From positions 159,716-223,715 of the forward strand of contig NZ_JACHXA010000006.1 in assembly GCF_014191775.1 (NCBI RefSeq): 64,000 bases of DNA, in the 5' to 3' direction. The notes under the pieces were generated by a model. The model did not search any database. It had not been told where the DNA came from and was given only the letters and a program-made list of their open reading frames with translations. Made by a program: the position numbers and the translations under genes. Shown in pieces: positions 1 to 64,000 of the stretch. Source of the stretch: Limibacillus halophilus (GTDB lineage Bacteria > Pseudomonadota > Alphaproteobacteria > Kiloniellales > CECT-8803). Position 1 is the first letter of the stretch. The number at the start of each line of letters is the position of its first letter.

Positions 1-2
1 AT

Positions 3-107
3 ATACGAGCGGAGGAAGCAAGCGACACCTGGCAGCACTTTTCCTTCCTTCATGCCTCGATCGTGGCGCGGAAGGAACGTGACCCCAAGGAATGGGTTTT
101 GCGATAG
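3..107 (+). CDS. C-terminal end of an unidentified protein (5' truncated)
   Basis: An open frame enters from the left edge and stops at TAG 105-107. It encodes about 34 residues ending in ARKERDPKEWVLR. The composition is hydrophilic and charged and looks like a real protein tail. The other plus frames here give less natural sequences. I do not recognise the family. The gene would converge on the thioredoxin gene that ends at 137. No clear terminator hairpin separates them. Confidence 0.4.
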   Translation: MRAEEASDTWQHFSFLHASIVARKERDPKEWVLR

Positions 108-136
108 CCCGGCCGCAAGCAGCGGCGTAAGTGGGA

Positions 137-715
137 TCAACTGTCCTTGGGCTTGTCTGCCAGGTAATAGCGAATCAGGTCCAGGACTTCCGGCGCGTCC
201 CATTCAAGCGGACCCTCACTTCCGCCCACGAGGCGCCCCTGGCGATCTACCAGATAGGTCGAGGGCAGACCGCGCAACCCATACTCCTGTGCGTACTCAC
301 CTCTAGGGTCCAGGAAAATCGCAAGATTCTCCAGCCCCAGGCGCTGGTAGAAGGGCAGCACAGCATCGATCCCGCCGCGATCGATCGATACGGCCATTAC
401 CTTGAAACCCTCGTCGGAAAGCGCGGCCTGCAGCCGGTCGAGCGAAGGCATCTCCCGCACGCAAGGTGCGCACCAAGTGGCCCAGAAGTTCACCAGAACC
501 ACCTGCCCGCTATAGTCCGCAATCGAAACCGCTTCACCAAATTCCCCGGACATGGTCTTGTTCGGCGCTGGAACCGGCTCGTCGAGCAGGGTAAAGTTGC
601 CCTCCAACTGGCCCTTGAGGGGCGGTTGATCGACAGCGGCAAGCGAAGGCGCAAACGGCACGGCCAACGCCAGCAAGAAGACGAACACCAAGCCGCATCC
701 GATGACACGAAGCAT
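137..715 (-). CDS. TlpA-like thiol:disulfide oxidoreductase (thioredoxin fold)
   Basis: This is a 192-residue periplasmic thioredoxin-like protein of the TlpA/ResA type. Residues 1-26 form a signal peptide or membrane anchor (hydrophobic core, ending PSLA). The redox motif WCAPC is at about 81-85 in FWATWCAPCVREMP. A cis-proline context (GLPSTYLVD) follows near residue 150. Such proteins reduce or oxidise periplasmic cysteines, often for cytochrome c or oxidase assembly; the client is not shown here. I chose ATG 715 because the frame upstream lacks a signal peptide and runs into argH. It is divergent from argH with about 39 bp between them, so promoters must share that gap. Confidence 0.85.
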   Translation of the reverse strand: MLRVIGCGLVFVFLLALAVPFAPSLAAVDQPPLKGQLEGNFTLLDEPVPAPNKTMSGEFGEAVSIADYSGQVVLVNFWATWCAPCVREMPSLDRLQAALSDEGFKVMAVSIDRGGIDAVLPFYQRLGLENLAIFLDPRGEYAQEYGLRGLPSTYLVDRQGRLVGGSEGPLEWDAPEVLDLIRYYLADKPKDS

Positions 716-754
716 TATTTTCCGATTTAGGGGCAGCAAGACGCAATCTCCATC

Positions 755-2182
755 ATGACAGCATCCAAGAAAAAGAACGGCAACGAAAGCACCCAGGATT
801 CCAGCGCCAACAGCATGTGGGGCGGTCGTTTCAGCGAAGGTCCCGCCGAGGTTATGGAGCGTATCAACGCCTCGATAGGCTTTGACAAGAAGCTCTATGC
901 CCAGGATATCGCCGGTTCCAAGGCGCATTGCCGCATGCTGATGAAACAAAAAATCATCTCCAAACAAGATGGCGAGCAGATCCTCAAAGGTCTAGACACG
1001 ATCCTGCGAGAAATTGAAGCGGGCGATTTTGTTTTCGACGCCAAGCTGGAAGATATCCACATGAACGTGGAAGCCCGCTTGTCGACCCTCATCGGCGCAG
1101 CGGCAGGCAGGCTGCACACGGCACGGTCGCGCAACGATCAGGTGGCGACGGATTTCCGCCTCTGGGTGCGCGGTGCCCTGGATGATCTGGATCTGGCTGT
1201 GCAGGGCTTGCAAGCCGCACTGATCGATCAGGCCGCAGCCAATGCCGAGACAATCATGCCCGGCTACACGCATCTGCAAGTCGCGCAGCCGGTTACACTT
1301 GGCCACCATTTTTTGGCTTATGTAGAGATGCTGGGCCGCGACCGCGGCCGCCTGAGCGATGCACGGGCGCGGCTTAATGAAAGCCCGCTGGGTGCGGCGG
1401 CCCTTGCCGGGACGGCGTTCCCCATCGACCGCGAAATGACCGCCCGCGAATTGGGTTTCGATCGAGCGATGGCAAACTCCCTGGATGCGGTATCGGACCG
1501 CGACTTCGCGTTGGAGTTCCTGGCGGCCGGGTCGATCATCGCCATCCACCTCTCGCGGCTGGCTGAAGAATTGGTGCTTTGGACCAACCAGGGCTTTGCC
1601 TTCGTGGAGCTGTCGGACTCCTTCACTACCGGGTCTTCGATCATGCCGCAGAAGAAAAACCCCGATGCCGCCGAGTTGATCCGCGGCAAGTCAGGCCGCG
1701 TCATCGGTGCCCTCAACAGCCTCCTGGTTACCATGAAAGGGCTACCGCTGGCCTATGGCAAGGACATGCAGGAAGACAAAGAGCCCGTGTTCGACGCCGC
1801 CGATACATTGTTGGTTTCGGTCACGGCCATGCAGGGCATGATTGCCGACTTGAAGGCGCGGCCAGACAAACTGCTGGCCGCAACCACGGCCGGGTTCATC
1901 ACTGCAACCGATTTGGCGGACTGGCTGGTGCGCGAACTCGGGCTGCCGTTCCGGCAGGCGCATCATGTCACCGGCAGCCTGGTTGCCGAAGCCGAGCGTG
2001 CCGGATGCGACTTGGCGGAGTTGCCGCTGAGCAAGATGCAGGCCGTCGAGCCCGCTATTCACGGTGGCGTTTTTTCCGTTCTCTCGGTAGAAAAGGCGGT
2101 CGCGTCACGCCGCAGCTATGGCGGTACGGCGCCGGACCAGGTGCGGGCTCAGGTTGCGCGCGCTCGTGAACGATTTTTGTGA
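755..2182 (+). CDS. argH: Argininosuccinate lyase
   Basis: This 475-residue protein cleaves argininosuccinate to arginine and fumarate, the last step of arginine synthesis, in the cytosol. It belongs to the fumarase/aspartase superfamily. The signature loop [12 protein letters not shown] lies at about residues 292-303 and carries the catalytic serine. Further motifs include [16 protein letters not shown] and [10 protein letters not shown]. The first 20 residues are a polar extension before the usual MWGGRF start; an in-frame ATG also precedes WGGRF, so the exact start is uncertain. It is followed after 9 bp by a small lipoprotein gene and then lysA, a common proteobacterial order. Confidence 0.97.
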
Positions 2183-2191
2183 GGAAGCCTC

Positions 2192-2389
2192 ATGACCCGA
2201 CGCTTGTTGCTGATGACACTGCTGATGGCCGCCACGGCGGGCCTGTCGGCCTGCGGCAAGCGGGGCGATCCGCATCTGCCGGAAGGCACGGTCGGCACCT
2301 ATCCGCGCGCCTACCCGGACCCCGCCACGGTACGCCCGAATACAAGTGCGGGTAACAGCGGTCAGGAATCCGAAGAGCAGACAAACTGA
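2192..2389 (+). CDS. lptM: Small LptM-like lipoprotein between argH and lysA
   Basis: This 65-residue protein has a lipoprotein signal peptide with lipobox LSAC and mature N-terminus CGKRGDPHLP. The position immediately before lysA and the CG(K/R)RGDP start match the YifL/LptM family. In E. coli LptM binds the LptDE lipopolysaccharide translocon and helps its assembly. The rest is short, proline-rich and polar. Its TGA overlaps the lysA ATG by one base (TGATG), so it is translated with lysA. The symbol rests on synteny and the short motif; the translocon role here is inferred. Confidence 0.75.
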   Translation: MTRRLLLMTLLMAATAGLSACGKRGDPHLPEGTVGTYPRAYPDPATVRPNTSAGNSGQESEEQTN

Positions 2390-3687
2390 TGAACAGCACG
2401 ACCCTCTTGCCGCAGGAAGGTTTTTCCTTCCGCGAAGGTCTTCTTCATGCCGAAGGCGTTCCCATCGACCGGATCGCCGAACAGGTCGGCACGCCTTTTT
2501 ACCTCTATTCTTCGAGTGCGATGGAAGCGGCCTATCAGCGCTTCACCGCCGCGCTTACCGGGCTCAATGCCAAGGTTTTCTACGCGATGAAAGCCAACAG
2601 CAATCAGGCCGTCGTGCGCAGTTTCGCCGAATGGGGTGCCGGGTCGGATGTCGTCTCCGAAGGCGAGTTGCGGCGCGCTTTGGCAGCCGGCGTTCCTGGC
2701 AACAGAATCGTCTTTGCCGGCGTCGGCAAGACGCAGCGGGAGATGGCCTTTGCTTTGGAGGCCGGCATTCTACAATTCAATGTGGAGTCCCTGCCGGAGT
2801 TGGAGCAGCTCAATCAGGTTGCTCTGAGCATGGGCCGAAAGGCGCCGGTCGCCTTGCGCGTAAACCCGAACGTCGATGCCCAAACCCACACCAAGATTGC
2901 CACCGGTCGAAAGGCCGACAAGTTCGGTATCGATCTTGACCACGCACGCACCCTCTACCGCGATGCACAGGTCATGAAGGGGATTGCCGTCGAAGGGTTG
3001 GCGGTTCACATCGGATCGCAATTGACGCGCATGGAGCCTTTCCGCGACGCTTTTCAGAGGACGGCGGATTTTTACCGCGAGATGCAAGCCGCCGGAGTTC
3101 CGTTGCTGCGCCTTGATCTGGGCGGCGGTTTAGGTGTGCCTTATCATCACGATCAAGCACCCGATCTGCAGCGTTATGCCGAAATTGTGAAGGAAACGAC
3201 CGCGGGCTTGGGTGCCGAGCTCGCCTTCGAGCCGGGCCGCTACCTCGTTGCTTCGGCAGGCCTTCTGGTAACCAGGGTCGTCTTCGTTAAGGAAGAACGT
3301 GGGCGCCGTTTCATCATCGTCGACGGTGCGATGAACGACCTGATCCGGCCAACGCTTTATGAAGCCTGGCACAACATCATTCCCTTGCGTCAGGCCGATT
3401 CCGGGGCCGAACTGACGCCCTGCGACGTGGTCGGGCCGGTATGCGAATCTGGTGATTTCTTTGCCAAGGAACGCGATCTCCCGCCGCTAAAGAGCGGCGA
3501 TCTTCTGGCGCTTTGCGACGCTGGCGCATACGGCTCCGCCATGGCGTCGAATTATAATTCACGGCCATTGGTACCCGAAGTCATGGTGCGCGGTGATGAG
3601 ATGGCGGTCGTGCGTCCGCGTCAGGATTATGCCACAATGATTGCCCAAGATCGTTTGCCCGGTTGGCTTCCCGCCCTACATAATTAG
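2389..3687 (+). CDS. lysA: Diaminopimelate decarboxylase
   Basis: This 432-residue PLP enzyme converts meso-diaminopimelate to L-lysine. It has the fold III (alanine racemase-like) barrel: the PLP lysine is in FYAMKAN near residue 68, HIGSQ near 207, a glycine-rich phosphate loop (LGGGLG), EPGRYLV near 281, and the active-site segment CESGD near 350 followed by DAGAYGSAMASNYN. Length is normal for the family. It is translationally coupled to the preceding lipoprotein gene. The next gene starts 20 bp downstream, so the set argH-lptM-lysA-TIGR02302 probably forms one transcript. Confidence 0.97.
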   Translation: MNSTTLLPQEGFSFREGLLHAEGVPIDRIAEQVGTPFYLYSSSAMEAAYQRFTAALTGLNAKVFYAMKANSNQAVVRSFAEWGAGSDVVSEGELRRALAAGVPGNRIVFAGVGKTQREMAFALEAGILQFNVESLPELEQLNQVALSMGRKAPVALRVNPNVDAQTHTKIATGRKADKFGIDLDHARTLYRDAQVMKGIAVEGLAVHIGSQLTRMEPFRDAFQRTADFYREMQAAGVPLLRLDLGGGLGVPYHHDQAPDLQRYAEIVKETTAGLGAELAFEPGRYLVASAGLLVTRVVFVKEERGRRFIIVDGAMNDLIRPTLYEAWHNIIPLRQADSGAELTPCDVVGPVCESGDFFAKERDLPPLKSGDLLALCDAGAYGSAMASNYNSRPLVPEVMVRGDEMAVVRPRQDYATMIAQDRLPGWLPALHN

Positions 3688-3707
3688 TCAGGCGGACCGG
3701 CCGGACG

Positions 3708-6287
3708 GTGATTGAAACCACCGTTTTGCAAGAGCAGTCTGGTGGCAAGGGAGTTCTGGCGCTGGTGACGGAACGCAAGCGTGCCGAGGAAACAGTGAAG
3801 GACCTGGAAGGTGTGATGCCTCTGGTCTTGGTGGCGCGTTCGTTCCTGTTTTGGGAGAAACTTTGGCCCGCTCTCTGGCCGTCCCTGGCAGTGCTTCTGG
3901 TCTTTGTCAGCCTCGCCCTGAGCGACGCGCTCACGCTTTTGCCCGGCATCTTGCACTTATTTATCCTGCTCGCCTTCGCAATGGCTTTGGCCGCCAGTCT
4001 GTGGGTTGGATTGCGACGGGTCCGGTTACCCAACACGACGGCAGGACTGCGCCGCTTGGAGAACGATAGCAATCTGCGCCACAGGCCCCTCACCGCTTTG
4101 GCCGAAATCCAGGAAAGCGGCACCGCCGACCCGCAGAGCCGCCAGCTATGGGAAGCGCACCGACATAGCGTACAGCAACAGTTCAAGAATCTTCGGCTGA
4201 AGGTGCCGAGCCCCGGTTTGCCGGTGCGCGATCCGATAGCCGTGCGCGTGCTGCTGAGTTTGGTGCTTCTGGTTACGCTGGTGCGCGCTGGCGACGACTG
4301 GCAGGAGAATCTGATCCGGTCGGTCCAACCGCACCTATCCGGCGCAGTTGCCGCTAATAACATTCAGCTTGATCTCTGGGTCTCGCCCCCCGCCTACACC
4401 GGTCAAGCACCCCTGGTGCTGGCAACAGCGAATTCCGACAATACGGCGGATGACGAGCCCGATAGCGCAATCGATCAGCCCGTACAGCACTACGAGGTGC
4501 CGCAAAGCAGCAGTTTGCTCGTGCAAATTCAAGGTGGCGAGGGTCCGGCATCGGCGACGATCAACGGACTTTCGACCGCAACCTTCAAGACATTGTCGGG
4601 CAACAGCTTGCGGGCGGAAGGCACGATTAGCGGGTCCGGCACCCTTCAGGTCACCCGTGGTGGTGAGACGCTTGGCAGTTGGAATATCACCGTCATCGCT
4701 GATGAAGTACCAACAATCGAGTATCTGAGCCCGCCCCAACGCAGCGAACGCGCATCGTTGCAGGTCAAGTACAATGCTGCCGACGATTATGGAGTCGCCT
4801 CCGTATCTTTACGGGTCACGCTTTATGATCGGCCCGACCTTGCGCCCGAGTTGGTGGAACTGCTGCGCCCACGACCCGGCATCACCGATATCGACCAAAG
4901 CAGTTTTCAGGATTTCACGCCACACCCCTGGGCCGGCCTGCCGGTCGAATTGACCCTGTTGGTCGAAGACGCACTGGGTCAGAAAGGCGAGAGCGATCGG
5001 ATACTCACGGTGTTGCCGGAGCGTATCTTTCAGCATCCGGTCGCCCGCGCGCTGGTGGAGCAGCGCAAGGCCTTGACGCAAGACCCCGAGAAACGTTTTC
5101 CCGTCGCCCGCGTACTGGCGCAGCTTTACCAACGGCCGGAGCACTTTTTCGACGACATCGTGGTCGCCCTGGCCATACACAGCGCGCAGCGGCGCCTGCT
5201 TTTCGACAAGAGCGACGAGGCCATCCCCGCCGTGCAGGATTTGCTATGGAAAACAGCGCTTCGTATCGAGGAAGGCGAGCTGTCGCTTGCCGAACGGGAT
5301 TTGCGGGAGATCATGGAGGCGTTGCAGCGCGCGCTTGCTGAGGGCGCTCCCGATGAAGTCATAAAACGCTTGATGGATCAGTTGCAGGCTGCCCTGGATC
5401 GCTACATGGATGAACTGGCACGCCAAGCCATCAAGGACCTGAACGAAGGCAATTTTCCGCAAGCCAATATCGATGACAACAGCCAGACAATGGGCCGCGA
5501 GGATTTGCAACAGTTGCTCGACGCAGCCCGTCAGATGACCGAAGCCGGCGCCAACGAGAGCGCCCGCGAACTTCTCGCCCAGTTGCAGCAGATGCTCGAA
5601 AACATGCGCGCCGCCACGAGCGGCTCGCAGGAAGCCCGTGAGCGCCGGGAAGCTATGGAAACCATGGAGCGCATGAACGGCATGTTGGGCCGTCAGCGCG
5701 AACTGTTGGACCGAAGCTTCGAGCGCTCGCAACGGGGCGAAAGCAATCAGGGGCAGCCACAGGGAGAAGGCGAGGACGGACGCGACCAAAATCGTGGCGA
5801 AAACCAGCGCGATGCGTTTAGCCAACAACGCTTGCGCGACGAACTCGGCCAGATGATGGAGCAACTTCGGGGCATGTTCGGCGGCGATGTTCCGCAATCC
5901 CTGGGTGAAGCACAAAATGAAATGCGGAGCGCCGAAGAGGCACTGCGCGGTGATCAACCCGGTCATGCCGTCGAACCACAGCGGCGCGCCTTACAGGGGC
6001 TTCAGCAGGGCGCGCAAAGCCTTGTTGATCGCTTCATGCAGCAACTTGGCCAAGGCCAGGGGGGCAGCGCCGGAACCTTCGGCGAAGGCCCTGGCACTAG
6101 ACGCGACCCGTTGGGCCGCAACCCGGAGGGGCAAGGCATGGGGCGTGTGGAGGGTGTCGAGGTTCCCGGTGTCTCCGAGCGGGAGCGCGCGCTAGGCATC
6201 AAACGGGAGTTGCAACGCCGCGCCGGTGAACGTGATCGACCACGGTTTGAACTGGACTATCTGGAAAGACTGCTCCGCCCCTTCTGA
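3708..6287 (+). CDS. TIGR02302 family (DUF4175) large membrane protein
   Basis: This 859-residue protein has three N-terminal hydrophobic helices (about residues 47-70, 80-105 and 180-195), a predicted periplasmic beta-rich middle part, and a long charged, glutamine/glutamate-rich C-terminal half with coiled-coil character and a low-complexity stretch around 670-720. This matches the alphaproteobacterial TIGR02302 family, whose function is unknown. The start is GTG 3708; later ATG codons would remove residues ahead of the first helix but not the helix itself. It follows lysA by 20 bp and is convergent with the zinc-ribbon gene. I cannot name a biochemical role. Confidence 0.85.
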   Translation: MIETTVLQEQSGGKGVLALVTERKRAEETVKDLEGVMPLVLVARSFLFWEKLWPALWPSLAVLLVFVSLALSDALTLLPGILHLFILLAFAMALAASLWVGLRRVRLPNTTAGLRRLENDSNLRHRPLTALAEIQESGTADPQSRQLWEAHRHSVQQQFKNLRLKVPSPGLPVRDPIAVRVLLSLVLLVTLVRAGDDWQENLIRSVQPHLSGAVAANNIQLDLWVSPPAYTGQAPLVLATANSDNTADDEPDSAIDQPVQHYEVPQSSSLLVQIQGGEGPASATINGLSTATFKTLSGNSLRAEGTISGSGTLQVTRGGETLGSWNITVIADEVPTIEYLSPPQRSERASLQVKYNAADDYGVASVSLRVTLYDRPDLAPELVELLRPRPGITDIDQSSFQDFTPHPWAGLPVELTLLVEDALGQKGESDRILTVLPERIFQHPVARALVEQRKALTQDPEKRFPVARVLAQLYQRPEHFFDDIVVALAIHSAQRRLLFDKSDEAIPAVQDLLWKTALRIEEGELSLAERDLREIMEALQRALAEGAPDEVIKRLMDQLQAALDRYMDELARQAIKDLNEGNFPQANIDDNSQTMGREDLQQLLDAARQMTEAGANESARELLAQLQQMLENMRAATSGSQEARERREAMETMERMNGMLGRQRELLDRSFERSQRGESNQGQPQGEGEDGRDQNRGENQRDAFSQQRLRDELGQMMEQLRGMFGGDVPQSLGEAQNEMRSAEEALRGDQPGHAVEPQRRALQGLQQGAQSLVDRFMQQLGQGQGGSAGTFGEGPGTRRDPLGRNPEGQGMGRVEGVEVPGVSERERALGIKRELQRRAGERDRPRFELDYLERLLRPF

Positions 6288-6313
6288 GAATGGGGATGAC
6301 AAGGCCGAAGGCG

Positions 6314-6961
6314 CTACTCTGGTTCGATGAAACGGATCGCAGCCTCGGTCTGAACCGAAGGCGCATCGCGAAGCGTACTGGAGAAAAACACCTTTTCACC
6401 CGCTAGCAGACTGGGGCGCGGAAGCGGCGTCACCCAACGCTCCAGCTCCTCACCGGCCTGGTCGATCAGACGAATTTGCAAAGCGGGCAGCATTTTCTCG
6501 GAATTCGTCGGATTCTCAACAGTCCCCTCGACGATCAGTGTTCGCGTACCCTCGTCGAGACGGGACACCGAACGGACCCCTGTCAGCAGCAATCCCTCGC
6601 CGGGTACACTGTCAACAAAGCTCAGGGAATCATAAAAGGTCGCCATCCCTGGAAACTGCCGCACCAACGAATCACGGCCCAACCATAGGATCATCGCAAT
6701 GCTGACGACCACCAACAACGCAGCCAACAGGATGGTGGATACCCTGCCGTTCGTCCCTGGCGAATCGGCATCGCCCGAGGTCTCCTTTAGCTTGCTGCGA
6801 AGGCTTTCGACCGGATCGGCTACGGGTTCTTCTTCCAGGTCCGCCTGCTGGGCATGCCACTGGTGGCTACAAAGATGGCAGCGGACTTTCGCACCCGAAT
6901 CGCTCAATTGCCCACCATCGATCTGGTATCGGGTGGCACAGGAGGGACAGGTGAGAATCAT
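6314..6961 (-). CDS. MJ0042-type zinc-ribbon membrane protein (DUF3426)
   Basis: This 215-residue protein starts with a zinc ribbon of two CxxC pairs, C5-x2-C8 and C28-x2-C31, the MJ0042 finger found at the N-terminus of many alphaproteobacterial membrane proteins. An acidic linker leads to one transmembrane helix (about residues 75-97, ILLAALLVVVSIAMILWL). The C-terminal 110 residues form a DUF3426-like domain with the FxSTLRDAP pattern. The topology suggests a cytosolic metal-binding head and a periplasmic tail. The function is unknown. It is divergent from ftsE, a frequent neighbour of this family. Confidence 0.8.
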   Translation of the reverse strand: MILTCPSCATRYQIDGGQLSDSGAKVRCHLCSHQWHAQQADLEEEPVADPVESLRSKLKETSGDADSPGTNGRVSTILLAALLVVVSIAMILWLGRDSLVRQFPGMATFYDSLSFVDSVPGEGLLLTGVRSVSRLDEGTRTLIVEGTVENPTNSEKMLPALQIRLIDQAGEELERWVTPLPRPSLLAGEKVFFSSTLRDAPSVQTEAAIRFIEPE

Positions 6962-7180
6962 GAATTACCCATTTCTTTTCGGCGCGGCTCGAATTATGGG
7001 CCACTTTAGGTAGGCTCCCCAAGACGTGCAAGCCGTCGCAGACCCCTTTGCGAAGAGAGAGAGCCAAGGCTATTGTCCCAGAAGGCGTTTGTCCCGGCGG
7101 CGCTTGTCACAACGAACCCGGGGCGAGTGATCTTGAATCGAAAGACCGGAAGCGGTCCAACGGGCGGCAGGAGAAGAAGC

Positions 7181-7861
7181 TTGATCCAATTCGAGGATGT
7201 GGCGGTGCGCTATGGCAGGATGGCAGATGTCCTGTCGGACGTCACCTTTCGCCTTGAGCCGGGATCGTTCCACTACGTCAGCGGACCCAGTGGCGCCGGA
7301 AAATCTTCGCTATTGAAACTGATGTATCTGGCCATGCCTCCGACGCGCGGACGCATCAGCCTGTTCGGCCGCGATGTGGAGAGTCTGGACCGAAACGAGC
7401 GCGCCCTGCTCAGACGCATGGTCGGCGTGGTTTTCCAGGAATTCCGGCTGCTCAATCACCTGACGGTTTTCGAGAATGTCGCCCTGCCGATGAAAATTTC
7501 CGGCGAACGCCCGTCGCGGCGCCAGGCCCATGTCAAGGAACTGTTGGAATGGGTTGGCCTTGGCAGTCATCTTCATGCCGCCCCCTTGACGCTTTCAGGC
7601 GGTCAGCAACAACGTGTCGCCATCGCCCGGGCGGTCATCACGCGGCCAAAACTTCTGATCGCCGATGAACCGACAGGCAACATGGATGATCGAATGGCTG
7701 TCAGACTCATGTACCTATTCGAGGAGTTGAACCGGATCGGCACTACGGTGGTGATCGCCACTCACAACGATCGTTTGATCGAGCGCTTTGCGCACCCGGT
7801 CATACATTTGAATGAAGGCCGACTGTCGATCCTGGAGCCAGGTGAGCAGGTGCTCGCATGA
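7181..7861 (+). CDS. ftsE: Cell-division ATP-binding protein FtsE
   Basis: This 226-residue ABC ATPase works with FtsX at the division septum to control peptidoglycan hydrolases. It has Walker A GPSGAGKSSLLKL, the ABC signature [15 protein letters not shown], Walker [13 protein letters not shown] and the switch histidine in IATHND. I place the start at TTG 7181: the protein then begins (M)IQFEDVAVRYG as FtsE normally does, and AGGAGA at 7169-7174 sits 6 bases before it. A longer frame to 7073 adds 36 residues with no FtsE counterpart. The stop overlaps ftsX by four bases (ATGA). Confidence 0.95.
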   Translation: MIQFEDVAVRYGRMADVLSDVTFRLEPGSFHYVSGPSGAGKSSLLKLMYLAMPPTRGRISLFGRDVESLDRNERALLRRMVGVVFQEFRLLNHLTVFENVALPMKISGERPSRRQAHVKELLEWVGLGSHLHAAPLTLSGGQQQRVAIARAVITRPKLLIADEPTGNMDDRMAVRLMYLFEELNRIGTTVVIATHNDRLIERFAHPVIHLNEGRLSILEPGEQVLA

Positions 7862-8739
7862 TCTGGCGCAGCGACGTACCGCTACAAAGAGACCCTTCGG
7901 CGAGATTTCTTCCGCTGCTCGTTGGCTTCATGGTGTTCCTTGCTGCCCTGGCGCTGGGCGCCTCGCTGGCGATGAACCGTGTCGTGGGCGAGTGGGAAAC
8001 CGCCTTCACAGGGAAACTAACTGTGCAGTTGCCGCCCCCGGAGGAAAGTGGCGGAGACCAGAAGCAACGGCTCGACAAGGTCGTGGCGCTGTTGGAGGCG
8101 GTACCAGAAGTCACCGACCTTCGCGTTCTGCCGGAGGCGGAAACCCGCGCGCTCGTCGAGCCCTGGCTTGGCGCTGGCGCAAACGTCGAGGAATTGCCAA
8201 TTCCAGATCTCATCGCGGTCTCATTTGACAGCGGGAGTAGTCCCGATGTCACTGGCCTTGCTATTCGCATTGAAGAAGCGGTGCCGGGGGCAACTCTGGA
8301 CAATCATCAGCAGTGGTTGTCTGACGTACTGGAGAGTATGCGCTTGTTGGAGATTGTAGCCCTATTGGTGGTTATCGTGGTCGGCATCGCGGCAGTGCTG
8401 GCGGTAATCTTCGTGACCCGAACCGGCCTCGCAATCCACCGTGATGTGATCCAATTACTACACTTGATTGGCGCCAAGGACAGTTATGTGGCGCAGCAAT
8501 TTCAGCGACACGCGCTCGTATTGGGATTGAAGGGCGGTATCATCGGACTGCTTCTGGCGCTGCCTGCTATTTTCCTGATCGGAAAGTTCCTCGGCAGCAG
8601 TCAAACCGCGATCCTACCGACTGTCGATTTCGGTTGGTTCGAGTGGACCGCCCTTGTCAGTCTGCCGTTCCTCGCTGCCTTAATAGCCAATCTGACGGCT
8701 CGCCGCACCGTCATGCGAACTTTATCCCGACTATCTTGA
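7858..8739 (+). CDS. ftsX: Cell-division protein FtsX
   Basis: This 293-residue permease-like protein has the FtsX layout: a cytosolic N-terminus, one membrane helix near 20-42, a periplasmic domain of about 120 residues, then three helices near 165-190, 215-240 and 260-285. FtsX transmits ATP use by FtsE to periplasmic amidase activators or hydrolases. It is coupled to ftsE by the ATGA overlap and followed after 12 bp by a YdcF gene, so the cluster probably forms one transcript. Confidence 0.93.
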   Translation: MIWRSDVPLQRDPSARFLPLLVGFMVFLAALALGASLAMNRVVGEWETAFTGKLTVQLPPPEESGGDQKQRLDKVVALLEAVPEVTDLRVLPEAETRALVEPWLGAGANVEELPIPDLIAVSFDSGSSPDVTGLAIRIEEAVPGATLDNHQQWLSDVLESMRLLEIVALLVVIVVGIAAVLAVIFVTRTGLAIHRDVIQLLHLIGAKDSYVAQQFQRHALVLGLKGGIIGLLLALPAIFLIGKFLGSSQTAILPTVDFGWFEWTALVSLPFLAALIANLTARRTVMRTLSRLS

Positions 8740-8751
8740 CCGGGCGTTGCT

Positions 8752-9363
8752 ATGCGAATGCACTTCAGACCCACCCGCCATCGATTGGCAAAACGCCTGG
8801 GCTTGCTGCTTTTTCCCTTATTAGCCGCCTGGATAGCCGGACTTATATGGTTTGCCGCGCAAATTCCCGACAATGAGGAAACTTCGACGACTGCGAATGA
8901 TGCCATCGTCGTTCTGACAGGCGGGAGCGAGCGACTGGGCGAAGGCGTTCGGCTGTTGGCCGAAGGGCAGGGCAAGAAGCTCTTCGTTTCCGGGGTTTAT
9001 CGAGGAGTCGACGTGCGTGCCTTGCTACGGTTGTCACAAGATGCCCCGGAAGAGCTGGCGTGCTGTATCACCCTCGGTTACGAAGCGGATGATACGCGCG
9101 GAAATGCCCGGGAGACGGCTGCCTGGATCGCAGAAGAAGGGTATAGCTCCCTCCGCCTCGTCACGGCTGCCTACCACATGCCGCGAAGCCTATTATTGTT
9201 CCGCCGTGCCATGCCCGATGTTGCCATCCTGCCGCACCCTGTTTTTCCTGAAGGTTTTCGCAGGGAGGACTGGTGGTTACGTCCGCGCAGCGCCTGGCTG
9301 CTGATCAATGAATACAGCAAGTTTCTCGTCGCCTTGGCAGTTAATCACATTCGGGATATTTAA
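8752..9363 (+). CDS. YdcF/ElyC family (DUF218) membrane protein
   Basis: This 203-residue protein has an N-terminal membrane helix (about 19-42) and a periplasmic DUF218 domain. Visible motifs are DAIVVLTGG, GSERLGEG, LFVSGV, NARETAAW and TAAYHMPRS. Members include SanA and ElyC, which affect envelope integrity and undecaprenyl-phosphate use. The position between ftsX and plsC fits an envelope role, but the activity is not known. It ends 3 bp before the acyltransferase gene. Confidence 0.85.
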   Translation: MRMHFRPTRHRLAKRLGLLLFPLLAAWIAGLIWFAAQIPDNEETSTTANDAIVVLTGGSERLGEGVRLLAEGQGKKLFVSGVYRGVDVRALLRLSQDAPEELACCITLGYEADDTRGNARETAAWIAEEGYSSLRLVTAAYHMPRSLLLFRRAMPDVAILPHPVFPEGFRREDWWLRPRSAWLLINEYSKFLVALAVNHIRDI

Positions 9364-9366
9364 GGG

Positions 9367-10083
9367 ATGCGTTACCTAGGCTCCATAGCGTTCAATATCC
9401 TCTTTATCGTCTGGACCTTGCTGATTTTCATTATCGGGCTGCCGGTGCTCTTGCTCCCTACCCGCTATGTTTTTGCGTGGGGGTGCCTCTGGGCCTGGGT
9501 GACGTTGCAGTTGCTGCGCTTCATAGGCGGAGTCGACAGCCGTTTCATCGGTATGGAGAAACTGCCGGAGGGACCCTTCATCCTGGCCAGCAAGCACCAA
9601 TCGACCTGGGATTCTTTGGTGCTGCCGCGCCTTGCGCCAAACTCCGCTTACGTGCTCAAGCGCGAGCTGACAGAGATTCCATTATTCGGTGCCTACGTGA
9701 AACGGGCAGGCATGATCCCGGTGGACCGGGAAGCCGGCGCACCGGCTATTCGCTCCATGCTGCAGCAGGCCAAGGCCGCCGTTGCCCAAGGCAAGATTAT
9801 AGGCATCTATCCTCAGGGAACGCGCACGGCGCCGGGAACGAAGCTACCCTATCATCCGGGCGTCGCCGCGCTTTACACACACTTGAAACTACCGGTGGTC
9901 CCTGTCGCCCTGAACTCGGGCCTTTTCTGGGCGCGCCGCGCCTGGTTCCTGCGGCCCGGCACGATCACGCTGGAGGTTCTCGACGTCATTGAGCCTGGCC
10001 TCGATCGCAAGACCTTTCTGTTGGAGCTGGAACGCCGCATTGAAGAAGCCAGCGATCGCCTCGCCCGCGAGAGCGAACAATAA
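9367..10083 (+). CDS. plsC: 1-acyl-sn-glycerol-3-phosphate acyltransferase
   Basis: This 238-residue inner-membrane enzyme adds the second acyl chain to lysophosphatidic acid. The catalytic HX4D motif is HQSTWD near residue 78. The acceptor-binding motif reads YPQGTRTAPG, with glutamine where E. coli PlsC has glutamate. A hydrophobic N-terminus (about 8-50) anchors it. It closes the ftsE-ftsX-ydcF-plsC set. A second PlsC elsewhere cannot be excluded, so the symbol denotes the family activity. Confidence 0.88.
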   Translation: MRYLGSIAFNILFIVWTLLIFIIGLPVLLLPTRYVFAWGCLWAWVTLQLLRFIGGVDSRFIGMEKLPEGPFILASKHQSTWDSLVLPRLAPNSAYVLKRELTEIPLFGAYVKRAGMIPVDREAGAPAIRSMLQQAKAAVAQGKIIGIYPQGTRTAPGTKLPYHPGVAALYTHLKLPVVPVALNSGLFWARRAWFLRPGTITLEVLDVIEPGLDRKTFLLELERRIEEASDRLARESEQ

Positions 10084-10135
10084 GGGAACATTTCTTGACC
10101 GACGACCCTTCGCCGCCTACTCTTTAGGCTAGGAG

Positions 10136-10154
10136 AGGCAGCCCAAAGCTGCCT
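10136..10154 (+). promoter_or_regulatory. Hairpin in the nrdJ leader next to the start codon
   Basis: AGGCAGC (10136-10142) and GCTGCCT (10148-10154) form a perfect 7-bp stem with a 5-base loop. The stem ends 7 bases before the nrdJ ATG. The only SD-like run, AGGAGAGG at 10131-10138, overlaps the 5' arm, so the structure could mask or reposition the ribosome site. There is no T-tract, so it is not a typical terminator for plsC. Confidence 0.45.
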
Positions 10155-10161
10155 GCTGACC

Positions 10162-12513
10162 ATGACCAAACAGGTAAAGACGGACACGCGCGATCTGCCC
10201 CCCATCTCTCAGGACATCTGGGAGATGAAGTATCGATTGCGAGCCCTTTCCGGCGACGCGCTGGACGAGACACTTGACGATTCCTTCCGCCGCGTCGCCA
10301 AAGCCTTGGCGGCTGCCGAGGAAAAGCCGGACGACTGGGAGTCTCCCTTCTTCGAGGCCATGCGCGACCTGCGGTTCCTTCCTGCCGGACGCATTCTTGC
10401 AGGGGCTGGAAGCGACCGTGACGTCACGTTGTTCAACTGCTTCGTCATGGGGCAGATTCCCGACAGCATGGATGGCATTTTCAGCCAACTCCGGGAAGCG
10501 GCCCTAACGCTGCAAATGGGTGGTGGGATCGGCTACGATTTCTCGACCCTGCGCCCACGTGGCGCGGCTGTCATGGGCGTTGGCGCCGATGCGTCCGGCC
10601 CGCTCAGCTTCATGGATGTTTGGGATTCCATGTGCCGCACGATCATGAGCGCGGGTTATCGCCGGGGCGCGATGATGGGGACGCTGCGCTGCGATCACCC
10701 GGACATCGAAGATTTCATTGCCGCCAAACAGGATCCCGGCAGGTTGCGTATGTTCAACCTATCCGTCCTGGTGACGGATGCCTTCATGCAGGCCCTTCGC
10801 GAAGACAAAGATTGGGATCTGACCTTCAACGGCAAGGTGACACGCAGCCTGCGCGCGCGCGACCTCTGGGATAGGATGATGCGCGCGACCTATGACTATG
10901 CGGAACCCGGCGTGATATTCATCGACCGGATCAATCAGCAAAACAATCTCGCCTATGCCGAAGAGATTTTCGCGACGAATCCCTGTGGCGAGCAGCCTTT
11001 ACCGCCCTACGGGGCCTGCCTGCTTGGGTCGGTGAATTTGGCGCGGATGATTGACAACCCCTTCAAGAAGACCGCGACGCTGAACATCGAGGCCTTGAAG
11101 AATACCATTGGAACCGCCGTGCGGATGCTTGACAACGCAATCGATGCGTCCCGCTTTCCGCTTCCGGCACAGCGCGACGAGGCCATGGCCAAACGGCGCA
11201 TCGGCCTTGGCATAACCGGCCTGGCGGATGCCCTGATTTTCTGTGGCCAGCGCTATGGGAGTCGAGAGGCGGTTGCCACCGTCGAGCAATGGATGCGGGC
11301 ATTCCGCGACGCCGCTTACGAGACCTCCATAGAACTCGCCAGGGAAAAGGGCGCGTTCCCGCTCTTCGAGAAGGAACCCTACCTGAACAGCCCGCAGGTC
11401 AAGGACTTACCCGAGACGCTCCGCCAAGCGATTGGCGAGCATGGTATCCGTAATGGTCTTGTTACCTCGGTCGCGCCGACAGGTACCATTTCCCTTCTTG
11501 CCGGCAATGTATCCTCAGGCCTGGAACCGGTGTACGCCTTCAGTTACCGCCGTAACATTCTGCTGCCGGACGGTAGCAGCCGCCAAGAAATCGTCGAAGA
11601 TCATGCCATGCGCCGGTTCCGCAAGATGTTCGGTGACACGGCAGAAGTTCCCGAAAGCTTTGTCGACGCCCAACATCTGGAGCCCGGGGCTCATTTGGTC
11701 ATGCAGGCAACGGTGCAGCGTTTCATTGATTCTTCGGTTTCCAAGACCATCAATCTGCCCGAGCAAATTTCATTCGATGGCTTCAAGGATGTGTACCTGC
11801 GCGCCTATGAAATGGGTTGCAAGGGATGCACGACCTACCGCCCCAACCCGACGACCGGCGCGGTACTGGAGCCCATGGCGGCGGTTGAGCAAGGTGACCC
11901 TGCGCCTGCCGCCGGGTCAATCGAGGCCGATGGCCAGGTCGTCTACATGTCCCAACCCCTGGACCGGCCGCAGGCCCTGCCGGGGCGCACCTACAAACTG
12001 CAGTGGCCCGAAAGCGATCACGCCATATACATAACACTCAACGATATCGTGCAGGATCAGCGTCGTCGGCCTTTCGAAATCTTCATCAATTCCAAGAACA
12101 TGGAGCATTACGCCTGGACCGTTGCTTTGACCCGCATGATCAGCGCCGTTTTCCGGCGTGGCGGCGACGTGTCCTTCGTCGTGGAAGAGTTGAAGGCCGT
12201 GTTCGATCCGCGCGGCGGCGCCTGGGTGAAGGGCCGCTACCTACCGTCGCTATTGGCGGCCATTGGCGAGGTAATCGAGCGGCATATGCTGGATATCGGT
12301 TTTCTTGCTCGGCCCGAGACCTTGGTTGAGCCGCAGCAGGAAACAGCGCGCGAAGGCGCTAAGAGCGACCCTCCCTACTCCATTTCTTCGCACAGCAACC
12401 ACCAACCCGGCCAACGTGGTCCGGCACAGTGTCCCCGCTGTGGCGCAGCGGCTGTTATCAAACAGGAAGGTTGCGATCTCTGTACGGCTTGCGGTCATTC
12501 GCGCTGCTTCTAA
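10162..12513 (+). CDS. nrdJ: Adenosylcobalamin-dependent ribonucleotide reductase (class II)
   Basis: This 783-residue enzyme makes deoxyribonucleotides using coenzyme B12, independent of oxygen. Motifs include NCFVMG, GGGIGYDFSTLRPRG, the active-site NPCGEQPLPPYGACLLGS (Asn, Cys, Glu of the radical site), APTGTISLLAGNVSSGLEP, and CKGCTTYRPN. A TSCPD-type domain follows (about 610-720). The C-terminus carries a cysteine cluster (CPRCG, CDLCTACGHSRC) likely used for re-reduction or zinc binding. No upstream start codon extends it. I see no B12 riboswitch or NrdR box in the 78-bp leader, only the hairpin at 10136-10154. Confidence 0.96.
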   Translation: MTKQVKTDTRDLPPISQDIWEMKYRLRALSGDALDETLDDSFRRVAKALAAAEEKPDDWESPFFEAMRDLRFLPAGRILAGAGSDRDVTLFNCFVMGQIPDSMDGIFSQLREAALTLQMGGGIGYDFSTLRPRGAAVMGVGADASGPLSFMDVWDSMCRTIMSAGYRRGAMMGTLRCDHPDIEDFIAAKQDPGRLRMFNLSVLVTDAFMQALREDKDWDLTFNGKVTRSLRARDLWDRMMRATYDYAEPGVIFIDRINQQNNLAYAEEIFATNPCGEQPLPPYGACLLGSVNLARMIDNPFKKTATLNIEALKNTIGTAVRMLDNAIDASRFPLPAQRDEAMAKRRIGLGITGLADALIFCGQRYGSREAVATVEQWMRAFRDAAYETSIELAREKGAFPLFEKEPYLNSPQVKDLPETLRQAIGEHGIRNGLVTSVAPTGTISLLAGNVSSGLEPVYAFSYRRNILLPDGSSRQEIVEDHAMRRFRKMFGDTAEVPESFVDAQHLEPGAHLVMQATVQRFIDSSVSKTINLPEQISFDGFKDVYLRAYEMGCKGCTTYRPNPTTGAVLEPMAAVEQGDPAPAAGSIEADGQVVYMSQPLDRPQALPGRTYKLQWPESDHAIYITLNDIVQDQRRRPFEIFINSKNMEHYAWTVALTRMISAVFRRGGDVSFVVEELKAVFDPRGGAWVKGRYLPSLLAAIGEVIERHMLDIGFLARPETLVEPQQETAREGAKSDPPYSISSHSNHQPGQRGPAQCPRCGAAAVIKQEGCDLCTACGHSRCF

Positions 12514-12519
12514 GCCGTG

Positions 12520-13149
12520 TCAGCGAAACTTGGTCGTTTCAACCAACTGCAAGAGCCTGTGCAGGCTTCGGTCATGCATGCCCAAAGCTTCCAGATGGCG
12601 GACGGTGTTGCGCAGATACTCCTGACATGCGCCTCGTTTGCCGGCACCTTGGCAAATCAAGGCGGCCGTTTCGCTGTCCGAAAGAGCGCCGGCATACTGC
12701 TTGTGATGTCGATCGACCACAAAACCAAGCGCCGTCACCGAACGGCCCCTGTCATCCTTCAGACCAAGCCAACGCGGGATATAGACCCCTGTCATCATCT
12801 CGCGCTCATAGAGATAAGCCATCACTTCGGCGCCTTCGGCGCGGGGGACACGGTAGGCCAGTCCCCAGCAGGACCCACCGCGATCAAGGCCTAGCACAAG
12901 TCCAGGCCGCTCCGGAGTACCGCGATAATTATAGGAATAAACGCAAAAACATCGGCGAAAGCCATGCAATCGGGTCGCACGCACTTCAAGATGCGGGAAG
13001 CCCGGGTCCCACATCAAGGAGCCATACCCGAAAACCCAATAGTCATCCCGAGGAATATCCATGGCCGGGCGTTTTAGGCCCTCTTGGGCCAAACGCCGTT
13101 CTAAAGTGGCAATTCGTTGGGATGCGGTTTCGGTCATGATTTTCGACAT
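12520..13149 (-). CDS. ChaC-like gamma-glutamylcyclotransferase
   Basis: This 209-residue protein has the ChaC glutathione-specific gamma-glutamylcyclotransferase pattern: substrate loop VFGYGSLMW, then RATRLHGFRRCFCVYS, RGTPERPGLVLGL, a catalytic glutamate in YLYEREMM, and TALGFVVDR. Family members cleave glutathione to 5-oxoproline and Cys-Gly in the cytosol. Start codons are crowded: TTG 13158, ATG 13149 and ATG 13137; I chose 13149 for its modest GAG upstream, and the ribosome site does not settle it. It is convergent with nrdJ (6 bp between stops) and divergent from the DUF2125 gene. Confidence 0.85.
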   Translation of the reverse strand: MSKIMTETASQRIATLERRLAQEGLKRPAMDIPRDDYWVFGYGSLMWDPGFPHLEVRATRLHGFRRCFCVYSYNYRGTPERPGLVLGLDRGGSCWGLAYRVPRAEGAEVMAYLYEREMMTGVYIPRWLGLKDDRGRSVTALGFVVDRHHKQYAGALSDSETAALICQGAGKRGACQEYLRNTVRHLEALGMHDRSLHRLLQLVETTKFR

Positions 13150-13248
13150 GATACTCAAAGAGATTGGGACGACAAGCGCCAGCCCAATGTTTACTATGGA
13201 CTGATGGATTTTTCCCGACCAAAGAGAGTCCCCAAAAAGAGAGGATCC

Positions 13249-14286
13249 ATGTCGCGTCGCCTGCTTGTTTCGCTCGTTCTTTTGGTTGTCGCGTCAAGCT
13301 CGTTATCCGGCCTTTGGTATTGGGGCACAGGGATCATGCTCTCCCGGATGAACGAATGGGCCGAAGCCCGAAGAGCGGAGGGAATTGCCGTTTCCTGGCA
13401 GAAGGCCGAGCGCGACGGCTTTCCTCTATCCATTGCGGGTCGAATAACCGCACCGGCGGTAGACCATCCCTTAGGGTGGCGTTGGTCCGGCGCGGCCTTG
13501 CGCCTGGAGACGACCTTGGCGCGGCTTGACCGCTATGCCCTGCAAGCGCTGGGCGAACAAACGCTATCCTGGCCGGGCCTAACCGAAAATCAGACGCCAG
13601 CCAGCCTAGTCGCCGCCGAAGCGCGCGGTGAAGCAAGTTTCGATTTCGACGGCCAAGCGGAATGGCTGGAAGTCACCTTGAAGGATTGGAGGGCGCGAGG
13701 GCCCTTCAAAGGCGAGGAAATCTCGGGCGACGGCGGCGATATCCGGCTGGAGCGGGCAAAGAGCGACCTGGGATATCCGGAGGGCGCTCTGGGCCGGACC
13801 GAGGTTCGGGTTCGCCGCCTCGTCCTGCCGCCCGAGTTCGAAGCCCCTTTGGGAAACGAGGTGGCTTTGCTCGACTTACAGGCGGTGTTGACAGGTAGCG
13901 CAGGCGACCTCAATGCGACCCCAAGGGAAATTCTCGCTGAATGGCGCGATACCGGCGGGACATTGGATGTCATGCATTTGGCGCTCGATTGGGGGCCCCT
14001 CAGCGTCAAGGGCGACGGCAGAGTGACGCTGGATGATGCGTTTCGTCCGCTTGGCGCTTTCTCGCTGAAAGTAAAGGGGCTCGGCAAGACGCTCGACCTC
14101 CTGGCGCGCAAGGGCCTCATAGAAGGAAGCGCTGCTTTTGCGTTGCAGGCCGGGAGCTTAGCGCTTGGAAAGGTAGATCCCGAAGACGGGCGGGCGGAAA
14201 TTCAGCTCCCCTTGACGCTCCAAGACGGCTGGCTGTCTCTCGGCCCTCTGCCTATTCTGAAGCTCAAGCCGCTGCCGTTGCCATAG
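13249..14286 (+). CDS. DUF2125 domain membrane-anchored protein
   Basis: This 345-residue protein has an N-terminal signal anchor (residues 1-25, LLVSLVLLVVASSSLSGLWYWG) and a beta-rich periplasmic body with the DUF2125 pattern: AEARRAEGIAVSW, GFPLSIAGRI, and a repeated lipid-pocket-like series toward the C-terminus. The function of DUF2125 is unknown; it resembles AsmA/TamB-like periplasmic proteins (inference). Start ATG 13249 has GAGAGG just upstream. An in-frame ATG at 13204 would place 15 polar residues ahead of the anchor. Convergent with tyrC. Confidence 0.8.
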   Translation: MSRRLLVSLVLLVVASSSLSGLWYWGTGIMLSRMNEWAEARRAEGIAVSWQKAERDGFPLSIAGRITAPAVDHPLGWRWSGAALRLETTLARLDRYALQALGEQTLSWPGLTENQTPASLVAAEARGEASFDFDGQAEWLEVTLKDWRARGPFKGEEISGDGGDIRLERAKSDLGYPEGALGRTEVRVRRLVLPPEFEAPLGNEVALLDLQAVLTGSAGDLNATPREILAEWRDTGGTLDVMHLALDWGPLSVKGDGRVTLDDAFRPLGAFSLKVKGLGKTLDLLARKGLIEGSAAFALQAGSLALGKVDPEDGRAEIQLPLTLQDGWLSLGPLPILKLKPLPLP

Positions 14287-14305
14287 TAAACCCGACCGAC
14301 TGATC

Positions 14306-15244
14306 TCAGTCCTCGGACTCCTCTGGCGTCTTACGCTCGCGCGTGTCGAAAGTGCCGGCCTGTCCCAACTCAACGACGCCGCGTCGAATTTCGCGCGTCC
14401 GGGTAAAAAGAGTTTCCAATACATCACCTTCACCCCAGCGGATCGCCCGTTGCAACGCTGTCAGGTCCTCGGTAAAGCGCTGAAGAATTTCAAGCACCGC
14501 TTCACGATTATTGAGGAAAATATCGCGCCACATTATCGGATCCGAGGCGGCAATACGGGTAAAATCGCGAAAACCACTGGCCGAGTAGCGAATGACTTCC
14601 TGGCGGGTTGCTTCCTCAAGGTCCTGGGCCGTTGCGACAATCGTGTAAGCGATCAAGTGAGGCAGATGCGAGGTGATGCCCAGCACCTTGTCGTGGTGCG
14701 CGGCATCCATGATCTGTACGGTGGAGCCGCAAGCCTCCCACAAGGCCTGAACCTTCTTTACCGCCGCGTCATCGGTGCCCGGCGGTGGCGTCAGAATGCA
14801 GTAGCGATCCTCGAAAAGCTCGCCAAAGGCCGCGGCGGGCCCGGAATGCTCCGTGCCGGCGATTGGGTGGCCGGGCACAAAATGCACGCCTTCGGGAACG
14901 AAGGGGCCGAGATCACGGATCACCGCATTCTTGACCGATCCCACATCCGTGACGATCGCACCTTTCTTGAAGGCGCCCGAAATCGCCTCTCCCAAGGCGG
15001 CATAACTACCGACTGGCGTAGAAAAGATGATCAGATCGCTGCCTCGCACCGCTTCGGCTGCATCGCCCGTGACGGTATCTGCAAGACCCAGCTTCTTGAT
15101 TTGCTCGCGTGTTTCCTGACGGCGCGCAACACCGACGATCTCCCGCGCCAGGGACTTTTCGCGCAGGTTGATCGCCAGCGAGCCGCCGATCAATCCGACG
15201 CCCAGCAAGCAGACCCGCCCAAATAAAGGCGTCGCAGAGGTCAT
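14306..15244 (-). CDS. tyrC: Prephenate/arogenate dehydrogenase
   Basis: This 312-residue NAD(P)-dependent enzyme of tyrosine synthesis starts with a Rossmann fold (LLGVGLIGGSLAINL) and has the family motifs IFSTPVGSY, TDVGSVKNAVI and FVPGHPIAGTEHSGP, where the histidine is catalytic. It has no fused mutase or ACT domain, which fits cyclohexadienyl dehydrogenases. Its ATG overlaps the stop of the aminotransferase gene (ATGA, 15241-15244). It is the last gene of the chorismate mutase-aminotransferase-dehydrogenase operon, so together they turn chorismate into tyrosine. Confidence 0.93.
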   Translation of the reverse strand: MTSATPLFGRVCLLGVGLIGGSLAINLREKSLAREIVGVARRQETREQIKKLGLADTVTGDAAEAVRGSDLIIFSTPVGSYAALGEAISGAFKKGAIVTDVGSVKNAVIRDLGPFVPEGVHFVPGHPIAGTEHSGPAAAFGELFEDRYCILTPPPGTDDAAVKKVQALWEACGSTVQIMDAAHHDKVLGITSHLPHLIAYTIVATAQDLEEATRQEVIRYSASGFRDFTRIAASDPIMWRDIFLNNREAVLEILQRFTEDLTALQRAIRWGEGDVLETLFTRTREIRRGVVELGQAGTFDTRERKTPEESED

Positions 15245-16326
15245 GTCAAAAACTCCGCGATTGCATCACGGGTAATTTCCATTTCTTCCCGCGAACCAAC
15301 CGTGACACGCACGCACGCTGGCAAACCATAAGACGCCATGCCGCGCAGGAGCACACCACGATTCTTGAGCGCTTCAATCGCCTCGCCGGCTGTCTTGCCA
15401 GACGTTTCCGGAAACTCGACCAGAAGAAAGTTCCCCTGGCTGGGGTAAACGGTCAAACCCAAGGTCGAGAAGGCATCGGTCGCCCATGCGCGCACCTCGT
15501 TGTTGCTGCGTCGCGACTCCTCGACGAACGCCTGGTCTTCAAGCGCCGCGATCCCAGCCGCCTGCGCAGCCTGCGACACATTGAAGGGACCCCGCAAACG
15601 GTGCAATACATCAGCAACGGCAGGCGGGCAGTAGGCCCAGCCGAGCCGCAAAGCCGCCAAACCATAGATCTTCGAGAAGGTCCGGGTCATCACAACGTTC
15701 TCGTGCCGCTCGACCAAGCGCGCGCCGCTCTCGTAAGCCTCGGCATCAACGTACTCTGCATAGGCGGCATCGATAACCAACAGGCATTCCGACGGCAAGC
15801 CTGCATGCAAACGCTCAATCTCGGCGGATTCCAAATAGCTGCCGGTCGGATTGTTCGGATTGGCCAGGAAGAGGATACGGGTTCGCGGCGTCACTGCCTC
15901 CAATAGGGCGTCGACATCCGCGCGTAAGTTCTTTTCCGGCGCCTGCACCGGACGGGCGCCCGCGGTCCGTGCCGCAATATCGTACATCAAGAACCCATGA
16001 CGGCTGTAAAGCACTTCGTCGCCCTCGCCCGCGTAAGCGCGCACCAGCAGCGCGATCAACTCATCGGAGCCCGCGCCACAAACGATTTGCGATTCATTGA
16101 GACCATGCACCTTTGCCAGGGTTCGGCGCAAAGCGACCGCGCCACCGTCCGGATAGCGATGCAATTCGTCGGCCAATCCAAGATAGGCCTCACGCGCCTT
16201 GGGGCTGCATCCCAAGGGATTTTCGTTCGATGCCAAGCGGACAATGCGATTCACGCCCGCCGCATTGGACTCTCCTCCAACATAGGCCTGTACTTCCAAA
16301 ATTCCCGAACGTGGTGACGGCGCCAT
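15241..16326 (-). CDS. hisC: HisC-type aminotransferase (histidinol-phosphate / aromatic)
   Basis: This 361-residue PLP aminotransferase of fold I has LASNENPLGCSP near the N-terminus, the NPNNPTGSYL motif, DAAYAEY, the PLP lysine in TRTFSKIYGLAALRLGW, and a conserved C-terminal arginine in RVTVGS. HisC homologues placed between chorismate mutase and TyrC often act on aromatic substrates as well as histidinol phosphate. The sequence alone does not separate the two uses. It overlaps the upstream gene by one base (TAATG) and tyrC by four, so the three are co-translated. Confidence 0.93.
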   Translation of the reverse strand: MAPSPRSGILEVQAYVGGESNAAGVNRIVRLASNENPLGCSPKAREAYLGLADELHRYPDGGAVALRRTLAKVHGLNESQIVCGAGSDELIALLVRAYAGEGDEVLYSRHGFLMYDIAARTAGARPVQAPEKNLRADVDALLEAVTPRTRILFLANPNNPTGSYLESAEIERLHAGLPSECLLVIDAAYAEYVDAEAYESGARLVERHENVVMTRTFSKIYGLAALRLGWAYCPPAVADVLHRLRGPFNVSQAAQAAGIAALEDQAFVEESRRSNNEVRAWATDAFSTLGLTVYPSQGNFLLVEFPETSGKTAGEAIEALKNRGVLLRGMASYGLPACVRVTVGSREEMEITRDAIAEFLT

Positions 16327-17210
16327 TACTTTTGCTTTCCTTTACCGGCAGGTTTCTTCTCAATTGCATTAGCCGTCAGCGGTACCGCCGCAGCCCCCAG
16401 GAACCAACACTGACCGATCCGGGAGTCCTCAAGTGCATTCAGGGCGTCAAATGCCTTATCCGCCTCAGTAACAAAACCCTCGACCTCTAGCAGGGACAGG
16501 GTGCTACCACCGCTTTCAAGATAGGAACGCAACGAAAGCACCTCGAGACCGGCCTTTTGCAACAAATCGCGAAGCCCGCTGCGCGATATCTGCTCATGGG
16601 TTTCAACAACCAGGAAGCTCGTATCCTCGCCACTGGCCTCTGGCTTAACACGTGAAATAGCAAGGGCTTCGACCTTGTCTTCGCCGCTGGCCATGCTGCC
16701 AAACGGCAGACGGGCGATGATCTTGGGCACGTCGCTTCCGCTGCGTGCCAAGGCTTGCCACCAGGAATCCTGCTCTTCGAGTTGAGGAAAGGGGAGAACG
16801 CCAATCACATGCGGACTTTCGGAAACGTGCTGAAGCACCTGCGCCGCCGAGCCACAGGGGATAAGCCCCGCCAGAGTTCCGTAATGGTCGCGGGTGATAG
16901 AGCGCAAAATGGGCCCGACATCACCACAAAAATAGGCCACGTCGAAGTGGCCCTGAATCAAGCTGCTCGAAGAAATGATCTCTCGCCAGATTCGAAGCAT
17001 GCCGCGCAACGGGAAAGAGCCGCTGTGACGTTCGACGATACGGCGGAGCACCTGTGCCTCACGGCCAGGCCGCGTTACCGGCCCCTTACCCTTGTGCCCA
17101 GCAATCCGTTCCACGATTGAAGCACGCTCCATCAGCAGTTTCTGCAGACGTGCATCCACATCGTCGACCTGCTGCCGAAGGTCATCCAAGTTATCTTTTT
17201 CGTCCGCCAT
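16326..17210 (-). CDS. Chorismate mutase with a prephenate dehydratase-like C-terminal region
   Basis: This 294-residue protein begins with an AroQ-type chorismate mutase helix bundle (about 5-90: DDLRQQVDDVDARLQKLLMERASIVERIA... with the RPGREAQVLRR segment and IWREIISSS). The remainder resembles prephenate dehydratase in order: a periplasmic-binding-like lobe (VAYFCGDVGPI to VLPFPQ) and an ACT-like end (SFLVVETHEQ, LEVEGFV). The catalytic TRF motif of the dehydratase is absent, and a complete dehydratase is encoded at 22888-23748. The C-terminal part is therefore probably regulatory or structural. Start ATG 17210 puts the mutase at the N-terminus. First gene of the operon with hisC and tyrC. 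Confidence 0.82.
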   Translation of the reverse strand: MADEKDNLDDLRQQVDDVDARLQKLLMERASIVERIAGHKGKGPVTRPGREAQVLRRIVERHSGSFPLRGMLRIWREIISSSSLIQGHFDVAYFCGDVGPILRSITRDHYGTLAGLIPCGSAAQVLQHVSESPHVIGVLPFPQLEEQDSWWQALARSGSDVPKIIARLPFGSMASGEDKVEALAISRVKPEASGEDTSFLVVETHEQISRSGLRDLLQKAGLEVLSLRSYLESGGSTLSLLEVEGFVTEADKAFDALNALEDSRIGQCWFLGAAAVPLTANAIEKKPAGKGKQK

Positions 17211-17334
17211 TCCTAGACTGCCTCTTGATCGCCAAGCCGCGAGGCGAATTGATAGTCTCTGATACAAGCAAAATCAAAGGGGCAATATGCGAAAAACCGC
17301 CGCTCCGCCCCCAGACTCGACTTTTCGACTAAGA

Positions 17335-18756
17335 TCAGTAACTGACGAGCACCCGGTACACCAGAACAGATTCACCCTTTGGCGGGACCTGCAGGTTCCA
17401 AAGCAGGCGCGTCGCGGAAACGGCTTCATGAGCCTGGGTCTCTTTCAAAACGCGCGTGTTCGGCGGGTAATCGCCAACCAACTCGACCTGAACCGCTTCG
17501 TTCTTGGCATTCTTCACCGTGACGGTTTGTTCGGTTTCGAAGGAGCGGTTCGACACCTGCTTGTAGTCGTTCGTTACAGCTTCGGCCGTGATATCGAAGG
17601 CTGCCCCCAGCGTCAGGGTAGCCTCGCCGTTCTCGGCCAGATGATCCTGGCGGGATTCCCCCAACAGCAAGGCGCCGCCTTCAGGCGATTCTCCGTAGAC
17701 ACGCCAGACACCCGCAGGAAGTGGGCGACCAAGCCCCTCCGATCTTTCGTTTTTCAACAGCATATCAACTGAAGCGTTGACCGGCCCCAACTTATCTCCC
17801 TGCGTTGTTTGCGCGCGCAGCAAGTTCTCAATGCGATAACGCTTGGTGACGGCAACCGAGTTCGCCTCTAGGAAGACGACTTGCTTTACCGTTCCGGCCG
17901 GAAGGCTGACGCGCGATGGCAGCACGTAACGGTGATATTCGCCCGCAGTTTCCTGCTGCGGCATGGCGGCGCGCATGCCAGCACTCGCATCGCCTGACAT
18001 CATCTCGAACTGTGCTTTGACAGGCATTGCCGGCTGCGGCCGCACACGGGAAATATCACCCGCCACCAGGCTCACATGGGCATGCTCATAGCTTTCATCG
18101 GTATCATTCCGGAGCGTTGCCTTGGCGACAATGGCAAGGTGTTCCTCGTTGTTGTCCAATTTGGCGACATAGTCGGCAGTCCATGAGAAACCCTGCGCAA
18201 GGTAACCAATCACCGCATCCCCTGCCCCGGCATTCTGTGTATCGAGCCGCACCTCCAAAAGGTCGTTGGCATCCAGGGCGTCCGGGACACCCGGCAAAAG
18301 CACCCTATCGGCCGCTACGATGCGGACTTCCTCACCTATGCGCACCAGCGCGCCACCATCAACCGACAGCAACTCTCCCTCGACAATTCGAATGTCGCTA
18401 TCGTCCCCTTCGGCTGCGATCTCGACCCGTACGTTCTTGCCCACCGAAGCGCGCAGCAGGGCTGCGGGCGTCAAATTGGCCGGGCGGAAGCTTTGCTCCT
18501 GCACGTGAAAGCCCTTTCCTTCGACGAAAAGGCTTTCCGGGATCAGATTTTTACTGATTCCCTCGATCTCAAGGATTGTCTCGCCTTGTTGCAGCGTTAC
18601 CGCACGCGCATCGGCGAAGAACGCTAGATTGCTGGTGTAGATCGTCACCGATAGATCTCTTTGGGACGATGGCAGCCGCAACGGCTCGGCCTGGCCTGAT
18701 CCGACGCTAGCCAACAAAATTAGGGCGGCTGCAACGCAAGCTCGCGAATTGACCAT
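17335..18756 (-). CDS. DUF4139 domain secreted protein
   Basis: This 473-residue protein has a signal peptide (residues 1-23, ending GSGQA) and a beta-rich body with the DUF4139 pattern: VTIYTSNLAFFADAR at the N-terminus, then QGFSWTADYVAKLD, and toward the end NAKNEAVQVELVGDYP and VPPKGESVLVYRVLVSY. The function is unknown; family members are predicted exported or surface proteins. I chose ATG 18756 (AAGGGG upstream) over an in-frame GTG 9 bases earlier. It is a single gene between the chorismate mutase promoter region and recR. Confidence 0.82.
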   Translation of the reverse strand: MVNSRACVAAALILLASVGSGQAEPLRLPSSQRDLSVTIYTSNLAFFADARAVTLQQGETILEIEGISKNLIPESLFVEGKGFHVQEQSFRPANLTPAALLRASVGKNVRVEIAAEGDDSDIRIVEGELLSVDGGALVRIGEEVRIVAADRVLLPGVPDALDANDLLEVRLDTQNAGAGDAVIGYLAQGFSWTADYVAKLDNNEEHLAIVAKATLRNDTDESYEHAHVSLVAGDISRVRPQPAMPVKAQFEMMSGDASAGMRAAMPQQETAGEYHRYVLPSRVSLPAGTVKQVVFLEANSVAVTKRYRIENLLRAQTTQGDKLGPVNASVDMLLKNERSEGLGRPLPAGVWRVYGESPEGGALLLGESRQDHLAENGEATLTLGAAFDITAEAVTNDYKQVSNRSFETEQTVTVKNAKNEAVQVELVGDYPPNTRVLKETQAHEAVSATRLLWNLQVPPKGESVLVYRVLVSY

Positions 18757-18847
18757 GATCTGCACCCCTTACTTCATAGAAAGAAAATCCACTATGCGCA
18801 GACTCGATTGTAACCGAACCTAGGCTAAGAACATGGCAGGATAAAGA

Positions 18848-19450
18848 TCAAGAAGAGGCGGCTGGACTGCGCGCGCGCATAGCCGCGGTAAGCGTACCGT
18901 CATCCAGATAGTCGAGCTGTCCGCCGACCGGAACGCCATGTGCAAGCCGCGACAGCCTGACATCGCAACCAGCCAGCCTTTCGGCCAGATAATGGGCCGT
19001 GGTTTGGCCATCGACCGTAGCGCCCAGGGCAAAGATCACCTCGACCACCTTTGTGTCGGAGGCACGCTCGACAAGGCTTGCAACACGGAGTTCCTCGGGT
19101 CCGCGGCCATCAAGCGCCGACAGGGTCCCGCCCAAGACATGGTAGCGCCCCTTGAAAGCGCCGCTACGTTCAAGCGCCCAGAGATCCGCTACTTCTTCCA
19201 CGACACAGATGAGGCTGTCGTCTCGAACAGGATCGACACAAAGGCTGCAGGGGTCTTGGGAATCGAGGTTGCCGCAACGACCGCAGGACACAACCCGCTC
19301 CGCGGTCTGCTGCAACGCCGCGGCCAGTGGCACCAACAGCTGCTCGCGCCGCTCCAACAGCGCCAGCGCCGCCCGGCGCGCGGATCGAGGGCCTAGTCCC
19401 GGCAAGCGGGCCAAAAGCTGTATCAGCCTCTCGATTTCACCAGCGCTCAC
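18848..19450 (-). CDS. recR: Recombination protein RecR
   Basis: This 200-residue protein acts with RecO and RecF in loading RecA at gaps. It has the helix-hairpin-helix start ([21 protein letters not shown]), the four-cysteine zinc finger ([18 protein letters not shown]), and a Toprim domain ([26 protein letters not shown]). Length matches the family. It lies downstream of dnaX and ybaB in the standard dnaX-ybaB-recR order with 28 bp after ybaB. Confidence 0.97.
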
Positions 19451-19478
19451 AGCGGTACGAAGCTCCTTCGCCTGAAGC

Positions 19479-19802
19479 TCAAAACGGTAATTTAAGGCCG
19501 GGAGGAAGCTGCATACCGCCGGTAATTTCCTGCATCTGTTCTTGCACGTAGGCTTCGACTTTCGCCTTCGCGTCGTTTGCTGCGGCGACGATCAGGTCCT
19601 CCAGAACTTCCACGTCATTCGGATCAACCAATGATGGCTCAATGGAGAGATTCCGTAACTCGCCCTTCCCATTCATCGTCACCTGCACCAACCCACCCCC
19701 AGCAACGCCCGTGACTTCCGCGGCCGCCAATTGCTCCTGCATCTCCGCCATCTTGGCCTGCATCTGCTGGGCCTGTTTCATCATCTGCCCAAGATTCTTC
19801 AT
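19479..19802 (-). CDS. YbaB/EbfC nucleoid-associated protein
   Basis: This 107-residue DNA-binding protein forms dimers with a tweezer-like shape in its family. The start [22 protein letters not shown] and the core [20 protein letters not shown] are characteristic, followed by [15 protein letters not shown]. Its ATG overlaps the dnaX stop by four bases, so it is translated with dnaX. The usual neighbours dnaX and recR flank it. Confidence 0.96.
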
Positions 19803-21661
19803 TCCAGATCCTCCCCATCGCCCAGGAAAGCTTCCAGAGCTTCCGGGTCCACTTCCAAATCGTCATCCAACCCTAAATTCGACAGGGCCTCCTCGACAGC
19901 CTCCGTTTCGAGAGAGGCGCCCGTGATCGCGATCAACTTCGCGCCGGGGAACAATTCCTGGACGCTGCGCACCAGGGGCTCCGCCAGAACCTGACGACGT
20001 TCGGCCGCCTCCGCATCGGCGCGTTGCTCAGACAGAGTTGCCTCTCCGGCGGCGCCGGAGACCGTAACCACCCAGCGCATTTGCGTCCACTCGGTCAAAA
20101 AGCGGGATAGGCGTCCGGCCAAATCACGCGGCGCACGCTCACTTGGGCGAATTTCTATACGACCGGGCTCGAAGGCGACAAGATTTACCTCATTGACCAA
20201 TAGAGCCGCTAATCGTGGCTCCTTCATCCGGCTACAAAGAGCTGCAACCGCCTCGAAATCCTTGGGAATTTCCGCCTGAGGCGCTGGCGCTGTAACAGGT
20301 TCGAGGGCATCTTCGCCTTGCGGCTCGCTTTCTGAACTGGTCTGCGGCGCCTCCTGCGGTTGCGGCAAGCTGGCGCCACCGCCACCGCTACTGACCAACC
20401 GGGCGCGGGGGGCATCGCTGCCACCCTCGGGCCCGCCTTTCGTGTTGCCTGGAGCACGGCCTGAAGTGTCGTTCTGGCCCACCAAGCGCTTTACCAGATC
20501 GCCCGGTGGCGGCAGGTCGCTGATATGGGCCAAGCGAATCAATACCATCTCGGCGGCGCTAAGCGGCGCCGGAGCGAACTGGGTTTCCTGCAATCCCTTC
20601 AGCAGTATCTGCCAAGCGCGCGACAGAACCGGCATCGAAAGCGCTTCAGCCATGGCCCGGCCCCGAACGCGCTCTGCCTCCGGCAATCCGGCTTCCGCCG
20701 CATTCTGCGGAATAAGCTTTGCCCGGGTCAGCCAGTGAGTCAGCTCAAGAAGGTCTTGCAAAACCACAGCAGGATCAGCGCCCTTGGCATGTAGGTCGCC
20801 CATCACCGCCAAAGCTTCTTGAATGCGGCCGCCCATGAGGTGATCCAGCAAATCGAATATCTGGGAGCGATCGGCTAACCCCAGCATCTCCCGCACCAGT
20901 TCGCTCTCCACCTTTCCGCCGCCCAGCGCGATGGCTTGATCGAGCAGCGATAGCCCATCTCGGACCGAGCCGTCAGCGGCGCGAGCGATCATGGCAATCG
21001 CCAAGTCATCGGCTGACACCTTCTCGCGCGCCAACAGGCCTTGGAAATGCGTGACCAGCTCCACTTGATCGACGCGGCGTAGATCAAAGCGTTGGCATCG
21101 CGAGAGAACGGTGACGGGAACCTTGCGAATTTCCGTCGTAGCAAAGACGAAAACCACGTGCTCAGGCGGCTCTTCAAGGGTCTTCAACAGCGCGTTGAAC
21201 GCGCTGGTTGAGAGCATGTGCACCTCGTCGATGATATAGACCTTGTAACGCGCGGAAACCGGACGGTACCGCACACCGTCGAGCAGTTCGCGCATATCGT
21301 CGACGCCGGTGCGGCTGGCCGCATCCATCTCTATCACATCAACATCGCGGTCCTCGGCTATGGCCTTACAATGATCGCAAACGCCGCAGGGCGCCGCCGT
21401 GGCCTGCCCGCTACCGTCCTGACCGATGCAATTGAGGGCTTTGGCCAGAATCCGCGCGGTGGTGGTCTTGCCGACACCACGCACACCGGTCAATACGAAA
21501 GCATGCGCCAAACGCCCGCCGTTGATGGCGTTGGTCAAGGTGCGCACCAACGCCTCCTGGCCGATCAGCTCGGAGAAATTACTGGGCCGATACTTGCGTG
21601 CCAGGACTCGATAAGGCGCCTGGGGCGCGGTGTCGGTCCTGTCGGCGGTTTGATCGGTCAT
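19799..21661 (-). CDS. dnaX: DNA polymerase III subunits gamma/tau
   Basis: This 620-residue clamp-loader subunit has Walker [18 protein letters not shown], the zinc module C-x8-CGVCDHC (C at [12 protein letters not shown]), [22 protein letters not shown] with the Walker B and SRC motif [14 protein letters not shown]. Domain III follows to about residue 370, then a proline/glycine-rich tau-specific tail to the end. I do not see an obvious slippery A-run that would yield a shorter gamma form. The SRP RNA gene lies just upstream on the same strand. Confidence 0.97.
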
Positions 21662-21720
21662 AGATGCTTGGGGCTGTTGCGGGAATTACGACCTCGCCGT
21701 CACGGTCTCATGACCGCAAT

Positions 21721-21821
21721 GGGGTGGGAGGCTGGACAGACGACCCGAGCCGAACTCGTTACGGCTGCTTCCTTCCGGACCTGACCGGGTTGGCGAGGGA
21801 CTCGTCCGCCGCCAGCCACCC
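21721..21821 (-). ncRNA. ffs: Small bacterial signal recognition particle RNA (4.5S)
   Basis: On the minus strand the conserved SRP domain IV hairpin core GGTCAGGTCCGGAAGGAAGC is present at about 21764-21783. Its flanks pair: GGCTGG near the 5' end (about 21813-21818) with CCAGCC near the 3' end (about 21730-21735), then GGGT with ACCC beyond a mismatch. The RNA binds Ffh and guides membrane-protein targeting. Ends are estimated from the pairing and the upstream -10 box. The position directly ahead of dnaX is typical of alphaproteobacteria. A CGGTC/GACCG hairpin at 21703-21716 follows, without a T-run. Confidence 0.93.
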
Positions 21822-21827
21822 AAGCCC

Positions 21828-21858
21828 ACTATAGCCACAGAAAGGGCGCTTGGGGCAA
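21828..21858 (-). promoter_or_regulatory. Promoter of the SRP RNA gene
   Basis: On the minus strand a -35-like TTGCCC (21858-21853) is followed after 19 bases by TATAGT (21833-21828). This places the start of transcription near 21821, which agrees with the folded 5' end of the SRP RNA. The long spacer lowers confidence. Confidence 0.5.
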
Positions 21859-21932
21859 GGGTAAAGCGGCGCAAAAATCCTATGTCATCAGTTCCCGTTG
21901 CCAGACTCTGAGGAAAGGGGCAGTTTAGCGTC

Positions 21933-22859
21933 ATGGCACGGAGCAATTTCTATAGCGGCGGCGGGTTGGACCGCGCAGAACTTCTGCGCCGCGATCCGGC
22001 ATGGATAACCCTGGCGATTCGGACCGGCCGGCTGCGGCTGGTACCGGTGTGGCGCAACCACAACCTTGTTTCAAATCCGGAAGCCCCTCGGCCTCTGTTT
22101 CTGGATAGTCTGGATCAGATGGAACGCTTGCTGGCGAGCGGTCATGAGCCTTTCCTCCTGGGACATCGCGAAGAAGTAACCTTCGCCGCGCTCGATCTCA
22201 GTCAGTACGACGATCCGAGCGATGTCACCGTCATTGAAGCCCTGGGTGAAGCCAACTTCGAGGATCTGCGGCGGGTCGGACCGCTGCTCGATCGTTGGGA
22301 GGGGTCGCTGCTGGCCTATGCGCGCGGCCTGTGCTGGTGGCACCAGCGGCATGGGTACTGCGGGGTTTGTGGCTCGCCCACACGATCAGAGAATGCCGGA
22401 CACCAGCGGCGCTGCACCAATGAGGGGTGCAGCGCGCTGCATTTCCCGCGCACCGATCCCGCCGTCATCATGTTGGTGCACGACGGCGAGCGCTGCGTCC
22501 TGGGCCGCCAACAAGCTTGGCCGAGCGGCATGCACTCGACATTGGCTGGGTTCGTCGAGCCCGGCGAAAGCCTGGAGGAGGCCGTCGCCCGCGAGGTGTT
22601 CGAGGAAGTCGGCTTGGCGGTAAGCGATGTGGTCTACCACTCGTCCCAGCCCTGGCCTTTTCCCTCCTCCATCATGTTGGGATTTTTTGCCCGTACGAAC
22701 GAACACACCCTGAAAATCGATCCCAACGAGTTGGAGAGCGCCGCTTGGTTTACACGGGATGAACTCTTGAACGCCCCGGAAGACGACACACTGCGTCTGC
22801 CAAGGCGGGATTCCATAGCCCGGCACCTAGTGACAAGCTGGCTGAACGACGACTTTTGA
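21933..22859 (+). CDS. nudC: NADH pyrophosphatase / NAD-capped RNA hydrolase
   Basis: This 308-residue Nudix enzyme splits NADH to NMNH and AMP and in its family removes NAD caps from RNA. A zinc ribbon with four cysteines (CGVCGSP and RCTNEGC, about residues 145-170) precedes the Nudix domain. The Nudix box GX5EX7REVXEEXG is complete in GFVEPGESLEEAVAREVFEE. The NudC-specific SQPWPFPSS segment follows it. It is divergent from the SRP RNA and convergent with pheA. Confidence 0.95.
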   Translation: MARSNFYSGGGLDRAELLRRDPAWITLAIRTGRLRLVPVWRNHNLVSNPEAPRPLFLDSLDQMERLLASGHEPFLLGHREEVTFAALDLSQYDDPSDVTVIEALGEANFEDLRRVGPLLDRWEGSLLAYARGLCWWHQRHGYCGVCGSPTRSENAGHQRRCTNEGCSALHFPRTDPAVIMLVHDGERCVLGRQQAWPSGMHSTLAGFVEPGESLEEAVAREVFEEVGLAVSDVVYHSSQPWPFPSSIMLGFFARTNEHTLKIDPNELESAAWFTRDELLNAPEDDTLRLPRRDSIARHLVTSWLNDDF

Positions 22860-22887
22860 ACCCACCAAGCGCCGTCGCCTACGCTGT

Positions 22888-23748
22888 TCAGAATCCCCCG
22901 ATGCCGTTTTCCTGCCTGCGAAATGGGCTGGCCGGATAAACACCGAGAATCTTCACTTCTCGGGAGAAGAAGCTGAGTTCTTCCAGGGCCAGCCTCACCG
23001 AGCGATTATCAGGGTGACCTTCGATATCGGCATAAAACTGCGCGACATTGAAGGACCCATCCAGGATGTAGCTCTCCAACTTGGTCAGGTTGACGCCGTT
23101 GGTCGCAAAGCCGCCCAACGCCTTGTAAAGCGCCGCCGGAACCGAACGCACGCGGAAGACGAAACTCGTTACGACCGGACCCGTCTCGGGCTCGGGATGG
23201 ATTGGATCGCGGGCCATGATTATGAAGCGCGTTGTATTGTGCGCCTCGTCCTCGATGTTGCTGGCCAGCGATTTCAGGCCGTAAATCTCGCCCGCCAGCT
23301 TGGATGCGATGGCGGCCTCGTTGGGAGACTTCTTCTCCGCGAGTTCGGCAGCGGAACCGGCGGTGTCGGCATGAACGATCGCCTTCCAGCCTCGCTCCTT
23401 GATCATACGCCGGCACTGCGACAGGGCATGAACATGGCTACGTACGATTTTCACATCCTCCAGCGTCACACCCTCCGGCGCCAGGAGTTGATGTTCGACC
23501 TTATGGAAATGTTCGCCGATGATATGCAGGCCTGAGCTTGGCAACAGATGATGGATGTCGGCCACACGCCCGGCACTGGAGTTGTCGATTGGGATCATAG
23601 CGAATTGGGCGTTGTCCGAGACCACCGCGCCAAAGGTATCCTCGAAAGACGAGCAAGGCAGTGTTTCGTAGGCCGGGAAAACCGTCCGGCAGGCCATGTC
23701 GGAGTAAGCACCCGGGACGCCTTGAAAGGCTATTTTTTTCTGCGCCAT
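22888..23748 (-). CDS. pheA: Prephenate dehydratase (monofunctional)
   Basis: This 286-residue enzyme converts prephenate to phenylpyruvate for phenylalanine synthesis. The two-lobed dehydratase domain starts IAFQGVPGAYSD and contains PIDNSSAGRV and the catalytic NTTRF motif. A C-terminal ACT domain (PAALYKALGGFATNGVNLTKLES) would bind phenylalanine for feedback control. It lacks a mutase domain; the mutase is at 16326-17210. ATG 23748 is used; an in-frame TTG lies 15 bases upstream. Downstream of kdsB on the same strand with a gap of about 66 bp. Confidence 0.95.
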   Translation of the reverse strand: MAQKKIAFQGVPGAYSDMACRTVFPAYETLPCSSFEDTFGAVVSDNAQFAMIPIDNSSAGRVADIHHLLPSSGLHIIGEHFHKVEHQLLAPEGVTLEDVKIVRSHVHALSQCRRMIKERGWKAIVHADTAGSAAELAEKKSPNEAAIASKLAGEIYGLKSLASNIEDEAHNTTRFIIMARDPIHPEPETGPVVTSFVFRVRSVPAALYKALGGFATNGVNLTKLESYILDGSFNVAQFYADIEGHPDNRSVRLALEELSFFSREVKILGVYPASPFRRQENGIGGF

Positions 23749-23814
23749 CTGCTGGTCTCGCAATTTGCTGATGATAAAGGTCTGGTCACGCCTAAAAGCC
23801 CTGATTCCCGCGCT

Positions 23815-24576
23815 TCAAGTGCGGGCCGAAAGCATCTGCCGGGCGCGCTCCAGGTCGGCCGGAGTATCGACACCCAGTGGTATGGTGTCAACGCAGGCGA
23901 CGCCAAGCCGCATGCCAGCTTCCAGGGCCCGTAATTGCTCCAGCTTCTCGCGCTTTTCAAGTGGTGATGGCGGCAAAGACACAAAACGATCCAAGGCCTG
24001 GCGCCGGTAAGCGTAGATACCGATGTGGTGATAGAGCGGAAGAGCGGTATTGCCTTGGTCCCAAGGTATCGGCGCTCGACTGAAATAGAGCGCCTTCGCC
24101 TGACGCCCTGGACCTTCGAAAAGACAGGCGATCTTGACCACGTTCGGGTTGGTGCGCTCGGCTTCTTCTTTGATTTCCGCGCAAAGGGTCGCGATATCCA
24201 CGCTGGTATCGCTCAGCGGGACCAGGACAGTGCGTAATGCCGCCGAATCCAAAGTCGGAAGGTCGCCTTGGAGATTGACCACGACATTGTGCCTGCGCTC
24301 GGGGTCGCAACGTTCCAGGGCCTGATGGATTCGGTCGGACCCGCTGGGCAAATCCGGATCCGTCATAATTGCACGGCCGCCCGCCGCTTCCACCGCCTCC
24401 AGGATTTCCCGATCGCCTGCCGCCACGACAACCGGTCCGACATCCGCCTCTTGAGCGCGCCGCAAAACCTGCACGATCATTGGCACCCCTGCAATCTGGG
24501 CAAGCGGCTTGCCGGGCAGGCGGCTTGCCGCCATGCGGGCTGGAATTACAACGATCGGGTTTTGGGCCTCGGCCAT
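23815..24576 (-). CDS. kdsB: 3-deoxy-manno-octulosonate cytidylyltransferase
   Basis: This 253-residue enzyme activates Kdo to CMP-Kdo for lipopolysaccharide core synthesis. The N-terminus [15 protein letters not shown] is the nucleotide-binding motif, followed by [30 protein letters not shown] and [13 protein letters not shown] 24576 has GAGGA 5 bases upstream; the frame continues upstream for 170 codons without family resemblance and is not used. Its presence shows a Gram-negative outer membrane with Kdo. Confidence 0.95.
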
Positions 24577-24712
24577 GAAATCCTCGTCTTTCGGGTTGAA
24601 GCGCCACCTTCTATGCTGGCGCTGCGACTCTCTGCCGCGTAAAAAGCCTTCGAACCGAACGCAAACTGTATCTGGCTTTACCGCGTGCGAAAGGTTAATG
24701 AGGGAGGCGGAA

Positions 24713-24732
24713 AGCGAAAAGTGCTTTTCGCT
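24713..24732. promoter_or_regulatory. 20-bp dyad upstream of the cytochrome promoter
   Basis: AGCGAAAAG and CTTTTCGCT form perfect 9-bp arms around a TG centre. The element ends 10 bp before the -35 box at 24743. A loop of two bases cannot close an RNA hairpin well, so a DNA-binding dimer is more likely than a terminator. It is in the right place for an activator of the cytochrome gene. The binding protein is unknown. Confidence 0.5.
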
Positions 24733-24742
24733 GTCCATGCTG

Positions 24743-24771
24743 TTGATTGCCGGGCGCGCGCGCACTAAAGT
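24743..24771 (+). promoter_or_regulatory. Sigma70-type promoter of the diheme cytochrome gene
   Basis: TTGATT (24743-24748) is separated by 17 bases from TAAAGT (24766-24771). Transcription would start near 24778, about 30 bases before the ATG at 24810. This also argues against an in-frame upstream start at 24747, which lies inside the promoter. Confidence 0.55.
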
Positions 24772-24809
24772 CCCGCGCCAACCATACTTGTACATCCAGG
24801 GGAAGCGTG

Positions 24810-25859
24810 ATGTCCCTCGAACTGAATAAAATTGCTGCAGCCGTTTTAACGGGAGGCGTAATCGCCATGGCGTCGGGCTTCGCCGCCCATCTCCTCGTGC
24901 CTGAGCACGAACTGGAGGAAAGCGTCTACCACGTTGCCGGTTTGGAATCAGCAACCGATGCAACGGTGGATGAGGGTCCGACCGTCGATCCGGTCCTGGC
25001 TCTGCTCGCCGACGCCAATGTCGAAGACGGCCAGGGTGTCGCCAAGAAATGCACCGCATGTCATACCTTTGAGGAAGGGGGCGCAAACAAGGTCGGCCCC
25101 AATCTCTATGGCATCGTGGGAGCCAAGGTCGGACACAGGGACGACTTTTCTTATTCCGATGGACTGCTCGGCTCCGCGAGCGAAACCTGGACTTATGAGG
25201 CCCTTAGCGCTTTCCTGGCCAATCCGAAGGATTACGCCCCCGGCACCAAAATGAGCTTTGCCGGAATCAGCAAGCCGGCCGACCGAGCAGCTCTCATCGC
25301 CTATCTGCGCAGCTTGAGCGCGTCGCCCCTGCCGTTGCCGAGCCCGGAGGAAAGCAATGCCTCCGCCGCGCCGGCCGAGGGTGCCGCCAGCACTGTAGCC
25401 GAGGCCGCGAGTGATGCCGCCAGTGCCGTCGCAGAGGCTGCGGGTAGCGCGGTAGGCGCTGTCACGGATGCCGCCGAGGCCGTGGCGGGTGCGGCGGCCG
25501 TGACTGCCCTGATGATCACCGGTGATGCCGAGAACGGGCAGAAGGTCGCGCGCAAGTGCGCCGCTTGTCATTCATTTGACGAGGGCGGACCCAACAAGGT
25601 CGGGCCGAATCTTTACGGCGTGGTCGGCGCGGACATCGCGAACCACGAGGGCTATCGCTACTCTGACGCGCTGGCCGCCAAGGAAGGTGCTTGGGATTTC
25701 GGCAGTCTCGATAGCTACCTCAAGAGCCCCAAGGAATTTGCACCCGGCACAAAGATGACATTCGCCGGGATCAGCAATGACCAGGACCGCGCCGATTTGA
25801 TCCTTTATCTGCGGTCTCTGTCGGCCTCTCCGGCCCCCTTGCCGGAGAAGGATTCCTAA
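24810..25859 (+). CDS. Membrane-anchored diheme cytochrome c (two cytochrome c2-like domains)
   Basis: This 349-residue protein has an uncleaved-looking N-terminal anchor (about 8-30) and two class I cytochrome c domains. Domain 1 (about 75-175) binds heme at CTACH and ends with the methionine ligand segment GTKMSFAGI; domain 2 (about 240-345) has CAACH and GTKMTFAGI. They are joined by an alanine-rich linker of about 55 residues made of [20 protein letters not shown] units. The repeats share [28 protein letters not shown], so they arose by duplication. It probably shuttles electrons between membrane complexes, like CycM. ATG 24810 follows GGGGAAG. It has its own promoter and terminator. Confidence 0.9.
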
Positions 25860-25932
25860 TAGAGGACACCCGCCTCGGACCTGTCTCAAGGACTATGGCT
25901 CGAGGAGTCACGTGCCGTTGAAGAATGAGGAA

Positions 25933-25966
25933 ATTGGGGCCGAATCGAATCGGCCCCAATTTTTTT
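25933..25966 (+). terminator. Rho-independent terminator after the cytochrome gene
   Basis: ATTGGGGCCG (25933-25942) pairs perfectly with CGGCCCCAAT (25951-25960) around an 8-base loop and is followed by a run of seven T. It lies 74 bp after the cytochrome stop. It also shows that the hisN reading frame upstream of 26063 is not translated as part of that gene. Confidence 0.92.
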
Positions 25967-26062
25967 GCCGCCCCCCGCAAGCCTTGCTTGCACTTGGTTC
26001 GCCCGAGGCCTTGTGGGAATATGCCGTTCCGCTACCGTCCCCTATCATCCAGGAGTTTGCGC

Positions 26063-26875
26063 GTGCCCCAGGTCTTTCAGGATACAGACTTCTTGAACCG
26101 CTGTTTGAGTATCGCCGCCGAAGCCGCCGACGCGGCAGCAGCGGTGACGCGTGGGTACTTCCGGCGGGAAATCGATGTGATCAGCAAGAACGACGAGTCG
26201 CCGGTCACCCGCGCGGACCGGGAAGCTGAGTTGGCGGCGCGTGCGGTCTTCGAAAAACACTTCCCAAAGCACGGAATCATCGGCGAGGAGCAAGGCGTCA
26301 GCCGCGGCGATGCGGAGTTTATTTGGGTGATCGACCCGATTGACGGCACCAAGCAGTTTGTCACCGGCAATATTGGTTACGGGTCGCTGTTTGCGCTCAC
26401 CTGGAATGGCGAGCCTTTGCTGGGATTGATCGACATGCCCATGAAGCATGAGCGATGGGCAGCGGCGCGCGGGCTGGGAACACTTTTTACCGATTACAGA
26501 GGCACGCACAAAAGTCATGTTCGTGCCTGCCCTACCCTCTCCGACGCCATGCTGACGGCAACTGCGCCGGAGATGTTCAAGGGACCGAAAATTCCGGCCT
26601 TCCAACGTCTCAGCGAGGCGGTTCGCTTCACCACCTGGGGCAACGATTGTTACGGTTTCGGATTGCTTGCCAGCGGTTTCGTGGACCTTGTGGTGGAATC
26701 GAGCCTGGGCGTGTACGACTACATGGCCTTGGTTCCGGTGATCGAGGAGGCCGGTGGTATCATGACCGACTGGCAAGGCGCGCCTTTGACCCTGCAATCG
26801 GACGGCAGCGTGATTGCAGCGGGAGACCGCAGGTGCCTGGAGGCAACTCTTTCCCTCCTTGCCGAGTCGCTTTAG
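26063..26875 (+). CDS. hisN: Inositol-monophosphatase family phosphatase, probable histidinol-phosphatase
   Basis: This 270-residue magnesium-dependent phosphatase has the family motifs IIGEEQG, WVIDPIDGTKQF and a C-terminal metal site GVYDYMALVPVIEEAGG, where Tyr replaces the usual Trp before the catalytic Asp. The best match by pattern is the HisN histidinol-phosphatase group of alphaproteobacteria, but inositol- or 3',5'-bisphosphate activity cannot be excluded. The start is GTG 26063: AGGAG at 26051-26055 is 7 bases upstream and the longer frame crosses the terminator at 25933-25966. Confidence 0.85.
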   Translation: MPQVFQDTDFLNRCLSIAAEAADAAAAVTRGYFRREIDVISKNDESPVTRADREAELAARAVFEKHFPKHGIIGEEQGVSRGDAEFIWVIDPIDGTKQFVTGNIGYGSLFALTWNGEPLLGLIDMPMKHERWAAARGLGTLFTDYRGTHKSHVRACPTLSDAMLTATAPEMFKGPKIPAFQRLSEAVRFTTWGNDCYGFGLLASGFVDLVVESSLGVYDYMALVPVIEEAGGIMTDWQGAPLTLQSDGSVIAAGDRRCLEATLSLLAESL

Positions 26876-27004
26876 GCTGCATTTGGTTCAGGCAGGGCCT
26901 TGACCTGTCGCAAAAAGGCCATCACATCGTTGGCTGGCCGGTGTCCGACCAGAACCTCATCGAGGTTCAACGAGAAACCCTAACGGGAGGCAAAGTCGCT
27001 GGAG

Positions 27005-28891
27005 ATGTCGCCAACGCGCAGGTTCCTGTTTCCAGTCCTGGCAATCGCAGCAGCCCTGTTGTGGCCCTCGAGCGATGTCACCGCGCAGCAATCCGAATCA
27101 GGTCCGGCCGTTCACAAATCGAATGCCATCGCGATGCATGGCGAACCCAAGTACGGGCCCGACTTCAAGCACTTCGATTACGTGAATCCGGAAGCACCCA
27201 AAGGCGGCAGCTTGCGGCTCGCGGATGTTGGCGCTTTCGACTCCTTCAACAACTTCATTATCAAGGGCGAGGCGGCGGCCGGCATCGGGGGAATCTATGA
27301 TTCTCTGATGGAATCCAGCGCCGACGAGGCCTTTACGGAGTACTGCCTGCTTTGTGAGAGCGTCGAGTGGCCGGATGATCGCTCGTGGGTGGCCTTCACG
27401 CTGCGTGACGATGCCTACTGGCATGACGGCAAGCCGATCACCGTCGAGGACGTTATCTTCTCTCTCGATCTCTTGCGGACCCAGGGCCATCCCTTCTACC
27501 GCTTCTACTATGGGAGCGTGGCCTCGACGGAAATTACCGGGCCGCGAACGGTTCGCTTCACCTTCAGCGAGACCGGAAACCGGGAGTTGCCGCTCATCAT
27601 CGGGCAACTATCCATCTTGCCGAAGCATTACTGGGAGGCCCGGGATTTTTCGACGACGACCCTGGAACCTCCCCTGGGCAGCGGTCCTTACAAAGTCGAA
27701 AGTTTCGAGCCTGGGCGATTCGTCACCTACAAACGGGTCGAGAACTATTGGGCGCGCGATCTGCCGGTACAAAAGGGCCGTAACAACTGGGACGAAATTC
27801 GCTACGACTATTACCGCGACGACACCATCGTGCGCGAAGCGCTCAAGGGCGGCGACATCGATCTGCGCGTCGAGAATCAAGCCAAGGCGTGGGCCGTCGA
27901 TTACGATGTTCAAGCGGTGCGAGACGGCAAGGTGATTCTAGCGGAAATTCCAAACGAACGGCCGACCGGCATGCAGTCGTTTGCCATGAACACCCGCCGC
28001 GCGCCTTTCGACAATCGTCTCGTTCGACGGGCTTTGGCCTTTGCGTTCGACTTCGAATGGACGAACCGTAACCTGTTTTTCAGCCAGTACACCCGCACAG
28101 AAAGCTATTTTTCCAATTCGGAACTGGCATCGCGCGGATTGCCGACAGGCGCGGAACTGGAAATCCTGGAATCCTATCGCGACAGCTTGCCGCCGGAAGT
28201 CTTCACCGAGACCTATAGCGTTCCTTCGACCGACGGCAGTGGATGGCCGCGCGACAACCTCCGGCAAGCCTTCGCTTTACTCGAGGAAGCCGGGTGGATT
28301 GTTCGTGACATGAAGATGGTGAATGCAGAGACCGGCGAGCAGATGGGCTTCGAGATTTTGCTATCCTCGCCGGCCTTCGAGCGCATCGTCCTTCCCTACA
28401 TTCGGAACCTACGGCGCCTCGGCATCGACGCACGGGTCCGGCTTGTCGATTCCTCGCAGTACGTCAACCGCATCCGCAGCTTTGAGTTCGACATGATTGT
28501 CGGAAGTTGGGGTCAATCGGATTCCCCCGGCAACGAGCAGCGCAATTTCTGGGGTTGCCAGGCTGCCGAGTCACCGGGCAGCCGCAATCTGACCGGTGTT
28601 TGCGACCCGGTCGTCGATAGCCTGATCGAGCAACTGATCGCCGCGCCGGACCGCGAAAGCCTCGTGGCCACGACGCGCGCGTTGGATCGTGTCCTTCTAT
28701 GGGGTCATTACGTGGTCCCAAATTGGCACATCCGCATCGACCGCATCGCCTATTGGGATATCTTCGGACAACCCGAGATCGTACCTAAGAATGGCGCGCA
28801 GATAGATTCCTGGTGGATCGACAGAGCCAAAGCGGACAAGCTCAGCCGACGCCGTCAGACCGCCGACAGCAACAGCAAAGCGACGGAGTAA
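27005..28891 (+). CDS. yejA: ABC transporter substrate-binding protein YejA
   Basis: This 628-residue periplasmic binding protein of the peptide/nickel (SBP_bac_5) family has a signal peptide (1-28, ending DVTAQ). YejA-type features are [26 protein letters not shown] (in part), NFIIKGE, VTFSL-like helix [18 protein letters not shown] and a conserved middle [14 protein letters not shown]. YejABEF imports oligopeptides, and in E. coli carries microcin C. The gene starts a four-gene operon; the next starts 10 bp after its stop. Confidence 0.93.
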
Positions 28892-28901
28892 GGTAAGACC
28901 C

Positions 28902-30014
28902 ATGCTGGCCTATATCATCCGCCGTCTCTTCCTGATCATCCCGACGCTCTTCGGAATCATGGTGATCAACTTCGCCGTCATCCAGGCAGCCCCCGGCGGC
29001 CCGGTCGAACAGCTGATTTCCCAGATTACCGGCGAGGGCACCGCCATCGTCGAGCGCGTATCTCGGGGCGGCGGCGGAGAGGTTGCCGGCGGCGGCGGCA
29101 GCAGCAGCACGACAGCCGCTGGGCAGCAGGGCACCTATCGCGGCGCGCAAGGTCTCGACCCGGCCTTTATCGCCGAGTTGGAGCGCATGTTCGGCTTCGA
29201 CAAACCGCCGCTAGAGCGTTTCTTCCTGATGATGCGGAACTATATCGTTTTCGATTTTGGCAAGAGTTTCTTCCGCGACCGGGATGTCGTCGAACTCGTC
29301 ATAGACAAGCTACCGGTCTCTATTTCTCTCGGGCTCTGGTCGACCATCCTGATCTATCTGGTTTCCATTCCGCTTGGAATTTCCAAAGCGGTCCGCGATG
29401 GCAGCCGCTTCGATATCTGGACCAGCGGTGTGGTCATCGTTGGCTATGCGATACCGTCTTTCCTCTTCGCGATCCTGCTGATCGTGGTGTTCGCCGGCGG
29501 CAGTTATCTCGATTGGTTCCCGCTGCGCGGTTTGACGTCAGACAACTTCGACCAACTCTCGTGGCCGCAAAAGATCACGGACTATTTCTGGCATCTCGCA
29601 CTGCCGATAACGGCCATGGTGGTCGGCGGCTTCGCCGGATTGACGATGCTTACCAAGAATTCGTTCCTCGATCAGATCGGACAGCAGTATGTGATTACCG
29701 CCCGGGCCAAGGGGCTGACGGAAAGACGCGTGCTTTACGGCCATGTCTTCCGTAACGCCATGTTGATCGTCATTGCCGGTTTTCCCGGCGCATTCATATC
29801 GGTGATCTTCACGGGCGCCCTACTGATCGAGGTTATTTTCTCGCTCGACGGCCTAGGTCTCTTGGGCTTTGAAGCCGCATTCCAGCGCGACTATCCGGTC
29901 ATGTTCGGCACGTTGTTTTTCTTCTCCCTATTGGGGTTGCTGCTCAACTTGGTGGGCGACCTGATGTACACCATCATCGATCCAAGAATCGACTTCGAAA
30001 GCCGGGAGGTCTGA
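28902..30014 (+). CDS. yejB: ABC transporter permease YejB
   Basis: This 370-residue inner-membrane permease starts [20 protein letters not shown], as in all DppB/YejB proteins, and carries the EAA loop near 270 ([20 protein letters not shown]). Six membrane helices are visible. Residues 55-85 of the periplasmic loop form a glycine/serine-rich insert ([16 protein letters not shown]) of low complexity. Partner of YejE; together they form the channel for peptides delivered by YejA. Confidence 0.93.
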
Positions 30015-30019
30015 ACATC

Positions 30020-31141
30020 ATGACCCGCCCGAACACCGTAAAGCAGGATCGTTTTCTTGGCGTGGTCATCTCACCGATTACGCGACGGCGGCTGCACAAT
30101 TTCCGCGCGAACGGCCGAGGATTCTGGTCGCTTTGGATTTTCCTGGCGCTGTTCTTCATCTCCCTTTTTGCGGAAGTCGTGGCAAACGATGAACCGATCC
30201 TCGTCTACTACGACGGCGGCATTTATCTGCCGGTGCTCAAGGATTATCCGGAGACGACCTTCGGCGGCGAGTTCCTCACCCGGACCGACTACGGCGACCC
30301 TTATGTGCGCGCGTTGATCTCGGACAAGGGTTTCATGATCGAGCCGATCATTCCCTATGACCACCGCACCGTCGCGTGGGATCTGCCGACGCCCGCACCC
30401 TCGGCCCCTGACGGAGAACACTGGCTAGGCACGGATGATCAAGCCCGCGACGTTGTCGCGAGGCTGATTCACGGCTTTCGCATTTCCGTTATCTTCGGTC
30501 TGGCCCTGACGCTGATCTCGTCGGTCGTCGGCGTAGCCGCGGGTGCCGTACAGGGGTACTTCGGCGGTTGGACAGATCTGATCTTCCAGCGGTTCATTGA
30601 AATCTGGTCCGGTCTGCCGATTCTTTACCTGCTGATCATCCTGGCCAGTTTGATCGAGCCCAACTTCTGGCTCCTGCTGGGACTGATGCTGCTGTTCTCC
30701 TGGATGGGTCTCGTTGGTGTCGTGCGCGCGGAGTTTCTGAAGGTCCGCAATCTGGATTATGTGCGCGCGGCGCGCGCGCTTGGCGTGACCGATCGGGTGA
30801 TTATGTTCCGGCACGTCCTGCCGAATGCCATGGTTGCAACGCTTACCTTCATGCCCTTTATCCTTTCAGGCTCGATCACGACGTTGACGGCACTCGATTT
30901 TCTGGGGATCGGCTTGCCGCCGGGGTCGGCCTCACTGGGCGAACTTCTGGCGCAGGGAAAGGCCAATCTCCAGGCGCCGTGGTTGGGCCTGACCGGTTTC
31001 TTCACCATCGCCATCATGCTGAGCTTGCTGGTTTTCATCGGCGAGGCCGTGCGTGACGCCTTCGACCCGCGCAAGCTGTTCGCCGGGGAGCCGCCGCCGC
31101 CCGAGACCGCAACCAGCGCCACCATCGAGGAACCCGCCTGA
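30020..31141 (+). CDS. yejE: ABC transporter permease YejE
   Basis: This 373-residue permease of the DppC/OppC type has a first helix near 35-55, a long periplasmic section typical of YejE (DDQARDVVARLIHGFRIS entry), and the coupling loop VRAARALGVTDRVIMFRHVLPNA. The C-terminus carries the polar tail PPPPETATSATIEEPA. Its last base overlaps the yejF ATG. It is spaced 5 bp from yejB. Confidence 0.93.
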   Translation: MTRPNTVKQDRFLGVVISPITRRRLHNFRANGRGFWSLWIFLALFFISLFAEVVANDEPILVYYDGGIYLPVLKDYPETTFGGEFLTRTDYGDPYVRALISDKGFMIEPIIPYDHRTVAWDLPTPAPSAPDGEHWLGTDDQARDVVARLIHGFRISVIFGLALTLISSVVGVAAGAVQGYFGGWTDLIFQRFIEIWSGLPILYLLIILASLIEPNFWLLLGLMLLFSWMGLVGVVRAEFLKVRNLDYVRAARALGVTDRVIMFRHVLPNAMVATLTFMPFILSGSITTLTALDFLGIGLPPGSASLGELLAQGKANLQAPWLGLTGFFTIAIMLSLLVFIGEAVRDAFDPRKLFAGEPPPPETATSATIEEPA

Positions 31142-32778
31142 TGAGCGAGAAAAGTCCCCTTCTTGAGATCAGGAACCTCTCGGTCGATTTTCGGCTGCCG
31201 GGGCGCACCGTGCAAGCTGTCCGGCGCCTTAGCTACAGCCTGGACAAGGGCGAGACCGTTGCGCTGGTCGGCGAAAGCGGGTCGGGTAAATCCGTATCCG
31301 CGCTCTCTATCTTGCAACTGCTGCCCTACCCTGTCGCCAGCCACCCGACAGGAAGTTCAATCCTGTTCCAGGGTGAGGAACTGGTTGGCGCCTCTACGAA
31401 GTCGTTACGCTCGGTTCGGGGCAACAAGATCTCCATGATCTTTCAGGAGCCGATGACCTCGCTAAACCCGTTGCATAGCGTCGAGAAGCAGATCGGCGAA
31501 ACGCTGTTGCTGCACAAGGGTCTGGGTCGCGAAGCCGCGCGCAAACGCACCCTGGAGCTTCTCAAGCTTGTGGGGATTCCAGATCCGGCGCGCCGCCTGG
31601 CGGCCTACCCGCACGAACTTTCCGGCGGGCAACGCCAGCGCGTGATGATCGCCATGGCGCTTGCCAACGAGCCCGACTTGCTGATCGCCGACGAACCGAC
31701 CACGGCGTTGGACGTCACCATCCAGGCTCAGATACTCAAGCTGCTGAAGGAACTGCAGCAGGAGATGGGTATGGCCATGCTGCTGATCACCCATGATCTC
31801 AACATCGTCCGCAAGGTGGCCGATCGTGTCCTCGTCATGACCGATGGAGAGGCCGTGGAACAGGGCCCGGCCCAGGAAATCTTCGAGAACCCGCACCATC
31901 CCTATACGCAACGGCTGTTGGCGGCGGAGCCGAAAGGCACGCCCCTTGAGACCTCCCGGGAAGCAAAGCTCCTTCTGGAAGCCGAAGATATCAAGGTTCA
32001 CTTCCCCATCCGCAAAGGGCTGTTGAAGCGCGCGGTAGACCACGTGAAGGCGGTCGACGGCATAACCCTCGCCCTGCGCCAGGGGCAAACGCTTGGTATC
32101 GTGGGCGAAAGCGGCTCGGGGAAGACAACGCTTGGGATGGCGGTGTTGCGCTTGATCTCCAGCAAGGGCGGCATACGTTTTGAAGGACGGGACTTGCAGC
32201 CGCTCTCAAGCGGCGATCTCCGCCCGTTGCGCAGCCAGATGCAGGTCGTTTTCCAGGACCCTTATGGTTCCCTATCCCCGCGCCTGTCGATTGCCCAGAT
32301 CATTGGCGAAGGCTTGCAGGTGCATGCCGCCAATATGTCCCACAGCGAGCGCGACTCTCTGATCGTCGAGGCGCTTGAGGAGGTTGGTCTCGATCCCGAA
32401 AGCCGCCATCGCTACCCCCACGAGTTTTCCGGCGGCCAGCGCCAGCGCGTGGCCATTGCCCGCGCCATCGTTCTGAAACCGCGCCTCATCGTTTTGGACG
32501 AACCCACCTCGGCACTCGATATGTCGGTGCAAGCCCAGATCGTGGACCTGCTCCGCGACCTGCAGGATCGCCACGGTCTGGCATACCTGTTCATCAGCCA
32601 TGATCTTCGGGTTGTGCGCGCCTTGGCGCATGACGTCATGGTGATGAAGGACGGCATCGTCGTGGAGCAAGGACCGTCCGCCTCAATCTTCGACGCGCCG
32701 CAAGAGGCTTATACCAAAGCCCTTATGCGCGCCGCCTTCGAGTTGGAGGCAACCGAAGACGGCGTCGTTCGAACTTAG
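31141..32778 (+). CDS. yejF: Dual-ATPase subunit YejF of the peptide importer
   Basis: This 545-residue protein is two ABC ATPases in one chain. Domain 1 (about 1-265) has [30 protein letters not shown] and [12 protein letters not shown]; domain 2 (about 280-540) has [30 protein letters not shown] and [12 protein letters not shown]. Each is followed by the oligopeptide-transporter C-terminal segment. Both sites look intact. It ends the yejABEF operon. Confidence 0.95.
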
Positions 32779-32811
32779 TCCCACCAAAAGACGAAGGATT
32801 ATTGCTGCACC

Positions 32812-33741
32812 ATGGCGTTACTCTTCAAGACCGATATTGACCGGGGGACGGCCTGGGCACAGGCCTTCGCCAAGCACGCGCCCGAGCTTGAACTGCGCCA
32901 ATGGCCTGAGATCGGGAATCCCGATGATATCGAATATGTGCTGGTTTGGGCGCCACCGGAGGGTGTGCTCAGCCGCCTGCCCAACCTCAAGGCGATTTTT
33001 TCTGTCGGCGCTGGGATCGACCACCTGATGGCGGCAGGTGAATTGCCCGAGGGCATCCCCATTGTTCGCATGGTCGAACCGGGATTGACGGCCGGGATGA
33101 CCGAGTTCGTCGTCATGGCGAGCTTGATGTTGCACCGCTTCATGCTGGAGTACCGATCGCAGCAAACGGCCCACCATTGGGAGGAAATAAACCAGATTCC
33201 CACCGCGCAGCGCCGGGTCGGAATTTTGGGCCTGGGTACCCTGGGTCAGGAATCGGCGCGCGTTCTATCGACTTTTGGCTTCCCGGTCGCCGGGTGGAGC
33301 CGCACCCGGAAGGAGATTTCCGGCGTCGACTCCTTCGCCGGAGAGACAGAGTTGAAGGCCTTTTTGAGCCGTAGCGACCTGCTTGTTTGCCTGTTGCCCC
33401 TGACGCCGGAGACCGAAAGCATTCTGAATCGCGAAACCCTGGCCCAGCTTCCAACGGGTGCGCTGTTGGTGTCTGTCGGACGTGGGCGGCAGGTCGATGA
33501 AGATGCGCTGCTGGAGGCCCTGGACAGCGGCCAGATCGGCGGCGCTGTGCTCGATGTTTTCAGGCAGGAGCCGCTGCCGGCCGAAAGTCCCTTTTGGGAT
33601 CATCCGAAGGTCATTCTAACCCCGCATGTTGCCTCCATGACAAACCCGGAAACCGCCGTACTGGCGGTGCTCGACAATATCGCACGCATCAAGAAAGGCG
33701 ATGCGCCAAGTCACACCGTCGACCTAAAGCGGGGATACTAA
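32812..33741 (+). CDS. ghrA: Glyoxylate/hydroxypyruvate reductase A
   Basis: This 309-residue NAD(P)H-dependent D-2-hydroxyacid dehydrogenase reduces glyoxylate and hydroxypyruvate. The Rossmann motif is GILGLGTLGQESARVL; the catalytic Arg is in VSVGRGRQVDEDAL, Glu in FRQEPLPAESPFW and His in LTPHVASMT. The catalytic-domain pattern (WAPPEGVLSRLPNLKAIFSVGAGIDHL) fits GhrA. It follows yejF by 33 bp and might be read through from that operon. Convergent with the stress-protein gene. Confidence 0.9.
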   Translation: MALLFKTDIDRGTAWAQAFAKHAPELELRQWPEIGNPDDIEYVLVWAPPEGVLSRLPNLKAIFSVGAGIDHLMAAGELPEGIPIVRMVEPGLTAGMTEFVVMASLMLHRFMLEYRSQQTAHHWEEINQIPTAQRRVGILGLGTLGQESARVLSTFGFPVAGWSRTRKEISGVDSFAGETELKAFLSRSDLLVCLLPLTPETESILNRETLAQLPTGALLVSVGRGRQVDEDALLEALDSGQIGGAVLDVFRQEPLPAESPFWDHPKVILTPHVASMTNPETAVLAVLDNIARIKKGDAPSHTVDLKRGY

Positions 33742-33771
33742 ACCCGATTGATGGTGTCGGTGGGAAGCCCT

Positions 33772-34215
33772 CTAGCGAACCGTAACGACGGTACACTTCG
33801 AAAGCGACGCTACCTTGTGCGAAACACTGCCGAGCAAGGCACTTTCGATATCACCGAGGCCACGGCTTCCCAACACGATGGTATCGATGTCATGGCGATC
33901 GGCGTACTTGACGATGGTGCGCGCGGGCGGGCCTTCCTTAACCACCGTCTTTATGTTGGAAACGCCGTCATGGTCGGCTGCCTCCAACGCGCCCTCGATT
34001 ACCTGTTCGGTATAGTCGTCAAGCACGTACTGAGGCTCACCGGAGAGATGTTCCATCTCCATATAGCGGCGAATCTCGGTGCTGAGCTTGATCTGCTTGG
34101 TGACCGCCAAGATCGTTAGCTTCGCATTAAACTGCGCCGCCAGCTCGGCTGCGGCCTTAGCCGCTCTCAGGGAATGGTCGGACCCATCTACCGCGCACAG
34201 GATATTCTTGAACAT
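33772..34215 (-). CDS. Universal stress protein (UspA family)
   Basis: This 147-residue single-domain protein has the Usp fold: ILCAVDGSDHSLRAAKAAAELA at the start, a mid-region VVKEGPPARTIVKYAD, and the ATP-binding motif GSRGLGDIESALLGSVSHKV near the C-terminus (G-2X-G-9X-G-S). It is a small cytosolic stress protein. It is separated from the upstream aminopeptidase by 122 bp containing an 18-bp dyad at 34293-34310, so it is probably transcribed from its own promoter. Confidence 0.93.
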   Translation of the reverse strand: MFKNILCAVDGSDHSLRAAKAAAELAAQFNAKLTILAVTKQIKLSTEIRRYMEMEHLSGEPQYVLDDYTEQVIEGALEAADHDGVSNIKTVVKEGPPARTIVKYADRHDIDTIVLGSRGLGDIESALLGSVSHKVASLSKCTVVTVR

Positions 34216-34292
34216 TTGCCACCCCCAAAAGGCTTCAAGCAGTCAAAGAGAGTAACAGTCTCTTCTGCCTTGGCAAGACCACCAGACCGACC

Positions 34293-34310
34293 CATTCTTT
34301 CCAAAGAATG
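34293..34310. promoter_or_regulatory. 18-bp dyad upstream of the universal stress gene
   Basis: CATTCTTT and AAAGAATG form perfect 8-bp arms around CC. It lies about 78 bp before the start of the stress gene and 28 bp after the stop of the aminopeptidase gene. There is no T-run after it on either strand, so an operator is more likely than a terminator. The regulator is unknown. Confidence 0.35.
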
Positions 34311-34337
34311 CTGTATAGGGGCCGATCTAAGGTCTTT

Positions 34338-35726
34338 CTACGCGCTGACCAGCTTTTCAATGCACCTCGCCGCCGCGCGCAACCCCATCGCCTCTGCGCC
34401 TTGAGGACGGCCCGGTCGCGCTCGACTGTTCCAGGCCATCAAATCGACATGTGCCCAGGGAATTCCCTCCTCCACGAAGCACTCCAGGAACAGGCCGGCA
34501 ATGATGGCGCCCGCATAGGGTTCGCTTGAGATGTTGTTCAGATCAGCGACCTTGCCGTCGAGCTGCGACCGGTAAGCGCGATGCAACGGCAAGCGCCACA
34601 AGGGGTCGTCTTCCGCTTCGGATGCCTCCAGAATCGCGGTGGCAAGTTTGTCGTCGTTGCTGAACAACGCAGGCAATTCCGGACCCAATGCGACACGGGC
34701 GGCACCGGTCAAGGTTGCGAAATCAAAAATCGCATCGGGTTTATCCCGGCAAGCCTCCGCCAGGGCATCGGCCAACACGATCCGCCCCTCCGCATCGGTA
34801 TTGCCGACCTCAATCGTCAGGCCCTTGCGCGTTCCGATCACATCAAGCGGCCTGTAGGAGGTGCCGGAAACCGAATTCTCGACCGCGGGTATCAGCACGC
34901 GCAAACGCAAAGGCAAGCCTTGCGCCATGATGAAACTGGCAAGGCCCAGGGCATGGGCAGCCCCACCCATGTCCTTCTTCATCAACAGCATGCCGCTGGA
35001 AGGCTTCAGATCAAGTCCACCGCTGTCGAAACAAACCCCCTTGCCAACCAGTGTGATAAGCGGACCGGTGCTGCCCCAGGTAAGATCGATCAAGCGCGGG
35101 GCCCGCGCACTGCCCTTGCCCACCGCGTGGATGGCCGGATAGCCTCTAGCCAGCAAATCCTCACCCTCGATAACGGCGACGGTGGCCTCGTGTTTCACCG
35201 CAAGGTCCTGCGCTGCCGCTGCAAGTTCTGCGGGGCCCATGTCATTGGCCGGCGTGTTGATCAGATCCCGGGTCAGGAAGATGCCTTCCAACAACGCCTC
35301 GACCCTTGCGCGCCTGGCATTGGTCGGCCAGACCAACTGCGCAGGCTTGGCCTCGTCTTTGGGTTTGCCTGAGCGATAACGATCGAACCGATAGGAAGCC
35401 AAGCCCCAACCCAGGCTGGCGCGGTCGGCTTCAGCTTCATCCATATTCCCCTGCAGACGATAAAGTCCGGCCGGAAGCTTGGCCGCAAGAGCTGCGTAGC
35501 TCCATAAGAGATCGTTCAAATTCTGGCCGTAGACCACACAAGCTACCGTTCCCCGCTCGTCGGGGACGAGAGCCAGTTGCCCGGCGGCGGCATCAAACCC
35601 CGTTGCCTGCAACCAAGTTCGCACGCCCGGAGGTTGGGTCCCCAGCCATTCGTCAAACTGCGCCTTGTAAAGGCAAAAGACAGGAACCGCCTCGGCTCCG
35701 CCATCTGCGCTCAGATTGCCAACCAT
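34338..35726 (-). CDS. M17 leucyl aminopeptidase family protein
   Basis: This 462-residue metallopeptidase has the M17 catalytic domain in its C-terminal two-thirds: GKGVCFDSGGLDLKPS, MKKDMGGAA and NTDAEGRIVLADALA, which supply the two-metal site and catalytic Arg. The N-terminal 170 residues are shorter than in PepA and more like PepB-type members. It removes N-terminal residues from peptides in the cytosol. Its neighbourhood with a peptide importer (yejABEF) fits peptide use. GGAG lies 7 bases before ATG 35726. Confidence 0.9.
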   Translation of the reverse strand: MVGNLSADGGAEAVPVFCLYKAQFDEWLGTQPPGVRTWLQATGFDAAAGQLALVPDERGTVACVVYGQNLNDLLWSYAALAAKLPAGLYRLQGNMDEAEADRASLGWGLASYRFDRYRSGKPKDEAKPAQLVWPTNARRARVEALLEGIFLTRDLINTPANDMGPAELAAAAQDLAVKHEATVAVIEGEDLLARGYPAIHAVGKGSARAPRLIDLTWGSTGPLITLVGKGVCFDSGGLDLKPSSGMLLMKKDMGGAAHALGLASFIMAQGLPLRLRVLIPAVENSVSGTSYRPLDVIGTRKGLTIEVGNTDAEGRIVLADALAEACRDKPDAIFDFATLTGAARVALGPELPALFSNDDKLATAILEASEAEDDPLWRLPLHRAYRSQLDGKVADLNNISSEPYAGAIIAGLFLECFVEEGIPWAHVDLMAWNSRARPGRPQGAEAMGLRAAARCIEKLVSA

Positions 35727-35838
35727 ATATCGCTCCAGGAACTCGGATTATAAAATGCCTTGATTGCAGCCCGAAGGGGCGCTCACATTTTGTCAGGTTC
35801 CCCGTGCAAGGCAATCGCAATAAGACGGAACGAGGACT

Positions 35839-36486
35839 ATGGCGAACTGGTGCTTGATAATTGGCAATAGAAACTACTCTTCTTGGTCACTACGCGCCTG
35901 GCTGGCGCTGGAGGCGACCGGTGTCGACTTCGAGGAAGTCGTGATTCCCCTGGATCGCCCGGATACCGCCGAGAAGCTGCGGCAATGGTCGCCATCTCTT
36001 CGCGTGCCGGTTTTACAGCATGGCGACCTGACAATCTGGGATTCGCTGGCGATCAGTGAATACCTGGCGGACACCTTTCCGGCGGCCAAGCTTTGGCCGC
36101 AGGACGCCGAAGCCCGCGCTATTGCCCGCTGCCTTGCTGCGGAAATGCACAGCGGCTTTGCCGACTTGCGGGAGGAACTGCCGATGGATATGCGGGCACG
36201 CAGAGAGCGCCCCGCCATGCGAGCGGCGACCAAACGGGATATCGCGCGAATTGTGGAGCTGTGGGAAGGCGCACGCGCCCAATACGCGTCCCGAGGGCCT
36301 TTCCTGATGGGAGAATTCAGTATCGCAGATGCCTTTCATGCACCACTTGTAAGCCGTTTTCTGACCTACGACATAGACCTGCCGAAAGCCAGCGAAGCCT
36401 ACTGCGATACAATCACAGACTATCCGCCCTTTGCCGAGTGGTATCGTTTGGCCAAGCAAGAGAAATGGGTCATCGCCGAGCCTTGA
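35839..36486 (+). CDS. Glutathione S-transferase family protein
   Basis: This 215-residue protein has an N-terminal thioredoxin-like GST domain (LIIGNRNYSSWSLRAWLAL, with the SSWS active-site serine region, and VPVLQHGDLTIWDSLAISEYL, where the Ser of DSLAI binds glutathione) and an all-helical C-terminal domain (about 85-210). Alphaproteobacterial homologues have this same SSWSLR start. The substrate is unknown. It is divergent from the aminopeptidase gene (113 bp between starts) and convergent with the TAXI receptor. Confidence 0.9.
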   Translation: MANWCLIIGNRNYSSWSLRAWLALEATGVDFEEVVIPLDRPDTAEKLRQWSPSLRVPVLQHGDLTIWDSLAISEYLADTFPAAKLWPQDAEARAIARCLAAEMHSGFADLREELPMDMRARRERPAMRAATKRDIARIVELWEGARAQYASRGPFLMGEFSIADAFHAPLVSRFLTYDIDLPKASEAYCDTITDYPPFAEWYRLAKQEKWVIAEP

Positions 36487-36487
36487 G

Positions 36488-36513
36488 AACAGCGCCCTGC
36501 CGCACGCGCTGTT
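36488..36513. terminator. Hairpin between convergent genes (GST and TAXI receptor)
   Basis: AACAGCGC (36488-36495) pairs with GCGCTGTT (36506-36513) around a 10-base loop. It lies exactly between the stops of two convergent genes and can fold on both transcripts. The nearest T-run on the plus strand follows a second short stem AGCC/GGCT just downstream. It is a weak terminator by sequence. Confidence 0.4.
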
Positions 36514-37654
36514 AGCCCGCAGGCTTTTCCTTTGGAATCACGCCTGCCGGTTTGGGTTCGCCGTCTTGCGATCCGCTTTCTTGCGGCGGCAGTACTTTCG
36601 GCAGGTTTTCCATCAGCGCATCGTCGAGAACGCCAATTTCGCGATAGTAACGTTCGGCCCCTGCATGCAAAGGAACCGACAACCCGGCAAGCGCCGTTTC
36701 GATCCGAATCAGAGCACCTTTCGGGTGCCCGCCGCCTAGCAGCCTTTTGGTGTTCTCATGCCAGAGCGCTTTCGTGAGTTGATAAACTAGATCGTCGCTT
36801 ACGTCTGAACTGACCAGCCACTGGGCGCCGACACTGATGGTTTCCACCGCGCCGACATTGGGATAGGTTCCCGGCGAAATGAAATCCTGTGAAAAGAAGG
36901 GATAGGCCTTTAACAGTTTTTCAGCAGGTTCGCCGGTAATCGGCACCAATCCGATTCTAGAGGTCGCCGCAAGCTGCGTCACCGCTTCGGCGGGCGTGCC
37001 GGCAACCAGGAAGAAACCGTCGATTTCGCCCAGGGCAAGACGATCCGCTGCAACCCCCGGCGGCAGAGCCAGGGCCTCCATGTCGCTTTCCTTCAAACCG
37101 TAGGCCTCCAACACCAGCAAGGTGTCAACTCTGGTTCCCGAACCTTCCCGGTCCAGGGATATCCGTTTACCTTTTAGCTGGCTCGGCGTGAAGACGGCCG
37201 CGCTTTCGCTGACCACAAGATGTAGGGACTCCGGATAAAGGTTGGCGATTGCCCGCAGCTTGTCGGCCGGACCTGACTCGGCGAACTCCTGCTGGGCGTT
37301 GTAGGCCCAATAGGCGACATCTGATTGCGAGAATCCCGACTCGATCTCGCCTTTTTGAATCGCCTTGACGTTAGCGACAGAGCCGTTCGTCGACTGCGCC
37401 ACGGCAATCAAACCGCTGACGCCGCAGCTTCCGCCCTCGCCACAAGTGCGGCTGCCCGGAGGGTTGGACATGGCCGCGGCGATAAGACCACCGATAGGGA
37501 AGTAAGTACCGCTAGTCGAACCCGTGCCAATCCTGAAGAATTCAATATCCTGGGCCTTGCCCGAAGAAACCGCGCCTATGATAAGCAATAGCGACAGAGA
37601 AAGCGCGCGCGTGGCTGAGATAGAGCGATTTCCGGGGCGTAACAAAGGAGACAT
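36512..37654 (-). CDS. TAXI family TRAP transporter solute-binding protein
   Basis: This 380-residue periplasmic receptor has a signal peptide (about 15-34, ending GKA) and the TAXI pattern FRIGTGSTSGTYFPIGGLIAAAM, AVAQSTNGSVANVKAI, SQSDVAYWAY, LKGKRISLDREGSGTR and AFFFVAGTPAEAV-like text. TAXI receptors usually serve a fused 4TM-12TM membrane protein; no such gene is in this window, so it is an orphan here. The C-terminus is a proline/glycine/lysine-rich tail after about residue 350. Confidence 0.92.
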   Translation of the reverse strand: MSPLLRPGNRSISATRALSLSLLLIIGAVSSGKAQDIEFFRIGTGSTSGTYFPIGGLIAAAMSNPPGSRTCGEGGSCGVSGLIAVAQSTNGSVANVKAIQKGEIESGFSQSDVAYWAYNAQQEFAESGPADKLRAIANLYPESLHLVVSESAAVFTPSQLKGKRISLDREGSGTRVDTLLVLEAYGLKESDMEALALPPGVAADRLALGEIDGFFLVAGTPAEAVTQLAATSRIGLVPITGEPAEKLLKAYPFFSQDFISPGTYPNVGAVETISVGAQWLVSSDVSDDLVYQLTKALWHENTKRLLGGGHPKGALIRIETALAGLSVPLHAGAERYYREIGVLDDALMENLPKVLPPQESGSQDGEPKPAGVIPKEKPAG

Positions 37655-37857
37655 GTTGGCCGTCCAATGATCTGCGGCTAAGCGGCGCGAATAATCAAGC
37701 TTGCACGCGAAGCCAAGGAAAAACTATTCGAACGAAGAAAGGCTGTTACGTACGATAACGCCCTTGCCGCCCTATAGCAGCAAAATCCTTCAGGAATTAG
37801 CCTTTAACCTTTAACTACGTACAGAATTCACATGAACTTCTTACCCGGAGCCTGGAC

Positions 37858-39381
37858 ATGAACCTTGCCAACCTTCTTATCCGCAGCGCCCAACGCAGAC
37901 CGAATTCCGCTGCAATCAAGGTCGGCACCACGATCTTCGCTGATTATCGTGATCTTGCGTCTCGGACATGCAGGATCGCAGCGTCGATGGTTCAGCAATT
38001 CGGCTTGCAGCGCGGCGACCGCGTCGCCATCGCAATGAAGAATACCCCCACCTATCTTGAAGTTCTCTACGGCGCATGGATTGCCGGTTTGGCCGCCGTG
38101 CCAATGAACGCCAAACTCCATCGTAACGAGTTTCGCTACATGCTGGAGCACAGCGGCGCAAAGCTTTGCTTCGCAACGAAGGACTTGGCAAGCGACCTGT
38201 CCACACTATCCAGCGAGCTGCCGAACCTACGAGAGGTTATCGACGTTGATAGCGCCGACTACAGCCGCCTCCTGGAAAACGAACCTCTCGATTGCGTCCC
38301 GGTTGAAGCCAACGAAATGGCTTGGCTATTCTATACCAGCGGCACGACGGGACGCCCCAAGGGCGCAATCCTTACCCATCAAAACCTCCTCGCCATGACT
38401 TTGTGCTACTTCGCCGACGTTGATGCGGCGACAAGCGAGGACCATTGGTTGCAGGCAGCGCCGATGTCCCACGGTTCCGGCCTCTACAACATACCGATCG
38501 TCGCCGCAGGCGGTTGCCAGGTCATCCCGGAAAGTGGCCAGTTCGACCCCGAGGAAATTTTCAAGCTGCTACCCCAAACGCCGAACCTTTGCTTTTTTGC
38601 GGCGCCCACGATGGTAAAGCGCTTGGAACAGGCCGCCGCCAATTGGGATGTAGACAGCCGCAACCTCAAGACCGTCGTTTACGGCGGCGGGCCGATGTAC
38701 GTCGCCGACCTGAAGGCGGCCATGGCCCGCTTCGGCCCTGCCTTTGTGCAGATTTACGGCCAAGGCGAGAGTCCGATGACGATCACGGCGCTGGGACGCG
38801 GTGATCACCTCGATACCGACAATCCACGTTACGAAAAGCGTTTGGCTTCCGTCGGACAGGCGCAAAGTGCGGTTGAAGTCAGAATTGCCGATGAGGAGGG
38901 CAATCCTCTCCCCAAGGATGAAGTCGGCGAAGTTCTAGTCCGCGGACCTTCCGTCATGCCGGGCTACTGGCAGAACCCGGAAGCAAGCCTCATGACTTTG
39001 CGGGACGGCTGGCTGCATACAGGTGATGTCGGTGCCCTGGACGACGAGGGATACCTGACACTCATGGACCGTTCGAAGGACGTGATCATATCCGGGGGCA
39101 GCAACATCTATCCGCGTGAAGTGGAAGAGGTCCTCCTCCGGCACCCCGCCGTCCTCGAATGCTCCGTCGTCGGCATGCCACATGCCGAATGGGGCGAGGA
39201 AGTCGTGGCCTTTGTCGTAGCCCGCCCGGATGCAGCGGTAAACGAAACTGGCTTGGACGCGTTGTGTCTGGCCGAAATAGCGCGCTTCAAGCGACCGAAG
39301 AAGTACAGATTCGTGGAAGGCTTGCCGAAGAACAACTACGGCAAGGTTCTAAAAACCGAGCTGCGCAAAATGATCGAGTGA
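37858..39381 (+). CDS. AMP-forming acyl-CoA synthetase / ligase
   Basis: This 507-residue ANL-superfamily enzyme activates a carboxylic acid to an acyl-AMP and usually an acyl-CoA. Motifs in order: the P-loop YTSGTTGRPKGAILTH (about 157-172), VYGGGPMYVADLK, QIYGQGESPMTITAL, the hinge DGWLHTGDVGALDDEG, RSKDVIISGGSNIYPREVEE, and the catalytic lysine in KNNYGKVLKTELR at the C-terminus. The acid substrate is not shown by sequence. The gene stands alone with a 204-bp leader. Confidence 0.9.
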   Translation: MNLANLLIRSAQRRPNSAAIKVGTTIFADYRDLASRTCRIAASMVQQFGLQRGDRVAIAMKNTPTYLEVLYGAWIAGLAAVPMNAKLHRNEFRYMLEHSGAKLCFATKDLASDLSTLSSELPNLREVIDVDSADYSRLLENEPLDCVPVEANEMAWLFYTSGTTGRPKGAILTHQNLLAMTLCYFADVDAATSEDHWLQAAPMSHGSGLYNIPIVAAGGCQVIPESGQFDPEEIFKLLPQTPNLCFFAAPTMVKRLEQAAANWDVDSRNLKTVVYGGGPMYVADLKAAMARFGPAFVQIYGQGESPMTITALGRGDHLDTDNPRYEKRLASVGQAQSAVEVRIADEEGNPLPKDEVGEVLVRGPSVMPGYWQNPEASLMTLRDGWLHTGDVGALDDEGYLTLMDRSKDVIISGGSNIYPREVEEVLLRHPAVLECSVVGMPHAEWGEEVVAFVVARPDAAVNETGLDALCLAEIARFKRPKKYRFVEGLPKNNYGKVLKTELRKMIE

Positions 39382-39410
39382 GCCGCCCCCCAACAACAGT
39401 CGCGGCTCAC
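39378..39410. terminator. Bidirectional hairpin between convergent genes
   Basis: GTGAGCCGC (39378-39386, including the ligase stop) pairs perfectly with GCGGCTCAC (39402-39410) around a 15-base loop. It lies just before the stop of the convergent cupredoxin-like gene (39426). There is no T-run, so termination could rely on Rho. Confidence 0.4.
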
Positions 39411-39425
39411 CCGGCTTCAAGCGAC

Positions 39426-39902
39426 TTAGCTGTCGGCGCTGACGACCAAACGGTAGTCTGGTGTCGTGTTCAAAGGGCAAGAGTACAGATACTCACCTTC
39501 CGTCAAGGTGATCTCGTAATCCTTGGTGACGCCCGTGTTCAAACCGCCACCGGAAACGCTGGGCAGCGTCGCTCGGCTCACCAACCCATCACCACGCAAC
39601 CAGAAACCCAACCCATAAGGCACATCTTTGTTGGTCACCCGGAAGACGTACTTGCCGGGCTTCAGCTTGAGCACTTGCGCCGCATCAAGGCGCGTTTGCC
39701 CGGATTCCGAGTTGATCGCCTCGCAATCGGCCTTCTTCGTCGTCGTGAAATTGTGATCGACGCCATTCTCCGACTCAACAAACTGACAGGCAACCTGTGT
39801 AAGCTCGATGACGGTCGCCTGCTCTTGCGCCTGAGCGACCAACGACCCGCCGAACAGCAGAGCTGCCGCGTAAACGGGTAAAAGAAGGGGGGATTTCCTC
39901 AT
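39426..39902 (-). CDS. Secreted cupredoxin-like protein without a full copper site
   Basis: This 158-residue protein has a signal peptide (1-25, ending AQA). The mature part looks like a cupredoxin beta-sandwich: LKPGKYVFRVTNKDVPYGLGFWL, TLPSVSGGG and the C-terminal EGEYLYSCPLNTTPDYRLVV, where the cysteine sits at the blue-copper position. The His and Met normally after that Cys are absent, and the upstream His is replaced in PYGLGFW. An extra Cys pair (ACQF, DCEA) could form a disulfide. I do not know its role. Own transcription unit. Confidence 0.7.
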   Translation of the reverse strand: MRKSPLLLPVYAAALLFGGSLVAQAQEQATVIELTQVACQFVESENGVDHNFTTTKKADCEAINSESGQTRLDAAQVLKLKPGKYVFRVTNKDVPYGLGFWLRGDGLVSRATLPSVSGGGLNTGVTKDYEITLTEGEYLYSCPLNTTPDYRLVVSADS

Positions 39903-40077
39903 ACTCTAACCTCGCCTTTCATACTTGCTTGCCGGAGCCGCTGTTGCATCGCGCTGTTCCGGCGCATTACGTGAACGGATACAATATGAGCGACGCTGTC
40001 TGAGCTTCGAATCAAGCTTCGTCACGGGGGCGTGATTGGCCTTGTTGTCAGCCACTACGGCAGGGCACAATCCTATA

Positions 40078-41868
40078 ATGCTTTCTCTTCCCACATCTTA
40101 CGACCAAGTCGCGATTCTGGCGATCGTTATCGGCTTTTTCGCGCTGCTTGCCTGGGGCCGATTCCGCTATGATCTCCTGGCCTTCGCCACTTTGATAATC
40201 ACTGTCGTCCTGGGTTTGGTCCCGGCGACGGAGGCCTTCATGGGATTTGGACACCCGGCGACCATCACCGTGGCGTTGGTGCTGATACTCAGCCGTGCGT
40301 TGGCGGAATCCGGCGCAATTGATCCCTTGACCCGCGCCATCTCGCCGCTCACCGGACACACCTCTACCCACGTTGCCGGCTTAGCGGGCAGCGGCGCACT
40401 GCTGTCCGGATTCATGAACAATGTCGGTGCACTGGGATTGCTGATGCCCGTTGCGCTGCAAAGCGCCCTCAAGGCAAAGCGGCCCGGATCACTCTTGCTG
40501 ATGCCGTTGTCCTTTGGCTGCATCCTGGGCGGGCTCGTAACTCTGATCGGTACGCCGCCGAACATTATCGTCGCCAGCATCCGCGCAGATGTTCTGGGCG
40601 AAAGCTTCCAGATGTTCGACTATACGCCAGTGGGGGGAGCGGTGGCCCTTGTCGGCCTGGTTTTCCTGGCAGTCGTCGGGTGGCGGCTTGTGCCAGCGCG
40701 CCAGAATGGCAGTGCCGAGCAATTGTTCGATCTCGGCGACTACGTAACCGAAATCCAGGTCGTGGAGGGCAGCAAGGCCGTCGACGGCACCATCACCGAA
40801 CTCGCTGAACTGACCAAGGACGTGGATGCCGAGGTCGTGGGCCTGTTGCGGCAAGGACGCCGCCTGCCGCGCCTGCAACGACGGGAAGTGCTGCAAATCG
40901 GCGACTTGCTGCTGATCGAGGCGGCGGCCAGCGAAATAGAGAAGTTCGTGAAGGCCACGGGCTTCAAGCTCGCAGAAGACCGCGGCAAGGCTGAAGAACT
41001 ATTGCGAAGCGGCGAAGGCGAAATCCTAGAAGCTGCCGTCCCACCGGATTGCCCCGTGGTCGGGCGCAGCCTTGGACAATTGCGACTGTCGGCGCGCCAT
41101 AATCTCGTGGCCATTGGATTGGCAAGGCAGGGCAAGCCCTATCACGGTCGCTTGCGCGATCTGCGGCTGCAGGCCGGTGACATATTGTTGCTCCACGGCG
41201 AACGGGATCACTTGGCCGAGGGCTTGAAAGCGCTCGGCCTGCTGCCGCTTGCAGAGCGCGGCCTAAGTTACGGATTACGTGACGGAGCTTGGTGGATCGT
41301 CGGCTGTTTCGCGGCTGCCATCGCTATAGCCAGCACAGGTGTTCTGCCTGCCGCCGTCACCTTCGGCGGGGCCATCGCGGTGTTGGTTTTTGGCGGCCGG
41401 CTTCCCTTGCGCCAGGTTTATGCCGCCATCGATTGGCCGGTGATCGTCCTCCTGGGCGCGCTAATTCCCGTCGGTTCGGCGCTTCAGACAACCGGCGCCA
41501 CCGATACTATCGTCGACGGCATTCAATGGATGACGCAAGGCTGGCCCGCTGCGGCAGTCCTCACGTTGATTTTGGTCGTCACGATGACCGTTTCCGATGT
41601 TCTCAACAACGCAGCGACCGCCGTGATCATGGCGCCGATCTCGCTCATCCTGGCCGACCGTATGGCCGTCAACCCCGATGCTTTCCTGATGGCTGTCGCC
41701 GTGGGGGCTTCCTGTGCATTCCTGACGCCGATCGGGCACCAGAACAATGCACTGATCCTAGGCCCCGGCGGCTATCGCTTCGGTGATTACTGGCGTCTAG
41801 GGCTGCCGCTCGAGATCCTAGTTGTCGGCGTTGCGGTTCCTATGATCCTGCTGGTCTGGCCCCTGTGA
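40078..41868 (+). CDS. SLC13/DASS family transporter with two TrkA-C domains
   Basis: This 596-residue membrane protein has an N-terminal set of helices (about 10-210), two cytosolic RCK_C/TrkA-C regulatory domains in the middle (about 225-390; RGDILLL-like GDILLLHGERDHL marks the second) and a second helix set to the end. Motifs include FMNNVGALGLLMPVAL, TLIGTPPNIIV and SDVLNNAATAVIMAPI, characteristic of SLC13 anion transporters. Substrates in the family include dicarboxylates, sulfate and phosphate. ATG 40078 is chosen over an in-frame TTG at 40036. Its last 51 bases overlap the convergent sulfotransferase gene. Confidence 0.88.
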   Translation: MLSLPTSYDQVAILAIVIGFFALLAWGRFRYDLLAFATLIITVVLGLVPATEAFMGFGHPATITVALVLILSRALAESGAIDPLTRAISPLTGHTSTHVAGLAGSGALLSGFMNNVGALGLLMPVALQSALKAKRPGSLLLMPLSFGCILGGLVTLIGTPPNIIVASIRADVLGESFQMFDYTPVGGAVALVGLVFLAVVGWRLVPARQNGSAEQLFDLGDYVTEIQVVEGSKAVDGTITELAELTKDVDAEVVGLLRQGRRLPRLQRREVLQIGDLLLIEAAASEIEKFVKATGFKLAEDRGKAEELLRSGEGEILEAAVPPDCPVVGRSLGQLRLSARHNLVAIGLARQGKPYHGRLRDLRLQAGDILLLHGERDHLAEGLKALGLLPLAERGLSYGLRDGAWWIVGCFAAAIAIASTGVLPAAVTFGGAIAVLVFGGRLPLRQVYAAIDWPVIVLLGALIPVGSALQTTGATDTIVDGIQWMTQGWPAAAVLTLILVVTMTVSDVLNNAATAVIMAPISLILADRMAVNPDAFLMAVAVGASCAFLTPIGHQNNALILGPGGYRFGDYWRLGLPLEILVVGVAVPMILLVWPL

Positions 41869-43509
41869 TCGCTTGGTTTGCGAAAGCTGTTTCACCTTCT
41901 CCTGCAACCGCACTCTCAATGCGTTGTAGGCCTTGCTATCAGGCCGTAGCAAGCAGGCTGCTTTGGCTTCCTTCAGCGCTGCCCGAAAGCGCTTCCGGCG
42001 TTCGAGGAACAGCGAAAAAGAATAGTGCGCCCGCTCCGGGTTCAATTGGCTGGCAGTCGCTTGGCGAAAGCTTTCCTCTGCCTTCTTGAAGCGACACAAC
42101 GATTCCTGCAAGTCGGCTTTACGCAGGAGCACGGCCGGATCGTTCGGCACGATCTCCACGGCTTCGTTCAGCAACGCCAAAGCTTCCTCAGCATCGCCCA
42201 CAGCCTGTCGGACCTCGCTCAGCCAGAGATAGGGCAAGATGTTGAGCGAGCCATCCATCTTGATGGCTCGGCGCAACGCATTCTCCGCTTCAGACCATTT
42301 CTCCCGGGTCTTCAGCACGTAACCGAGGCTGCGGTATGATTGGGCGCTTTCAGGGGCCAACTCCACGATCCGCCGGGCGTGGGCCTCGGCCTCCTCTAGC
42401 CTGCCCTGATTGACCAGGACCGCCGAAAGGCTCTGATAGAGCAGTGGCCGTTCCGGCTCCAGTTTCAAAGCCTTCTCGGCAATTGCTTCAGCCTCCTCAA
42501 ATCGGCGGGCGGCGCGGTGGAAGGCTGCTTGATCACGCGCCAGTTCTTGACGCTGAATAATGAGCGCGCGCATGGCCAGTTGCGCAATCTCCGCCGCCGT
42601 CACACCGGTTGGGTTCGCACCTGACTCGGGCTCGGCAAAGTAATCCTCGGAAAGCGGTGTAACCTGCTCCGAAAAAACCCGATTGACCGCGAGGAAGCGG
42701 CTATGAACAAGGCGCCTTTCCGCCAAAGTAAAGAAGGGATCCCTCCCTTTTACCCAACCCAACTCAAGAGCTGCGGTATTCAGTACGTCGACGAGTTCTT
42801 CGTTGTAGGTCTCCATAGAGGTCCACGGTGCGGCGGCATTTGAAAACAGTCGATTAGCCTCCAAAAACGCTGCGCTCGTGGAAAGGTTCATGCTCGATTT
42901 TCGATAGTCCGGGATGTCTATAACGGCCGCAATCCCTGACGCTTCGCAGAAGTTTCCGAACAAATCGCCCTTCAGGTTCTCAAACACCAGGAATCGCAGG
43001 TTCGCAGCACCAAATGCGTTTGACCAGTTGGCGTGGAGCAGATTGAAATCGAGTATCGATTCCATGGTTCCCAACGCCCGTTCGATAAAGGCCGGACGAT
43101 CTTCCCGGCAAAACATCTTGCCGGTTTCGTTGTAAAGCGATTCCAGATAGTCGACCTGATTGCGCAATGTCGCGATAACGCGCACATCAAATCGCTCAAG
43201 CTTTGTTTTGAGTTGTGAAATGGCCGCCGGAGAGATGCCCGATAGATCTTCGGCGCTGATCAGAAAGTAACGATGCTGGCTTGCCTCCATGTAGGCCACC
43301 GCATCGTCCCAGGTGCCAAGCGCCGCGTCGAATCCGGGCAAGCCGGCGATTTCCCAAGCCAGATTGTGCTGTGCGCCGCCGATGTGCCTGCCTATTGGAA
43401 TGAAGTCCAGCCCTTGTCGGCGAAACAGGTGACTCGCTGCCTGAAACGTCTGCTGCACGGTTGTCGTGCCGGTCTTGTGCAGGCCGATGTGCAGGAATAG
43501 TGTTTTCAT
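41818..43509 (-). CDS. Sulfotransferase-like domain fused to TPR repeats
   Basis: This 563-residue protein starts with a P-loop-like MKTLFLHIGLHKTGTTTVQ, the PAPS 5'-phosphosulfate-binding motif of bacterial sulfotransferase-like proteins, then AYMEASQHRYFLISAEDLSG and VRVIATLRNQVDYLESLYNE (second PAPS motif region). From about residue 350 it becomes a chain of TPR repeats (ARRFEEAEAIAEKALKLEPE, LEEAEAHARRIVELAPES, and so on) to the end. It could sulfate or bind a surface glycan; the acceptor is unknown. The upstream open frame to 43923 is not used because the motif starts at ATG 43509. Its 3' end overlaps the transporter gene by 51 bp. Confidence 0.75.
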   Translation of the reverse strand: MKTLFLHIGLHKTGTTTVQQTFQAASHLFRRQGLDFIPIGRHIGGAQHNLAWEIAGLPGFDAALGTWDDAVAYMEASQHRYFLISAEDLSGISPAAISQLKTKLERFDVRVIATLRNQVDYLESLYNETGKMFCREDRPAFIERALGTMESILDFNLLHANWSNAFGAANLRFLVFENLKGDLFGNFCEASGIAAVIDIPDYRKSSMNLSTSAAFLEANRLFSNAAAPWTSMETYNEELVDVLNTAALELGWVKGRDPFFTLAERRLVHSRFLAVNRVFSEQVTPLSEDYFAEPESGANPTGVTAAEIAQLAMRALIIQRQELARDQAAFHRAARRFEEAEAIAEKALKLEPERPLLYQSLSAVLVNQGRLEEAEAHARRIVELAPESAQSYRSLGYVLKTREKWSEAENALRRAIKMDGSLNILPYLWLSEVRQAVGDAEEALALLNEAVEIVPNDPAVLLRKADLQESLCRFKKAEESFRQATASQLNPERAHYSFSLFLERRKRFRAALKEAKAACLLRPDSKAYNALRVRLQEKVKQLSQTKRSQGPDQQDHRNRNADN

Positions 43510-43688
43510 TGAGACGCCCGCTTTTTTCTTATTATGGCTGGGATAGGCGATCCCGCCGTTATATCGCTGCTCCAACAAGAGCGTCAAACATTGCCTTGTC
43601 CGACAATCCGGTCGTTGCCGACAGCGACTGGAGTTTCCCGGAATTCCAGTGATAAACTTTTCGAGAGCATTAAAAGTGGGAGGGAACG

Positions 43689-44105
43689 ATGCGAAAGATT
43701 CTTGCAACCGTCCTGTTGGTCGCAGGCACCATCCTTTCGACAACGGCGCAAGCGGCCGATTGCCCGGGTGCCGAATATGGAATACAGGTGCTGACCTTCG
43801 ATGTCGGCAGCACCAAGGTATCCCCCGAAGGCCGCGCAAAGCTCGAAAAGTTCGCTGACACCGCCAAGCACCGGACCCTTGTCTGTGTGGTCGGTCAGGC
43901 TGACAAACAAGGCGATAAAGCAACGAACGAGCGCTTGGCCCACGAACGCGCGGTCGCGGTCAAGAAAATACTCGTTGAGTTCGGCGTCCCCGAACGAACC
44001 ATCGAAACCCGCAGCCGCGGTGAAGCCTTTGGCGGTTCTAGCGTTTTTGGTCTGCTGAGCGACAATGAAGACGACCGGAGAGTGGAAGTCAGCTACAGCC
44101 GTTGA
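43689..44105 (+). CDS. Small OmpA-family periplasmic protein
   Basis: This 138-residue protein has a signal peptide (1-22, ending AQA) followed by a single OmpA C-terminal-like domain: LTFDVGSTKVSPEGRAKLEKFA, VVGQADKQGDKATNERLAHERA and RSRGEAFGG...EDDRRVEVSYSR. Such domains bind peptidoglycan. It has only one domain, with no beta-barrel. A GGGAGGG ribosome site precedes ATG 43689. It lies 93 bp upstream of the LapG-like protease gene. Confidence 0.88.
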   Translation: MRKILATVLLVAGTILSTTAQAADCPGAEYGIQVLTFDVGSTKVSPEGRAKLEKFADTAKHRTLVCVVGQADKQGDKATNERLAHERAVAVKKILVEFGVPERTIETRSRGEAFGGSSVFGLLSDNEDDRRVEVSYSR

Positions 44106-44198
44106 TGGTCACGCCGCTTCACTTCATCTACTGCAACATCGTGCTTTCTGTTACATACTAATACCCAGGACCGTGGGCGATTCGGCGCAGGAAGCAGC

Positions 44199-44861
44199 AT
44201 GACTGGAAGCAGCAAACGAAGACTGAGAGGCGCAGCACTGTTCGCGGCCGCAATATTTTGCGCCACCTCAACCATGGCAATGGCCAACATGGAGCCGGTA
44301 TTCGGCGCCAAGGAGCGAAGCATCAAGGGCGTCAGCTTGTTGAGCAAATGGGTTCGTGTACTAAAGCTAACAGTCGAAGCGGATGCGGAACTGCCGGAAT
44401 GTAATGGAGAGGGGAACGCGGCGGTGCCGCCCTGCCGCCTTTCGGATTGGCAGGATATCCGCGATCAGGCGATTAATATTCTTGATCGCCTGACCCAGAT
44501 GCAGTTCGTGAATCGGCAGTTCAATGAACAGCCCTACATCTTGGACATCACCAATTGGGGTGTTTCCGACTACTGGGAGACGCCCAAGGAGTTCAAGATG
44601 GTCAGTGGTGATTGCGAAGACTATGCAATTGCCAAATTCCTGATGCTCCGAGAGCTGGGTTGGCCGGAGGAGGCCATGCGCATCGCCGTCGTGCACGACA
44701 CCAATTTGGACATAGGACATGCGGTGCTTATCGTTGATTCGGAAGACACATCCTGGGTCCTAGACAATCAAACGCGCACACCCTTGCAGATGGATCGCGT
44801 CCTGCACTACGTGCCCTATTACTCATTCAATAGTGAGACGACATGGCTGCATCGTTACTGA
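44199..44861 (+). CDS. LapG-like transglutaminase-type cysteine protease (BTLCP)
   Basis: This 220-residue periplasmic protein has a signal sequence (about 5-28) and the BTLCP/DUF920 catalytic triad: Cys in VSGDCEDYAIAKF, His in DIGHAVLIVDSE and Asp in WVLDNQTRTPLQ. The LapG enzymes of this family cut large adhesins off the cell surface when c-di-GMP is low. No adhesin or type I secretion genes are visible here. The stop overlaps the next gene by 19 bases, so they are co-translated, as lapG is with its receptor in other bacteria. Confidence 0.9.
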   Translation: MTGSSKRRLRGAALFAAAIFCATSTMAMANMEPVFGAKERSIKGVSLLSKWVRVLKLTVEADAELPECNGEGNAAVPPCRLSDWQDIRDQAINILDRLTQMQFVNRQFNEQPYILDITNWGVSDYWETPKEFKMVSGDCEDYAIAKFLMLRELGWPEEAMRIAVVHDTNLDIGHAVLIVDSEDTSWVLDNQTRTPLQMDRVLHYVPYYSFNSETTWLHRY

Positions 44862-47014
44862 GTCCCGCCAAGCGAAATCGGACAGGCATAATAGCCGTCG
44901 TCGGTTTGGCGGTTGTTGGCATCGCCGCCTTTCTTGCCGTGCTTGGCTTCGTACGCGGCGAGCGTGAACGCGAACTTGGCCAGTGGCAGCTGCGTTTGGA
45001 CTGGTGGGCGCAGCAAAGCGCGGAGTCGGCCGACCGGTGGTTGCGTGATCAAAGTGCCCTAGCCGATCGACTTGCAGCCAACGATACGATTCGGTTGCAG
45101 CTCACCTTGATGGCCGAGGCGGGCAGCGACGGCGGCGGGTTGGCCGCCGAGGAGGTCGCGTATGTTCGGAATCTTCTTCAGGCCGTTTCTTTGAACGCCG
45201 GTTTGCGGATTTCGGATTCCGAGCGCCGGGTCCCGGCCAACATCCCACAGTTCGCACCTGAGGGTGTGGCGTTGATCGCCAACGGCCAACGTCTGGTGGC
45301 TGCAACCGCTGGCATGCCGACGCTCGACCAGAAGGCAGAGACTTTACTGGCTGCACGCGAAGCTGGCGGCACTCTGGTCGTTGCGCTGGATCCGGCTCCC
45401 GACGGCGTTCTGCGGGTCCTGCTCGCCAGTCCCGTCTATCGTTTCCAGGCGGATCCCTCGCCTGCGGACGAGATCGGCATGATTGTCATGCTGAGGTCGC
45501 TTTCCCGGGCAGCGGCTCTGGCGTTGATCAACCCGGGAAGCCTGACCGCGCCCGGCAGCAAAGCGGGTGTCTTGCATCTGATCACGTTAAACGGGAGCAA
45601 CGGCCGATTACTGCTGTCGACCCGAGCAGACACCGATACCGGCTTGTCAGAAGGGGACAGTTTTTCACTCGATAACCAAAAATTCTTCCTGGCCAAGGCC
45701 GCGACGCAACCGGGCGTTTTCCTGGAGACGGAGACCTTGAGCGGCGACGCCCTTCTCATATCTTCCGCGAAGGTCGAGCTCTTGCCTTGGATGACGGCCG
45801 CCTCGATTCGGCGCGACGCAGCGCTGGCGGCATCGGAAGCCAGACTTGATACGCTGGCAACCCTGTTCTTCGGCGGCATCCTGGTTGCCACGCTACTGAT
45901 CCTCCTATTCTGGCGCCATGGTGCATCGGCCAAGGCGGAAGCGCTTTCGGATCGCATGGCGCGCACGCTCGATGACGAGCGCCGCGCCCGGACACTATTG
46001 CAAGGCGTCAGCGATGCCATAACCGATGAACTGCTCGCGCTCGACAGGAAGGGCTTGCTGCTTTACGCGAACGAAAGCCTGGCACTGCGGGTTGGCGTTT
46101 CTGCCGATGAAATGAAGCGAAAGACACTTGCCGCTATCCTTGGCCCTGCCGTCGGTGCCGAGCTTAACGCCCAGATCGAAAAGGCCCATGCCGAAGGAAC
46201 TACCGTACGCCACGAAATGTCTGGCGACGAGGAGGCAAGTGCGCAGCGAGTGATTCGCGCGATCATTGTCCCAGTCGGGCCGCATGATCATACCGCCGAC
46301 AACGACACGAGCGCGGCGTCGGAAGAGCCGGAGCCGGCCACGATCCTCGTCCTGCAGGATATTACAGAACCTCTGCGCTCCCGCGAGGCCCTGGCGGAGG
46401 CGGAAACACGCATGGTCCGGGCGCTGGTCCGGATAATCAATCAACGCGACCCCTTTGCTGCGGAGCAGTCCGCGCAAGCCTCCCGGCTTGCCGAGGAACT
46501 CGCGGAAGAGATGGGATTGCCGCCGGAAGAAGTGCGCGCTGCCAATCAAGCGGCACTGCTCATTGACCTCGGGAAGATCGCAATACCCAGAGACCTGCTC
46601 ACCAAGAAGTCCGCCTTGACTGCGGAGGAGCTGCAGTTCATGCGCCGCGCCATTCGCCAGGGTGTCGAACTGGTGGACAACGCGGGCTTGCCAAGCGTTG
46701 TCTATAAAACGCTCCGCCAGCTGGCCGACCGGCTTGGAGCCGAGAAGCGTCCAGTTGACCTGGCGGATGATGAATTACTCATGGCAACCAAAGTCGCTGC
46801 TATAGCCCATCACTTTGTAGCCCTCGCCAGCAGGCGCGTTTATCGCGAAGGATTCTCGCTGGAAGACGCCCTGAGAATGGTGCGCGAGGATTCAGATCTG
46901 AAACACGACGATGCCGTTGTTTCAGCGCTATCGCACCTTTACTACAGCCGTGGAGGCAGAGAGCGGTGGCACCTAGGGTCCTCGGGAGGTAAAGAACAGG
47001 AATCCGAGAGCTAA
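44843..47014 (+). CDS. Membrane receptor with periplasmic domain, PAS and degenerate HD-GYP domain
   Basis: This 723-residue protein has a first helix near 15-37, a periplasmic domain of about 300 residues, a second helix near 336-357 (LATLFFGGILVATLLILLFW), a PAS-like domain (about 385-510), and a C-terminal HD-GYP-like domain (about 520-705). The metal site of HD-GYP is broken: the expected LLHDIGK reads LLIDLGK, HS of the first helix reads EQS, and the HHExxDGxGYP loop is replaced by LRQLADRLGAEKRP. It is therefore likely a c-di-GMP or signal sensor rather than a phosphodiesterase. It overlaps the BTLCP gene by 19 bp and could be its receptor. Convergent overlap of 4 bp with 47011. Confidence 0.8.
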   Translation: MAASLLSPAKRNRTGIIAVVGLAVVGIAAFLAVLGFVRGERERELGQWQLRLDWWAQQSAESADRWLRDQSALADRLAANDTIRLQLTLMAEAGSDGGGLAAEEVAYVRNLLQAVSLNAGLRISDSERRVPANIPQFAPEGVALIANGQRLVAATAGMPTLDQKAETLLAAREAGGTLVVALDPAPDGVLRVLLASPVYRFQADPSPADEIGMIVMLRSLSRAAALALINPGSLTAPGSKAGVLHLITLNGSNGRLLLSTRADTDTGLSEGDSFSLDNQKFFLAKAATQPGVFLETETLSGDALLISSAKVELLPWMTAASIRRDAALAASEARLDTLATLFFGGILVATLLILLFWRHGASAKAEALSDRMARTLDDERRARTLLQGVSDAITDELLALDRKGLLLYANESLALRVGVSADEMKRKTLAAILGPAVGAELNAQIEKAHAEGTTVRHEMSGDEEASAQRVIRAIIVPVGPHDHTADNDTSAASEEPEPATILVLQDITEPLRSREALAEAETRMVRALVRIINQRDPFAAEQSAQASRLAEELAEEMGLPPEEVRAANQAALLIDLGKIAIPRDLLTKKSALTAEELQFMRRAIRQGVELVDNAGLPSVVYKTLRQLADRLGAEKRPVDLADDELLMATKVAAIAHHFVALASRRVYREGFSLEDALRMVREDSDLKHDDAVVSALSHLYYSRGGRERWHLGSSGGKEQESES

Positions 47015-47535
47015 GGCTGCTCGCGGCGACCGGCCAGGGCTTGCTCCTCCAACCTGATCCGCCATATCAGCAAACAAGCGTTCAGAAGCGAAAAGAGAAT
47101 CGCGACCCACAGTGCGCCAAAGGCCAATGGGAGCAAGAGAATTTCTCCTGCGACGATCACGTAGTTGGGATGGCGCAAAACTCGATAGGGACCGCGCTTG
47201 ACCAAGGGCGCTGCGTCCAAAGTAATGATGCGCGTCGTCCAAAAGCGCCCAAGGCTCGCGACCACCCAAACTCGCGCGATCTGCAAGAACACGAAAGGAC
47301 CCAGGAACAGCCAGTCAGCTGGTTGTCCAGACGGCACCACCAAAAACAACATCAGCAGCCAGGAACCATGCAGCAAAATGAAAAGCGGATAGTGCGCCGC
47401 GCCAACTTCGCGCGCACCTGCCGCCAGAAGGGCCTGCGTGTTCCGCCGGGCGATCACGAGTTCGCCCAGGCGTTGCGCCGCGACCAGCAAAACGACGAAC
47501 TGTGCCCAACCGAAACCGAGCGCGTCCGGGTTCAT
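47011..47535 (-). CDS. Isoprenylcysteine carboxylmethyltransferase-like membrane methyltransferase
   Basis: This 174-residue membrane protein has four to five helices and the ICMT motif RVLRHPNYVIVAGEI near residue 115, used to bind S-adenosylmethionine. It sits directly after a type III polyketide synthase (ATG overlaps that stop by four bases). In Streptomyces the pair SrsA-SrsB makes and O-methylates phenolic lipids, and the Bacillus BpsA-BpsB pair is similar. The same coupling predicts methylation of an alkylpyrone or alkylresorcinol here. Confidence 0.83.
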   Translation of the reverse strand: MNPDALGFGWAQFVVLLVAAQRLGELVIARRNTQALLAAGAREVGAAHYPLFILLHGSWLLMLFLVVPSGQPADWLFLGPFVFLQIARVWVVASLGRFWTTRIITLDAAPLVKRGPYRVLRHPNYVIVAGEILLLPLAFGALWVAILFSLLNACLLIWRIRLEEQALAGRREQP

Positions 47536-48590
47536 TCCGCCCCTCCGGGCAGAACAAGCTGCAAGGCCGCACTGAACCCCGGTCCCAGCGCTGTCGAGAG
47601 TAAGGGGCCTTCTAGGCGCCTTTCTTCGCTCAACACCCGTTCCAGAACAAACAGCGCCGTCGGCGCCGACATATTGCCGTAAGCGCGCAGGATCTGCCGT
47701 TCGTGCGGCAATGGTCGCTGCAACACTTCCTCCAATGCGGCAACAACCTTCGCGCCGCCTGGATGGCAGGCGGAATGAGCAAGCGAAGCGACGGTCATGT
47801 TCTGGTGCTTCAGGAACCTTCCCACAAGCGGCCCCAAATCGCGGCGGACAAGCTGCGGAATATCACGGGAGAAAATAACCCCCAAGCCGTCGTCCTCAAC
47901 GCGCCAGCCCATAATACCCTTTGATCCGGGCCAGCGGTGTTGCACACTGGCACCCAGGATCGGCCCTCGCTTTCGGGCATCGGTCGACACAAGCACCGCC
48001 GCCGCACCGTCACCGAACAGCGCGCTTGCAATCACATTGGACTTGCTGAGGTCTTGCGCACGAAAGTTGAGGCTGCAAAGCTCAACAACCAGAAGCAGTA
48101 TCCGGCTACCCGGTCGCGCCTCGGCCAGACGGGCTGCCTGTCCCAATCCGATCACACCGCCAGCACAGCCCAGCCCAAAGACCGGCAGGCGCTCGACATC
48201 CTCGCGAAAGGCGAGCCGGTCCATCAGTAGCGATTCCAACGATGGGGTGGCGATTCCGGTGCTGCTGACCAACAGCAGGCTATCGATATCCGCCGGTTCC
48301 AGGTCTGCCGAACGCAGACAACGGATCGCAGCGTCTTCCAACAGTGCCAGCGCTGCGTCTTGATAGATTGCCGTGCGCTCGGGCCAACTCCTCGGTTGTG
48401 CGTACCACTCCATCGGCATAGCCGAATAGCGCGTTTCGATGCCCGCGTTATCGAAGGCCGGCAGCAGCGGCGTCACGTCATAACCTTGCTCCCGAAAGAG
48501 CTTGTGGATATGCGATTTCACCGCTGATTGGGCAAGACGCTCAGGAGGAACGGCAGTACTGATAGCTTGAAGACGGGCGCTCGGAGCCAT
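47532..48590 (-). CDS. Type III polyketide synthase (chalcone/stilbene synthase family)
   Basis: This 352-residue enzyme condenses an acyl-CoA starter with malonyl-CoA units to make alkylpyrones or alkylresorcinols. The Cys-His-Asn triad is present: FGLGCAGGVIGL (Cys near 147), LAHSACHPGGAKVV (His) and YGNMSAPTALFVLE (Asn). Length fits bacterial ketosynthases. It is coupled to an ICMT-like methyltransferase. Upstream lies a 13-bp dyad at 48622-48634 in its leader and three small envelope genes on the same strand. Confidence 0.92.
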   Translation of the reverse strand: MAPSARLQAISTAVPPERLAQSAVKSHIHKLFREQGYDVTPLLPAFDNAGIETRYSAMPMEWYAQPRSWPERTAIYQDAALALLEDAAIRCLRSADLEPADIDSLLLVSSTGIATPSLESLLMDRLAFREDVERLPVFGLGCAGGVIGLGQAARLAEARPGSRILLLVVELCSLNFRAQDLSKSNVIASALFGDGAAAVLVSTDARKRGPILGASVQHRWPGSKGIMGWRVEDDGLGVIFSRDIPQLVRRDLGPLVGRFLKHQNMTVASLAHSACHPGGAKVVAALEEVLQRPLPHERQILRAYGNMSAPTALFVLERVLSEERRLEGPLLSTALGPGFSAALQLVLPGGAE

Positions 48591-48621
48591 TCCAACCTCT
48601 GGGAAAAGTACAACGGTCTTT

Positions 48622-48634
48622 CAGGGGACCCCTG
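48622..48634. promoter_or_regulatory. Dyad in the leader of the polyketide synthase operon
   Basis: CAGGGG and CCCCTG form 6-bp arms around a single A, 32 bp upstream of the synthase ATG. An AT-rich TATATATCTT (minus-strand reading, near 48645-48655) lies just upstream and could be a -10 region. The dyad would then overlap the early transcript. The binding factor is unknown. Confidence 0.3.
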
Positions 48635-48772
48635 CACCGCTCCCAAAGATATATAAGGTAGGTTCGCGCAATAATCGATGGCGCTGTGGGTGAAAACCCT
48701 GAAATGTTTCACTATTCCGCGGATTTCTCCTCGATGGTCACGCTTTGTCGCGCCGTCCAAAGGCGAATTAAA

Positions 48773-48964
48773 TCAGTCGGTTTTTTGCTCCAATTCGTCG
48801 GCCGCTTCCTTGACCTTGTCGCCAGCTTCTTCAACTGCCTGGTCAATCTTGGAGCCAAGCTGTTCGGCGGGACCTTCTTCTTCGCAACCGGCAAGAACCA
48901 TGCCCAGTAACAGTATGCCAAAAATCATGGCGATGGGTCTCATCGCCGACTCTATGGATTTCAT
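48773..48964 (-). CDS. Small lipoprotein with a coiled-coil tail
   Basis: This 63-residue protein has a lipoprotein signal (hydrophobic run then lipobox VLAGC, mature CEEEGPAEQLG). The mature part is acidic and helical (KIDQAVEEAGDKVKEAADELEQ), similar to small CsbD/entericidin-like stress lipoproteins. I do not assign a named family. AAAGGAAT lies 8 bases before ATG 48964. It is the third of three small minus-strand envelope genes ahead of the polyketide synthase. Confidence 0.7.
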   Translation of the reverse strand: MKSIESAMRPIAMIFGILLLGMVLAGCEEEGPAEQLGSKIDQAVEEAGDKVKEAADELEQKTD

Positions 48965-49014
48965 CGCAAATTCCTTTCAAGGGTTGCTGGTTGGTCGGCC
49001 TTCAAGAACCGGCC

Positions 49015-49191
49015 CTAGGGAAGGGGTCCTCTGTCACGCATCAAGTGGAAGGCCATCATCATGGCAAAAAGCACGATGAAGATGAAAAAGAGAACCCGCG
49101 CCAGATCGACCGCCACCGCTGCGATCCCGCCGAAACCGAGGGCAGCCGAAACGATCGCGAGTAAAAGAAAGATAGCAGCCCACCTTAACAT
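49015..49191 (-). CDS. DUF1328-type small membrane protein (58 aa)
   Basis: A 58-codon gene starts at ATG 49191 and stops at TAG 49015-49017. It reads MLRWAAIFLLLAIVSAALGF at the start, then a second hydrophobic stretch (LARVLFFIFIVLFAMMMAFHL), ending RDRGPLP. This is the YtjA/DUF1328 pattern of two short membrane helices with a GFGGIA turn. AAGGAG lies 7 bases upstream. Function unknown; family members are often stress-induced. Confidence 0.88.
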   Translation of the reverse strand: MLRWAAIFLLLAIVSAALGFGGIAAVAVDLARVLFFIFIVLFAMMMAFHLMRDRGPLP

Positions 49192-49228
49192 TGAAGGTCT
49201 CCTTGCTCAGAGGATTTCATGCTGAAGA

Positions 49229-49480
49229 TTAGGGAATCACACAATCAAACGTCATAACGCCGCCGTTGTCGCGCCTGACGTCCTCAACAAGACGCGCTGC
49301 CCGATTATAGTTCTCATAGCAGTATTTGGCCGCTTCCTGCCTTGTCTCCTCCTCATCGCCATAGTGATAGGAGTAACTGACGGTTGGATTTTCCGCGCCG
49401 ATCCGCTCCGGGCCGGATGCCGCGCAAGCCGCCAGAATGAACGGCGACAGGAAGGCAAGACTCTTGAAACGATAATTCAT
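49229..49480 (-). CDS. Small lipoprotein of unknown function
   Basis: This 83-residue protein has a lipoprotein signal with lipobox LAAC (residues about 15-18). The mature part contains SYSYHYGDEEETRQEAAKYC and a second Cys near the end (TFDCVIP), which could form a disulfide with the first. GGAAGAG precedes ATG 49480. I know no named family for it. It is the first of the small minus-strand genes, downstream of an AT-rich gene-free stretch. Confidence 0.7.
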   Translation of the reverse strand: MNYRFKSLAFLSPFILAACAASGPERIGAENPTVSYSYHYGDEEETRQEAAKYCYENYNRAARLVEDVRRDNGGVMTFDCVIP

Positions 49481-49629
49481 GATCTCTTCCCCGGTGATTA
49501 TTGAAACTCTGTTCGACCCTCGGCTGCTTTAAAGAATAACCTATGGCTATCCGCCGGCTACTCAACAGCCCAAGGGATTTCAGAAACTCTATCGGTCGTT
49601 CCGGGCGAGATGTTGTGACAAAACGATAA

Positions 49630-49739
49630 TTTCAGCCGGAGTTAGTCACAGAATTATCATAAGTCCACTTCTTCTATAATGATCTCGAATGAAAAGTTCT
49701 TAGCCTATTCATGACATGTAGTTCGCGGACCGGCTGAAA
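49630..49739. repeat. 10-bp inverted repeat flanking an AT-rich gap
   Basis: TTTCAGCCGG (49630-49639) and CCGGCTGAAA (49730-49739) are perfect inverted copies about 90 bp apart. The enclosed DNA is clearly AT-richer than its surroundings and holds no credible gene. A smaller pair TGTGAC/GTCACA overlaps the left arm. The region lies just beyond the end of the 49755-61561 operon, so it may be an operon end signal, a promoter region for the small genes, or a remnant element. Confidence 0.35.
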
Positions 49740-49754
49740 CTGCTGTCTTCGATT

Positions 49755-50597
49755 TTATCCGGTAGCGGACTTGGAGAGCCGCTCGGTTATAACCTTTCGA
49801 CCTTCGTTCCAGCGTGCCATCGCCTCCGCATGGCGGCGCATCTCCAGTTCGCCGCAATCGACCTGCGGGCGAGCGTCGTGTTGGAAATAGCCATAGCGGT
49901 CCTCGCCCCGAACGAGCGTGGCGGAGAGCGGCACACCGCTCGTCGAACGAACGTGGGCGGGGATGTAGCTGATACCCAACCCGATGCGGCGATCTGTGGA
50001 TCGGTTCGGGCGGCTGTTGTGCAGCAGCTGCGTATGATGCAGCGACAATTGCCCTGGCCTTAGCGGCATCAGCGTGGGTGTACCTTCGTAGTCGGAAATG
50101 TCGATGGTTTGTCCGGTCTTTAGCATGTTCCCGGGTTGAAACTCGACCTTGTGGCGCGCCTGTCCACGTTTGTGTGAGCCGGGCAGGACCTCTACACAAC
50201 CGCTCTCTTCGGAGGCTTCTGACAAAGCCACCCAGGCCGTTACATGCTCCAACGGGTCAAGACCGAAATAAGTAGCGTCCTGATGCCATGAGATAAAGGC
50301 ATCAGTATTCGCCTCTTTGATCCAGATCGTTAGTTGAACCAATAGGATATCCGGGCCGATAACGTCCTCGACAGGGTCCAGCACTTCGGACGAGTGCACG
50401 ATCTCATCGATCCAGGTCTGATACAGGTGCGGTTTGAACATCAGGTTGCCGGTGATGCGGCCGCCAAGCTTTGCCTCCAGCGCCTCCAGGCGAGCCCGGT
50501 ATCCGGCGGCCTGCGCGCCCGTGAAGGCGTCAACCGGCGCCACAAATCCCTCTTCCCTGTACTGACTGACCTGCGCTTCGCTCAGCTTCCTCGTCAT
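49755..50597 (-). CDS. Phytanoyl-CoA dioxygenase (PhyH) family Fe(II)/2-oxoglutarate oxygenase
   Basis: This 280-residue oxygenase starts LSEAQVSQYREEGFVAPVDAF, a typical PhyH N-terminus. The iron ligands are visible as HQDATYFGLD (His and Asp) and the distal His in LHHTQLLHNSRPNRS; the Arg after it would bind 2-oxoglutarate. PGSHKRG is also conserved. It hydroxylates an unidentified substrate. It is the last gene of the operon that begins at 61561, 38 bp after the SDR gene. Confidence 0.88.
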   Translation of the reverse strand: MTRKLSEAQVSQYREEGFVAPVDAFTGAQAAGYRARLEALEAKLGGRITGNLMFKPHLYQTWIDEIVHSSEVLDPVEDVIGPDILLVQLTIWIKEANTDAFISWHQDATYFGLDPLEHVTAWVALSEASEESGCVEVLPGSHKRGQARHKVEFQPGNMLKTGQTIDISDYEGTPTLMPLRPGQLSLHHTQLLHNSRPNRSTDRRIGLGISYIPAHVRSTSGVPLSATLVRGEDRYGYFQHDARPQVDCGELEMRRHAEAMARWNEGRKVITERLSKSATG

Positions 50598-50635
50598 ATT
50601 CTTCTCACCCTTTCACCGTATTCTTGGTTTCTTGA

Positions 50636-51394
50636 TCACGCGGCGAACCCGCCATCCAGGCGCAGATCGGCTCCCGTCATGAACGCACTCTCCTCGCTGG
50701 CCAGATATAGCGCTGCAGCGGCAATCTCATCAGCAGTCCCCAGACGGCCAAGAGGGTGCGCGGGGGCGAGCGCCTTCTCCGCAGCTTCGCGTCCTCCGTA
50801 CCGCCGCTCTACGCGCCCGGTCATGATCGCGCCAGGCGACAGGCTGTTGACCCGAATGCCTTCCGCGGCATGATCAAGCGCCATGATGCGGCTGAGGTGG
50901 ATCAACGCCGCCTTCGTCGCGCCGTAGGCGGCACGGCCCGGTCGGGCCCTTTGGCCCAATTGGGACGCGACATTGATGATGACTCCACCGCCTGCTTTAC
51001 GCATGTGAGGGATGGCCTCGCGGCTCAACAACATGGCGCCGGTCAGATTGACGGCCAGCGCACGATCCCAATCCTCCAAATTGATATCGACAACGGTGGC
51101 GTGGGCCGAAACCGCCGCCGCGTTGTTGACCAACAAGTCGACGCCCCCCATCGCTTGGGCTGCGGCCGCAACCGCGCTCTGCACATCCGAAGCGCGGCTG
51201 ATATCGCACACTATGGGAGGTCCGGCTCGCTCAGGTGCGATCACCGAAACTTCCGCGACAGCTTCGGTGAGTCCCTGGCGATCGTGATCCATACCGATGA
51301 CCTGAGCGCCTTCGCGCAGGAACGCCGCCATGATCGCCTTACCGATATCGCCGGCTGCGCCGGTCACGATGGCTCGCTTTTCACTCAGCCGCAT
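50636..51394 (-). CDS. Short-chain dehydrogenase/reductase (SDR)
   Basis: This 252-residue NAD(P)-dependent oxidoreductase has the cofactor motif TGAAGDIGKA, NNAAAV, the catalytic Ser in NVASQLG and Tyr-Lys in YGATKAAL, all intact. An Asp after the second strand (GMDHDRQG) suggests NAD preference. Substrate unknown. Its ATG 51394 is preceded by GGGGGAGG and overlaps the COG0523 gene by 14 bases. It would oxidise an alcohol produced in the same pathway (inference). Confidence 0.9.
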   Translation of the reverse strand: MRLSEKRAIVTGAAGDIGKAIMAAFLREGAQVIGMDHDRQGLTEAVAEVSVIAPERAGPPIVCDISRASDVQSAVAAAAQAMGGVDLLVNNAAAVSAHATVVDINLEDWDRALAVNLTGAMLLSREAIPHMRKAGGGVIINVASQLGQRARPGRAAYGATKAALIHLSRIMALDHAAEGIRVNSLSPGAIMTGRVERRYGGREAAEKALAPAHPLGRLGTADEIAAAALYLASEESAFMTGADLRLDGGFAA

Positions 51395-52406
51395 CGGGTT
51401 TGCCTCCCCCCAGGCACTTATCGATCAGTTTCTCGATCTTCTTTTTCACCAGTCCCCTGCCAATCAGAACGAGCCCCAAACGAGCGCCGCTGGAGGCATG
51501 CTTGGTCGCCTCGGGAAGTGCGAAGACGTGCTGCACTCCCTGAATAACCATTGGCTGCGCCTCGCCCGCGAACTTCAGTAAACCCTTGACGCGAAGCAAA
51601 TCCGCCCCGTATCGGCTCTGGAAAGCTTCCACCAAGGCTGCGTACCCCGGCCAATCGACGGCCTGCTCAACAGGAACGAACAAGGTCTCAAAGTCCGATT
51701 CCTCATGGCCTGAATGCACGTGATGAAGGCCCTCATGAGACGCTTGCCAGGCCAAAGCGCTGCTTGGCTCGATCTGATCCAGCGCGTCAACCGGATCCAG
51801 ATCTCCGGCGGAGCTCACCAAAACCCCGGCGCCCGGGTTCATTTCCTTTAAGAAGCCCTGGATTTGCGCAATTCGTTCGGCGGGTACGGCATCGGCCTTC
51901 GTGACGATCAAGCGATCGGCGAGCGCAACCTGCTTGCGAACCTCCTCAAAACCGTCTTTCTGATCCAGAAAGAAAAGGCCATCCACGCAGGCGATGACAC
52001 CGGCCAGGTGATAGCGGGCCGCCAACAGGCGGTCGGTCATCAGCGTATGCATCAAGGGCGCCGGATCGGCGATACCCGTGGTCTCGACGACGACCCTGGA
52101 GAAGCCTGGAATTTCGCCGCGCGCGCGGCGATGGAAAAGGTCGGTTAGAGTTTCCGCGAGGCTGCTATTGAGGGTACAGCATAGACACCCTGAATCGAGA
52201 AGAACTACATCGTCCTCCTCGCCTTCGGTGACCAGCAGATGATCGAGACCGACCTCGCCAAACTCGTTGACGATAACCGCCGTATCGGCGAAGGCCGGAG
52301 CCCGCAGCCAGCGCGCGAGCAACGTCGTCTTACCGCTTCCCAAGAACCCCGTCAGGATGAATAGCGGCGTCGCCTGCGGATCGCTAGATGATGGCCGACC
52401 ACTCAT
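51381..52406 (-). CDS. COG0523 (CobW/ZNG1-like) GTPase metallochaperone
   Basis: This 341-residue GTPase has Walker A GFLGSGKTTLLARWL, the family metal motif GCLCC (CxCC), Walker B/switch VVVETTGIADPAPL, and the guanine motif VTKAD. A CobW C-terminal domain follows (about 235-330). The family delivers zinc or other metals to enzymes. It lies directly between a metal-dependent amidohydrolase/amidase pair and an iron oxygenase, so it may load one of these (inference). Confidence 0.88.
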   Translation of the reverse strand: MSGRPSSSDPQATPLFILTGFLGSGKTTLLARWLRAPAFADTAVIVNEFGEVGLDHLLVTEGEEDDVVLLDSGCLCCTLNSSLAETLTDLFHRRARGEIPGFSRVVVETTGIADPAPLMHTLMTDRLLAARYHLAGVIACVDGLFFLDQKDGFEEVRKQVALADRLIVTKADAVPAERIAQIQGFLKEMNPGAGVLVSSAGDLDPVDALDQIEPSSALAWQASHEGLHHVHSGHEESDFETLFVPVEQAVDWPGYAALVEAFQSRYGADLLRVKGLLKFAGEAQPMVIQGVQHVFALPEATKHASSGARLGLVLIGRGLVKKKIEKLIDKCLGGGKPDAAE

Positions 52407-52415
52407 GGCAACGCC

Positions 52416-53144
52416 TCATCCTGCGCCGGGATTACTTTCCCGCACGGGCAAAGCTTCCAGATACGCGGCGACCTCGTCCGTTGGAATCACATCCGCATAC
52501 TTGCAGTTAAGATCAAAGAGGTTCATCGCATGGCTCGATTCGAAGCGATCGAAGGCCGTTTCCTCGGGGATGATGGCTTTAAAGTTGTATGAGTAGGCAT
52601 CCACCGTCGTCGCCCGCAGGCATCCGGAAGTCGTACAGCCCGTCAGGATCAAGGTATCCACGTCCAGGAAATTCAGGTGGCTCATGAAGAGCGTACCGAA
52701 GAAAGCCGAAGGTTTGCGTTTTCCGATCAAAATGTCCTCGGGCCGTGGTGCCAGCGGCTCCACCGTCTGTGTGGCATGCGTACCCGCAACACTTGTTTTC
52801 TCCGCGCCGCGATGGTTTTTGCCGACCTGAACGCCGCTGTCGATCATGTCCGGACGCCGTTCGCTCTGGGTATAGAAGATCGGCAGATTTTTCGCGCGCG
52901 CGATTTTCATGAGGCGCTCGATATGCGGAACCGCCTTCCATCCAGCCTCACCACAATGGGTGCGGTACTGCTTGACGCCGTCTTCCTGCGACTGACCCGG
53001 AGCGTCGCCGCAGAAATTGTACTGCACATCGATGATGAAGAGCGCCGGGCGTTTGCCGAATCCACCGCGCTTTCCGTATCCCGCAAGCTGATAAATACGC
53101 TTGTCTTTCTCAGTCAAAAACCGGTCCCAGATTCTTTCGCTCAC
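52416..53144 (-). CDS. Isochorismatase-family amidohydrolase (half-amide / N-carbamoyl amidase candidate)
   Basis: This 242-residue cysteine hydrolase has the triad Asp (ALFIIDVQYNF), Lys (GKRKPSAFF) and Cys (TGCTTSGCLRAT). The family includes N-carbamoylsarcosine amidohydrolase, maleamate amidohydrolase (NicF), RutB and nicotinamidase. The start is GTG 53144 with AGGAG 7 bases upstream; an in-frame TTG upstream lies inside the previous gene. It starts 10 bp after the stop of the cyclic amidohydrolase gene, suggesting consecutive steps: ring opening, then removal of ammonia or the carbamoyl group. Confidence 0.85.
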   Translation of the reverse strand: MSERIWDRFLTEKDKRIYQLAGYGKRGGFGKRPALFIIDVQYNFCGDAPGQSQEDGVKQYRTHCGEAGWKAVPHIERLMKIARAKNLPIFYTQSERRPDMIDSGVQVGKNHRGAEKTSVAGTHATQTVEPLAPRPEDILIGKRKPSAFFGTLFMSHLNFLDVDTLILTGCTTSGCLRATTVDAYSYNFKAIIPEETAFDRFESSHAMNLFDLNCKYADVIPTDEVAAYLEALPVRESNPGAG

Positions 53145-53154
53145 AGATAGTCTC

Positions 53155-54528
53155 CTAGCGTTGGTGCTTGGGCAGGCGCGGCAGGTAGTGGCCGGTGCCG
53201 TCAATCGCCGCGTCCGTCAATTTTCCGTTCTCGGCAAGCAGGCGCCCGCGCGAGAAAGTCATGGTCGGCCAACCGCGCAAACTGCGCCCCTCGAATGGCG
53301 AATAGTCGGAATAGGACAGCAAATTCGCGGGATCGACGACCCGTTCCAGGTCAGGATCGACGACGACGATATCGGCGTCCGCGCCGGGCGTCAGCGTGCC
53401 CTTGCCGTGCATATTGTAGGTACGTGCGGCCGTTCGACTGGCCACCATAGCCAACACCTCCGGCGGCACCTGCCGCTGATGGTAGCCGGCCTCCATGAGG
53501 ATCGGCAGGAAGGTCGCCACGCCCGGAAGGCCGTTCGACGCCGACCAAACGGACTTTTCCTTGGTCGCACGCTTGCGCGGCACGTGATCGGTTCCAACGG
53601 TCGTTACGGTACCGTCCAGAATACCCTCCCAGAGCGCATCGATATCGTCCTGACTTCGGAGTGGCGGATTGGCCTTTGCCAACACACCCGCCGGGTCGTG
53701 CTTGTCGGTGAAAAGGTAGTGGGGGCAGGTCTCGACGTACATCGGCGGTCCACCGGCATAGCGGTGACGTCTGACCTCATCCAGCGCTTCCTTGGAGCTC
53801 AAATGGACAATGTTGACGGCACAGCCCGTCTTGCGGGCGAAGTAGCAGACCCGGTGCACATTCTCGGCTTCCAGGAAATCCGGGCTTTGCTCATCCCAAG
53901 CCACCAGGTCGTCTCGGCCCTCGGCACGCAGTGGATCGCGCAGATAGGGAATCACTTCGACGTTCTCGCAATGAACGCCCAGGATGGCCCCGGGCAAGGC
54001 CGCCGTTTCGCGCATAGCGGCGAAAAGCAAGCCATCGTCGATGTCCGTGAATCCCTTCGCGAGCCCCGCCTGCCCCTTGTACATCATGTACATTTTGTAG
54101 GAGCTGACACCGAAGCGCTCATAACATTCCGCCAATGTTTTGACGTGCAGGTCATTGGTCAGCCCGAGGTGATACGAGAAATCGATCACGCTCTGCGATT
54201 CGGCGCGCGTGCGTTCCGCATCGAAGCCCTCACGAAAATCCTTGGTGCGATAAAAAGAAATAACCGACGTGACCCCACCCAGCGCCGCCGAGCGTGATTC
54301 CGTGCGGAAATCATTCTCCGGATCGCCAAAGCCGAAATGAACATGGGGATCGATGATGCCGGGCATGATCCATTGCCCCTGGCAATCGATACTGCGGGCA
54401 GCATCGAATTCCTCGCCAAGCGCCGCCGTCAGCACGATCTTGCCGTCTCGGATTCCCAAGCCGCCTGGTAGCGCCCCTTCGCCTGGGAAAACCAACAGGC
54501 CGTTCTTGAGGAACAGGTCGAGTTTCAT
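53155..54528 (-). CDS. Hydantoinase/dihydropyrimidinase/imidase-type amidohydrolase
   Basis: This 457-residue metalloenzyme has the complete cyclic amidohydrolase site: HxH in IIDPHVHFGFGD, the carbamylated Lys in SSYKMYMMYKG, His in GVHCEN, His in NIVHLSSKE and Asp in GTDHVP. It therefore opens a cyclic amide, ureide or imide ring (hydantoin, dihydropyrimidine, allantoin or imide; substrate not set by these motifs). It abuts the NTF2-like gene (54529) with no spacer and precedes the isochorismatase-type amidase. Confidence 0.92.
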   Translation of the reverse strand: MKLDLFLKNGLLVFPGEGALPGGLGIRDGKIVLTAALGEEFDAARSIDCQGQWIMPGIIDPHVHFGFGDPENDFRTESRSAALGGVTSVISFYRTKDFREGFDAERTRAESQSVIDFSYHLGLTNDLHVKTLAECYERFGVSSYKMYMMYKGQAGLAKGFTDIDDGLLFAAMRETAALPGAILGVHCENVEVIPYLRDPLRAEGRDDLVAWDEQSPDFLEAENVHRVCYFARKTGCAVNIVHLSSKEALDEVRRHRYAGGPPMYVETCPHYLFTDKHDPAGVLAKANPPLRSQDDIDALWEGILDGTVTTVGTDHVPRKRATKEKSVWSASNGLPGVATFLPILMEAGYHQRQVPPEVLAMVASRTAARTYNMHGKGTLTPGADADIVVVDPDLERVVDPANLLSYSDYSPFEGRSLRGWPTMTFSRGRLLAENGKLTDAAIDGTGHYLPRLPKHQR

Positions 54529-54915
54529 TCAGTTTCGCCCTCCACGCGCCAAACGATGTTCGCCGGAATCGTTCCAGACCCACTGTGACTGGATTTTGCC
54601 ATCGCGTATCTCGAAACGATCAATAAACCGAATGCCGTCGAACGCTTCTCCGTCCGGCCAGACCCCATGGAGCGTTCCATAGCAGTAGGCGATTGTAGCA
54701 TCGCCCGCAGGGCAAAGATCGACACCCTCGATGGTCTTGCCGATCCGCTGATAGCGGCCTTTCGAATTGGTCACCAGTTGCTCGAGTGACGGCGGGCGCT
54801 TGCCGCCCGGGAACAGCATAACCATGTCCTCGGCGAGGAATGCCTTTGCCCGAGGCAAATCCCGCGCCTCGACGGCGGCCAAATAATCCCTGGCGATCTT
54901 CTCAGCGCTTTCCAC
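54529..54915 (-). CDS. NTF2-like / SnoaL-type small protein
   Basis: This 128-residue protein has the cone-shaped NTF2 fold pattern: ARDYLAAVEARDLPRAKAFL, then VMLFPGG, and the strands DRFEIRDGKIQSQWVW. Such proteins can be isomerases, hydratases or ligand binders. No catalytic motif of a known enzyme is evident. It lies between the importer genes and the amidohydrolase gene, 6 bp from the former and 0 bp from the latter, so it probably belongs to the pathway. Confidence 0.75.
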   Translation of the reverse strand: MESAEKIARDYLAAVEARDLPRAKAFLAEDMVMLFPGGKRPPSLEQLVTNSKGRYQRIGKTIEGVDLCPAGDATIAYCYGTLHGVWPDGEAFDGIRFIDRFEIRDGKIQSQWVWNDSGEHRLARGGRN

Positions 54916-54921
54916 GACGCC

Positions 54922-55713
54922 TTATCCTTTCTGTCCAAATACCCGATCAAGCCCAAAGGCCCGTTCCAAGCCGACCACCAGCAAGTAGGCAAAGATAATG
55001 AGCAGCGTCGAAACGGCCGCGATCATCGGATCAATTGCGAATTCTATGTAGGTGAAGATACGGATCGGCAGGGTGGTCACGTCCGGCCCGGTGAGGAAGA
55101 TGGAGATCGTCACCTGATCGAACGAAACGATGAAAGCAAATATGATGCTGACCAAAATTGCTGGAGCAATGGCCGGCATCACGACCTGGAAGAGAACGCG
55201 AAGCGGCTTCGCACCCAGGCTCTCCGCCGCTTCCGCCAACGACGTATCCAACCCGACGATCGCCGCCCCGACGGTTCGAATGACATAGGGCAAGGTGATC
55301 AGCGTATGACCGATCACCAGACCAAGCATGTTCGAGGGAATTTCAAGCAACCTGATGAACTGAAACAGTGCCACGCCGGTAACCACCGTCGGTAGGATCA
55401 GGGGGGACATCAGGAATGCCCTGAAGAACTCGCGTCCGACAAAATTCTCCCGCGCCATGGCGATGGCCGCTATGGTCCCCAGCAATGTCGCCGCCACCGT
55501 CGCTGCAACGGCAAGAACCAGGGAATCTATAAAGGATCGAAGGAAATCCTCACGCCCCATGAGTTTTTCGTACCACTGAAGGGTAAAGCCCTCCGGCGGG
55601 AATGTGATGTGCGGTGCCTCGGTGAAGGAACCGGCGACGATGATAACCAGCGGACCTAGCAGGAAAATCAGCGTGCAAGTCGTCCAAAGGGCAAGAGCGG
55701 TGCGTCCGATCAT
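54922..55713 (-). CDS. ABC transporter permease (PotC-like)
   Basis: This 263-residue inner-membrane permease has six helices and the EAA coupling loop LAEAAESLGAKPLRVLFQVVMPA. It belongs to the spermidine/putrescine-type importers, but that superfamily also serves other cations, sugars and organic acids. ATG 55713 has AGGAGG 6 bases upstream; the longer frame to 55743 adds a poor N-terminus. It pairs with the permease at 55715. Confidence 0.9.
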   Translation of the reverse strand: MIGRTALALWTTCTLIFLLGPLVIIVAGSFTEAPHITFPPEGFTLQWYEKLMGREDFLRSFIDSLVLAVAATVAATLLGTIAAIAMARENFVGREFFRAFLMSPLILPTVVTGVALFQFIRLLEIPSNMLGLVIGHTLITLPYVIRTVGAAIVGLDTSLAEAAESLGAKPLRVLFQVVMPAIAPAILVSIIFAFIVSFDQVTISIFLTGPDVTTLPIRIFTYIEFAIDPMIAAVSTLLIIFAYLLVVGLERAFGLDRVFGQKG

Positions 55714-55714
55714 G

Positions 55715-56641
55715 TCACACCTCCTGCCGGAAAAGGCGCGCATGAAGCAGTATAACGATCATGTTCATGGCCAACAGAACGAAGACGAGGGCCGAGCCGA
55801 GCGGCCAGTTCACGGAAAAAGTAAACTGCTCGTAGATCAGCGTGCTGACCGTCGAAACGTGACCGCCACCCAATAGCGCCGGGGTGACGAACGCGCTAAT
55901 CGAAAAGCAAAACACCAGGATTGAACCGGCGCCGACACCCGCCCAGGTCAAAGGCCAGACAACATCGGTGAAGATACGCAACACCGAAGCGCCCAGGCTC
56001 TCGGCGGCCTCGATAACTTGCGACGACAAGCTCTCCATGACACTGACGAGTGAAAGCACCATGAACGGCAGAGTGACATGGCCCAAGCCCACAACGACGG
56101 TCCAAAAGTTGTTACTAAGGGGCAGTGGCGTTCCAACCAACCCCCAGTCCAAAAGCCAGCCGTTGATAATGCCGTTATCTCCCAATAAGGCCAGCCAGCC
56201 GTAAGTGCGAACGACCAGGTTGATCAGCAAAGGCGATAAAACCGCGGCCAGCAGAAAGCTCTTCATACGCGGGCCGCAGCGGGCGATCTGCCAGGCGATG
56301 GGGTATCCCACAATCAAGGTGAAGAAAGTCACAGCCAGGCCCAGCCAAATGGTCTCGCCGACAATCTGCAGATAAAAGGTGTCGGATAGCAGTTTTGCGT
56401 AATTGTCCAACGCGAAGGCTTCGCGAAACACAAACATCGCGTCGTACTTATTGAAGCTCATACGCAAGAGATAAAGGTAAGGAAGCACCAGTCCCAGAAT
56501 GTAGAGCATCGCGATGGGCGAAAGCTGGAAGAACCGTCGCCAAAGGGTCCGCCCACGCGCGGCGGCCTCCAGGCTTGGAGCTTCGGAAGAAGTCTGTCCC
56601 CCCTCCGTAGTTCCATCAACGGTAGTCGGCTCTCGCACCAT
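55715..56641 (-). CDS. ABC transporter permease (PotB-like)
   Basis: This 308-residue permease has a polar N-terminal tail of about 45 residues and then six membrane helices; the coupling loop is VIEAAESLGASVLRIFTDVVWPL. It forms a heterodimer with the PotC-like protein. ATG 56641 has GGAG 8 bases upstream; an in-frame start at 56698 lies inside the preceding gene. Its stop is one base upstream of the next ATG. Confidence 0.9.
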   Translation of the reverse strand: MVREPTTVDGTTEGGQTSSEAPSLEAAARGRTLWRRFFQLSPIAMLYILGLVLPYLYLLRMSFNKYDAMFVFREAFALDNYAKLLSDTFYLQIVGETIWLGLAVTFFTLIVGYPIAWQIARCGPRMKSFLLAAVLSPLLINLVVRTYGWLALLGDNGIINGWLLDWGLVGTPLPLSNNFWTVVVGLGHVTLPFMVLSLVSVMESLSSQVIEAAESLGASVLRIFTDVVWPLTWAGVGAGSILVFCFSISAFVTPALLGGGHVSTVSTLIYEQFTFSVNWPLGSALVFVLLAMNMIVILLHARLFRQEV

Positions 56642-56673
56642 CGCGTCTACTCCAACTCTATTCTCAGACCCGT

Positions 56674-57696
56674 TCAGCCCGTGAAGGCCTTGTTCCACTG
56701 CTCAAGCAGTTCCGACTTGCGCGGGTTCAAGACGGACCAATCCGCAAAGCGCAGGCTGTTGACCTTGTCGGCGCCATAAACATGCTTGGCCGCAAGATCC
56801 GCATCCATGGTGACCGTCGTGTTGGACGGGCTGTACAGATTGGATACGAAGGCATCCTGATACTCAGCGCCCATGACCCGGTTCGCCCAATCGAGCGCTG
56901 CGGCCTTGTTGCTGGTGTTCTTCGGAATCTGCACACCGGTACGCATGCCGTAGGTGCCCTCTGAAGGCGTGGTGAAGGCGACGCTGACACCGTCGTCCAT
57001 CAGAAGCTGGATCCGATGACGATAGAAGAGAGCGGCATCCATCTCACCTTGCTGGAACTTGCCGAAACCGTCGGTGACGCCTTTGTAGATCTTCATGTTG
57101 GGCAAGTCTTTGAGCGCTTGGAAGCCCGGGTCGAGATTCTCGACACTCCCGCCATTCAACTCCGCTGCAATCTGCAGGAAGATCATGCCGTAGGTCGAAG
57201 AAATATGCGGCACACCGACCGTGATCCCATCTTGCCATAGATCGGCCCAGGACTTCGGTGCGTCCATCTTCTCGGGGTTGTAAGCGCAGGTAAACTCGTA
57301 GACCGTACTGGTGTACTGCGGGATGGCCGGTGGCTTACAGATATCATAGACATTAGCGATATTGGGTGTAGCGCCAGTGTCCATCGGTTCCCAAAGGCCT
57401 GCCGTCTCACCGAAAATCGCCTCGTCTTCGTTGACGTAGATCAGATCGAACGGCGGATTGGCCTTCGACGCTATGATCTTCGGGATAAACTTGGAACCCC
57501 AACCCAGTTCCTTCTGGACCGTGACATCATTGGCCGACTCAAACGCCGGAATAACACTGGCATCCAAAATTTCTGAGTAAAGGCCGCCAAAGGTGCCAAT
57601 CACAAAGTTAGAGGCGGCAAAAGCAGGGCGCAGCGTCGTCAAAGCGGTAGCCGCCGCCGCACTGCCTGCAAGAAAATCTCTCCGAGAAACGTTCAT
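56674..57696 (-). CDS. ABC transporter substrate-binding protein (PotD-like, Tat-type signal)
   Basis: This 340-residue periplasmic protein begins MNVSRRDFLAGSAAAATALT, a twin-arginine (SRRDFL) signal, cleaved near residue 27. The mature part is a type II solute-binding fold with FVIGTFGGLYSEILDASVIPAFE, and a C-terminal ADWSVLNPRKSELLEQW. PotD-family patterns are there but the residues that bind polyamine amines are not recognisable, so the ligand is open. ATG 57696 is preceded by GGAGGA at 7 bases. Confidence 0.88.
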   Translation of the reverse strand: MNVSRRDFLAGSAAAATALTTLRPAFAASNFVIGTFGGLYSEILDASVIPAFESANDVTVQKELGWGSKFIPKIIASKANPPFDLIYVNEDEAIFGETAGLWEPMDTGATPNIANVYDICKPPAIPQYTSTVYEFTCAYNPEKMDAPKSWADLWQDGITVGVPHISSTYGMIFLQIAAELNGGSVENLDPGFQALKDLPNMKIYKGVTDGFGKFQQGEMDAALFYRHRIQLLMDDGVSVAFTTPSEGTYGMRTGVQIPKNTSNKAAALDWANRVMGAEYQDAFVSNLYSPSNTTVTMDADLAAKHVYGADKVNSLRFADWSVLNPRKSELLEQWNKAFTG

Positions 57697-57740
57697 AAAT
57701 CTATCCTCCGCTGTCGTGGTTAACCGAAAATTCGTCCGAA

Positions 57741-58799
57741 TCACCGTGCTTCCATCACTTTGCAACGCGCGGCATCGGCTCGGGCTATCACCCTGGCTCC
57801 GACCGCCACACCCTCGGCTTCGCCCGGTGACAGCAAAGCCTTGATCACTCCATCCCTATAGTTGGCCATGACCTCAACATAGAGGCCGAGATAACGGTGC
57901 GAGATCACCTCCAGACCCTCGGTGCCGGCGGTAGGCTCCAGCCTGATGTCCTCGGCCTGTACAAAGACAGTGACGTCCTCGTCGGCTCCCGTGCCCGGCG
58001 GCTGACCAAGCGAAAAGTCGCAACCCGCCCCAAGGTCGATTGCGGTCTTTCCGTTCTCGCCTGCTAGGACCCTTCCTTTAAGCACATTGCCACTGCCGAT
58101 GAACTCGGCAGCCCAGGGAGTCCGGGGCGCTGTGAAAATCTCCTTTGGTGTGCCGAGCTGCTCCAGCTCGCCGTCGCGCATGATCGCAATGCGATCAGCC
58201 ATGGCCATCGCCTCTTCCTGGTCGTGAGTCACAAAGACCGCCGTCACGCCCAGTCGCTTTTGCAAGAGTTGCAACTCAGTCTGCATCTGGATGCGGAGCT
58301 TCTTGTCGAGCGCACCCAGAGGCTCATCGAGCAATAGAATGTTGGGCTCGATCACCAGGGCTCTGGCCAGCGCCACCCGCTGCTGCTGCCCGCCGGAAAG
58401 CTGGCGCGGTTTGCGGTCGGCAAACTGCCCTAGGCCAACCATGTCCAGCGCCCGCTTGACGCGATCGTTGATCTCCGAACCGGGCACGGCGCGGCATTTC
58501 ATGCCGAAGGCGACGTTCTCCGCCGCCGTCATGTGCGGAAAGAGTGCAAAGTGCTGAAACACCATGCCCAGGTTGCGCTCGCGCGGCTTCAAGCGCAGCA
58601 CGTCTTGCCCACCAATCTTTATGCTGCCTTTACGCGGGTGGACAAATCCGGCGATGGACCTGAGCAAGGAGGTTTTCCCACAACCCGACGGTCCGACAAG
58701 AGCTAGAAAATCGCCTTCGCCGATTGAAAGGTCGACACCGCGCAGCGCATGAAACGCGCCATACCAAAGATGCAGATTGTTGATTTCCAGCGAACTCAC
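57741..58799 (-). CDS. ABC transporter ATP-binding protein (PotA-like)
   Basis: This 352-residue ATPase has Walker A GPSGCGKTSLLRSI, the signature LSGGQQQRVALARAL, Walker B ILLLDEPLGALD and the switch His in VTHDQEEAM. A TOBE/OB regulatory domain fills residues about 245-345. It powers the importer encoded downstream at 54922-57696. Its ATG overlaps the stop of the aconitase-like gene by four bases (ATGA), joining the enzyme and the importer in one transcript. Confidence 0.93.
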   Translation of the reverse strand: MSSLEINNLHLWYGAFHALRGVDLSIGEGDFLALVGPSGCGKTSLLRSIAGFVHPRKGSIKIGGQDVLRLKPRERNLGMVFQHFALFPHMTAAENVAFGMKCRAVPGSEINDRVKRALDMVGLGQFADRKPRQLSGGQQQRVALARALVIEPNILLLDEPLGALDKKLRIQMQTELQLLQKRLGVTAVFVTHDQEEAMAMADRIAIMRDGELEQLGTPKEIFTAPRTPWAAEFIGSGNVLKGRVLAGENGKTAIDLGAGCDFSLGQPPGTGADEDVTVFVQAEDIRLEPTAGTEGLEVISHRYLGLYVEVMANYRDGVIKALLSPGEAEGVAVGARVIARADAARCKVMEAR

Positions 58800-61561
58800 G
58801 TTGCCGTGCCTCCATTCGGATGATGATCTGGCCCCCCAGCGGCGCTCTTCAGAAAGTCCTTGAGCACCGAGGCAAATATTCCCCCGTCTTCCAACAAGCG
58901 CCGCTCGCTGTCTCCCGCCAACACCGGTCGTACGGTGAAGGTGACAACCCTGCCGTCCGCCTTCTCCGCCACGACCTCGACCGGGTTGCCGCTTTGGACA
59001 CTCGTGGCGATCCCTGACAGCGTGAAAATCTCGCTGCCATCCAGGCCCAGCAAGCGCCAGCCGATGCCGGGCTCGAAGGCCAAGGGCAGAATGCCCATGC
59101 CGACCAGATTGGAGCGGTGAATGCGCTCGAACGATTCTGCTATTACGGCTTTCACGCCCAGCAGAGCCGGGCCTTTAGCCGCCCAGTCACGGCTGGACCC
59201 CATGCCATAGTCGCGACCGGCCAATACGATCATCGGGGTTCTCTCCCAGCGGTACTGCCGGGCCGCTTCAAAGATCGGCATTTCCTCGCCGTCGGGATAC
59301 TTCCGGGTAAAACCACCCTCGCGGACACCTTGCATCAGATTCTTGATGCGGGGATTGGCGAAGGTCGCGCGCATCAGGACTTCATGATTGCCCCGCCTTT
59401 GCGTATAGGCATTGAAATCACGTTCCTTCACGCCCTGGTCGGCCAGATACTGCCCGGCGAGACTGCTTGGAGAGATTGCGCCGGAAGGCGTCACATGATC
59501 GGTCGTGAGGGAGTCGCCGAAAAGACAGAGGGCGCGTACGTTGAGCAAACTGTCAGGCAACGCCCTTTCCAACGTTTCCTTCGCAGCGTCGAAGAATGGC
59601 GGCCGAAGCAAGTAGCTGGACGTTTCGGGCCACGCAAACAGTGGCCCTTCAGGCGCTTCAAGGTCACGCCACAACGCAGTTCCCTCATAGAGTGTCGCAT
59701 AGTTCTCGCGATAGAGTTCGGGTCGACCGACGTGAGCGACAAGCGCCTCGACTTCCGCGTCCGAAGGCCAGATATCGTGCAGGAACACCGGTTGCCCGTT
59801 GTCGGCCTGGCCCAGGGGTTCTACCTGAGGATCAAGATTGATACGCCCGGCCAAAGCGTAGGCAACCACCAACGGCGGCGATGCGAGATAACTTGCACGC
59901 ACTTGGGGGTGGATGCGGGCCTCAAAGTTTCGATTGCCGGAAAGGATTGCAGCGAGAACCGCGCCTTCCTCCTCTGCCGCAGCGGCCAAAGCCGGTGCGA
60001 TCTCGCCAGACTTTCCGCTACAGGTAGTGCAACCGTAACCGACGACGTGAAAACCCAACGCTTCGAGATCGTCAATCAACCCGCTTTGGGCGAGATAGCG
60101 CGTGACAACGCGCGAACCCGGCGCCAGCGAGGTCTTCACGTGCCCCGGCACGCTCAATCCCATGCGCCTGGCTTTGCGGGCCAGAAGCCCGGCGGCCAGC
60201 ATGACCGAGGGGTTGGAAGTGTTCGTGCAAGACGTAATCGCGGCGATCGCCAAAGTTCCGTGCGGCGTGGCAGTGCTCTTGGAAGCCGCAGCGAAGCCGC
60301 CGTCTTCCTTCGACTTGGCCAAGCTCGCGTTAAAATCCGCGGCAGCGGCGGAGAGCGACCGACGGTCCTGCGGGCGGCGCGGGCCGGCCAAGCAAGGCTC
60401 GGCCTCAGACACATCAATCTCGATGATCGCGCTATATTGGGGGACTGGTGCGTCTTCCTCACGGTAAAGTCCGCTTGCCTTCGCGTACTCCTGAACCAAG
60501 GCAATCTGCTCATTGCTTCTGCCGCTCTGCTCTAGGTAGGCAATGGTCTGGCCGTCGATCGGGAAAAAGCCGCAGGTTGCTCCATATTCGGGCGCCATGT
60601 TCGCCAATGTTGCGCGCTGCGGCACGGTCAGCGCTGCTGCCGCCTCGCCGAAATACTCAACGAAGTCACCGACTACACCGACCGACCGCAGTTTCTCAGT
60701 GACCAACAACACGAGATCCGTCGTGGTCACGCCTTCACGCATCTTTCCGGTGAGCCGTACACCCACGACACGAGGCAGCTTTACCATGTACGGGCGCCCC
60801 AGAAGGGCCGCTTCCGCCTCTATACCGCCGACCCCCCATGCCAGCAGACCCAGGGCATTGACCATGGGGGTATGGGAGTCGCAACCAAGGACGAATTCCG
60901 GGAACACCACCTCACCATCGGGACCGGATGCGCGACCGACGACGTTTGAAAGCCGCTCAAGATGTATTTGGTGAATGATGCCCATCCCTGGCGGCACCAC
61001 CCGCAGGCTTTTGAAGGCTCCTTGCGCCCATTTGAAGAACCGGTAGCGCTCGGCGTTGCGCTCGTATTCGCGCCGCTCGTTATAGGCTGCGGCTTCCGCC
61101 GTGCCGGCGCGATCAACGATCAAGGAGTGGTCAATTATCAAATCAACGGGAATGACGGGCTCGACTCCGTCAATAGGCAAACCTTCTTCCGCCAGTGCAT
61201 CGCGAAGCGCCGCCAGATCCATCAGCGCCGGAAGCCCGCTGGAATCCGGCAGGACAATGCGCGCGACCCGTAAGGGAACCGTGCAATCCTCCGGCACGCC
61301 ATTCCAGCGCAAAAGCGCCTCCAGCGCCGCGGCGGCGTCGCTATCTTCCTCTTCTGCGCGCGCTACGTTCTCAAGCAGAATGCGAAGGGAATAGGGAAGC
61401 GTACTGATCGCGGCTTCCTGAAGCCGCCGCAAGTCAACGAAACGGCACGCCCCAAAATCCCCGCCGAGGTCCTGTTTCGCCACGGCGACCACCCCACCCC
61501 TTTCCTTTAGAAAGGACGTCCAGGGCACTGTAATGTTTCCTGCTGAGCGACTGCTCGACAT
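58796..61561 (-). CDS. Aconitase-family hydratase (AcnA-type paralogue)
   Basis: This 921-residue protein has the whole AcnA architecture: iron-sulfur cluster Cys in AITSCTNTSNPS (near 445) and GYGCTTCSGKSG (near 508-512), the swivel domain with YGMGSSRDWAAKG and AVIAESFERIHRSNLVGMG. The loop after the third Cys reads SGKSG instead of the IGNSG I expect in aconitase A, a change next to the cluster and substrate. It heads an 11-gene operon and faces a PrpB/dimethylmalate-lyase-type gene across a shared promoter region. I therefore call it a probable pathway hydratase rather than the housekeeping aconitase. ATG 61561 follows GAGG by 5 bases. Confidence 0.85.
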   Translation of the reverse strand: MSSSRSAGNITVPWTSFLKERGGVVAVAKQDLGGDFGACRFVDLRRLQEAAISTLPYSLRILLENVARAEEEDSDAAAALEALLRWNGVPEDCTVPLRVARIVLPDSSGLPALMDLAALRDALAEEGLPIDGVEPVIPVDLIIDHSLIVDRAGTAEAAAYNERREYERNAERYRFFKWAQGAFKSLRVVPPGMGIIHQIHLERLSNVVGRASGPDGEVVFPEFVLGCDSHTPMVNALGLLAWGVGGIEAEAALLGRPYMVKLPRVVGVRLTGKMREGVTTTDLVLLVTEKLRSVGVVGDFVEYFGEAAAALTVPQRATLANMAPEYGATCGFFPIDGQTIAYLEQSGRSNEQIALVQEYAKASGLYREEDAPVPQYSAIIEIDVSEAEPCLAGPRRPQDRRSLSAAAADFNASLAKSKEDGGFAAASKSTATPHGTLAIAAITSCTNTSNPSVMLAAGLLARKARRMGLSVPGHVKTSLAPGSRVVTRYLAQSGLIDDLEALGFHVVGYGCTTCSGKSGEIAPALAAAAEEEGAVLAAILSGNRNFEARIHPQVRASYLASPPLVVAYALAGRINLDPQVEPLGQADNGQPVFLHDIWPSDAEVEALVAHVGRPELYRENYATLYEGTALWRDLEAPEGPLFAWPETSSYLLRPPFFDAAKETLERALPDSLLNVRALCLFGDSLTTDHVTPSGAISPSSLAGQYLADQGVKERDFNAYTQRRGNHEVLMRATFANPRIKNLMQGVREGGFTRKYPDGEEMPIFEAARQYRWERTPMIVLAGRDYGMGSSRDWAAKGPALLGVKAVIAESFERIHRSNLVGMGILPLAFEPGIGWRLLGLDGSEIFTLSGIATSVQSGNPVEVVAEKADGRVVTFTVRPVLAGDSERRLLEDGGIFASVLKDFLKSAAGGPDHHPNGGTAT

Positions 61562-61586
61562 ACTTGCCTCATGCTTCGTCAAGCGC

Positions 61587-61616
61587 AAGGTAGCCAAGGA
61601 TTTTAGGAAGTGTCAA
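61587..61616 (-). promoter_or_regulatory. Promoter of the aconitase-importer operon
   Basis: On the minus strand TTGACA (61616-61611) is followed after 18 bases by TACCTT (61592-61587), about 25 bases before ATG 61561. The -35 box lies inside the dyad AGTGTCAACACT, so a bound regulator would block RNA polymerase. Confidence 0.45.
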
Positions 61617-61620
61617 CACT
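61609..61620. promoter_or_regulatory. GntR-type operator 1 (aconitase side)
   Basis: AGTGT and ACACT are inverted arms around CA. The core TGTCAACA matches the TGTNNACA form of FCD/GntR operators and is the inverse of operator 2 (TGTTGACA). It overlaps the -35 box of the aconitase promoter. Confidence 0.5.
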
Positions 61621-61628
61621 AATAGGGT

Positions 61629-61642
61629 CATAATGCATTATG
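61629..61642. promoter_or_regulatory. Perfect 14-bp palindrome between the divergent promoters
   Basis: CATAATGCATTATG is its own reverse complement. It differs from the TGTNNACA operators and lies 9 bp from operator 1. It could bind a second factor or be chance in an AT-rich gap. Confidence 0.3.
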
Positions 61643-61686
61643 GTACAATTAAGTAGGAGCGGCAAAAAGTACCCACAGTAAAACCA

Positions 61687-61715
61687 TTGACCATCGTAGC
61701 ATGGGTCGGTAATCA
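61687..61715 (+). promoter_or_regulatory. Promoter of the gntR-lyase operon
   Basis: TTGACC (61687-61692) and TAATCA (61710-61715) are 17 bases apart. The predicted start near 61722 falls at operator 2 (61723-61732). The gntR ATG is at 61746. Confidence 0.5.
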
Positions 61716-61722
61716 TTAAAAA

Positions 61723-61732
61723 CTGTTGACAG
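61723..61732. promoter_or_regulatory. GntR-type operator 2 (regulator side)
   Basis: CTGT and ACAG are inverted arms around TG; core TGTTGACA is the reverse complement of operator 1's TGTCAACA, 105 bp away. It covers the predicted transcription start of the regulator, which suggests autoregulation. Confidence 0.5.
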
Positions 61733-61745
61733 TTAGAGTTGAGCC

Positions 61746-62417
61746 ATGAACGTCGATACTCCTCAAAGCACACTGGCGGAACAGGCATTCGAACAGATAT
61801 TCGACCTCATCCTGACGGGGGAGCTCCCCTTGGGCGGAATCGTCAATGAGGCCAATCTGGCGCAGCGCTTTTCGATCAGCCGCGGCCCCGTTCGCGAGGC
61901 GGTACAGCGCCTCCAAGGCCTGCGGCTCGTTACCCGCGAGCCCTACATGCGCGCACGGGTCGTACAGCTTTCCGGGCGCGATTTGGTGGAAATATTTCAA
62001 CTCCGCCAAGGTGTCGAAGGGATGGCTTGCAGATTAGCTAGCGAGGCCATGTCGGATACAGACCTGCAACAGCTTCTCGACGATTTGGAGCAATCGCGGA
62101 ACGGCCAGGGTGCGACACCTGAGATCCTCGATATCCATGTGCGCATTGCCAAGGGCAGTGGCAACAAGCGTATCGTCAGCCTGCTGTGCGGAGATCTCTA
62201 CCACCTAATGCGGATTTACCGTTTTCGCTCGGGGTCAGAGCCGGGACGGCGAGGTAAAGCCTTCGAGGAGCACTGGCAGATCGTGAGAGCAATGCGCTCG
62301 CGCGACCCCGATCTTGCCGAATCGCTGATGCGCGCGCACATCGGGCGGGCGACAGAGACTTTGTTGGCGTCTCTCAATGATATCGAGGCTCCCTTGCGCC
62401 TCGTCACCGAAACGTAA
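61746..62417 (+). CDS. GntR family regulator, FCD (FadR-like) subfamily
   Basis: This 223-residue DNA-binding protein has the GntR winged helix-turn-helix in residues about 10-75 (NLAQRFSISRGPVREAVQRL), then the all-helical FCD ligand domain (about 85-215; FQLRQGVEGMACRLA, and metal-site-like His in DIHVRIAKGS and FEEHWQIVRAM). FCD regulators usually respond to organic acids and repress catabolic genes. It is divergent from the aconitase-importer operon and lies 32 bp before the lyase gene, so it likely controls both. Confidence 0.93.
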   Translation: MNVDTPQSTLAEQAFEQIFDLILTGELPLGGIVNEANLAQRFSISRGPVREAVQRLQGLRLVTREPYMRARVVQLSGRDLVEIFQLRQGVEGMACRLASEAMSDTDLQQLLDDLEQSRNGQGATPEILDIHVRIAKGSGNKRIVSLLCGDLYHLMRIYRFRSGSEPGRRGKAFEEHWQIVRAMRSRDPDLAESLMRAHIGRATETLLASLNDIEAPLRLVTET

Positions 62418-62449
62418 GGGTTCACCAAGAAAAGAGATGGAAAGCTTTC

Positions 62450-63349
62450 ATGACTAAAACCAAACGCCTGCGTGATCTGCTTGCCGCCGATGGCATTCTC
62501 GTTTCACCGGGTGTCTATGACGGTTACAGCGTCCGCCTTGTCGAGCAGATGGGCTTCAAGACCGCCTGCACAACGGGCGCGGGCATGGCTAATTCGCGGC
62601 TGGGTGTTCCCGATGTCGGTATCATGGGGCTTTCCGACAATGTCGAGGCCTGTCGCATGATTGCGCGCAGCGTCGACATTCCCGTCATGGCGGATGCCGA
62701 TACGGGGTACGGCAGCCCCGTCACGGTGTTCCACACGGCCCGCTATTTTGAGGAATCGGGTGTCGCAGGGATCAACATCGAAGACCAGGTCAATCCCAAG
62801 CGTTGCGGCCACATGCAGGGCAAGGAAGTGATTGATGCTCGCGAGATGGCCCGGAAGGTAGAGGCCGCTTGCGACGCCCGGCGCGACGATGATTTCGTCA
62901 TCCTCGCCCGCACCGATGCTATTGCCGTCGAAGGGCTGGAGGGCGCCATTCGCCGCGCCAAACTCTATGCCAAAGCGGGCGCGGATCTGATTTTCGCCGA
63001 CGCGATCGCGACCGAGGATCAAATCAAGCAGCTCGTTGATTCCGTTGATGTGCCTGTTTCGGTCAATATGGGCTTTGGCATCCGGGCACGGCCCACCACG
63101 CCGCTAATCTCCGTCAAACGCCTGGCCGAGTTGGGGGTCAAGCGCGTGACCCTGCCACGCATGCTCCCGGCGGCTGCGATCATGGCGATGAAGCAGGCGC
63201 TCCAAATATTTCAGGATGCGGCCCAAGCGGGCGAAACCGTTGACCGCCGCGACCTGCTCGTCGGTATCGATGACATTTGGGAGCTGATCGGCCAACCCCA
63301 GGTCAAGGAGCTGGAGAAGCGCTACATGACCCTGGAGGGTATCGGCTGA
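62450..63349 (+). CDS. Isocitrate lyase/PEP mutase superfamily lyase (PrpB or 2,3-dimethylmalate lyase type)
   Basis: This 299-residue TIM-barrel enzyme has the superfamily motifs ADADTGYGSP (metal site), GINIEDQVNPKRCGHMQGKE with the lyase signature KRCGH (catalytic Cys), and ILARTDAIAVEGLEGAI. The Cys and length fit 2-methylisocitrate lyase or 2,3-dimethylmalate lyase, which split a hydroxyacid into pyruvate and a carboxylic acid. The loop CGHMQGKE is closer to the dimethylmalate lyase/oxaloacetate decarboxylase side than to PrpB (CGHRPNK in E. coli, from memory). Follows gntR by 32 bp and ends before a terminator. Confidence 0.85.
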   Translation: MTKTKRLRDLLAADGILVSPGVYDGYSVRLVEQMGFKTACTTGAGMANSRLGVPDVGIMGLSDNVEACRMIARSVDIPVMADADTGYGSPVTVFHTARYFEESGVAGINIEDQVNPKRCGHMQGKEVIDAREMARKVEAACDARRDDDFVILARTDAIAVEGLEGAIRRAKLYAKAGADLIFADAIATEDQIKQLVDSVDVPVSVNMGFGIRARPTTPLISVKRLAELGVKRVTLPRMLPAAAIMAMKQALQIFQDAAQAGETVDRRDLLVGIDDIWELIGQPQVKELEKRYMTLEGIG

Positions 63350-63375
63350 CCGTCATATCAAGAATCGGGGGAGGG

Positions 63376-63414
63376 AACAGGGGCGGCATCGGGGGAGCCG
63401 CCCCTGTTGCTTTT
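63376..63414 (+). terminator. Rho-independent terminator after the lyase gene
   Basis: AACAGGGGCGGC (63376-63387) pairs with GCCGCCCCTGTT (63397-63408) around a 9-base loop, followed by GCTTTT. It is 26 bp after the lyase stop and closes the gntR-lyase transcript. Confidence 0.88.
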
Positions 63415-63495
63415 GGGGCCGCGCTCCGCCGCCTTGCAACGACAGCGCAATCGCTTTACGGCCTGCGCTTAACAACTGAAATGTACGGAATTAAA

Positions 63496-63541
63496 TGGCG
63501 CGCCCGGGAAGACTCGAACTCCCAACCTTCTGATCCGTAGT
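63496..63541 (-). other. tRNA-Arg(ACG) 3' fragment, probable attachment site
   Basis: The minus strand reads from the anticodon loop CTACGGA through the 3' anticodon arm TCAGA, variable loop, T arm (GGGAG TTCGAGT CTTCC) and acceptor 3' strand CGGGCGC-G-CCA of a tRNA-Arg with anticodon ACG. The 5' half (acceptor 5' strand, D arm, 5' anticodon arm) is missing: bases beyond 63541 do not match a tRNA. Truncation at the anticodon loop is where tyrosine integrases often recombine. This is the displaced half of a tRNA target, not a working gene. Confidence 0.8.
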
Positions 63542-64000
63542 AATATTCAATCGATTGATGAAGAGAAAGTCGGACAAAAAGAGACAACAGAATCAATCAG
63601 TAAGATTGGAGCGGTTATCTTCTTGGAGCCTCTATACTCGCTGTTTTTCCAACCTTAGTGTACCACCAGCGCACCATAGATTGGGCGATGGGGGTTTCCA
63701 AAGCATCTGAATCTGATGGCACTATGATGATGATACTGATTTAACCGAGCGCGGTATTTGAAACTAAGAGCCCCTAATGGGCATTATCAGAGGAAAATTC
63801 ATAATATTTGAGATGGCATTGATCCGCATAATTCGATCCGAAAATTATGAAACATCAATGACAGAAAAATGCCGGTTCTGTGTGCGGGCAAGCAATTGAT
63901 TTTCCTCTGATGGTGTGGACGGCTCCACCCGAACGGCATCGCAATGTGCCATGCTGGTGCTGTTTGGAACCAACAGAGGGAAGGAGCCATCCACATGAAG
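63542..64000 (+). mobile_element. Start of a putative integrated island; possible IS110-type leader at its end
   Basis: Directly after the tRNA fragment the DNA turns AT-richer and holds no credible gene over 450 bp. On the geometry of the fragment the island lies to the right, and the intact tRNA should be at its far end. The last 90 bases hold a TGGACGGCTCC / GGAGCCATCCA inverted pair (about 63914-63924 and 63983-63993) and a start ATGAAG at 63995 preceded by GGGAAGGAG. From memory, this resembles leaders of IS110-family transposases; the ORF is cut off at the window end, so this is tentative. Confidence 0.4.
63786..63911. repeat. Nested inverted repeats, candidate structured RNA in the island leader
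   Basis: ATCAGAGGAAAAT (63786-63798) and ATTTTCCTCTGAT (63899-63911) are perfect 13-bp inverted arms. Inside lie TTCATAAT (63798-63805)/ATTATGAA (63844-63851) and CATTGAT (63817-63823)/ATCAATG (63854-63860). The nested pairs could fold a transcript of about 125 nt. It precedes the putative transposase start by about 85 bases. Confidence 0.5.

What the first reader, a model, noticed from the sequence alone, without database searches (positions are those of the whole stretch)
49755..63349. A compact catabolic regulon joining an imidase-type hydrolase, an amidase, an aconitase-like hydratase and a dimethylmalate-lyase-like enzyme
Seen: eleven minus-strand genes (61561 to 49755) with spacings from -14 to +44 bp, divergent from a GntR/FCD regulator and an ICL/PEP-mutase-superfamily lyase. 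Known: cyclic imides are opened by hydantoinase-family imidases to half-amides and then hydrolysed by half-amidases; maleamate amidohydrolase is an isochorismatase-family enzyme; in Eubacterium barkeri an aconitase-family dimethylmaleate hydratase is followed by 2,3-dimethylmalate lyase of the PEP-mutase/ICL superfamily. Inference: this operon may take up a substituted cyclic imide or ureide (for example an alkyl maleimide from tetrapyrrole breakdown), open it, deamidate it, hydrate the maleate and split it to pyruvate plus a short acid. The PhyH oxygenase, SDR and NTF2-like protein would process side chains. I know of no described pathway with exactly this set.
Basis: partly seen in the sequence, partly recalled or inferred. 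Interest (0 to 1): 0.8.

Follow-up and report, generated by a model that had tools for sequence, protein, structure and literature searches.

The report
Conserved imide-breakdown gene module
A four-enzyme gene module that stays together in scattered alpha- and betaproteobacteria, often with the same repeated DNA motif in front of its genes, is predicted to open a nitrogen-containing ring (likely a maleimide, the kind of fragment left when chlorophyll and heme fall apart), strip off the ammonia and split the remaining acid into ordinary metabolites.

Summary
The operon is real: eleven tight minus-strand genes, divergent from a GntR/FCD regulator and an ICL/PEP-mutase-family lyase. Its core (cyclic amidohydrolase, CSHase/NicF-like amidase, AcnA paralogue, lyase, regulator) recurs in 29 loci, near-duplicates kept: amidase 29/29, aconitase 28/29, lyase 27/29, regulator 25/29; all are 0 of 16 beside other cyclic amidohydrolases. 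Amidohydrolase, amidase and aconitase each form one supported clade. The aconitase clade has Pro (19/19) where housekeeping copies have Gln (7/7), at a site recalled as substrate-binding; the lyase pocket differs from PrpB. One locus has a LeuCD-type hydratase instead of AcnA. A shared operator, ASTGTYRACAST, occurs twice in the window's divergent promoter; its core lies upstream of module genes in 18 of 25 loci with the regulator and in 0 of 4 without. Best reading: imide, half-amide, aconitate-type acid, hydroxy-acid, 2-oxoacid plus short acid. The substrate is unproven; a carboxyalkyl-maleimide (haematinic-acid type) is the leading guess, helped by HemC genes in 3 of 29 clusters.

The parts
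58796..61561 (-). AcnA-family hydratase paralogue (Acn); predicted to hydrate the maleate/aconitate-type acid
   Evidence: TIGR01341 1091 bits vs cut-off 945; in a 100/100 group of cluster proteins apart from housekeeping AcnA; Pro at residue 105 where housekeeping copies have Gln, Fe-S and GSSR motifs kept
57741..58799 (-). ABC transporter ATPase (PotA/PhnT type)
56674..57765 (-). ABC transporter substrate-binding protein (SBP_bac_8 type; likely start 57696)
55715..56698 (-). ABC permease (PotB type; likely start 56641)
54922..55743 (-). ABC permease (PotC type; likely start 55713)
54529..54915 (-). NTF2/SnoaL-like small protein
   Evidence: linked in 13 of 29 loci
53155..54528 (-). cyclic amidohydrolase (AHase), predicted imide-ring hydrolase; conserved DHVPRKxxTK and metal-ligand-type motifs (roles recalled)
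   Evidence: searches (no equivalog cut-off met; 16 loci plus window), clade 100/100
52416..53204 (-). isochorismatase-fold amidase (CSH), CSHase/NicF relative, predicted half-amidase; likely start 53144 or 53117
   Evidence: clade 99/97
51381..52406 (-). CobW/COG0523-type GTPase, possibly a metal chaperone for the amidohydrolase (inferred)
   Evidence: linked in 11 of 29 loci
50636..51394 (-). SDR oxidoreductase (peripheral)
   Evidence: linked in 6 of 29
49755..50597 (-). PhyH-family oxygenase (peripheral)
   Evidence: linked in 2 of 29
61609..61620 (.). operator copy 1, AGTGTCAACACT
   Evidence: core motif upstream of module genes in 18 of 29 loci
61722..61733 (.). operator copy 2, ACTGTTGACAGT
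61746..62417 (+). GntR/FCD regulator, predicted to bind the operator
   Evidence: linked in 25 of 29
62450..63349 (+). ICL/PEP-mutase-superfamily C-C lyase, PrpB/DML-like with remodelled pocket

Best explanation
The operon is predicted to be a catabolic module that would take up a carboxylated cyclic imide and likely degrades it in four steps, each inferred from enzyme family: the amidohydrolase would open the imide to a half-amide, the CSHase/NicF-like amidase would release ammonia to give an aconitate-type (substituted maleate) acid, the AcnA paralogue would hydrate it, and the lyase would split the product into a 2-oxoacid and a short acid. A GntR/FCD regulator probably controls it through the operator ASTGTYRACAST. 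Shown: gene content, conserved linkage, dedicated clades, residue changes and operator sequences. Inferred: every reaction, uptake of the substrate, metal delivery by CobW, and regulator binding. The likeliest imides are carboxyalkyl-maleimides of the haematinic-acid type, which would give 2-methyl-homo-cis-aconitate and then pyruvate plus glutarate (or the products of the other hydration regiochemistry).
For: Linkage in 29 loci against 0 in 16 controls. Single clades: Acn 100/100 (the one row in it labelled housekeeping, L094, is the Gluconacetobacter cluster gene itself), AHase 100/100, CSH 99/97. Another AcnA-like gene besides the cluster one in 7 of 7 genomes searched. Residue 105 is Pro in 19/19 cluster Acn versus Gln in 7/7 housekeeping; it aligns with the Q of 'ILQDFTG' in IRP1, a substrate-binding Gln by recall. 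The lyase keeps PrpB's catalytic residues (roles recalled) but has E188D, T212G, L234S/T, A239L and R241A/G in 18 of 18 cluster loci compared (window included; L009, the LeuCD locus, differs). L009 has LeuC/LeuD-type genes in the hydratase slot, and MmgE/PrpD genes stand beside distant relatives. TTT transporter genes are linked in 15 of 29 and an FAD_binding_2 flavoprotein in 11 of 29. Conserved basic residues in AHase (DHVpRKxxTK), CSH (YRTHCG) and lyase (NMGFGIRxRPTTP). Operator core upstream of Acn, GntR or lyase in 18 of 29 loci, which is 18 of the 25 with the regulator and 0 of the 4 without; 55 hits in 787 kb versus 2 in 293 kb of control DNA; also ahead of relocated GntR and lyase genes, TctC, FAD and AHase genes. 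Haematinic acid was found in leaves (PMC7318184, passages read).
Against: No substrate or activity is shown. The amidase scores higher against N-carbamoylsarcosine amidohydrolases (113 and 108 bits) than against NicF (72 bits, shorter alignment), which fits a ureide too. Seven loci with the regulator, including the nearest relative L004, lack the operator core upstream of Acn/GntR/lyase (two of them, L005 and L018, have it before TctC). The flavoprotein is best matched by flavocytochrome c and misses the TcuA (tricarballylate dehydrogenase) cut-off (139 vs 369 bits), so it is weak support for a tricarboxylate. The transporter differs between loci (Pot-type ABC 10 of 29, TTT 15 of 29), so one common substrate is not certain. 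HemC occurs in only 3 of 29; an additional copy is shown only for Azospirillum, in G1286 it is the only HemC found, and Shinella's chromosome was not searched.
Confidence: 0.5

Rival explanations
1. A cyclic ureide (hydantoin-type) pathway: AHase opens a hydantoin, CSH removes the carbamoyl group, and the amine left is converted by other enzymes before hydratase and lyase act.
For: AHase is in the hydantoinase/allantoinase superfamily; CSH's best solved relatives are N-carbamoylsarcosine amidohydrolases; a class-III aminotransferase is linked in 8 of 29 loci.
Against: 21 of 29 loci lack that aminotransferase (other deaminating enzymes were not searched for); no equivalog cut-off for hydantoinase or allantoinase is met; the hydratase and lyase need a carboxylic acid, which an amidase on a half-amide gives directly.
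Confidence: 0.2
2. Simple alkyl maleimides (methyl, dimethyl, ethyl-methyl), cleaved by a dimethylmalate-lyase-like enzyme.
For: Same enzyme logic; L009 pairs a LeuCD-type hydratase with a lyase that scores best with petal-death protein (203 bits; PrpB 199, dimethylmalate lyase 162).
Against: TTT genes and the conserved basic residues suggest extra carboxylates, though only indirectly; the window lyase is not closer to DML than to PrpB; in the leaf study read, haematinic acid was found but alkyl maleimides were not detected.
Confidence: 0.13
3. Citrazinate (isonicotinate route): AHase opens citrazinate to aconitamate, CSH gives cis-aconitate, aconitase feeds the TCA cycle (pathway recalled, not found in the library).
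For: Citrazinate's keto form is a cyclic imide and its recalled product is an aconitate; the AcnA family cut-off is met.
Against: Molybdenum hydroxylases expected for the upstream steps are linked in 1 of 29 loci, against 2 of 16 controls; plain cis-aconitate would need neither a dedicated, altered aconitase nor a PrpB-like lyase.
Confidence: 0.07

Closest known systems
Fungal nicotinate pathway HxnM/HxnN (Aspergillus nidulans, PMC9304392, passages read)
   Same: a cyclic imide is opened by an imidase and the half-amide is then deamidated to release nitrogen
   Different: HxnM is related to the cyclic imide hydrolase of P. putida and the PgdA/PuuE-type proteins, HxnN to FAAH-type amidases; here a hydantoinase-superfamily enzyme and a cysteine (isochorismatase-fold) amidase; no hydratase/lyase tail in the passages read
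Methylcitrate cycle back end (PrpD/AcnD or Acn plus PrpB)
   Same: aconitate-type hydration followed by a PEPM/ICL-superfamily lyase; PrpB catalytic residues kept
   Different: no citrate-synthase-like gene in the operon; the lyase is below the prpB cut-off (261 vs 354 bits) with an altered pocket; fed by amidohydrolase and amidase
Eubacterium barkeri dimethylmaleate hydratase and 2,3-dimethylmalate lyase (recalled)
   Same: aconitase-family hydratase then PEPM/ICL-superfamily lyase
   Different: there a LeuCD-like two-subunit hydratase (recalled); here an AcnA-family enzyme, except L009; the solved dimethylmalate lyase is no closer than PrpB
Hydantoin/creatinine degradation (hydantoinase plus N-carbamoyl amidohydrolase)
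   Same: same two enzyme superfamilies in series
   Different: separate clades in trees with few anchors, curated cut-offs not met, plus hydratase and lyase

Membership tests
D-hydantoinase / dihydropyrimidinase | NCBIfam TIGR02033 curated cut-off (393.25 bits) | tested here: not met
   273.5 bits; E. coli HyuA groups with 15 control-type amidohydrolases, not with the module clade
Allantoinase AllB | TIGR03178 cut-off (357.85 bits) | tested here: not met
   257.7 bits; E. coli AllB outside the module clade, on a long branch
Dihydroorotase | TIGR00857 cut-off (279.05 bits) | tested here: not met
   211.3 bits
Imidase (functional class) | hydrolysis of a cyclic imide | not testable with these tools
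   needs enzyme assay
Isochorismatase-fold cysteine amidases (CSHase/NicF group) | Asp-Lys-Cys triad (named from recall) in aligned positions | tested here: met
   iiDvq, gKrkpsaf and ttsgC align with CSHase chains; with NicF the aligned stretch covers only Lys and Cys
Biuret amidohydrolase / RutB | curated cut-offs 370 / 377.95 bits | tested here: not met
   41.1 and 35.7 bits
AcnA-type aconitase (sequence family) | TIGR01341 cut-off 945 bits; CTNTS, GCTTC and GSSR motifs | tested here: met
   1091 bits; motifs present
AcnA-type aconitase acting on citrate | substrate-binding Gln (recalled as Q86 of IRP1) | tested here: not met
   Pro in 19 of 19 cluster proteins, Gln in 7 of 7 housekeeping proteins; activity itself not tested
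Methylisocitrate lyase PrpB | TIGR02317 cut-off 354.4 bits and PrpB pocket residues | tested here: not met
   261.3 bits; E188D, T212G, L234S/T, A239L, R241A/G; D58, D85, D87 and KRCGH kept
2,3-dimethylmalate lyase | closer to DML than to other lyases | tested here: not met
   DML 155 bits, PrpB 160.5, petal-death 157.5, best 2-methylisocitrate lyase chain (9hra) 174.5
One regulon under the GntR/FCD protein | conserved operator upstream of module genes | tested here: met
   18 of 29 loci, i.e. 18 of 25 with the regulator and 0 of 4 without; some relocated genes carry it too; binding itself untested

The most novel reading that the evidence does not exclude
This is the bacterial terminal pathway for tetrapyrrole carbon and nitrogen. 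Carboxyalkyl-maleimides such as haematinic acid, and pyrroles of the porphobilinogen type oxidised to them (class-A flavin or luciferase-type monooxygenase, HemL-like transaminase, aldehyde dehydrogenase and HemC in some clusters), are opened, deamidated, hydrated and split into central metabolites; with the acetate/propionate pyrrole pattern the split would give 2-oxoglutarate plus succinate.
Probability: 0.15. Interest if true: 0.88.

Novelty: new variant of a known kind. Interest (0 to 1): 0.62.

Why it matters
Chlorophyll is made and degraded on a 10^12 kg per year scale; haematinic acid was found in leaves in the study read, which did not detect alkyl maleimides but cites earlier reports of maleimides and haematinic acid in senescent leaves and lake sediments (PMC7318184, passages read). 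I found no paper on how bacteria mineralise those imides in the open-licence library searched. A compact set of four enzymes with a defined operator makes the question directly testable, and could give new imidase and half-amidase biocatalysts.

Tried and rejected
Citrazinate was my first idea from the imide-to-aconitate logic; it was down-weighted because molybdenum hydroxylases are linked in only 1 of 29 loci (2 of 16 controls) and because of the altered Acn and lyase pockets. Paper searches for citrazinate, imidase clusters, dimethylmaleate, haematinic acid and pyrrole-to-maleimide routes listed no paper whose title or abstract start describes this gene set; one search returned zero papers. 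HemC as chance: it is found in 3 of 29 clusters (L038, L079, G1286). In Azospirillum the genome has a second HemC and the cluster copy follows the lyase, SDR and ABC genes on one strand behind an operator, overlapping the permease by 4 bp if its TTG start is used, about 11 bp apart with the next ATG (sequence). In G1286 it is the only HemC found, and for Shinella only the plasmid was searched. The link stays suggestive. A plain methylcitrate-cycle lyase was rejected by cut-off and pocket; the window genome has only one other match to this lyase, 33% identical. No structure prediction was run.

Limits and rows dropped: L019 (archaeal, 34% identity, no other module gene above threshold) was left out of the context table; L006 was replaced by L079/L080 (same place). 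Near-duplicates L008, L015, L017, L018, G960 and G1035 were left out of the trees but kept in the counts; the eight aminotransferase-type loci are thus about four independent ones. Thresholds were chosen by hand. Control stretches are 11 to 20 kb, some module stretches up to 40 kb; the 16 controls are a hand-picked part of the matches listed and also show LeuC 1, MmgE/PrpD 1, Pot-type ABC 2 and molybdenum hydroxylase 2 of 16. The residue comparison uses one housekeeping AcnA for each of 7 genomes; it leaves out 5 divergent AcnA-like rows (Q or H at that column), and L078 and the second Shinella copy, which fall outside the cluster clade. Cluster lyases and aconitases of the nine G-genomes were not. 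The operator was found de novo as a dyad shared by 7 of 22 upstream regions; the highest sharing in 200 mononucleotide shuffles was 3. Within the window alone two copies are not rare (11 of 100 shuffles reach two hits at up to one mismatch); the case rests on conservation.
Full report
OBSERVATION. The spacings of -14 to +44 bp are reproduced with sensible start codons. Families were confirmed with NCBIfam and Pfam. The window lies at G000:C6:159716-223715 of a 3.48-Mb genome in 18 contigs, and the contig ends where the window ends, so what follows the lyase beyond 64000 is unknown.

CONSERVATION. A scan of genome contigs with the amidohydrolase (AHase) gave 16 loci. In these, CSH is linked in 29, Acn in 28, the lyase in 27, GntR in 25, TTT transporter genes in 15, NTF2 in 13, CobW in 11, an FAD_binding_2 flavoprotein in 11, Pot-type ABC in 10, and an aminotransferase-ALDH-flavin monooxygenase-EutA set in 8. 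Near-duplicates (two Advenella, three Gluconacetobacter, three close G-genomes) are counted. Of the two loci without the lyase, G1299's contig breaks off inside GntR, and the L067 stretch holds only about 10 kb on each side. In 16 control loci, CSH, Acn, lyase, GntR and CobW are all 0. The module is rare and patchy; each tally here includes the centre genome itself. At E<=1e-85, which also admits the more distant subgroup, AHase relatives occur in 7 of 385 genomes of the window's class and 4 of 399 genomes of the Parapusillimonas order. At E<=1e-120 they occur in 10 of 397 genomes of the Rhodoplanes order, 1 of 82 of the Azospirillum order, and 1 of 1 in the family of G156. Among 58 genomes nearest the window's own, its own included, the best listed match outside it is 36% identical.

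DEDICATED ENZYMES. Seven of seven module-bearing genomes searched have at least one other AcnA-like gene. In the tree, cluster Acn proteins form one 100/100 group of 20 rows; the one row there labelled housekeeping (L094) is identical to the Gluconacetobacter cluster gene; two rows labelled cluster, L078 of the distant subgroup and a second Acn of Shinella, fall outside. Residue 105 of the window protein is Pro in 19 of 19 cluster proteins and Gln in 7 of 7 housekeeping ones; residue 517, three places after a Cys of GCTTC, is Lys versus Asn in the same sets. The Gln aligns with the 'ILQDFTG' Gln of IRP1, which I recall as substrate-binding; CTNTS, GCTTC and GSSR are kept. AHase forms one 100/100 clade apart from E. 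coli HyuA, AllB and the controls, and CSH one 99/97 clade; functional anchors in both trees are few and some sit on long branches. The lyase keeps the PrpB catalytic residues but changes five pocket positions in 18 of 18 cluster loci compared, L009 apart, and has a conserved NMGFGIRxRPTTP stretch four residues longer than PrpB's (one search covers 15 loci plus the window).

HYDRATASE REPLACEMENT. In L009 AcnA is absent and LeuC- and LeuD-type genes (homoaconitase/IPMI family) stand there, with AHase 63%, CSH 76%, CobW 47% and the lyase 44% identical. In a more distant subgroup (15 loci, AHase 36-43% identical) CSH is linked in 11, CobW in 11, MmgE/PrpD genes in 6, the lyase in 5 and Acn in 1. 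Where MmgE/PrpD genes stand, as in the Methylobacterium and Variovorax plasmids, they may fill the same slot; that is inference.

REGULATION. A dyad search upstream of Acn found a motif shared by 7 of 22 regions, against at most 3 in 200 shuffles. The core STGTYRACAS lies within 330 bp upstream of Acn, GntR or the lyase in 18 of 29 loci; its density is 55 in 787 kb against 2 in 293 kb of control DNA. All 18 are loci with the linked regulator (18 of 25); the four loci without it (L009, G1000, G960, G1035) have none there. The window has two perfect 12-bp copies at 61609-61620 and 61722-61733. Elsewhere the motif stands before relocated GntR or lyase genes (L010, L011, G1066, G1018), before TctC (L005, L018, L010, G1109), the FAD gene (G1165), and before AHase and the SBP gene that precedes a luciferase-type gene in Azospirillum. 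Seven loci with the regulator, including the nearest relative L004, lack it upstream of Acn, GntR and lyase.

MECHANISM. The commitment is: imide, half-amide, aconitate-type acid, hydroxy-acid, 2-oxoacid plus short acid. The order follows from enzyme chemistry, not from any assay. CobW-type GTPases are known as metal chaperones (recalled), so a role in metallating AHase is possible. That the acid carries an extra carboxylate rests on indirect signs: AcnA, LeuCD and MmgE/PrpD relatives, TTT transporters and conserved basic residues. The linked flavoprotein matches the tricarballylate dehydrogenase model only below its cut-off (139 vs 369 bits; flavocytochrome c is better), so it adds little. 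Haematinic acid (methyl and carboxyethyl maleimide) would fit a methylisocitrate-lyase-like last step and was found in leaves. HemC genes in three clusters (the Azospirillum and Shinella ones pass the hemC cut-off; Azospirillum's genome has a second HemC) and an aminotransferase related to HemL in eight (the Shinella one below the hemL cut-off) are the only direct hints at tetrapyrroles.

WHAT IS KNOWN. The nearest described imidase-amidase pair read here is fungal HxnM/HxnN, of other families. No listed paper describes this combination in the searches, as far as titles and abstract starts show; the library holds open-licence papers only, and of the listed ones I read passages of three. Verdict: a real, conserved and probably co-regulated catabolic module with a plausible but unproven imide substrate.

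Noticed in passing
L079:3823-4752 (-), L038:22417-23349 (-), G1286 cluster (L114:6046-7191 +): HemC (hydroxymethylbilane synthase) genes in three of the related clusters; in Shinella and G1286 each is convergent with a HemL-like aminotransferase gene, in Azospirillum it directly follows an ABC permease gene.
   Followed up: partly
G000:C1:551589-552953 (L066): The window genome has a second, 41-42% identical AHase next to a dipeptide-type ABC transporter (named by eye) and an MmgE/PrpD gene, without CSH or Acn in the 20 kb read.
   Followed up: no
L066:17333-19808: ORFs that read like CofE, CofD and CofC (coenzyme F420 synthesis; named by eye, no family search), not far from a luciferase-type oxidoreductase ORF, in the window's own genome.
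   Followed up: no
window 47532-48590 (-): A DpgA-type (type III polyketide-synthase-like) ketosynthase just outside the operon; 131.5 bits versus a DpgA cut-off of 425.
   Followed up: no
L119:13422-13955: A 177-aa protein between the aminotransferase and the flavin monooxygenase has no Pfam match; similar ORFs stand there in two related clusters (by eye).
   Followed up: partly
L009:8213-9978: LeuC/LeuD-type hydratase genes in place of AcnA in an otherwise equivalent module.
   Followed up: yes
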